From: a virus
Reading direction: 5' to 3' (one strand)
Virus record (IMG/VR): IMGVR_UViG_3300044961_000092
Coordinates: 1 to 25,316 of that record
DNA length: 25,316 nt
Below the pieces are notes generated by a model. The model did no database searches, had not been told where the DNA came from, and saw nothing but the letters and a program-made list of their open reading frames with translations. Each line of letters opens with the position of its first letter. The first letter of the stretch is position 1. The position numbers were made by a program, and so were the translations under genes. This document shows, piece after piece, positions 1 to 25,316 of this stretch.

Positions 1-630
1 GCAGCCGAGAAGCGGCGTGCATGGGATAGGCAGCGCAAGGCCGAACAACGGGCCGTGTCCGGTGGAAGTCCACCGGAAATTCCACCGGACAGTGATTTTC
101 CTCCCCTCCCTAAGCAAAAAGACCCCGAACCCCAAAAAACTCATACCCTCCCAGTTCCCCCCTCGCCCCCTACGGGGGCTCTGCCCCCCACGGGGGCCCC
201 GGCAAAGCGAGGCAACCGGCTGCCTGCCGATTGGGAGCCATCGCCTGCCCTTCTCGACTTCGCCGCAGCCGAAGGTCTCGACCAACCGGAAGCGTTGCGG
301 GAGGCGGCGAAGTTCCGCGACCACTTCCACGCTCGGGCCGGGCCGAACGGCGTGAAGCTCGATTGGGACAAGGCATTCCAAAACTGGGTCCGGAAAGCGG
401 CCGATGACAAACGAAACCACCAAGCCAGGAACGGCGGTCGCGGCCCTCAAGCCGATCGATCCTCTCGCACCGAAGACCTCGCGGCCGGCTTTTTTGGCGA
501 TCTGCCGCAACGGGCTGATCGTCGAAATGGGGGAGGCCCGGATTTTCGCGGATCGCGCACCGACGCCGGCGCAACGCTCGATCTTGGAAGCGAGGATTGG
601 CGAGTTGTCCCGCCTGCTCGGCCACCGTGA
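1..630 (+). CDS. Phage replication protein, 3' part (DnaT-like C-terminal region)
   Basis: The frame is open from base 1, so the true start lies outside the window; the GTG at 55 is only an internal codon. The visible part begins with a basic helical stretch (KRRAWDRQRKAEQR), continues with a long Pro-rich linker, and then has a compact domain (about 210-400 nt) with RLPADWEPSPALLDFA and, near its end, WDKAFQNWVRKA. That pattern is typical of the C-terminal DnaT/replisome-organiser-like domain in phage replication proteins, which bind DNA or the host helicase system. From about 404 the frame overlaps the next gene for 227 nt, and its last 70 residues look low-complexity, so this tail may be dispensable. 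Gene order (initiator then loader-like gene) resembles lambda O-P. Function is inferred from family resemblance. Confidence 0.7.
   Translation, partial: AAEKRRAWDRQRKAEQRAVSGGSPPEIPPDSDFPPLPKQKDPEPQKTHTLPVPPSPPTGALPPTGAPAKRGNRLPADWEPSPALLDFAAAEGLDQPEALREAAKFRDHFHARAGPNGVKLDWDKAFQNWVRKAADDKRNHQARNGGRGPQADRSSRTEDLAAGFFGDLPQRADRRNGGGPDFRGSRTDAGATLDLGSEDWRVVPPARPP
58..147. repeat. Iteron-like 9-nt repeats and adjacent A-rich stretch; candidate phage replication origin
   Basis: TCCGGTGGA at 58-66 and TCCACCGGA at 69-77 form a perfect inverted repeat with a 2-nt centre. A third copy, TCCACCGGA, follows at 81-89. From about 113 to 147 the sequence turns A-rich in an otherwise very GC-rich region (CAAAAAG, CCAAAAAAC). 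Lambda keeps its origin inside gene O as self-symmetric iterons next to an AT-rich stretch, so a replication gene carrying this arrangement is suggestive. The repeats also lie in the coding sequence for a Pro-rich linker (SGGSPPEIPP), so chance or coding bias remains possible. Confidence 0.4.
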
Positions 631-1099
631 CGATGCGGCGGCGTTCGCGAAGCTGGCCTTGGTGCTGACCCTGCCGTCGCAGTCGGCGACTGGCGTCGAC
701 GCCAAGGTGCGGGGGATGGCCTACCGGGAGGCGCTGGACGACATTCCGGCCTGGGCCATCGTCGAGGTTTGCCGGCGGCTGCTGCGGAACGGCTATCCGC
801 AGCACTCGCGGTTCGCGCCGTCGCCGCCTGAGATGCGCGGCCTGTGCGACGAACTGGTCGCGCCGCTGCGCGCTGAGATTGGCGAGCATCGGGACATCCT
901 GCGGGCTCGCGTGGTGCCGGCGCCGAACCACAACCGACCGATCTCGCCGATCGCCAAGACGTGGGCGGAGGTCGAGGCGGAGCGGCGCGGCAAGTCGTCG
1001 CCGATCGCTTCCTGGGCGACGCCGAACATCCTGGCCGATCTGGAGCGCCGTCGGCAGGCGCGCGAGGCAGGGCCGGCGAAGGACGAGGACGCGGCGTGA
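404..1099 (+). CDS. Hypothetical phage protein in the lambda P position; possible helicase loader
   Basis: This 231-aa protein has no catalytic motif that I recognise. Its middle contains RAPTPAQRSILEARIGELS, then a helical region and AWAIVEVCRRLLRN followed by RFAPSPPEMRGLCDEL. The combination of a helical domain and an aromatic-x-PSxxE...C segment recalls lambda P-like helicase loaders and a common family of small replication-associated proteins in alphaproteobacterial phages. It directly follows the replication gene, which supports a role in helicase recruitment, but this is inference. The ATG at 404 lies 227 nt inside the upstream frame and has only a weak purine-rich site (GGAAAG). A later start is possible, but the residues before MGEARIF look protein-like. 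Its stop overlaps the next GTG. Confidence 0.6.
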   Translation: MTNETTKPGTAVAALKPIDPLAPKTSRPAFLAICRNGLIVEMGEARIFADRAPTPAQRSILEARIGELSRLLGHRDDAAAFAKLALVLTLPSQSATGVDAKVRGMAYREALDDIPAWAIVEVCRRLLRNGYPQHSRFAPSPPEMRGLCDELVAPLRAEIGEHRDILRARVVPAPNHNRPISPIAKTWAEVEAERRGKSSPIASWATPNILADLERRRQAREAGPAKDEDAA

Positions 1100-1245
1100 T
1101 CTTCCGCTACGTGCGCCTGCACGACGTGGAGCGCTGGATGCGCTGCGGCTGGCTGCCGCTCGACGGGCTCGACGGCACGCATCACGGCCACTGGTCGGTG
1201 CTGATGGCCTGGCTGTGCGACTGCCCGATGCGCGAGCCGGCATGA
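1096..1245 (+). CDS. Small phage protein, 49 aa
   Basis: A 49-residue protein reading from the GTG at 1096, whose start overlaps the previous stop (GTGA). It contains FRYVRLHDVERWMRCGW, then GTHHGHWSVLMAWLCDCP. Proteins of this size with a GW...GTHHGxxxxLMxW pattern recur beside replication genes in alphaproteobacterial phages, from memory and without a search. The last bases overlap the ATG of the next gene (ATGA), which suggests translational coupling through the whole early cluster. The two Cys residues near the end (CDC) and His pair could bind metal, but nothing proves it. Function unknown. Confidence 0.65.
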   Translation: MIFRYVRLHDVERWMRCGWLPLDGLDGTHHGHWSVLMAWLCDCPMREPA

Positions 1246-1790
1246 CGACCGCTCCGCATACCCTGCCTGCCGTCACGGTGGACGAGCTTGTCGCGCGCGT
1301 CCGGGCGTGGCGTCGGCACCGGCGCATGTCGCAGGACGAGCTATCGGAACTGGCGGGGATGGCGCCGCGGCTGTGGTCGAAGGTTGAACTGTGGCGGGCG
1401 GACGGGAGCGGGCCGGTGTCGGCGAAGCCTCCGACGCTGCGGCTGGTGATGGCGGCTCTTGACGCGATGGACGTGGGGATCGTGCTGGTTGACCTGCGAC
1501 CTGCCGAGCAATGCTCGGCTACGAGATTTTACGAGCCATTCCAAGAGGATGACGCCGTGCAGCAAGAGAAAGTCCCGCATCATTTTGCTGCTGGGCGGCG
1601 CGGCGGGCAAATCAGTTGGGCGCGGCACTCGACGGACGGTCGACCGGACCGCAGGTGGATTGCGCAGTCGCGCAAGGGCGCGAGGATGCGGTGGCAGCGC
1701 GAGCGCCAGCGCCGGCGCATGAAGCGCCAGCGCGTGAGGAGGGAGCAGGATGAGCGAGGACAGGGAAGCGCCTCCGATGGAGGAGTATGA
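1242..1790 (+). CDS. XRE-type helix-turn-helix protein with unusual C-terminal half
   Basis: The 182-aa frame starts at an ATG overlapping the previous stop. Residues about 13-75 fit a Cro/C1-type HTH: VRAWRRHRRMSQDELSELAG followed by a recognition-helix-like segment (PRLWSKVELW), so DNA binding and transcriptional control are likely. After about residue 85 the sequence changes character. The second half (AGRRGGQISWARHSTDGR and a strongly Arg-rich tail) resembles a separate family of small phage proteins beginning with an RRGG...SWA motif. A GTG at 1557 with AAGAGG eight bases before it could start that module independently. The frame may therefore be one fused protein or a protein with an internal restart. 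It overlaps the next gene by 41 nt. Confidence 0.65.
   Translation: MTTAPHTLPAVTVDELVARVRAWRRHRRMSQDELSELAGMAPRLWSKVELWRADGSGPVSAKPPTLRLVMAALDAMDVGIVLVDLRPAEQCSATRFYEPFQEDDAVQQEKVPHHFAAGRRGGQISWARHSTDGRPDRRWIAQSRKGARMRWQRERQRRRMKRQRVRREQDERGQGSASDGGV
1503..1519. repeat. Perfect 7-bp inverted repeat between the two halves of the HTH gene
   Basis: GCCGAGC and GCTCGGC flank a 3-nt centre, followed after seven bases by a TTTT run. The element sits exactly where the HTH protein changes character and just before the internal Shine-Dalgarno/GTG pair. It could be a relic terminator or a small operator. The stem is short, so function is uncertain. Confidence 0.35.
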
Positions 1791-2058
1791 TGGCCCATAT
1801 TGCGAGACGTGCCGATTCTTTGATCCTCTTCCGCTTTCTGAGGGGCACTGTCGGCGCCATGCGCCTCAGCCAATAGACGGCGGGTCGATGCTGTTGATCA
1901 ACCTCGTCGCGGAGATTGCCGGGCGTGCTGCGGGTAATCCGGATGCCGCGCAGTACGACATGCCCGGATATTCAACCCTTGCCGAAGTCGTAACGTGGCA
2001 GAAGGTCGAGGCCGCCGACTGGTGCGGCGAGCACAAGCCGCGCAAACGGCGACCATAG
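1750..2058 (+). CDS. Small Cys/His-rich probable zinc-binding phage protein
   Basis: A 102-aa protein with a strong ribosome-binding site (AGGAGG seven bases before the ATG). The Cys/His residues fall in the order CETC, HCRRH and WCGEH, i.e. CxxC...CxxH...CxxH, which looks like a structural zinc site. Short proteins with CRFF/CRFW, GxCRRxAP and DWCGE motifs are common beside replication and packaging genes in alphaproteobacterial phages; their role is not known to me. The start overlaps the HTH gene by 41 nt, so it belongs to the same early transcript. Its stop codon abuts the stop of the convergent gene on the other strand with no spacer at all. Confidence 0.75.
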   Translation: MSEDREAPPMEEYDGPYCETCRFFDPLPLSEGHCRRHAPQPIDGGSMLLINLVAEIAGRAAGNPDAAQYDMPGYSTLAEVVTWQKVEAADWCGEHKPRKRRP

Positions 2059-2301
2059 CTACCCGCTGCGCAGCCTCCTGGCGGCCCGCACGATCAGCCC
2101 GCGGATGGTGTCGGCCTCGTGCGCTAGGCCACCTGCGGCGTGCAGGCGGGCCAGCGCGTCGGCCTCGGCGCCGTCCAGATCAAGCGCGATGCGCTTGCCT
2201 CCGATGGCGCGCAGGGCCGCAAGGTGGGCTCTGGACCGCTCAGCGGCTGATGGGGCGCCAGGCTTTGGGGGGCGGCCTCTGGGGCGCTTGGCGTCGGCCA
2301 T
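2059..2301 (-). CDS. Small protein with AT-hook-like N-terminus, 80 aa (cassette gene 5)
   Basis: Reading from the ATG at 2301, this 80-aa protein starts MADAKRPRGRPPKPGAP. The PRGRPPKP segment is an AT-hook-like basic motif. It continues with a helical part (IALDLDGAEADALARLHAAG, then ADTIRGLIVRAARRL). The strand-helix-helix pattern around KRIALDLDGAEADALARL recalls ribbon-helix-helix or plasmid-type small regulators, so DNA binding is plausible but unproven. It is the last gene of the minus-strand cassette, starting one base after the stop of the upstream gene (TGA-c-ATG), so it is likely translationally coupled. It could serve as the cassette's own regulator. Upstream in-frame codons exist, but they overlap the previous gene and lack any signal. 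Confidence 0.6.
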   Translation of the reverse strand: MADAKRPRGRPPKPGAPSAAERSRAHLAALRAIGGKRIALDLDGAEADALARLHAAGGLAHEADTIRGLIVRAARRLRSG

Positions 2302-2302
2302 G

Positions 2303-3121
2303 TCAACTGGCGTCCATCCACGCCACGGGGCGGCCGAGCCGGCGCCGATAGGTGCCCAGCATCTCGACGGCGTAGGCGAGGCGGCGCGGCTGGCGGCAGT
2401 GCTGGCGCATGTCGCTCCAGTCGCGCAGCGGGATGCCGGCGATCTCGGGCAGCAGCAGCACGCGCCCATGATCGCTGCGGCGCATCTCGATCGCCTCGAT
2501 GCGGATCAGGCCCTCGACGCCGAGGATCGACATGATCTCGACCGCGGGGCGCAGCGGGATTTTCAGCCCGAGCCTGGTCGGGCTGAACCCGACCTCCGCG
2601 GATGTCAGGACGGCGGAGGGGTCGTAGCCAGTGGCGGAGCAGTCGATCGCGGAATGCTCCCAGTCCGGCGCCAGCGCTGCATGGCATGTCCGCCAGATGC
2701 GCGCGAGGTCGATCTGGCCGGACCAGAAATCGAGGTTTGCCCGGCCCGGCGCGATCTGGACCGGGGCTGGTCCGGTGATCCAGATGCCGCCCTTGCCGGC
2801 GCGCCAGGCGCCGGCGTGGAGGCGGATCGTCGCGAGCGGATCGTCGCCGCGCAGGGCCTCGCCGTCCCATGTGGTGGCGAGGCCCGCGAGGCTGGCGTAC
2901 CAGAGCGCGCCGATGACGGCGAGCGTCTCTGCGCCGTTGCGGTCCGGCTGTTCCGGGCGCCATCGTCTGGCGCCGGCGGACGCCCACTGGCGGGCATCCT
3001 CGATGACCAGGGATGGCGGGCGATCGGCTCGCCGCTCCAGGTCGCGATAGGGGGTATAGTGGCGCATGGCCCGTCTCACAGAGACCGGCCGGCGGGCCTC
3101 GGTGACGAACGAGGTGGTCAT
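2303..3121 (-). CDS. Hypothetical protein, 272 aa (cassette gene 4)
   Basis: I do not recognise this protein. Starting at the ATG at 3121 gives 272 residues beginning MTTSFVTEARRPVSVRRAMRHY, preceded by GGAGG four bases upstream. It has a basic N-terminus and well-formed beta-rich stretches (GGIWITGPAPVQIAPG; LGLKIPLRPAVEIMSILGVEG) and no signal peptide or long membrane segment. Cys residues are few. Length and composition are those of a folded soluble protein. The frame extends well upstream of 3121, but the extra residues are low-complexity and overlap the previous gene. It lies ten bases after cassette gene 3 and one base before cassette gene 5, so it is clearly part of the operon. Confidence 0.65.
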   Translation of the reverse strand: MTTSFVTEARRPVSVRRAMRHYTPYRDLERRADRPPSLVIEDARQWASAGARRWRPEQPDRNGAETLAVIGALWYASLAGLATTWDGEALRGDDPLATIRLHAGAWRAGKGGIWITGPAPVQIAPGRANLDFWSGQIDLARIWRTCHAALAPDWEHSAIDCSATGYDPSAVLTSAEVGFSPTRLGLKIPLRPAVEIMSILGVEGLIRIEAIEMRRSDHGRVLLLPEIAGIPLRDWSDMRQHCRQPRRLAYAVEMLGTYRRRLGRPVAWMDAS

Positions 3122-3131
3122 GGGGCCTCCA

Positions 3132-3677
3132 TCATGCGCCGAGCCGCCGGCCGAACTCGTCCCGCGCCCGCCGCGCGGCTTCGTACCGCTCCCGGGCGCG
3201 CCACGCCCGGGCGCGCCGCGCCTCGACGCTCTCTCCGCCGGCACGCCGCGGGTCCTCCGCGGCGCAGAGTTCGTCCATCGCGCGCTGGAGCGGCCGCTCC
3301 AGCGCATGGAGCAGATCGAGCTCGGCCTCCCTCTCCAGCACGAGGGAGGTGGCGCGGATGGTCGGCGAGCCATCCGCGCCGTGGATGATGAGGTACCTCC
3401 CGTCCGGGAGGCGCACCTCCCCATACTCGGCGGAGCATGCCGGCAGCGCCTCCTCCTCGGGAGACAGCGGCCGGATGGCCGAGCGGCGATCAGAATTGAA
3501 CGGATGGTCGAAGCGGCACACCGGGGTGCCGTCGATCGACAGGATGGCCGTGAGGGCCGGCGGCGTCGAGCTGCCCGGCAGCACGCCGTGCTGCAGGCAG
3601 TACCGGGTGGTGTAGTGGTTCAGTGCCCGGGCCTCGGTGGACCGGGCGTCGATGATGGTGAGGGTGATGGTGGTCAT
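3132..3677 (-). CDS. Hypothetical protein, 181 aa (cassette gene 3)
   Basis: I do not recognise this family. The ATG at 3677 is chosen because AAGGAG lies seven bases upstream and because the start region matches that of cassette gene 1. The N-terminal two thirds look like a compact mixed alpha/beta domain (TITLTIIDARSTEARALNHY; AILSIDGTPVCRFDHPFNSD; EYGEVRLPDGRYLIIHGADG). The last third is a long charged helix rich in Arg, Glu and Ala (LEREAELDLLHALERPLQRAM and an Arg-rich tail) that could form a coiled coil. The DNA for the helix contains a 24-nt perfect palindrome. No catalytic motif is seen; a cytoplasmic, possibly multimeric protein is my best reading. Confidence 0.65.
   Translation of the reverse strand: MTTITLTIIDARSTEARALNHYTTRYCLQHGVLPGSSTPPALTAILSIDGTPVCRFDHPFNSDRRSAIRPLSPEEEALPACSAEYGEVRLPDGRYLIIHGADGSPTIRATSLVLEREAELDLLHALERPLQRAMDELCAAEDPRRAGGESVEARRARAWRARERYEAARRARDEFGRRLGA
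3282..3305. repeat. 24-nt perfect palindrome inside cassette gene 3
   Basis: GCGCTGGAG at 3282-3290 and CTCCAGCGC at 3297-3305 are reverse complements around a self-complementary CGGCCG centre. It encodes part of a charged helix. Another inverted repeat, CCTCCCG/CGGGAGG with a 2-nt centre, lies nearby at 3396-3411. They may be protein-binding sites, mRNA structure or by-products of GC-rich repeated codons. Confidence 0.5.
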
Positions 3678-3726
3678 GGTGGTCTCCTTGCCCTGATGCC
3701 CGAGGCGGGCCTCATTGAGCGAGCGG

Positions 3727-3999
3727 TCAGTGAAAGCGGATGCCGCAGCCGGATAGCGCGGCGCGGTCGGGGAGGACGATGACCGGCAGACAATCCCAGC
3801 GCCTGCCAGCCTGAATGTAGAGGCCATCTTTGCCGGCCCGGATCATGTCGCGGTGACGCGATGTGATCCGGGTCACGCGGCCGGATGTGCCGATGTCGAC
3901 GACGCCGCCCGCGTCGATATGGGCTACGATCCGGCGATGAAGACGCCGCGCGAATGCCCAGCGGGCATACCGGCCGGGCTTCATCTGGTCGTTGGTCAT
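3727..3999 (-). CDS. Hypothetical basic protein, 90 aa (cassette gene 2)
   Basis: The ATG at 3999 has GAGGAGA four bases upstream on the minus strand and gives a 90-aa Arg-rich protein beginning MTNDQMKPGRYARW. The centre has a beta-rich segment (GGVVDIGTSGRVTRITSRHR) and then GKDGLYIQAGRRWDCLPV. The mixture of a basic helix and short strands would suit a small nucleic-acid-binding protein, but I recognise no family. It sits 155 nt after cassette gene 1, the only large gap in the operon, and that gap carries three inverted repeats; 49 nt separate it from cassette gene 3. Confidence 0.6.
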   Translation of the reverse strand: MTNDQMKPGRYARWAFARRLHRRIVAHIDAGGVVDIGTSGRVTRITSRHRDMIRAGKDGLYIQAGRRWDCLPVIVLPDRAALSGCGIRFH

Positions 4000-4024
4000 G
4001 CTGTCTCCTCGCCCGGTCCGCCCA

Positions 4025-4126
4025 GCCGGCGCGCGCCGGCAGCTCGTTGCGGATGTGATCCGCCTCTGTCGAGATCGCCCATGGGCGATCCGGAGAGGGG
4101 CGGCGGCCCCGCCGCGTGGGCGGGGC
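4025..4126. repeat. Cluster of three perfect inverted repeats in the cassette spacer
   Basis: The 4000-4154 spacer between cassette genes 1 and 2 holds three symmetric elements. A 16-nt palindrome (GCCGGCGC half) lies at 4025-4040. An 18-nt palindrome (GATCGCCCA half) lies at 4073-4090. An 8-bp stem, GCCCCGCC at 4106-4113 with GGCGGGGC at 4119-4126, has a 5-nt loop. None is followed by a T-tract on the minus strand, so a standard terminator is not supported. They could be operators, attenuator-like RNA folds or a structured RNA. Confidence 0.5.
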
Positions 4127-4154
4127 AATGGGGATGGATGCCTGATCCCGCGCG

Positions 4155-4490
4155 TCAGTCAGCCGCTGCGCGGCGGCGCAACTCCGCGAGGGCGGCGCGA
4201 TAGTTGGGCGCGCCGCCGGTGCCGCTGGCGAGATATGGGGCGTCTCCGCTGGCGATCTGCTCGTCCGTCGAGCCGGGGGCGTGCAGGCTCCAGCCACCGT
4301 CGCCGGTGTCGCTCTCGCACAGCACCAGGTCATCCGCCTCGGCCGCGTCCGCGGCGGCCATGCGCTCGGCGCGGTTGACGGCGGCGAGATGCTCGTCGCC
4401 GAGCGGAGCAGCGATGCGGCGGGCAGCGGCCCAGTCACAGTCGAAAGTGGCGGAGAAGTACGGTAGGTCGGGGGTGATGGTGATGGTCAT
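4155..4490 (-). CDS. Hypothetical acidic protein, 111 aa (cassette gene 1)
   Basis: First gene of the minus-strand cassette. The ATG at 4490 has AGGAG six bases upstream, and the frame encodes 111 residues starting MTITITPDLPYFSATFDCDW. By my count it has 18 Asp/Glu against 8 Arg/Lys, so it is clearly acidic (net about -10). The N-terminus alternates hydrophobic and polar residues like a beta-strand, the middle is helical and Ala-rich, and CESDTGDGGWSLHAPG forms a turn-rich part. No known family comes to mind. Small acidic phage proteins made early sometimes act as DNA mimics against restriction or other host proteins, but that is only a speculation here. It is transcribed from the promoter at 4541-4568. 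Confidence 0.65.
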   Translation of the reverse strand: MTITITPDLPYFSATFDCDWAAARRIAAPLGDEHLAAVNRAERMAAADAAEADDLVLCESDTGDGGWSLHAPGSTDEQIASGDAPYLASGTGGAPNYRAALAELRRRAAAD

Positions 4491-4540
4491 GGTGGTCTCC
4501 TGGGGTATTGTCGGGCCGCTTCTCCGCGCCCGGTATGAGC

Positions 4541-4568
4541 ACCATACAGGCATTTCCGTTCATGTAAA
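4541..4568 (-). promoter_or_regulatory. Sigma70-like promoter driving the minus-strand cassette
   Basis: On the minus strand, TTTACA (4568-4563, five of six consensus) is followed by a 16-nt spacer and TATGGT (4546-4541, four of six). The predicted start near 4534 leaves a leader of about 45 nt before the ATG at 4490. The surrounding bases are AT-richer than the rest of the region. The position at the head of five co-oriented genes supports the call. Confidence 0.55.
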
Positions 4569-4710
4569 CAGAAAAGATGAGGCAGCACGTTCGGGGTGTG
4601 CCAAATCGCACATCGCGTCGGCTAAGCTGTTGATCTGTCTAGGGGTCGGCGTGGTGCGTGGCGGGCAGGGGCTGCGTCGGGCAGGCTGTGCAGCGTCAAT
4701 GAGGCGCGCC
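4569..4710. other. Divergent intergenic region, part upstream of the plus-strand small gene
   Basis: The whole gap from 4491 to 4710 separates the minus cassette from the plus-strand genes. Apart from the cassette promoter, I see a short inverted repeat, TGTGC at 4597-4601 and GCACA at 4608-4612 around CAAATC, that could be a weak operator. I see no convincing promoter toward the plus strand. Confidence 0.35.
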
Positions 4711-4998
4711 ATGGACTGGGCCAAGGTCAAAGCACGCAAGCAGGGTGAGGCGTCGTTCCGCGCGTCGCGTGAGGCAGACGCATGGGCGCGCGAGCAAGGC
4801 GCGCCACCGCGCAAGGCGCAGGCATCGAAGGCTGACCTGCGGGCCATGCTCGAGCAGGCCATGGCGGCCACGCCTGGCGCTCGCGTGCGGGTCATCACGC
4901 CGTCGGCGCCCCAAGCACAGCCATCGAGGCCAGAGCCGCGCCCGGCACCGCAACGGCCGAGACAGCGCCCCGCAGGCCCGGCACCATGGGAGGAATAG
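4711..4998 (+). CDS. Hypothetical small protein, 95 aa
   Basis: The ATG at 4711 is chosen because GAGG lies six bases before it; an in-frame ATG at 4699 would add only four residues. The protein starts MDWAKVKARKQGEASFRASR, continues with a basic helical part (SKADLRAMLEQAMAATPGAR), and ends in a Pro-, Gln- and Arg-rich tail (PSRPEPRPAPQRPRQRP). The tail looks disordered. No family is recognised. It is the first plus-strand gene after the cassette and precedes the terminase genes, a place where small packaging- or regulation-related proteins are often found, but nothing in the sequence gives a function. Confidence 0.55.
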   Translation: MDWAKVKARKQGEASFRASREADAWAREQGAPPRKAQASKADLRAMLEQAMAATPGARVRVITPSAPQAQPSRPEPRPAPQRPRQRPAGPAPWEE

Positions 4999-5004
4999 GA
5001 CAGC

Positions 5005-5172
5005 ATGGCTGACGTAGTGAACGTCGTTCATCGCGCGCGCCTGAAGCGCCGTCGTCAATTCGCCAACGCCGCCAACCACTTCCAAAGGTGCGTTGACACG
5101 CCAAACGCCAAAATTACACTCGCGGTCTCGCGCGTGACACTAAGGCGTCGGCTAGCCGGCCTGCCGCAATGA
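5005..5172 (+). CDS. Possible 55-aa basic protein upstream of the terminase
   Basis: An ATG at 5005 follows a purine-rich site (GGAGGAATAGGA) and reads 55 codons to a TGA that overlaps the next ATG (ATGA). The protein is basic (MADVVNVVHRARLKRRRQF, then a helical tail ending RVTLRRRLAGLPQ). Against a real gene are its small size, a mixed third-position composition unlike its GC-rich neighbours, and a promoter-like sequence inside it. It may instead be mostly a leader/regulatory region. I keep it as a possible short gene because start, ribosome site and stop overlap all fit the local pattern. Confidence 0.35.
   Translation: MADVVNVVHRARLKRRRQFANAANHFQRCVDTPNAKITLAVSRVTLRRRLAGLPQ
5093..5120 (+). 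promoter_or_regulatory. Sigma70-like promoter ahead of the terminase genes
   Basis: TTGACA at 5093-5098 matches the -35 consensus exactly. A 16-nt A-rich spacer leads to TACACT at 5115-5120 (four of six). The predicted start near 5127 lies about 42 nt before the small-terminase ATG at 5169. It would drive packaging and virion genes. It overlaps the doubtful 55-aa frame. Confidence 0.5.
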
Positions 5173-5867
5173 GCGTAGCGAATGAGGACCGATCGTCGCG
5201 CGCCCCGCGCGGCGATGCTGGCCAAGGCTCGCCACCGTCGCCAGCCGATGCACCGCATCCCGACGCTCGGGCCATCACGGCCGCGTCACAGCGCGCGGCA
5301 CGCCGGCGCCATCCCCTGACCATCCCTGACCGCCCGCTCGGACAGCGCGTCCGCGCCTTCGTCGACATGATCGCCACCGGCGCATCCGACGACGAAGCCG
5401 CCGACGCCACCGGCATGAAGCGCAAACGCGCCCGCCTGCTGATCCTCGATCCTCGGGTCCGGGCGCTGCTGGCGGAGAGATTGGAGGTTCTGCGCGCACG
5501 CGAGAGGCCGCGCAATCTCCAGGCGCTGGTCGGCATCCGGGACGACGAGGCGCTCCGCGGGAGCGCGGCCGGCGCGAAGGCCCGCATCGATGCGGTCCGA
5601 GTGCTGGAGCGCATGGCGGAGGAGGACGAGTCGTCTACGCACGCGGGCGCGCGCGGCGGCGGGTATCGGGTAGACCTGTCCGAGGAGCCGGCCGACGCCG
5701 TGCGCGTAACGGTCGATTACGTGCGCATCGGCGGATATGCGAGCAATGTCAGCGACCGCGTGCCGAGCGCCCGGCGGAACGCGGGCGTGGTGATCGACGG
5801 CGAGGCGATCGAGGCGCCAGCCGACGCGCTGGGCGAGGGGCGTCCGGGCGGGCCGGAGCGGGGCTGA
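5169..5867 (+). CDS. Putative terminase small subunit
   Basis: A 232-aa protein immediately before the large terminase. Small terminase subunits recognise phage DNA and load the packaging motor, usually through an N-terminal helix-turn-helix and a central oligomerising helical region. Residues 60-95 (VRAFVDMIATGASDDEAADATG, then KRKRARLL) fit an HTH; residues about 97-150 are helical and charged (RALLAERLEVLRARERPRNL, ARIDAVRVLERMAEE), suiting oligomer formation. The first 50 residues and the last 40 are Pro/Ala/Gly-rich and probably disordered. Identity rests on this layout and on gene position, as small subunits diverge strongly. No good Shine-Dalgarno is visible at 5169. Confidence 0.65.
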   Translation: MSVANEDRSSRAPRGDAGQGSPPSPADAPHPDARAITAASQRAARRRHPLTIPDRPLGQRVRAFVDMIATGASDDEAADATGMKRKRARLLILDPRVRALLAERLEVLRARERPRNLQALVGIRDDEALRGSAAGAKARIDAVRVLERMAEEDESSTHAGARGGGYRVDLSEEPADAVRVTVDYVRIGGYASNVSDRVPSARRNAGVVIDGEAIEAPADALGEGRPGGPERG

Positions 5868-6128
5868 GCGGCACGCGCGGCCAGGCGATCGGCCGCGGGC
5901 CTGAGCGGCGCGCCACAGGCGGGGCCGGGGGGAAAAACGGGGCGGCTTTGCTCGACTTCCAACCCTCCCCGCGCAATTTTCCCTGCGATCTCTTGGGGCC
6001 TGTGGCGTTATTTTTGTCCTACTGGAACCTTTGTGGGTTTGCGCGTCCGTGCGCGTGTCGTGTGGGAAAGTCGGATTGATATCGTCGCGGTACGGTGCGG
6101 GATTTTTCTGTGGTGCGAAACCTTTGGG
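5868..6128. other. Gap between the terminase genes, relatively AT-rich
   Basis: About 260 nt without a convincing gene. It contains a 7-bp stem (CGCGGCC 5876-5882, GGCCGCG 5891-5897), a G-run followed by AAAAA near 5930-5945, and then a distinctly AT-richer stretch (about 5976-6035, with ATTTTT). The large-terminase frame runs back to a GTG at 6033, but those residues look non-coding. A packaging site (cos or pac) or a promoter could lie here; I cannot assign either. Confidence 0.4.
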
Positions 6129-7703
6129 ATGGGCGATCTTCAGGCGTTTCGGCCGGACGGGAAGGTGTTGCGGGCGTTCATGCGCTCGAACGCGCGTGTT
6201 CGGATCATTCGTGGTCCGATCCGGTCTGGCACGTCGTCTGCGTGTTGCCAGGAGATATATCGGCGGGCATGTGAGCAGGCAGCGGGTCCGGACGGTGTTC
6301 GGCGGACGCGATGGGCGATTGTTCGGAACACGTATGGGGAGTTGAGGCAGTCGACGCTGCTGACGTGGAAGTACTGGTTTCCGGAGAAGGAGTTCGGGCG
6401 GCTTCAGTTGGGGATGCCGATGATCCATCACTTTCGGCCGAAGGCGCACCCGGATGTGGAGAGCGAGGTGTGGTTCATGGCGCTCGACAAGGACACGGAC
6501 GTGTCGAAGCTTCGGTCGACGGAGTGGACGGGGATATGGTTCAACGAGTTGGAGTACATTCCGCGTGCGCTGTTTGACGAGGCGGAGTCGCGGGTAGGTT
6601 ATTATCCGCCGGTTCGGGATGGTGGTCCGACGTGGGCGGGGGTTTTGGCGGATTTGAACGCGCCGTCGGAGGACTGCTGGGTTGTGCAGTTGACGGGGGA
6701 GGTTTCGCTTCCGGAGTCGATGCCGGACGGGGAGCGGCAGTCGTATGTGTGGCCTGAGAACTGGGACTATTTCGTGCAGCCGCCTGGGCTGATCGAGGAT
6801 TTGGGGCCGGACGGGAAGACGATCATCGGGTATCGGATCAACCCCGAGGCGGAGAACCTGAAGTACATCCCGAAGGTGAAGCAGAAGGACGGGACGTACC
6901 TGCATACTTATTTGGAGTCGGCGCGGTCGAAGACGAAGCAGTGGATCGACTCGCGGATCATGAACCGGATTGTTCCGCCGGTTTTCGGTTCGCCGTGTCA
7001 TCCGTCGTTCCGGGTGGAGACGCATGTTGCGCAGGTTGATCTGGTGTGGGAGGCGGGGGTTCGGCTGGTTGTGTCGCTGGATTTCGGGCGTCGGCCGTTT
7101 GCGTTGTTCATGCAGATGGTGGGTCACCGGTGGCATGTGATCGCGGAGTTCCGGAAGTACGATGCGTCTGCGTCGGTTTTTGCGCCGCTGCTGCGGGCGT
7201 TCATCCGCAAGGAGTTCCCGGAGGCGTATGAAGCGTATTTCATGCGGGGCGCGACTTCGGCGATCCGGTTTGTTGGTGATCCGAAGGGGCAGGACAAGGG
7301 GCAGGCGGACGAGCGGACGGCGTATGAGGTTTTTGCGGCGCACGGGATGCGGGTGAATGCGGCGCCGATCAAGGCGACGGCGATCCGGACTCGGTTGGCG
7401 ACGGTGGACGCTGTGCTGGGGCAGATGGTGGACGGGGTTCCGAAGCTGCTGCTTTCGGCGCGGAAGGTGCCGGAACTGAAGATGGCGCTGGCTGGCGGGT
7501 ATCATTTCTCGAAGGATACGAACGAGAGCGGGGACATACTGCCGGAGAAGGACAAGTACTCGGAGCCGGCGGACTGCCTGCAGTATGGGCTGATCGACGG
7601 TGGGGAGGGGTACGTGATGACGGGTCGTGACCGGCCTGGAGTGATGCGGCCTGCGGTTTATCAGCCGAAGCGGAAGTCTTTGCGGCGTGGGAGGGCGGCG
7701 TGA
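6129..7703 (+). CDS. terL: Terminase large subunit (podovirus type)
   Basis: The 524-aa motor/nuclease cuts and pumps phage DNA into the prohead through the portal. Using the ATG at 6129, FRPDGKVLRAFMRS leads into a Walker A-position loop GPIRSGTSS (29-37). Walker B is probably GIWFNE (135-140). The C-terminal RNase H-like nuclease is marked by LDFG (Asp318), GDP (Asp384) and EPADCLQYGL (Asp482). Segments such as RDGGPTW and NAPSEDCWV are typical of this terminase family in alphaproteobacterial podophages. The normal Walker A Lys is replaced by Thr35 (ACG at 6231-6233). Codon use (many GGG, GTT, TTT) differs from the capsid genes. The frame extends to a GTG at 6033, but the added residues lack conservation-like character; the ATG has no strong ribosome site. 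Confidence 0.93.
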   Translation: MGDLQAFRPDGKVLRAFMRSNARVRIIRGPIRSGTSSACCQEIYRRACEQAAGPDGVRRTRWAIVRNTYGELRQSTLLTWKYWFPEKEFGRLQLGMPMIHHFRPKAHPDVESEVWFMALDKDTDVSKLRSTEWTGIWFNELEYIPRALFDEAESRVGYYPPVRDGGPTWAGVLADLNAPSEDCWVVQLTGEVSLPESMPDGERQSYVWPENWDYFVQPPGLIEDLGPDGKTIIGYRINPEAENLKYIPKVKQKDGTYLHTYLESARSKTKQWIDSRIMNRIVPPVFGSPCHPSFRVETHVAQVDLVWEAGVRLVVSLDFGRRPFALFMQMVGHRWHVIAEFRKYDASASVFAPLLRAFIRKEFPEAYEAYFMRGATSAIRFVGDPKGQDKGQADERTAYEVFAAHGMRVNAAPIKATAIRTRLATVDAVLGQMVDGVPKLLLSARKVPELKMALAGGYHFSKDTNESGDILPEKDKYSEPADCLQYGLIDGGEGYVMTGRDRPGVMRPAVYQPKRKSLRRGRAA

Positions 7704-7948
7704 GCGCTGATGTGGTGAAGCTGCGCGAGGACGAGAGCAGCCGCGTCGAGCGCTCCGACATGGAGGAGATGCTGGGCCACGCGCTCGGGCGGGCCGAGGC
7801 CGGGCTGCTTGACGGCATCCTGATCGTGCAGGTGCTCAAGAACGGCTCGGTGGTGACGAACTGGACGTTCGACGCGGCGAAGATGCCTGCGACGCTGATC
7901 TACGCGCTGGAGCGGCTGAAGCACGACCTGCTGGCGGCGCAGTCATGA
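7700..7948 (+). CDS. Small phage protein, 82 aa
   Basis: A GTG start overlaps the terminase stop (GTGA), with GGGAGG five bases upstream. The 82-aa protein is acidic in its N-terminal half (REDESSRVERSDMEEML), then has a short beta-hairpin-like part (GILIVQVLKNGSVVTNWTF) and a C-terminal helix (PATLIYALERLKHDLL). It probably folds as a small alpha/beta domain. Similar-size proteins with a hydrophobic strand pair and a helix that mentions an identity such as LERLKHDLL lie between terminase and portal genes in related phages, with no role known to me. The last codons overlap the next ATG. Confidence 0.65.
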   Translation: MSADVVKLREDESSRVERSDMEEMLGHALGRAEAGLLDGILIVQVLKNGSVVTNWTFDAAKMPATLIYALERLKHDLLAAQS

Positions 7949-8406
7949 CCGGCGGTTCTGAGCGCCTGGCGGCCTACGCGCCATCGTTCTGGATGGTGGT
8001 GTTCGACCGCTCGTCGACGAAGTGGTGGATCGACCGACTGGCGTGGGGGAAGTGGAAGCACGTCTCGGCGATCGGGTACTTCGCGGACGCGCGGGTGTGG
8101 GCGGAGGTTCATCCGACGCTGGCCGGGCTGTCGCTGCGTGTGTGGCCGCGGGACGGCGGGCCTGAGGCGGTGCTGTCGCATCTGACGGGCGCCGGGCGGG
8201 GCGTGCTGCATGTGCGGCCCGGCCGTGGGCGGATGGCGCCGTGGCGGTCGTGGTGGTGCGTGCCGCTGGTGGCTGGGCTGGTGGGGCTGCGGTCGGGTGC
8301 GTTGCGGCCTGATGCGCTGTGGCGCGATCTCGTGGCCGCCGGCGCGGTTGTCGTCGCGACCGGCGACGAGGCCGCCGATGTCGCTGTTCAAGAAGCCGAA
8401 GCCTGA
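7945..8406 (+). CDS. Phage protein, 153 aa, with ordered His and Cys; possible permuted papain-like fold
   Basis: The ATG at 7945 overlaps the preceding stop. The 153 residues begin with an aromatic segment (SFWMVVFDRSSTKWWIDRL), then KWKHVSAIGYF with a His, and later APWRSWWCVPLVAGLVGLR with a Cys, followed by a helical tail. Small proteins at this locus in podophages share a His near strand two and a later Cys-Val before a helix, an order (His then Cys) reminiscent of circularly permuted NlpC/P60-like hydrolases. That is my inference from memory; no activity is proven. The protein could also be a structural accessory. Its end overlaps the following gene by 29 nt. Confidence 0.6.
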   Translation: MTGGSERLAAYAPSFWMVVFDRSSTKWWIDRLAWGKWKHVSAIGYFADARVWAEVHPTLAGLSLRVWPRDGGPEAVLSHLTGAGRGVLHVRPGRGRMAPWRSWWCVPLVAGLVGLRSGALRPDALWRDLVAAGAVVVATGDEAADVAVQEAEA

Positions 8407-8566
8407 TCCTGAACTGGAACGCCAGCGGCGGATCGCCGAAGAGGCGCGGCTTCAGACGCTGCAGGAAGACCTGGCTGACGAGACGACGACGCGAAGCCGG
8501 GTCTACGGGCGTGTGCAGCGGCAGGCGGCGATCCGGGCCGCGGGGCTCGCCGGGGCGGCGGCCTGA
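8378..8566 (+). CDS. Small charged helical protein, 62 aa
   Basis: Beginning at the ATG at 8378 (GAGG six bases upstream), 62 residues read MSLFKKPKPDPELERQRRIA and continue as one long charged helix ending in an Ala-rich tail (AAIRAAGLAGAAA). It is likely a coiled coil or a helix that packs on a larger complex. It overlaps the gene before it by 29 nt and its stop overlaps the portal start (TGATG), so it is embedded in the virion operon. Such short helical proteins just ahead of a portal gene are common in this kind of phage, with no established function that I know of. Confidence 0.6.
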   Translation: MSLFKKPKPDPELERQRRIAEEARLQTLQEDLADETTTRSRVYGRVQRQAAIRAAGLAGAAA

Positions 8567-10173
8567 TGGCGGACAAGTACGACAAGGAGCAGACGGACGA
8601 GGCGAAGCGGCGGTTCGAGGACTGCCGCGCGCAGAAGGAGCCGATCCGCGCGTACCTGGAAGAGGCGTACTGGTTCACGGCGCCGCAGCGGCGTCGGCAA
8701 CAGACGACGGAGTCGGCGTCGTCGACGCGGACCTCGCCGGGGGACGAGTGCGACATCGAACTGCCGCAGGAGCTGGTGACGGATTTCGCGACCTACGTGC
8801 TGCAGTCGTTCCTGAACGACAACGAGCAGTGGGTGCGGCGCATGCTGCGGCTGGCGGGCATCCCGGCTCGGGGCGACGAAGTGATCGCGGCGCGCCAGGA
8901 ACTCGCCACCGATGACCAGGCGATCTTCGACGAGATCAAGGCGTCGAACTTCTATGAGGAGGTCGGCAAGGGCTTCGTGCCCGACATCGGACTCGGCACG
9001 GTCGGACTGCACATCGACCATGGGCCGCTCGACGGCCCGCCGGTGTGCCGTGCGGTGCCGATCCGGGAGATCGAGATCAACATCGGGCCGGACGGCTCGA
9101 TCGATGACCGCTTCATTGTGCGGCGCACGCGGTACAATCGGCTTTCGGCGGTGCTGCCGGGCGTCGAGTTGCCCGAGAAGATCGCGAAGAAGGTCAAGGA
9201 CAGCAACCGCGCCGAATGCCTGGTGAAGTGGGGCTGGTGGCGGCTGTGGGATCGCCGCGATGCCGAGACGTGGCAGTCTGTGATCCTGGTCGACGACTGC
9301 CTGGTCGAGATGGGTTCGGTGTCGGGGCCGGGCTCGTGCCCGTTCATCGTGGGCCGGTTCGGCGCGGCGCCCGAGGATGCGTTCGGCTGGGGTCCGACGC
9401 TGCAGTGCCTGCCGGGCCTGCGGTACCTCGATGAACTGCGGGCGCAGACGATCCGCGGCATCGACCTGACGGTGGCGCCGCCGACGCGCATCCCGGACAA
9501 CGGGTTCGCTGAGGGCGCCGAGTTCGACGGCTTCGAGCCGGGCGGCGTCTACCCGATGCGGCCTGGGTCGAGTGACGACATCGGGCCGATCTTCGACAAG
9601 CCCGACCTCGATCCGGCGTTCTTCGACGAAGAGCGGTGCGAGCGCCGCATGAAGCGGATGCACTTCATCGACAAGCCGGAACAGCGCGGCGACACCCCCC
9701 CGACGGCGGCGCAGTGGATGAGCGAAATCGAGTTGGGCCAGCGGCGGTTCGGCGTGCCGGGCCGGGTGTTCTGGCGCGAGTTCGTGGGGCCGTGTTTTCA
9801 GCGGTTCGCGCGGATCATGGAGGACAAGGGCCAGATCAAGCCGCCGCTGCTCGGCGGCAAGTCAGTGGCGGTCTCGGCGGTGAACCCGGCGGCGCGCGCG
9901 CAGGACATGCAGGAAGTGACCAACGCGGCGCGGGTTCTGGAAATCGGCATGAACGCCTTCCCCGAGGAAGGCAAGGCAGCCTTCGACGGCACGTCGATCC
10001 TGCGAAACCTGAACGAGAAACTGAAAAATGGCATCATCGAGTTCCGCGATCCGGCGGAGGTCCAGCAGGCGGTCGAGTTGATCTCGCAACTGATGGGCGG
10101 GCAGACGGGCGGCGTCGACGCAGCGTCCGGGGCGGTAAACCCCGCCGGCATCCTCGCGGCGGCCGGCCAATGA
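8566..10173 (+). CDS. Portal (head-tail connector) protein, T7 gp8-like
   Basis: 535 residues, essentially the length of T7 gp8 (536). The portal forms a ring at one vertex, the docking site of the terminase and the exit for DNA. Typical features are the start with a charged helix (EAKRRFEDCRAQKEPIR), an early aromatic segment (EEAYWFTAPQRRR), GFVPDIGLGTVGLHID, the PFIVGRF-type strand followed by FGWGPTLQCLPGLRYLDEL, a proline-rich stem (APPTRIPDN), and TPPTAAQWMSEIE before the C-terminal helical part. A Gly/Ala-rich tail ends the protein. It lies between small genes and the scaffold gene, as expected. Confidence is high for the family. Confidence 0.93.
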   Translation: MADKYDKEQTDEAKRRFEDCRAQKEPIRAYLEEAYWFTAPQRRRQQTTESASSTRTSPGDECDIELPQELVTDFATYVLQSFLNDNEQWVRRMLRLAGIPARGDEVIAARQELATDDQAIFDEIKASNFYEEVGKGFVPDIGLGTVGLHIDHGPLDGPPVCRAVPIREIEINIGPDGSIDDRFIVRRTRYNRLSAVLPGVELPEKIAKKVKDSNRAECLVKWGWWRLWDRRDAETWQSVILVDDCLVEMGSVSGPGSCPFIVGRFGAAPEDAFGWGPTLQCLPGLRYLDELRAQTIRGIDLTVAPPTRIPDNGFAEGAEFDGFEPGGVYPMRPGSSDDIGPIFDKPDLDPAFFDEERCERRMKRMHFIDKPEQRGDTPPTAAQWMSEIELGQRRFGVPGRVFWREFVGPCFQRFARIMEDKGQIKPPLLGGKSVAVSAVNPAARAQDMQEVTNAARVLEIGMNAFPEEGKAAFDGTSILRNLNEKLKNGIIEFRDPAEVQQAVELISQLMGGQTGGVDAASGAVNPAGILAAAGQ

Positions 10174-10493
10174 CCGAGCGCGAGCGCCACCCGAACGACG
10201 CCTGGGCGGACGTGCGCCGGCACCATCCGCGCCTGTGGGCGGAGATGCGGCAGGCGCTGGTGCGCGAGGTCGCGCGGACGGCCGGGCCGGGGATTTCGGA
10301 CGGTGCGTTGCGGGAGATGAACGGGTCGCGATCCTTCGCGGCGTGGCTGTTGAGCCTCGCTGAAGGAGAGGATCGCGATGCGGTTTCGGACGTTCCGGGA
10401 GGGGATCGCGCTGTCGCCGGAAGGCGAGCAGGGAGCGGTATCGGACACGGCGGGCGCCGCAAGCGGCGCAGCATCGCAGGCTCCGCAGGCTGA
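10170..10493 (+). CDS. Small protein between portal and scaffold, 107 aa
   Basis: The ATG at 10170 overlaps the portal stop (ATGA). The N-terminal two thirds look like a real small helical domain (DAWADVRRHHPRLWAEMRQA, then LREMNGSRSFAAWLLSLAEG). Proteins with an EMNGSR..AAWLL motif recur between portal and scaffold genes in alphaproteobacterial podophages, from memory. The last 37 codons overlap the start of the scaffold gene by 116 nt and read as low-complexity Gly/Arg-rich sequence, so the functional part probably ends near residue 70. Role unknown; head-assembly accessory is the simplest guess. Confidence 0.6.
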   Translation: MTERERHPNDAWADVRRHHPRLWAEMRQALVREVARTAGPGISDGALREMNGSRSFAAWLLSLAEGEDRDAVSDVPGGDRAVAGRRAGSGIGHGGRRKRRSIAGSAG

Positions 10494-11148
10494 CGCGGCG
10501 GCCGCGGCGGCACCAGTCCGCCCCGAGGGCCTTGCCGACGCCTATTGGGATGCGAAGGCAGGCGTCAAGGTCGACGCGCTGCTGAAGGATCACCTCGCGC
10601 TGTCCAAGAGCGCGGCGGACCGGGCGGCGGCTCTCGCGACGAAGCCCGAAGACTACGAAATCCCCGCGACGGTGAAGGTCGGCGAGACGGAAGTCGCGCT
10701 GAAGGCCGACGATCCGCTGATGGCGGATGCGCGCAAGCTCGCGCTCGAAGCCGGCGTCCCGAAAGCTGAGTTCCCGAAGTTCCTGGCGCTGCACGCGAAG
10801 GCGGTGGTGGCGGCGAACGCTGCGGCGGAAGCCGAGACGGATCGGATCATCACCGAACAGCGCGCGCTCCTGGGCGCGAACGTCGACCAGCGCGAGGCGG
10901 CGATCAAGCAGGCATTCGAGGCGCGGGCTGGCGCGGGCGCCTTCGAGCACCTGCGCGGGGCGCTCGTGACCAAGGTCGCCTTCGAGGCGATGGAGCGGTT
11001 CATCGAAGGTGCGTTGCGGGGTTCCGCGACCGCTTTCAATCAATTGGGCAGGCAGGAAAGCGCTGCCGCGCGCATCTCGGACGACGAATGGAACCGGATG
11101 ACGCCGCGGGAACGCATCACCTGGTCGCGCGAAAACAAGGCCGCGTGA
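10378..11148 (+). CDS. Capsid assembly scaffolding protein, T7 gp9-like
   Basis: 256 residues from an ATG with AAGGAGAGG upstream. Scaffolding proteins guide coat proteins into a prohead and then leave. This one has the usual features: an Ala/Gln-rich disordered N-terminal region (residues about 20-50), a long helical and charged middle (SAADRAAALATKPEDYEIP; LALHAKAVVAANAAAEAETD), and a basic C-terminal end (MTPRERITWSRENKAA) that would bind the coat. It contains no catalytic motif. It is placed directly before the major capsid gene. The first 116 nt overlap the small gene before it. Identity is by position and composition. Confidence 0.8.
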   Translation: MRFRTFREGIALSPEGEQGAVSDTAGAASGAASQAPQADAAAAAAPVRPEGLADAYWDAKAGVKVDALLKDHLALSKSAADRAAALATKPEDYEIPATVKVGETEVALKADDPLMADARKLALEAGVPKAEFPKFLALHAKAVVAANAAAEAETDRIITEQRALLGANVDQREAAIKQAFEARAGAGAFEHLRGALVTKVAFEAMERFIEGALRGSATAFNQLGRQESAAARISDDEWNRMTPRERITWSRENKAA

Positions 11149-11171
11149 GCGGTTCGACGAGGGACTGAGAC

Positions 11172-12119
11172 ATGGCCGGCATCATCACGCTCACCGAATA
11201 TGCGAAGGGCATGCCCGCTGGCATGGCGCGCGCCCTGGTCGAGCAGTTTGCCAAGGAGTCGGACATCTTCTCGGCCCTGCCTTTCGAGGGCCTGGCGGAA
11301 GGCTCCCCGACCTACGAGGGCATGCGCGAGATGGTGCTGCCTTCCGGCATGGCGTTCCGCGCCATCAACGGCGCGGCCACCAGTTCGGCCGGCAAGCTGG
11401 AAGCCTTCAGCGAGTCGACCTACGTGCTTGACCACGACATCCCGGTCGACGCGGCGATCGTTCGCCGTTGGGGCAAGGAGCGGCTGGACAAGCACACGTC
11501 GATGGGGATCACGGCCACCGGCAAGTTGTGGACCGACACGTTCTTCACCGGGAACAACTCGACGAACCCGATGGAGTTCGACGGCATCGCGCGGCGCGCC
11601 GCACGGTACTCGAACCGCACCATCCACAACTCGGCCGCCTCTGGCGGCGCCGCGCTGTCGCTCTACAACCTGGACCGCGCGATTGCCAACACCAAGAACC
11701 CGACGCACATCATCGCGTCCTGGAACCTGATGCCGCGGTTCATCCAGGCGGCGCGCACCACCTCGATCGCCGGCTTCGTCATCCAGTCCTGGGATGACGT
11801 GGGCAAGCCGAAGATGACCTACAACGCGATCCCGATCCTGTGGGGCTACGCCAAGGACAAGCATGGCGTCATCCTGCCGTTCGATCAGGTCGCGAGCGGC
11901 GGCGGCTCGGCCGTCACCACCTCCATCTACGTCGTGTCCTTCGGCGAGATGGGCATGCGCGGCATTCAGTTGAAGCCGCTCTCCTTCGAGGGTCCGTACC
12001 TGAAGGAGGACAAGATCACCTGGAACACGCACATTTCGTGGGATGTCGGCCTGGTCGACGAACACGAGTACTGCATGACCAGGCTCACCTCGATCACGGA
12101 CGCTGCGTTCGTCGCGTAA
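11172..12119 (+). CDS. Major capsid protein (HK97 fold expected)
   Basis: 315 residues, similar in size to T7 gp10A (345). It forms the icosahedral head shell. Visible landmarks of this coat family include MAGIITLTEYAKGMPAGMAR at the start, YEGMREMVLPSGMAFRAINGA, then VDAAIVRRWG, TGNNSTNPMEFDGIARRA, and a C-terminal half with PILWGYAKDKHGVILPFDQ and ITWNTHISWDVGLVDE. Codon use is strongly C-ending, as for a highly expressed gene. The ATG has a purine-rich GAGGGAC upstream; a 29-nt gap separates it from the next gene. Position after scaffold and before a cement-like protein agrees. I am confident of the assignment. Confidence 0.93.
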   Translation: MAGIITLTEYAKGMPAGMARALVEQFAKESDIFSALPFEGLAEGSPTYEGMREMVLPSGMAFRAINGAATSSAGKLEAFSESTYVLDHDIPVDAAIVRRWGKERLDKHTSMGITATGKLWTDTFFTGNNSTNPMEFDGIARRAARYSNRTIHNSAASGGAALSLYNLDRAIANTKNPTHIIASWNLMPRFIQAARTTSIAGFVIQSWDDVGKPKMTYNAIPILWGYAKDKHGVILPFDQVASGGGSAVTTSIYVVSFGEMGMRGIQLKPLSFEGPYLKEDKITWNTHISWDVGLVDEHEYCMTRLTSITDAAFVA

Positions 12120-12148
12120 GCGGCGACGCGCGACGCAGGAGCCCGAAC

Positions 12149-12568
12149 ATGATCCGCACCTACACTCCCGACGCGCTGCTCCAGTTCAAGGACAGCTATG
12201 CCGTCACGTCCGACGCGGCCGCGCAGGTCTCCTCGGCGGACAAGATCGTCGACCTGGGCCTCGCCCGGTTCGAGGGCGTCATGGTCTTCAACGTCTCGGC
12301 GATCGACATCGCCTCGGGCAACGAGACCTACGACTGCCTGATCCAGGTCTCGAACTCGGCGACGTTCGCCACCGCCTCCGACATCAAGACGGTCGCGACG
12401 CTGCGGCTCGAAGCCGCGACGCTCGGCGCGGCTGGACGGTACGAAATCCCGTTCCTGAACGTGCGCGATGGGACGGCCTATCGCTACGCGCGCATCTACA
12501 CCGATGTCGGCGGCACCACGCCGTCGATCACCTACACCGCCTACGCCCACGAACTGAAGTGGAAGTGA
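12149..12568 (+). CDS. Probable capsid cement/decoration protein (Bbp16-like)
   Basis: 139 residues right after the major capsid gene, with AGGAG upstream of the ATG at 12149. The sequence is beta-rich and Ala/Ser/Thr-rich (DALLQFKDSYAVTSDAAAQV, KIVDLGLARFEGVMVFNVSA, TYDCLIQVSNSATFATASDI, and a repeated strand pattern ending YTAYAHELKWK). This layout, a strand-rich protein with an LLxFxDxxAVT start and DLGxAR, recalls the Bordetella phage Bbp16 cement-protein family, a jelly-roll that clamps capsid subunits. Family match is from memory; the genomic position supports it. It could alternatively be another small head protein. Confidence 0.6.
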   Translation: MIRTYTPDALLQFKDSYAVTSDAAAQVSSADKIVDLGLARFEGVMVFNVSAIDIASGNETYDCLIQVSNSATFATASDIKTVATLRLEAATLGAAGRYEIPFLNVRDGTAYRYARIYTDVGGTTPSITYTAYAHELKWK

Positions 12569-12569
12569 C

Positions 12570-12821
12570 ATGCCGACGCGAGTGACGCTCTACCACAAGG
12601 ACGACGGCGCGGTTTCGCTGGACTCCTGCGAGGTTGAGCACGCGCTGACCTTCCCGGAATGGCGTCAGACGCCGTGGCCGGCGCAGGCCGACGCGGAGCT
12701 TCCGTCAGAGCAGACGGTCGACCCGCCGCGGGTCTCCAGCCGCGTCAAGCGGCCCGCTCCCGACCGGCGCCGCGCGCCGGCCTCCGAACCCGCTGTCGCT
12801 GCCCCCGACGATAGCAAGTAG
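12570..12821 (+). CDS. Hypothetical small virion-operon protein, 83 aa
   Basis: The ATG at 12570 follows the cement gene stop by one base (TGACATG). The first 35 residues include short strands (RVTLYHKDDGAVSLDSCEVE), and the rest is Pro-, Ala- and Arg-rich (SSRVKRPAPDRRRAPASEP) and likely disordered. It has no recognisable domain. It is the last gene before the strong hairpin at 12872-12900, so it closes the head-gene segment. A minor head component or an assembly aid is plausible, but nothing more can be said. Confidence 0.55.
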   Translation: MPTRVTLYHKDDGAVSLDSCEVEHALTFPEWRQTPWPAQADAELPSEQTVDPPRVSSRVKRPAPDRRRAPASEPAVAAPDDSK

Positions 12822-12871
12822 TCGACGCACCAGGGGCCGTTTCTCCTCCCCGGTGCCTCGGTGCGTTGAGC

Positions 12872-12900
12872 AGGGCCACGCTTTCCGCAAGCGTGGCCCT
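12872..12900 (+). terminator. Strong hairpin, probable terminator between head and tail genes
   Basis: A 12-bp perfect stem (12872-12883 with 12889-12900; arm AGGGCCACGCTT) closes a 5-nt loop TCCGC. The following bases are TGTC, so the T-tract is poor. A weaker second stem (ACGCACC 12825-12831, GGTGCGT 12860-12866) lies just upstream. In T7 the T-phi terminator also sits between gene 10 and gene 11. The hairpin ends four bases before the gp11-like ATG and could also limit its translation. Confidence 0.65.
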
Positions 12901-12904
12901 TGTC

Positions 12905-13507
12905 ATGCCGACCGCCCTCGACAAGCTGAAGATCATCCAGAACGCCTGCGTCGCGACGGGCAACGACCCGCCGCAGAACGAGGATGACGGCTCGCCGGAA
13001 TGGGAGGCGGGCTCGCGCGGCTACGAGCGCGGCATCGAACTGCTGACCGAACGCCACCCGTGGGCGTTCTCCAAGCTGGTCGAACAGATCACCGCGACGA
13101 CGCCCGTGCCGTCGCCGGAATGGCTCTACGCCTTCGCCAGGCCGGCGACGGCGCTGCACGTGTCGGCCATCAAGACGGCCACCGGCGTGCGGGTCAACGA
13201 GTACGAACTGATCGGCTCGCTGATCTGCACCGATGACCCTGGGCCGCTCTACGCCACCTACTACGCCCGCGCCTCCGACGAGTCCGACCTGACGGCGGGC
13301 TTCGTCGAGGCGCTGACGCTCTACGTCGAGGGCGCGCTGCTGGCGGCCTTCGAGGACTTCGCCGAAGCCGACAAGCGGCGACTGCGCGCCGAACAGACGC
13401 TCTCCGACATGCGCGCGCGCTCCGACCAGGAGAAGCCAAAGCGGCTGGGCTTCGTGTCGCGACTGCTCGATCGGCGCCGCGGCGGCATCGGCCGGTTCGT
13501 GCAATGA
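12905..13507 (+). CDS. Tail adaptor protein, T7 gp11-like
   Basis: 200 residues, close to T7 gp11 (196), the tubular protein A ring between portal and nozzle. The start segment ALDKLKIIQNACVATGNDPP, then DDGSPEWEAGSRGYERGIELL, HPWAFSKL and the aromatic EWLYAFARPATALHV are the usual landmarks of this adaptor. The C-terminal helical end is charged (KRRLRAEQTLSDMRARSDQE). The ATG at 12905 has no visible ribosome-binding site because the terminator hairpin ends four bases before it; the in-frame TTG at 12866 and GTG at 12893 are alternatives. Its stop overlaps the next ATG (ATGA). Translation may depend on how the hairpin is processed or read through. Confidence 0.85.
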   Translation: MPTALDKLKIIQNACVATGNDPPQNEDDGSPEWEAGSRGYERGIELLTERHPWAFSKLVEQITATTPVPSPEWLYAFARPATALHVSAIKTATGVRVNEYELIGSLICTDDPGPLYATYYARASDESDLTAGFVEALTLYVEGALLAAFEDFAEADKRRLRAEQTLSDMRARSDQEKPKRLGFVSRLLDRRRGGIGRFVQ

Positions 13508-15666
13508 TCCCGAAGAACCTGGCTTCCCAGGTCGACTTCTCCGCCGGGCAGGTCGACGCCACGGCGCTGCGGCGTGACGATGCAAAGCTGCTGCGCGCGG
13601 CGCTGCGACAGGCGGTCAACGCTCGGGCAACGCCGAACGGGCCGGCGCAGACGCGCATGGGCCGGCGGCTGCTCGTGATGGGCTACCCGCGCGTGGACGA
13701 TTTCAGCACGTCGGCCGGCACGCGCTACGTCCTCTGCTTCCAGGCGACGCGGCTGGACATCCGCGAGCGGGAGACGGGCGAGATCGTCAAGCAGTTCACC
13801 GGCCTGCCGTGGACGGCGGGGACCGAAGAGACCATACGCTGGGCGCAATTCGGCAAGTTCATCCTATTGGCCTGGCAGACAGAACACTGGCAGGTGCTGG
13901 ACATGCAGGACGCCGATCCGACGAACTGGACGGTCGGCGACTTCGCCTTTGCTGAGACGCTGAAAGGCACGATCGCGCAGCCCTACATCCGTCTGCAGGA
14001 CGTAGGCGCGACGATGGAGCCGGCGGCCTATTCCGGGACCGGCGTGGCGGTGGTGTTCTCCGCCGACGTGCTGGAAGCCGGGCATGTGGGCGTGCGGTTC
14101 CGCTACTCGGGGCGCGAACTGGAAATCGTCACGGTCGTCGACGCGCAGAACGGCACGGCGGACATCATCGAAAAGTTGCCGACCACCTACGAAGTCACAT
14201 GCACGTCGACGACGCCGTTCTCGGTCGGGGACAGCGTGGAGTTCAAGACGAACCGGATGCGCGGTGTGGTGTCGACCATCTCGTCGCCGACGGTGCTGCG
14301 CATGATCGCCACGGACGGCGAGGTCGCGATCACCTTCGGCGCCGACGAACTGGTCGGGCCGAACGGCCGCACCGCCACGTCAAGCGTCATTCCGCAGGGC
14401 ACGCCGGACCCGGCGATCGAATGGGACGAAGCAGTGATCACCGACATGCGCGGGTGGCCCGAGAGCGTGAGCACCGACGCGAACCGTCTGATCGCCTGCC
14501 GCATCCCGGCGGACCCCGCCGCCGTCATGTGGTCGGCGGTCGGCATCCACGATGACTTCGGGATCGACGCCACCCCGGACAGCGGCATTTACGAGCGCGT
14601 CCAGGGGCAGGTGAAGGTGGTCGAGGTCTTGGGCGGCCCGGACGAGTTCGTGATGACGGACCGGGGCATCTACTACATCCCGATCAGCGCCTCGTCGCCG
14701 CTGCGGCCGGGCTCGGTCGAGTTCCGCCCGATCGGCGCGCTGGGCGCGGCCCCCATCCGGCCGGCGGTCGCCACCGATGGCGTGGTGTTCGTCGACGCGG
14801 GCCTCACCGGGCTGTGGGCGATCCGGCAGACGGGGCAGACGACGCAGCCCTACCTGCTGCGCGAGATCGGCGAGAACCACCGCGACCTGATCACCGGGCC
14901 GGTGGCGCTGGCGATCAGCGCCGGGCGCCGCGGCGCGCCGGAGCGCTTCATCTACCTGGTGAACGAGGACGGGACCGTGGTGGCGGGCCGCTACAACGCA
15001 GCGGACGACTACGTGGGGTTTTTTCCATGGTCGGGCAGGCTGACGGCGCGGTGGGTGAGCGCCAACACGACGGGCGTGATCCTGACCAGCCGGCGGATCG
15101 TCGGCGCGGCGACGCGCTACTACGGCGAGGAATTGGACGAGGACACCTACAGCGACGCGGAAGTGTCGCCGCTCAACGTGCTGGCCGGGCTGGCGGCGGA
15201 CAAGCCGGGCGGGCAGGGCGATCTGTGGATGTTCGCCGGCGACACGGTGCGGTTGCGGCTCGGCGCGCGCGACTGGGGCGACAGGTCGGTGGACGCGCTG
15301 GGCAATCTGGTGACGCTGGCGGATGACGATCTGACGGCGGACTACGTGGTCGGGCTGCCGTTCACCATGACGGTCGAGCCGTTCATCCCGAACGTGGCGG
15401 AAGGCGACTCACGCAAGCAGCGCCAGCGGCTGCGGCGTATCGCGCGGTCGACGTGGGTGATGGAGCGCAACACGGCGTTCGCGGTGAACGATCAGGGCCG
15501 GCCGGCGCACAACGAGCGTGACGACATGACGGTGGAGCCTCCGACGCGGATCGAAGGCCACCGCTTCAGGCATCTGGGGCGGTCGTTCGACCCGCGCGTG
15601 ACGCTGACGCAAACGACGGTGGGGCGGGTGACGCTCATGGAGTTCAACTGCGAGGTCACGATCTGA
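13504..15666 (+). CDS. Tail nozzle protein, T7 gp12-like
   Basis: 720 residues (T7 gp12 has 794). It forms the tube at the tip of the short tail and contacts tail fibres. Visible landmarks: the N-terminal FSAGQVDATALRRDDAKLLR, RTPNGP-like ATPNGPAQTRMGRR, aromatic LPWTAGTEETIRWAQFGKFI, the central beta-rich domain, MRGWPESVSTDANRLIACRI, WSAVGIHDDFG, and the late YVVGLPFTMTVEPFIPN. These match the usual beta-propeller-type gp12 family layout as I know it. It begins at an ATG overlapping the gp11-like stop (ATGA) and ends at a TGATG junction with the next gene. It directly follows the adaptor gene, as in T7. Confidence 0.9.
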   Translation: MIPKNLASQVDFSAGQVDATALRRDDAKLLRAALRQAVNARATPNGPAQTRMGRRLLVMGYPRVDDFSTSAGTRYVLCFQATRLDIRERETGEIVKQFTGLPWTAGTEETIRWAQFGKFILLAWQTEHWQVLDMQDADPTNWTVGDFAFAETLKGTIAQPYIRLQDVGATMEPAAYSGTGVAVVFSADVLEAGHVGVRFRYSGRELEIVTVVDAQNGTADIIEKLPTTYEVTCTSTTPFSVGDSVEFKTNRMRGVVSTISSPTVLRMIATDGEVAITFGADELVGPNGRTATSSVIPQGTPDPAIEWDEAVITDMRGWPESVSTDANRLIACRIPADPAAVMWSAVGIHDDFGIDATPDSGIYERVQGQVKVVEVLGGPDEFVMTDRGIYYIPISASSPLRPGSVEFRPIGALGAAPIRPAVATDGVVFVDAGLTGLWAIRQTGQTTQPYLLREIGENHRDLITGPVALAISAGRRGAPERFIYLVNEDGTVVAGRYNAADDYVGFFPWSGRLTARWVSANTTGVILTSRRIVGAATRYYGEELDEDTYSDAEVSPLNVLAGLAADKPGGQGDLWMFAGDTVRLRLGARDWGDRSVDALGNLVTLADDDLTADYVVGLPFTMTVEPFIPNVAEGDSRKQRQRLRRIARSTWVMERNTAFAVNDQGRPAHNERDDMTVEPPTRIEGHRFRHLGRSFDPRVTLTQTTVGRVTLMEFNCEVTI

Positions 15667-16112
15667 TGGGACCGCTCGCTGTCATCGGCATGGGCGCATC
15701 GGCCGCCGGCTCTGCGGTGGGCGCCTACGGCTCGGCGCAGGCCAGCATGGCTGAAAGCGAGCGCCATCTTCACTCGGCGCAGCGGGGCCTCATCCGCGCC
15801 GAACAGACGGAGACGCTGCTGCGGGAAGAGTTCGCGGACACGCTGGGCAACATCCGCGCGGTGCGCGGCGCGGCCGGAGTGGACGGATCGTCGCCGACCA
15901 GCCTCGCGCTGGAGAAGGAAGCGCGGCGGCGTGCCGAACGAGAAATCGACACCCGGTATGCGAACGAGATGGCGGACGCGCGGGAGGCCGCCGCCGCGAG
16001 CCGGGCGAAGAAGCGCGGCGCGTACATGACGCTCGCCGCCGGCGGGCTCGGTACGGCGGGCAAACTGTCCAGCGACTACGCCGCCGGCATGAAGAGCGGG
16101 CTGATCAAGTGA
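15666..16112 (+). CDS. Internal virion protein, T7 gp14-like
   Basis: 148 residues starting at an ATG inside a TGATG junction. It has an N-terminal Gly/Ala-rich hydrophobic segment (AVIGMGASAAGSAVGAYGSA), a long charged helix (AQRGLIRAEQTETLLREEFA; LEKEARRRAEREIDTRYANE) and a short hydrophobic part near the end (AYMTLAAGGLGTAGKLSSDY). This is the layout of gp14-type internal proteins, which leave the virion first and insert in the outer membrane to start the ejection channel. Size is somewhat shorter than T7 gp14 (196). The position between nozzle and the large internal proteins supports it. Sequence identity in this family is low, so confidence is moderate. Confidence 0.7.
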   Translation: MGPLAVIGMGASAAGSAVGAYGSAQASMAESERHLHSAQRGLIRAEQTETLLREEFADTLGNIRAVRGAAGVDGSSPTSLALEKEARRRAEREIDTRYANEMADAREAAAASRAKKRGAYMTLAAGGLGTAGKLSSDYAAGMKSGLIK

Positions 16113-16119
16113 GGCGCGC

Positions 16120-19100
16120 ATGGCCGAAGTGAACCTGGGGCCGCGCCGGTTCGTCCTCACGGAAGACCCGAAGCAGCGGATCACGCAGGCGGAGCGCGCC
16201 GCGCCGTGGGTGGCGCTGGGCAAGGGGCTGGAGCGGGCTGGCGAGGGGCTTGAGGACATCGCGGTCGCGCAGGCGAAGGAAGAGGGCGCCAAGTCCGTCA
16301 GCATGGACGCGGACGGCAATCCTGTTGCTGCGCCGCCCATGTCGGCGTTCTTCGGCCGCCGTGCGGCCGAGTACAACAAGCACGCGCAGATTGCCTACTT
16401 CGCGGAGGCGCAGCGCAAGTACGGCACGGTGCTGCTCGAAACGGCCAAGGAGAACGAGGGCAAGCCCGACGCCTTCCGCGCCGGCGCCAATGCGATACGC
16501 GACAAGACGCTGGCCGGGCTGCCGGCGCACATGGTCGAACCCGCGCGGCAGTGGTTCAGCGATCAGATCGAACAGCACTATCGCGGGCTGATGACGCGGC
16601 AGTTCAACCGGGATGTCGCGCGCAACAACGACAGCCTGGACGCGGCGCGTGTCCGGCTCGAACGTGAGATGTCGTCACTGGCGGCGTCCGGCGGAACCGG
16701 AACGCCGGAGTACGCGGCCAAGCGGGCGGAATATGCCGCGCTCGGGCGGCAAATCGTTGCGAACCCGCTGACCGGCATCTCGCAGGAGCGCTGGCAGGTC
16801 TGGGCGGATGCGCAGGAAGAGAAGGATATCGTGGGCGCCCTCGCGGTGACGGCGCAGAAATTTTTCGAGGAGAACGGCCGCGACCTGGCGGCGACTGACA
16901 AGTGGGTGCGCGAGCAGCTTGCCCGGCCGGAACTGCAGATCGACGCGCTGAAGCAGGCGCGGTACGCGAAGCAGATCGAAACCGTCGTCAGAGGCTCGGC
17001 GGCGGTCAGCGCGCAGGAGAAGAAGGAAGCCATCGAGGCGTCCGGCAAGGTGCGCGAGCGGATCGCGCAAGGCTGGAACATCGAGGCGGATGAAATCTAT
17101 GAGAACGTCGCGAACCTGAAGCGCGTCGGCGCGCTTGGCGAGGCGGCGCGGCTGCAGCGCGAGTACGAGAACGGCCGCGACGCCCCGGCGCTGAAGGGCC
17201 GGGACACTCGTGCCGCGATCGGGGCGCTGACCGGGGGCGGCAACGTTACGCCGGAGCTTGGCGCGGCTATCGGCGCGGCGGCGCGGCAATACGGCGTCCC
17301 GGCGGCGTTCCTGTCGCGGCTGGCCGAAATCGAAAGCTCGGGCGGGCGCAATCTGGTCAACCCGAACTCTTCGGCGCGTGGGCCTTTCCAGTTCATGCCT
17401 GGCACCTGGGCGCAGTATGGCGCCGGCGGCGATCGCATGTCGGCCACGGACTCGGCAGCAGCGGCGGCGCGACTGACGCAGGCGAACGCGCGCGTGCTCC
17501 GCAATGCGCTAGGGCGCGAACCGACCTGGGGCGAACTCTACCTCGCGCACCAGCAGGGCGCCGGCGGCGCGAGCGCGCTGCTGACCAATCCCGGCATGCG
17601 GGCGGCCGATCTGGTTGGCGCTGATGCGGTGCGGCTGAACGGCGGGACCGCAGGGATGTCCGCTGGGGATTTCGCCTCGCTTTGGACGCGGAAATTCGGC
17701 GGCGGGTCTGGCCTCGGGCAGGCTGATGCGCCGTCGGTCGGGGTGCCAAACCCGGCGATGTGGCGCCAGCGACAGAAGCAGTTCGATGAAGGCACGAATG
17801 CCTACAACACCGAAGTGCTGAAGGCCGGCATCGGCAACGCCACGCAGGACGAATACGCGGAACTCGCGGAGCGCCTGCAATACGTGCGCGACGGCGATCT
17901 GCGCCGGCGGATCGAAGAGCACCTGACGCTCGCGCAGGCGATGGGCAAGTTCAAGGGCCTGCCCTGGGACGAGCAGCAGCGCGCCGTGGCGGAGATGGAA
18001 GCGGCGTTGGTGTCGGGCGAACTGGGGCCGCTGGGCCGCGAGGCGCTGAACGCCGCCAAGCCGCAGGCGGCCGCCGCGACCAAGCGGTTCGTCGAGCGCG
18101 CCACGCCGCTGGTCGACAACGCCGCCGCCGATCCGGTCACGGCTGCCGCGGCGATGCGCGCCGTGAAGAAGGCGGTCAAGCCCGACGAGGTGTCGAAGGT
18201 CCAGACGCGCTTCGATGCGCGCTTCCGGGCCATGCTGACGGACTTCGACACGTCGACCAAGGAAGGGCAGGCGACGCCGCAGGAGTTCGGCCGGCTCACC
18301 GTGCTCGCGCCCTATGTCGCCGACATCGATCTGCGGGAGAAGTTCCAGCGGCTGAGCACGGCGCGCGAGGCGAAGGCGGAGGTCGCGGGCTTTCCGCTCG
18401 CCGAACAGCAGCAGATCGCCGAAAGCCTGGACGTGGCGCTGCGCGGCGGCGCGGTGCCGGCGGCTCTCCGGCCGGCGAAGGAAGCGCTCGACAATCTGGT
18501 CAAGGGCAACACCGCAGCCTTCGTGAAGCAGGCGCTGCCGGTCGTCGACAACGCGGCGGCAAACCCAGTGCTGGCGGCGGCGATGGTCGCCAAGGCGAAG
18601 GAAATCAGCCCCGATGACACGAAGGAAGTCCAGACGCGCTACGACGCGCGGGTGCGGGCGATCGTCGCCGACATCGAAAACCCGAAGGCCGGCAAGCCGA
18701 CGCAGAACGAACTGGTGACGCTGACGGTGCTTTCGCCGCAGATCGGCGACATCGACCTTGCCGAGAAGGTGCAGCGCATCCTCACAACGAACGTCGTCGT
18801 GGCGCAGCAAGCCGGGATGCCGGTCGCCGCGGCGCAGCAGGTCGGCGCCGAATTGCAGGTGCGCGCCGAGGCAGGCGAGGCATTCCCCATCCAGCGGGCG
18901 GTCACGGCCGCCTGGAACGCGCAGGCCGATGCGAAGGACAAGCTTCTCGCCGCCGACCCGGTGACATTCTGGCGGAACGAGCACTCCATGACGCCGGCGC
19001 CAGCGCCTCTCGACTTCGCCAATCCGGACGCGCTGAAGGCCGCGATGCTGGAGAGGCAGCACATCGCCAATCTGGCGCGCGCCGCGAACGAGGGCAGCGA

Positions 19101-20256
19101 AGTCGGCGGCCCGCTGAACGAACGCGAGGTCGCGGCGGTCGTGCAGCAAATCCGCACCGGCAACCCCACGGTGCTCGGCAACATCCTCGGCGGCTTGGCT
19201 GTGCTCGACAAACCGAACCGCGACGCGCTGTTCGCCGACAAGAAGCTGGTCGAGCCGCTGCTCGGCGCGGCAACCGGCGTAAACCCCACACGCGCGGCCG
19301 TTGCCGTGTCGTTCATGGAGCGCTGGCACCGCGCCGACCCGATCGGGTTCGACAAGGCGTTCGGCGCAAAGGGGCTCACGGCGGTGCAGGATTGGGAGTG
19401 GGAGAAGGACTACCTGTCGGAAGAGCAGCGCGCCAAGCGCCGCGAGGAGATGCTGTCGCTCTCGCCGCAGGCCGCCGCGGTGCGCAAGGAGCGCCTGAGC
19501 GAAGCCAAGACAAAGAGCGCCGCCATAGACGAGCGGGACATCCTGTACGGCCTGGGCAACACCTGGAACACGCCGGGGGCTCCGCCGACATGGGAGAACG
19601 CCGCGACCGCCGGCGCCACCAACGGCGCCATGGTGCAGGACTTCCGCCGGCTCTTCGCGGAGCGGTACGCGGTGACGGGCGACGAGGCGCGATCAAAGAA
19701 AGACGCGATCGAGCACATGCGCCGGGTGTGGGGGCCGTCCGCGGCGAACGGCGGGCGCATCATGAAGTTCCCGCCCGAACTGAAGGTCCCGAAGGTCGAC
19801 GACAGCCACGACTTCCTGCGGCGCGATCTCGATCGTTTCGTCTATGGCGTGCTCGGTTCCGATCGGCAGGCGAGGATCGATGCGGCCGCCATGGGCGCGC
19901 CGGTCGCACCGCAGCGCCCTCGCGTGCCGGCAACGCCGGAAGAGGCGTCCCGCATGCGCCTGGAAGGGCTGCCGCCGGGCATCGATGCGACGAAGGGCAT
20001 CACCCTCGTGGCGGATCGGGAAACGGAAACGGGCTGGGCCGCCGGGCGGCCGTCCTACCTCGTGGTGGTGTTCGACAACAATGGCATGGCCGTGCCGCTG
20101 CCCTACCGGTGGACGCCGGACGCCGACATGGCGAAGCTTGAAGCGAGCGCTCGGGCGGCCACGCTGCGCGATGCGCGCGGCGATGCCGAGATGCGGGCGC
20201 GGCGGTTCCGCCAGCAGTTGATCACGCCCGCACCGGTGCAGGGGACGATGCCGTGA
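16120..20256 (+). CDS. Internal virion protein with lytic transglycosylase domain (gp15 position)
   Basis: 1378 residues, about twice T7 gp15 (747), preceded by GAGG five bases before the ATG. Residues 1-380 are mostly helical and charged. Residues about 385-500 form an SLT-type transglycosylase: SRLAEIESSGG with the expected catalytic Glu405, then GPFQFMPGTWAQYG and LYLAHQQGAGGA. It would cleave peptidoglycan glycan strands locally during DNA ejection. From about 609 to 888 there are two tandem related repeats (see repeat entries), followed by helical regions and a small beta-rich C-terminal part (YLVVVFDNNGMAVPLP). In T7 the transglycosylase is in gp16, so its location here differs. The stop overlaps the next GTG (GTGA). 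Confidence 0.88.
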   Translation: MAEVNLGPRRFVLTEDPKQRITQAERAAPWVALGKGLERAGEGLEDIAVAQAKEEGAKSVSMDADGNPVAAPPMSAFFGRRAAEYNKHAQIAYFAEAQRKYGTVLLETAKENEGKPDAFRAGANAIRDKTLAGLPAHMVEPARQWFSDQIEQHYRGLMTRQFNRDVARNNDSLDAARVRLEREMSSLAASGGTGTPEYAAKRAEYAALGRQIVANPLTGISQERWQVWADAQEEKDIVGALAVTAQKFFEENGRDLAATDKWVREQLARPELQIDALKQARYAKQIETVVRGSAAVSAQEKKEAIEASGKVRERIAQGWNIEADEIYENVANLKRVGALGEAARLQREYENGRDAPALKGRDTRAAIGALTGGGNVTPELGAAIGAAARQYGVPAAFLSRLAEIESSGGRNLVNPNSSARGPFQFMPGTWAQYGAGGDRMSATDSAAAAARLTQANARVLRNALGREPTWGELYLAHQQGAGGASALLTNPGMRAADLVGADAVRLNGGTAGMSAGDFASLWTRKFGGGSGLGQADAPSVGVPNPAMWRQRQKQFDEGTNAYNTEVLKAGIGNATQDEYAELAERLQYVRDGDLRRRIEEHLTLAQAMGKFKGLPWDEQQRAVAEMEAALVSGELGPLGREALNAAKPQAAAATKRFVERATPLVDNAAADPVTAAAAMRAVKKAVKPDEVSKVQTRFDARFRAMLTDFDTSTKEGQATPQEFGRLTVLAPYVADIDLREKFQRLSTAREAKAEVAGFPLAEQQQIAESLDVALRGGAVPAALRPAKEALDNLVKGNTAAFVKQALPVVDNAAANPVLAAAMVAKAKEISPDDTKEVQTRYDARVRAIVADIENPKAGKPTQNELVTLTVLSPQIGDIDLAEKVQRILTTNVVVAQQAGMPVAAAQQVGAELQVRAEAGEAFPIQRAVTAAWNAQADAKDKLLAADPVTFWRNEHSMTPAPAPLDFANPDALKAAMLERQHIANLARAANEGSEVGGPLNEREVAAVVQQIRTGNPTVLGNILGGLAVLDKPNRDALFADKKLVEPLLGAATGVNPTRAAVAVSFMERWHRADPIGFDKAFGAKGLTAVQDWEWEKDYLSEEQRAKRREEMLSLSPQAAAVRKERLSEAKTKSAAIDERDILYGLGNTWNTPGAPPTWENAATAGATNGAMVQDFRRLFAERYAVTGDEARSKKDAIEHMRRVWGPSAANGGRIMKFPPELKVPKVDDSHDFLRRDLDRFVYGVLGSDRQARIDAAAMGAPVAPQRPRVPATPEEASRMRLEGLPPGIDATKGITLVADRETETGWAAGRPSYLVVVFDNNGMAVPLPYRWTPDADMAKLEASARAATLRDARGDAEMRARRFRQQLITPAPVQGTMP
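17944..18354 (+). repeat. Internal protein repeat copy 1 (about 137 codons)
   Basis: Residues about 609-745 of the transglycosylase protein. Key shared strings with copy 2 are VDNAAA-PV, VQTRFDAR (VQTRYDAR in copy 2) and the LTVLAPYVADIDL / LTVLSPQIGDIDL pair. Confidence 0.75.
18382..18783 (+). repeat. Internal protein repeat copy 2 (about 134 codons)
   Basis: Residues about 755-888 of the same protein, starting VAGFPLAEQQQ and ending EKVQRIL. It aligns end to end with copy 1. A degenerate third start (QQAGMPVAAAQQVGAEL) follows at about 18810, so the protein may have grown by repeat expansion. Confidence 0.75.
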
Positions 20257-23200
20257 GCTACACCGAAGGCGCGCTGCCGCCGCCGCGCGCCGCGCTGGGC
20301 AACGATCCCTTCGCGGAGCCGGACTTCACCAGGCCGCCCACGTGGCCGGAGACGGCCGCCGCGGCGTTCCGGCTGAACAACCCGGTCCTGTCGCTGATCG
20401 AGGCGCTGAAGTGGCAGCAGCAGCTTTCCGAGGAGCCAGGCTACGGCCCGAAGGACATCCTCGACCTGCTGAAGGGCACGGCGGACGAGAACAATCTGCG
20501 GGATTACGCCTTCGACCGGTCGCGCGGGGAGACGATTTACCGTTTGGCGCAACGGGAAAGCGAGAGGCGCAACGCCGAACTGCTGGCGGCATCAGGCGCC
20601 GCGGGGCTCGCGTGGGGCATGGCCGCTGGAGTGTTCTCACCCGAGGCGTTCCTGCCGGCCGGCGCGATGTATCGCGCGGCGCGCGGCGGCTACAGCGCGT
20701 CGCGCACGGCGCGGTCGTTCGCGGCCGGCGGCGCGGCACAGGCGGCGATCGCCGAAACGGTCCTGCAGAACACGCAGGAGCGGCGCGATTGGAATGACGG
20801 CCTCCTGTCGGTGTCATCGGCGGCGATCCTGGCCGGGCTGCTGGGCGCGGGCGCCGCGAAGTTCATGACGGCGGCGGAGCGCGTCGCCGCGACGCGGATG
20901 CTGGACGAAGCGCGCGGCATCGCGGCGCCCGCCGCAGCCGTCGACCCCGCCACCCTGCCGCTGGTGTTCAAGGGGCGCGATCAGGTGCGCCACATGCTCT
21001 GGCCGGAATACGCAGAGGAAATCGACCGGACAGGCACCTATCAGTTCAAGCCGAAGTTCGATGGCGGGCGGTACGACGCCGGTGGCGGGGACGCCGGCGG
21101 CGACGTGCTTTATCTCGACGCGGACGGCAAGTGGGTGTCCGGCACCATGTCGGGGCTCTCGCGTCTGGACAATCGCGTGGTCGCGGTCGACATCAACGCC
21201 AACAACATGCTGGTCGTCACCCCGGAAAACAGGGCCAGGACGCTTGAATATCTGGGCGTCAAGCTTGGTGAGGGCGAGGACAGATACACCGATCTGGTCG
21301 CGGCGGCGCGCGCCAAGGGACACGATTACGTTGCGATCGAGGGCTTCGACCGGCACGCGAGCGCGATAGAAGCGGAGTTGGCGAAGAAATACGGCGTCGG
21401 TGCGAAAGAGATCGGGACGCGCGATCTGGCGGCGCTGGGTGTCTCGGAAGCGGATCAACTGCGCTTGGCTGACGCGGTATCGGATTGGCAGGATCAATTG
21501 ATCGCCATCGACCCGTCGGCTCCGAAGTTCGCCGGCGATCTGGGCCGGTTGCGCGACTACAAGCCCGACTGGCCCGGCGTGCGGTTCGCCGGCCGCGCGA
21601 CGCCGATCGGGGCACCGGAGCCCGCGCGGCCGTCCGGCGCCCCTGCCGCCGTGGGCGCGGCGCCCACGGACACGCGCAACCTCGAACTGGAGGGCTTCGG
21701 GCTCGACAAGGTGCCGGGCCTCGGCTGGGCACTGTCCAAGACAGACCCGCTCATGCGCACGTTCTCGCAGAAGGCATCGATAACGGCACGCCGTGTCATG
21801 GCTGATCTGGCGGAGACGGCGTTGCGCTTCAAGGACAACGCGGAGGGCGTGCCTACGGCGCTCGGCGGGCCGCCCGTCGACCGGCAGGTGAAGATGATGC
21901 AGACGGCCGTGCGGCTCGGTGTCGGTGACGAGATGGAGAAGCAGTACTCGCTGTACCGCTTCGGCGCCGAAGACGTGAAGTTCGCGCGCGCCAAAGCAAA
22001 CGTCGCCGATTGGCTTGGCGAGGGCGAAGACAAGCTGACGCCGGGCGAGTTCTCGGCGCGGGTCTACGACGCGCTGCACACCGGCGATGACGCGATCCCG
22101 CAGGTGAAGGCGGCCGCCGACTACATCAAGCGCGAGGTGTTCGACCCGATCGCCGAAATGGCGGCCAAGGCCAAGATGTTTGGCGAGCACGTCACGAAGG
22201 AAGACCTGCTCGAACACTTCGCGCCGATCGTCTACGACCGCGACGAAATCGCGCGGCGCCGCGGGGAGTTCGTCGACCGCACGGCTGGCTGGTATCTGTC
22301 GGAACAGGACCGGCAATCGGCACTCAAGGCGCGCATCAGCGAACTCACCGACCTGCTGACCAAGAACCGCGACCGCGCCGCGAAGATCGACGCCGTGCTC
22401 GATCGCCTCGCCGCGCGCGAGACGGGGCTGCGCGGCCGGCTCACCGAACGCGCCATGGAGGCCAAGCGGGCAACCAGGCGCAAAGGCGTGGTCGACGAGC
22501 GCGCGAAGCTGATCGCGGAGGAAATCGAAGACCTGCAGGCGACACTCGACGAACTGCGGTCGATCGCCAGCGACCCCGCGAGCCGCGAGCGCCTGGCGGA
22601 CATGGAGAAGGAGCTTGCCGTACTGCGGCAGGCGGAGCGCCGGTCGCGCGTGTCTCCGACGGACCTGGATAAGGTCGAGGCGGACGTGCTGCGCTCCGAA
22701 CGGGCGCAGGCCGATCGTGTGCTTGCGGACGAGACGACGCGCATCGCAGCCGAGATGGTGGCCGGCCGGCGGTCGATGGACCCGAAGGTGCCGAGGGCGC
22801 GCTCCTACTTCACGAAGTTCGGCATCAGGCCGGACAGCGTGGGCGCGGACGATCTGATCAACACGCTCGGCGCGGAGCGGGCACGGCGCTACTTCAAGGA
22901 GGACGGCGATACGCTGGACGATATCGGCGAACAACTGATGCAGGAGCTTGGGCCGGATCATGTCCGGTTCGATCCGGTCGACGGGACGCGCGTCCGGCCA
23001 TCGATCGACGAAGTGGTCGGGATGATCGCGCAGGCGGACCGGGAGCCGTTCCCGCCGTGGTGGCGCGGCATGCTCCCGGACAAGGACCAGCGCTTGCTCG
23101 AAGCGGCGGAGCGGGCCGCTCTGCTCGACGACGCGATGCGGCGCGCCGGCATCAACGACACGAACATGGAAGCGGTGCGGCGGTTCATCGGCGGCGACAA

Positions 23201-25316
23201 CACCGTCACGCCGCCGGCGACGCTCGCCGATCTGGATCGCGCGCTGGCGGAGATGGAGGCGGCCGGGCAGGCCGTCCCCGTGACCGTGAGGCTGGAAGGC
23301 GCCGAAACCCGCCTGGCGGTCGAAAAGGAGGGCGTCAAGGCGCTGCGCGACCAGATCGGCGCGACGCTGGAAAAGCGCCGGCGGGCAGAGGTGCGGGGCG
23401 GCAAGGCCGACGCGCGTGTCGACGAAGCGCGGATCGCCCTTCTCGCCAGCCGAAACCGGCTCGAAATTCTCCAGGACCAGATGCGCTTGATCGAACGCAA
23501 GCGCGATCTCGCCGTCGACATGAAGGGGATGCTCGACGATGCGCACGGCAGGTTCCGCGACCAGATCGAGGAACGGCTGCACGAGTGGAAGGGCGACGGC
23601 GCGAACGAGGCGCTGACCGCGATCCGGGCGCGGGAGAAGTATCGTGAGGCGAAGACCGCAGAGGGCAAGCCCCCCGAAGGCCGCCTCGAAGCGGCCGACG
23701 CCGCTGTGGATCGCGTGATCCGTCGCATCCTGGAAAGCGACAAGGCTGTGTCACCGCAAGAACTGCGCGCGCGGGCAGAACAGACGGCCGACCAAATCCT
23801 CGGCGGGCCGGCGGGGCGCCTGGGCTACGACTGGGCAGAAGGAGGGCCTGTCACCGGGCCACCGAAAAACGAGGTCAACCCGAACCCACGCGGTTCGTTC
23901 AACCGGCGGAACTTCAACCTGCCCTACGACCTGCGCAAGGACTTCCTCGTGCGCGACCTGGACCGGGTGATGGACGCCTACGTGCGCACCATCATCCCGG
24001 ACCTGATGATCGCGCAGCGCTTCGGCGATGTGGAAATGAAGGCGGCCTTCCAGCGCATCCGGGACGACTTTACCGGCGCCCGGGACCAGGTGCGCGCGGA
24101 CTTCCAGAAGAGGATCGACGCAGCCCCGGACGAGGCCGCCAAGGCCAAGCTGACGCACAAACTCGAAAAGGAGATGGCGAAGCTCCAGAACGCCAAGGAC
24201 GGGGTGGAAGAGGACATCGCCGCGGTGCGCGACCGCATCCGGGGCGTCTACGCTGTGCCGACCACCCGGCTCGCGCGCAACCTCGCCCGCGCCGCCGCGG
24301 TGGTGAAAAGCTTCTCCGTATTCCAGTTCCTCGGCAATGTCGTGATGAACTCTGCGTCGGAACTGAGTTCCCCAACGATGCGCTACGGCTTTGAGAAGGT
24401 CATGGGCGACGGCTGGGCGCCACTCGCGCGCCGTTTGTCCGGCCTGGGCGACGAATGGAAGCACAACAAGACGCAGTTGCGGGCCTATGGCGTCGGCACC
24501 GAAATGGAACTGTCGATGCGCCACGACTCTCTGAACGATCTGAACCGGGCGCACATGGACGCCACGGCGGCGGAGCGCCTCTGGCACCGTGGGGCTGAGA
24601 TTTCGCAGATCGTGAACGGCCAGACGCTCTTCACGGACATGAACAAGCGGATCATGGGCACGGTCGCGGCGGTCGACCTCTTGGAGCGCGCGCAGAAGGT
24701 CGCGGCAGGCAAGGCAGGCAAGGAGGACCTGGCCGTGTTGGCGGAGAACAGCATCGACCCGCACATGGCGCGGGCGATCTGGGCTGAGGTTGAGGCCGGC
24801 GGCGGCATGAAGCAGGGCGGCGTGTGGCTGCCGAACACCGCGGATTGGAAGAACGCCGCAGCGCGCCAAGCCTATGAGGCAGCGGTCGCGCGGGAAGCCG
24901 ACATTGCCGTAACGACACCCGGCCAGGAAAAGCCGTTGTGGATGTCGTTGCCGGTGTTCGGGCTCGCCGGCCTGTTCAACAGCTTCACCGCCGGGGCTCA
25001 CCACAGGATGCTGATCGCCAACCTCCAGCGCGCGGACTTCCACACGTTGGCCGGCATCACTGCGACCGTCGCCATGGGCACGGTGGCCTACGCGCTGAAC
25101 CGCGTGATCCAGGGCAAGCCGATCGAAAGCGACCCGTCCGAACTGCTGAAAGAAGGCATCTCGCGCTCGGGCGTCCTGGGGTGGTTCGAGTACGCCAACA
25201 AGCAGGCGGCGAAGCTCTCGGGCGGCCGTGCGGACATCTATCGCCTGATCGGCGCGGAGAAGCCGCTGTCCCGCTACGAGTCGCAGAACGTGCTCGAAAG
25301 CCTGCTCGGGCCGGCG
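20253..25316 (+). CDS. Giant internal virion/ejection protein, T7 gp16-like, 3' end outside window
   Basis: A GTG overlapping the previous stop (GTGA) opens a frame of 1688 codons that reaches the right edge without a stop, so it exceeds T7 gp16 (1318). Hydrophobic segments lie at about residues 110-140, 186-205 and 1598-1617; two long charged helical regions lie at about 690-840 and 1025-1135. Near 1213-1260 the RRNFNLPYDLRKDFLVRDLD and YVRTIIPDLMIAQRFGD segments, and later PLWMSLPVFGLAGLFNSF with HHRMLIANLQR, are typical of gp16-type inner-membrane ejection proteins in podophages. Residues about 237-420 look like a separate alpha/beta domain ending QLIAIDPSAPKF, possibly ADP-ribosyltransferase-like. 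It probably threads into the inner membrane to pull DNA in. Confidence 0.88.
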   Translation, partial: MSYTEGALPPPRAALGNDPFAEPDFTRPPTWPETAAAAFRLNNPVLSLIEALKWQQQLSEEPGYGPKDILDLLKGTADENNLRDYAFDRSRGETIYRLAQRESERRNAELLAASGAAGLAWGMAAGVFSPEAFLPAGAMYRAARGGYSASRTARSFAAGGAAQAAIAETVLQNTQERRDWNDGLLSVSSAAILAGLLGAGAAKFMTAAERVAATRMLDEARGIAAPAAAVDPATLPLVFKGRDQVRHMLWPEYAEEIDRTGTYQFKPKFDGGRYDAGGGDAGGDVLYLDADGKWVSGTMSGLSRLDNRVVAVDINANNMLVVTPENRARTLEYLGVKLGEGEDRYTDLVAAARAKGHDYVAIEGFDRHASAIEAELAKKYGVGAKEIGTRDLAALGVSEADQLRLADAVSDWQDQLIAIDPSAPKFAGDLGRLRDYKPDWPGVRFAGRATPIGAPEPARPSGAPAAVGAAPTDTRNLELEGFGLDKVPGLGWALSKTDPLMRTFSQKASITARRVMADLAETALRFKDNAEGVPTALGGPPVDRQVKMMQTAVRLGVGDEMEKQYSLYRFGAEDVKFARAKANVADWLGEGEDKLTPGEFSARVYDALHTGDDAIPQVKAAADYIKREVFDPIAEMAAKAKMFGEHVTKEDLLEHFAPIVYDRDEIARRRGEFVDRTAGWYLSEQDRQSALKARISELTDLLTKNRDRAAKIDAVLDRLAARETGLRGRLTERAMEAKRATRRKGVVDERAKLIAEEIEDLQATLDELRSIASDPASRERLADMEKELAVLRQAERRSRVSPTDLDKVEADVLRSERAQADRVLADETTRIAAEMVAGRRSMDPKVPRARSYFTKFGIRPDSVGADDLINTLGAERARRYFKEDGDTLDDIGEQLMQELGPDHVRFDPVDGTRVRPSIDEVVGMIAQADREPFPPWWRGMLPDKDQRLLEAAERAALLDDAMRRAGINDTNMEAVRRFIGGDNTVTPPATLADLDRALAEMEAAGQAVPVTVRLEGAETRLAVEKEGVKALRDQIGATLEKRRRAEVRGGKADARVDEARIALLASRNRLEILQDQMRLIERKRDLAVDMKGMLDDAHGRFRDQIEERLHEWKGDGANEALTAIRAREKYREAKTAEGKPPEGRLEAADAAVDRVIRRILESDKAVSPQELRARAEQTADQILGGPAGRLGYDWAEGGPVTGPPKNEVNPNPRGSFNRRNFNLPYDLRKDFLVRDLDRVMDAYVRTIIPDLMIAQRFGDVEMKAAFQRIRDDFTGARDQVRADFQKRIDAAPDEAAKAKLTHKLEKEMAKLQNAKDGVEEDIAAVRDRIRGVYAVPTTRLARNLARAAAVVKSFSVFQFLGNVVMNSASELSSPTMRYGFEKVMGDGWAPLARRLSGLGDEWKHNKTQLRAYGVGTEMELSMRHDSLNDLNRAHMDATAAERLWHRGAEISQIVNGQTLFTDMNKRIMGTVAAVDLLERAQKVAAGKAGKEDLAVLAENSIDPHMARAIWAEVEAGGGMKQGGVWLPNTADWKNAAARQAYEAAVAREADIAVTTPGQEKPLWMSLPVFGLAGLFNSFTAGAHHRMLIANLQRADFHTLAGITATVAMGTVAYALNRVIQGKPIESDPSELLKEGISRSGVLGWFEYANKQAAKLSGGRADIYRLIGAEKPLSRYESQNVLESLLGPA

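Follow-up and report, generated by a model that had tools for sequence, protein, structure and literature searches.

A probable accessory operon at a recurrent position of variable content between the replication and terminase genes of a podovirus-like phage lineage of alphaproteobacteria

The DNA analysed here (the window) is a 25,316-base IMG/VR fragment of a podovirus-like phage with a genomic G+C content of 69%. Its replication, TerL, and head and tail genes all lie on the plus strand. Five open reading frames (g1 to g5) had been predicted on the minus strand at 2059-4490, in the interval that separates the replication module from the terminase; all five are present, and the cassette that they form is indeed opposed to the other genes. 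Also on the plus strand are genes for tail proteins, for an internal virion protein and for a protein that contains a transglycosylase. The window ends inside one uninterrupted plus-strand frame (20253-25316), which codes for at least 1,688 aa; its position after the transglycosylase protein suggests that it is probably a giant internal virion protein. The features that bear on the cassette are given below, with loci of other phages denoted by L numbers.

55-630, plus strand: replication initiator, C-terminal part
1242..1790, plus strand: HTH gene with a basic tail (HTH_31, phrog_7241), end of the replication module and left border
1750..2058, plus strand: 102-aa gene at the left edge of the slot, weak phrog_15838 match (0.0023)
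2059-2301, minus strand: g5, 80 aa, weak PHROG matches
2303-3121, minus strand: g4, 272 aa, codon model, ribosome-binding site GGAGG
3132-3677, minus strand: g3, 181 aa, codon model, ribosome-binding site AGGAG
3727-3999, minus strand: g2, 90 aa, codon model, AGGAG or GGAGG site
4060..4103, no strand assigned: inverted repeat in the g1-g2 gap, two 22-nt arms, 82% complementary, no loop and no T run
4155-4490, minus strand: g1, 111 aa, codon model, ribosome-binding site AGGAG
4541..4568, minus strand: sigma-70-like promoter match, TTTACA-16-TATGGT, facing the cassette (9/12 consensus; a consensus match only)
5093..5120, plus strand: promoter match, TTGACA-16-TACACT, facing the TerS-like and late genes (10/12 consensus)
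5169..5867, plus strand: TerS-like gene, right border, homologues at the same place in L003, L005, L006, L007, L009 and L014
6129-7703, plus strand: TerL
8566-10173, plus strand: head-tail adaptor
11172-12119, plus strand: major head protein

The left-border HTH gene has weak homology to its positional counterparts in L003 and L014, which are themselves 39% identical to one another, and the TerS-like gene on the right matches terminase-small-subunit PHROGs weakly. The stop of the 102-aa gene abuts that of g5, and no relative of this gene was found among the TerL relatives.

Long spurious ORFs are common at high G+C, and one of 427 aa (2105-3388, plus strand) runs antisense across the cassette. 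Coding potential was assessed with a codon model trained on the known long genes of the phage, all six frames being compared by log-odds per codon. The antisense ORF scores -0.27 and looks spurious rather than a real gene. For g1, g2, g3 and g4 the annotated minus-strand frame is the best at +0.06, 0.00, +0.19 and +0.13, respectively, with g3 the highest of the five genes, while the other five frames score between -0.10 and -0.81. Together with GC3 values of 0.79-0.91 and the strong ribosome-binding sites, this codon signature led to the rejection of a frame artefact for g1-g4, and the frames of g1 and g2 are confirmed by homologues found elsewhere. The weakest call of the five is g5, whose score of -0.16 is not separable from those of other frames; it has no ribosome-binding site, and it starts 1 nt past the g4 stop. 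That the cassette is a set of chance open frames in a G+C-rich genome rather than genes is thus extremely improbable, and is effectively refuted for g1-g4; g5 alone is weak by codon usage.

A promoter of its own had been proposed for the cassette. A consensus match does face it, at 4568-4541, although this lies outside the 2059-4490 interval to which the prediction referred. Promoter-type matches exceed chance expectation here, with two observed in the 4.5 kb from 1700 to 6200 where 0.3 would be expected from shuffles; the second is the plus-strand site at 5093-5120, ahead of the TerS-like gene. Most promoter matches in the relatives' slots are weak. The tight spacing that had also been described holds for most gaps but not for the 155 bp between g1 and g2, where the inverted repeat at 4060-4103 may form a hairpin within the operon transcript. 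A consensus scan found no intrinsic terminator for the cassette, a result still compatible with factor-dependent termination, and Rfam found no RNA in the region. Deviant composition is common in morons, although it is not obligatory; with a G+C content of 0.67-0.76 the cassette is like the rest of the phage.

The remarks on protein composition in the original prediction are borne out: g1 is acidic (pI 4.3), g2 is basic (pI 11.4), g3 has a charged C-terminal tail, g4 is the 272-aa protein, and g5 has an AT-hook-like start, beginning MADAKRPRGRPPKP. None of the five has a significant Pfam or PADLOC match or fits a defence model, and PDB sequence searches with them gave chance-level hits only. 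DNA-level searches of the cassette region found nothing in phages or plasmids. The profile searches and structure predictions that had been recommended were fruitful for some of the genes: g1 and g2 fell into families and g5 had weak PHROG matches, whereas g3 and g4 proved to be orphans; g2 gave a usable model (pLDDT 80), whereas single-sequence folding of g4 was unusable (pLDDT 32).

The g1 protein consists of an N-terminal extension and a C-terminal domain, the latter defining a small phage family with the core LVLC-SD-GDGGWSLH--GSTDEQIA-GDA. This domain is common to ten IMG/VR loci, 48-84% identical across the core. Proteins of the g2 family are about 80 aa long and start MTNEQMK; 12 relatives, 38-53% identical, were found, including one in the 68-kb Rhizobium phage RHph_X2_26. 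In the AlphaFold model of g2 a long helix at the N-terminus leads into a small beta sheet, and a fold search with this model returned no significant match, the top hit being an uncharacterised phage protein (E 0.075). Neither family has a match in Pfam, PHROGs or the PDB. Profiles of both detected nothing in 297 genomes of the order to which Microvirga belongs, in a search that had no positive control, and nothing was found in plasmids.

Searches with g3 yielded no acceptable relative, with nothing in viral contigs or plasmids; its weak genome hits were rejected, as most cross stop codons. The basic g4 protein (pI 9.8) likewise has nothing in phage records, viral contigs, bacterial genome contigs or 385 alphaproteobacterial genomes, and it is a candidate effector by size alone. 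The PHROG matches of g5 are to phrog_4093 (1.4e-5), phrog_34333 (7e-4) and phrog_536, a ‘transcriptional regulator’ (0.019). Behind its AT-hook-like start g5 carries a segment that resembles a ribbon-helix-helix, a fold predicted from its residues; there was no Pfam ribbon-helix-helix match and nothing convincing in the PDB. It is probably a DNA-binding regulator.

Relatives of g1 and g2 occur in two kinds of setting. In L058 the g2 relative sits in a plus-strand cassette, with minus-strand TerS and TerL on one side and, farther off on the other, a minus-strand gene for a DnaD-like helicase loader. A divergent TerS/TerL pair lies about 100 bp from the start of the g2 relative in L060; in L061 the distance is about 1.8 kb, to TerL and a neighbouring gene, again divergent. 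In L057, an unrelated phage, an opposite-strand cassette with a g2 relative (1943-3036) is placed between head-morphogenesis and neck genes; judged by gene order, it interrupts the head-to-neck series, a textbook moron position. A g1 relative in L068 also belongs to a cassette opposed in strand to its surroundings; on one side of it is a replication gene, and on the other, several kb off, is TerL. In several phages, by comparison, g1 and g2 relatives are co-oriented with their neighbours in early DNA-metabolism regions, among genes for a DNA polymerase exonuclease, helicase, DNA methyltransferase and integrase.

The two families occur together in no record except the window, many of the records being fragments. 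As far as has been seen, therefore, g1 and g2 are not an obligate pair, and the cassette seems to have been put together from separate pieces, not passed on whole. The suggested check for the same genes at other loci thus came out positive for relatives of g1 and g2, whereas the whole set was found nowhere else. In L068, at 7378-8237 on the minus strand, are two proteins that resemble, by eye, GcrA and the C-terminal domain of DnaA, although PHROGs did not name them as such. If this likeness is true, the phage might interfere with the cell cycle of its alphaproteobacterial host.

TerL relatives of the window were collected from phage records, IMG/VR and GTDB genomes. Three of the IMG/VR relatives, L005, L014 and L009, are identical to prophages of Microvirga sp. 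KLBC 81, Bosea sp. BK604 and Chelatococcus composti, respectively; thus the lineage takes in temperate phages of Hyphomicrobiales (alphaproteobacteria). This host placement applies to the relatives. The closest TerL relatives of L003, recorded as Microcystis phage Mwe-JY08 (PP395640.1), are Hyphomicrobiales prophages, so that its recorded cyanobacterial host is possibly wrong; the true host may be, for example, an alphaproteobacterium associated with the cyanobacterium.

The slot, defined as the stretch from the replication-module genes to the TerS-like gene, was compared in ten non-redundant TerL relatives, its genes being called by a simple codon-model caller, some of them small and low-scoring. 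It is 0.9-3.4 kb long, and nine of the ten relatives have one to three minus-strand genes in it, the exception being L014, which has none. With the window included, 20 of 24 slot genes are on the minus strand, compared with one of 120 in the following 9 kb of late region (Fisher p ~1e-19, a value to be read with the relatedness of the phages and the simplicity of the gene caller in mind).

Slot genes differ from phage to phage across the ten relatives, and turnover is seen most directly between L005 and L006. These two are 93% identical in TerL, 81% in the TerS-like gene and 89% in a minus-strand HTH regulator gene. The gene behind the HTH gene is unrelated in the two phages: its product has a membrane/coiled-coil look in one and is DUF4145-like (E 0.001, under Pfam’s cut-off) in the other, and DNA identity ends, then resumes, around the swapped segment. 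Elsewhere, the L003 slot encodes a MUG113/T5orf172 protein that matches the PADLOC candidate PDC-S57 (2e-15), the HTH gene of the L006 slot has weak mad1/PDC-S70 matches, and the L010 slot contains a piece of an MPTase-PolyVal domain and an HTH gene. HTH genes are found in the slots of L005, L006, L007 and L010; the rest of the cargo consists of small HTH or unassigned proteins. The defence matches in the relatives are at candidate level only (PADLOC), and the window cargo has none. By this comparison the slot is a cargo (moron or diversity) hot spot, in which the position is recurrent and the content changes. The possibility that the genes are known phage families always found here, which would have counted against the original prediction, is not what is seen: the position recurs and the families do not.

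Two further observations concern the surroundings of the slot. Beside it in L010 (5855-6550, plus strand) is a gene whose product carries the PEP-CTERM sorting motif (PF07589), an unusual phage cargo. Upstream of its slot, the Microvirga sp. KLBC 81 prophage L005 has another cargo site on the opposite strand (2352-5428, minus strand), which encodes a WbsX/RgpF-type glycosyltransferase (PF14307, 2e-131) together with a methyltransferase (PF08241; partial mad2 match). By their domains these are candidate surface-modifying lysogenic conversion genes; at the same site L006 has a DUF4236 protein instead.

The five genes probably make up an accessory operon, or moron, that occupies a diversity hot spot in this temperate podovirus-like lineage of alphaproteobacterial phages. 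The earlier description of the cassette as moron-like agrees with the recurrent slot of variable content and with the kin of g1 and g2 in opposite-strand mini-cassettes of unrelated phages. Replacement at the same place in relatives, by which morons are recognised, is seen across the ten relatives and in the L005/L006 swap, and the slot has the form of a hot spot, a small high-turnover locus between two conserved phage genes. Weighing against the accessory reading are the lack of a terminator, the ordinary composition, the mostly weak promoter matches in the relatives' slots, the want of any defence-model match among the five proteins, the small and low-scoring calls among the slot genes, and the frequent occurrence of g1 and g2 kin, co-oriented, in early regions. 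A promoter of its own, independent of the early and late promoters, would make the operon readable while the lytic genes are silent. Transcription would start from 4568-4541 in a lysogen or early in infection, g5 would regulate the operon, and the products of g1-g4 may target the host or rival phages. The likeliest specific role, tentatively, is to exclude other phages or to defend against them; second, and less probable, is a part in counter-defence or in taking over the host early in infection.

Known systems offer parallels. In P2-like phages anti-phage cargo (old, tin and others) lies between gpA and gpQ (Rousset et al. 2022, PMC9122126). The present slot resembles that hot spot in being a small, variable cargo locus of a temperate phage with conserved genes on either side, for replication and for packaging or the portal, but the phage lineage is unrelated and the cassette has no known defence domain; the P2 locus lies near cos, and its cargo has been assayed against phages (PMC9122126), while the window cassette is known from its sequence alone. 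Closer to hand, the Mwe-JY08 slot (11599-12418, minus strand) belongs to the same lineage (TerL 58%) and has the same replication-to-TerS-like position and strand, but it carries two genes unrelated to those of the window, one for the PDC-S57 protein. Prophage accessory loci are often highly expressed in lysogeny (PMC7067206). Like prophage morons (PMC7067206), the cassette consists of extra genes absent from the slot of relatives, runs against the late genes and has its own promoter match; unlike typical ones, it has no terminator detectable by consensus scan, and the likeness is one of sequence.

An alternative is that the operon comprises early lytic accessory genes for counter-defence or host takeover, expressed on infection and not in the lysogen, and inverted in this lineage by a rearrangement. 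The early-region settings of the g1 and g2 relatives, co-oriented with exonuclease, helicase, methyltransferase and integrase genes, make this a serious rival, and the g2 relative in RHph_X2_26 is in keeping with it. However, the window operon and most of the relatives’ slots are opposite to all their neighbours, as are several g2 relatives, and on balance it is the less likely reading. It is more doubtful still that the cassette is the phage’s own regulatory operon, kept always at the slot for lysis-lysogeny or late-gene control. DNA-binding proteins do recur there, as the four HTH-bearing slots and g5 attest, but Mwe-JY08 has a LexA-like repressor gene elsewhere (5738-6463), the slot genes are unconserved except for the L005/L006 regulator, and the slot of L014 is without a minus-strand gene.

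On the accessory reading, g3 and g4 could conceivably form, perhaps along with g1 and g2, a new multi-gene phage-exclusion or counter-defence system controlled by g5, with the slot an unreported reservoir of such systems in Hyphomicrobiales prophages, though this is a speculative extension. Cargo hot spots and morons are already known; an example in podovirus-like prophages of Hyphomicrobiales was not found in a limited literature search. The g1 (‘DGGWSLH’) and g2 (‘MTNEQMK’) families are without annotation in the libraries searched, and since both recur in unrelated phages, testing either would inform many genomes. The slot itself provides a map position for mining exclusion, defence and counter-defence genes in prophages of soil- and plant-associated alphaproteobacteria, an approach that would parallel the mining of the P2 and P4 hot spots.
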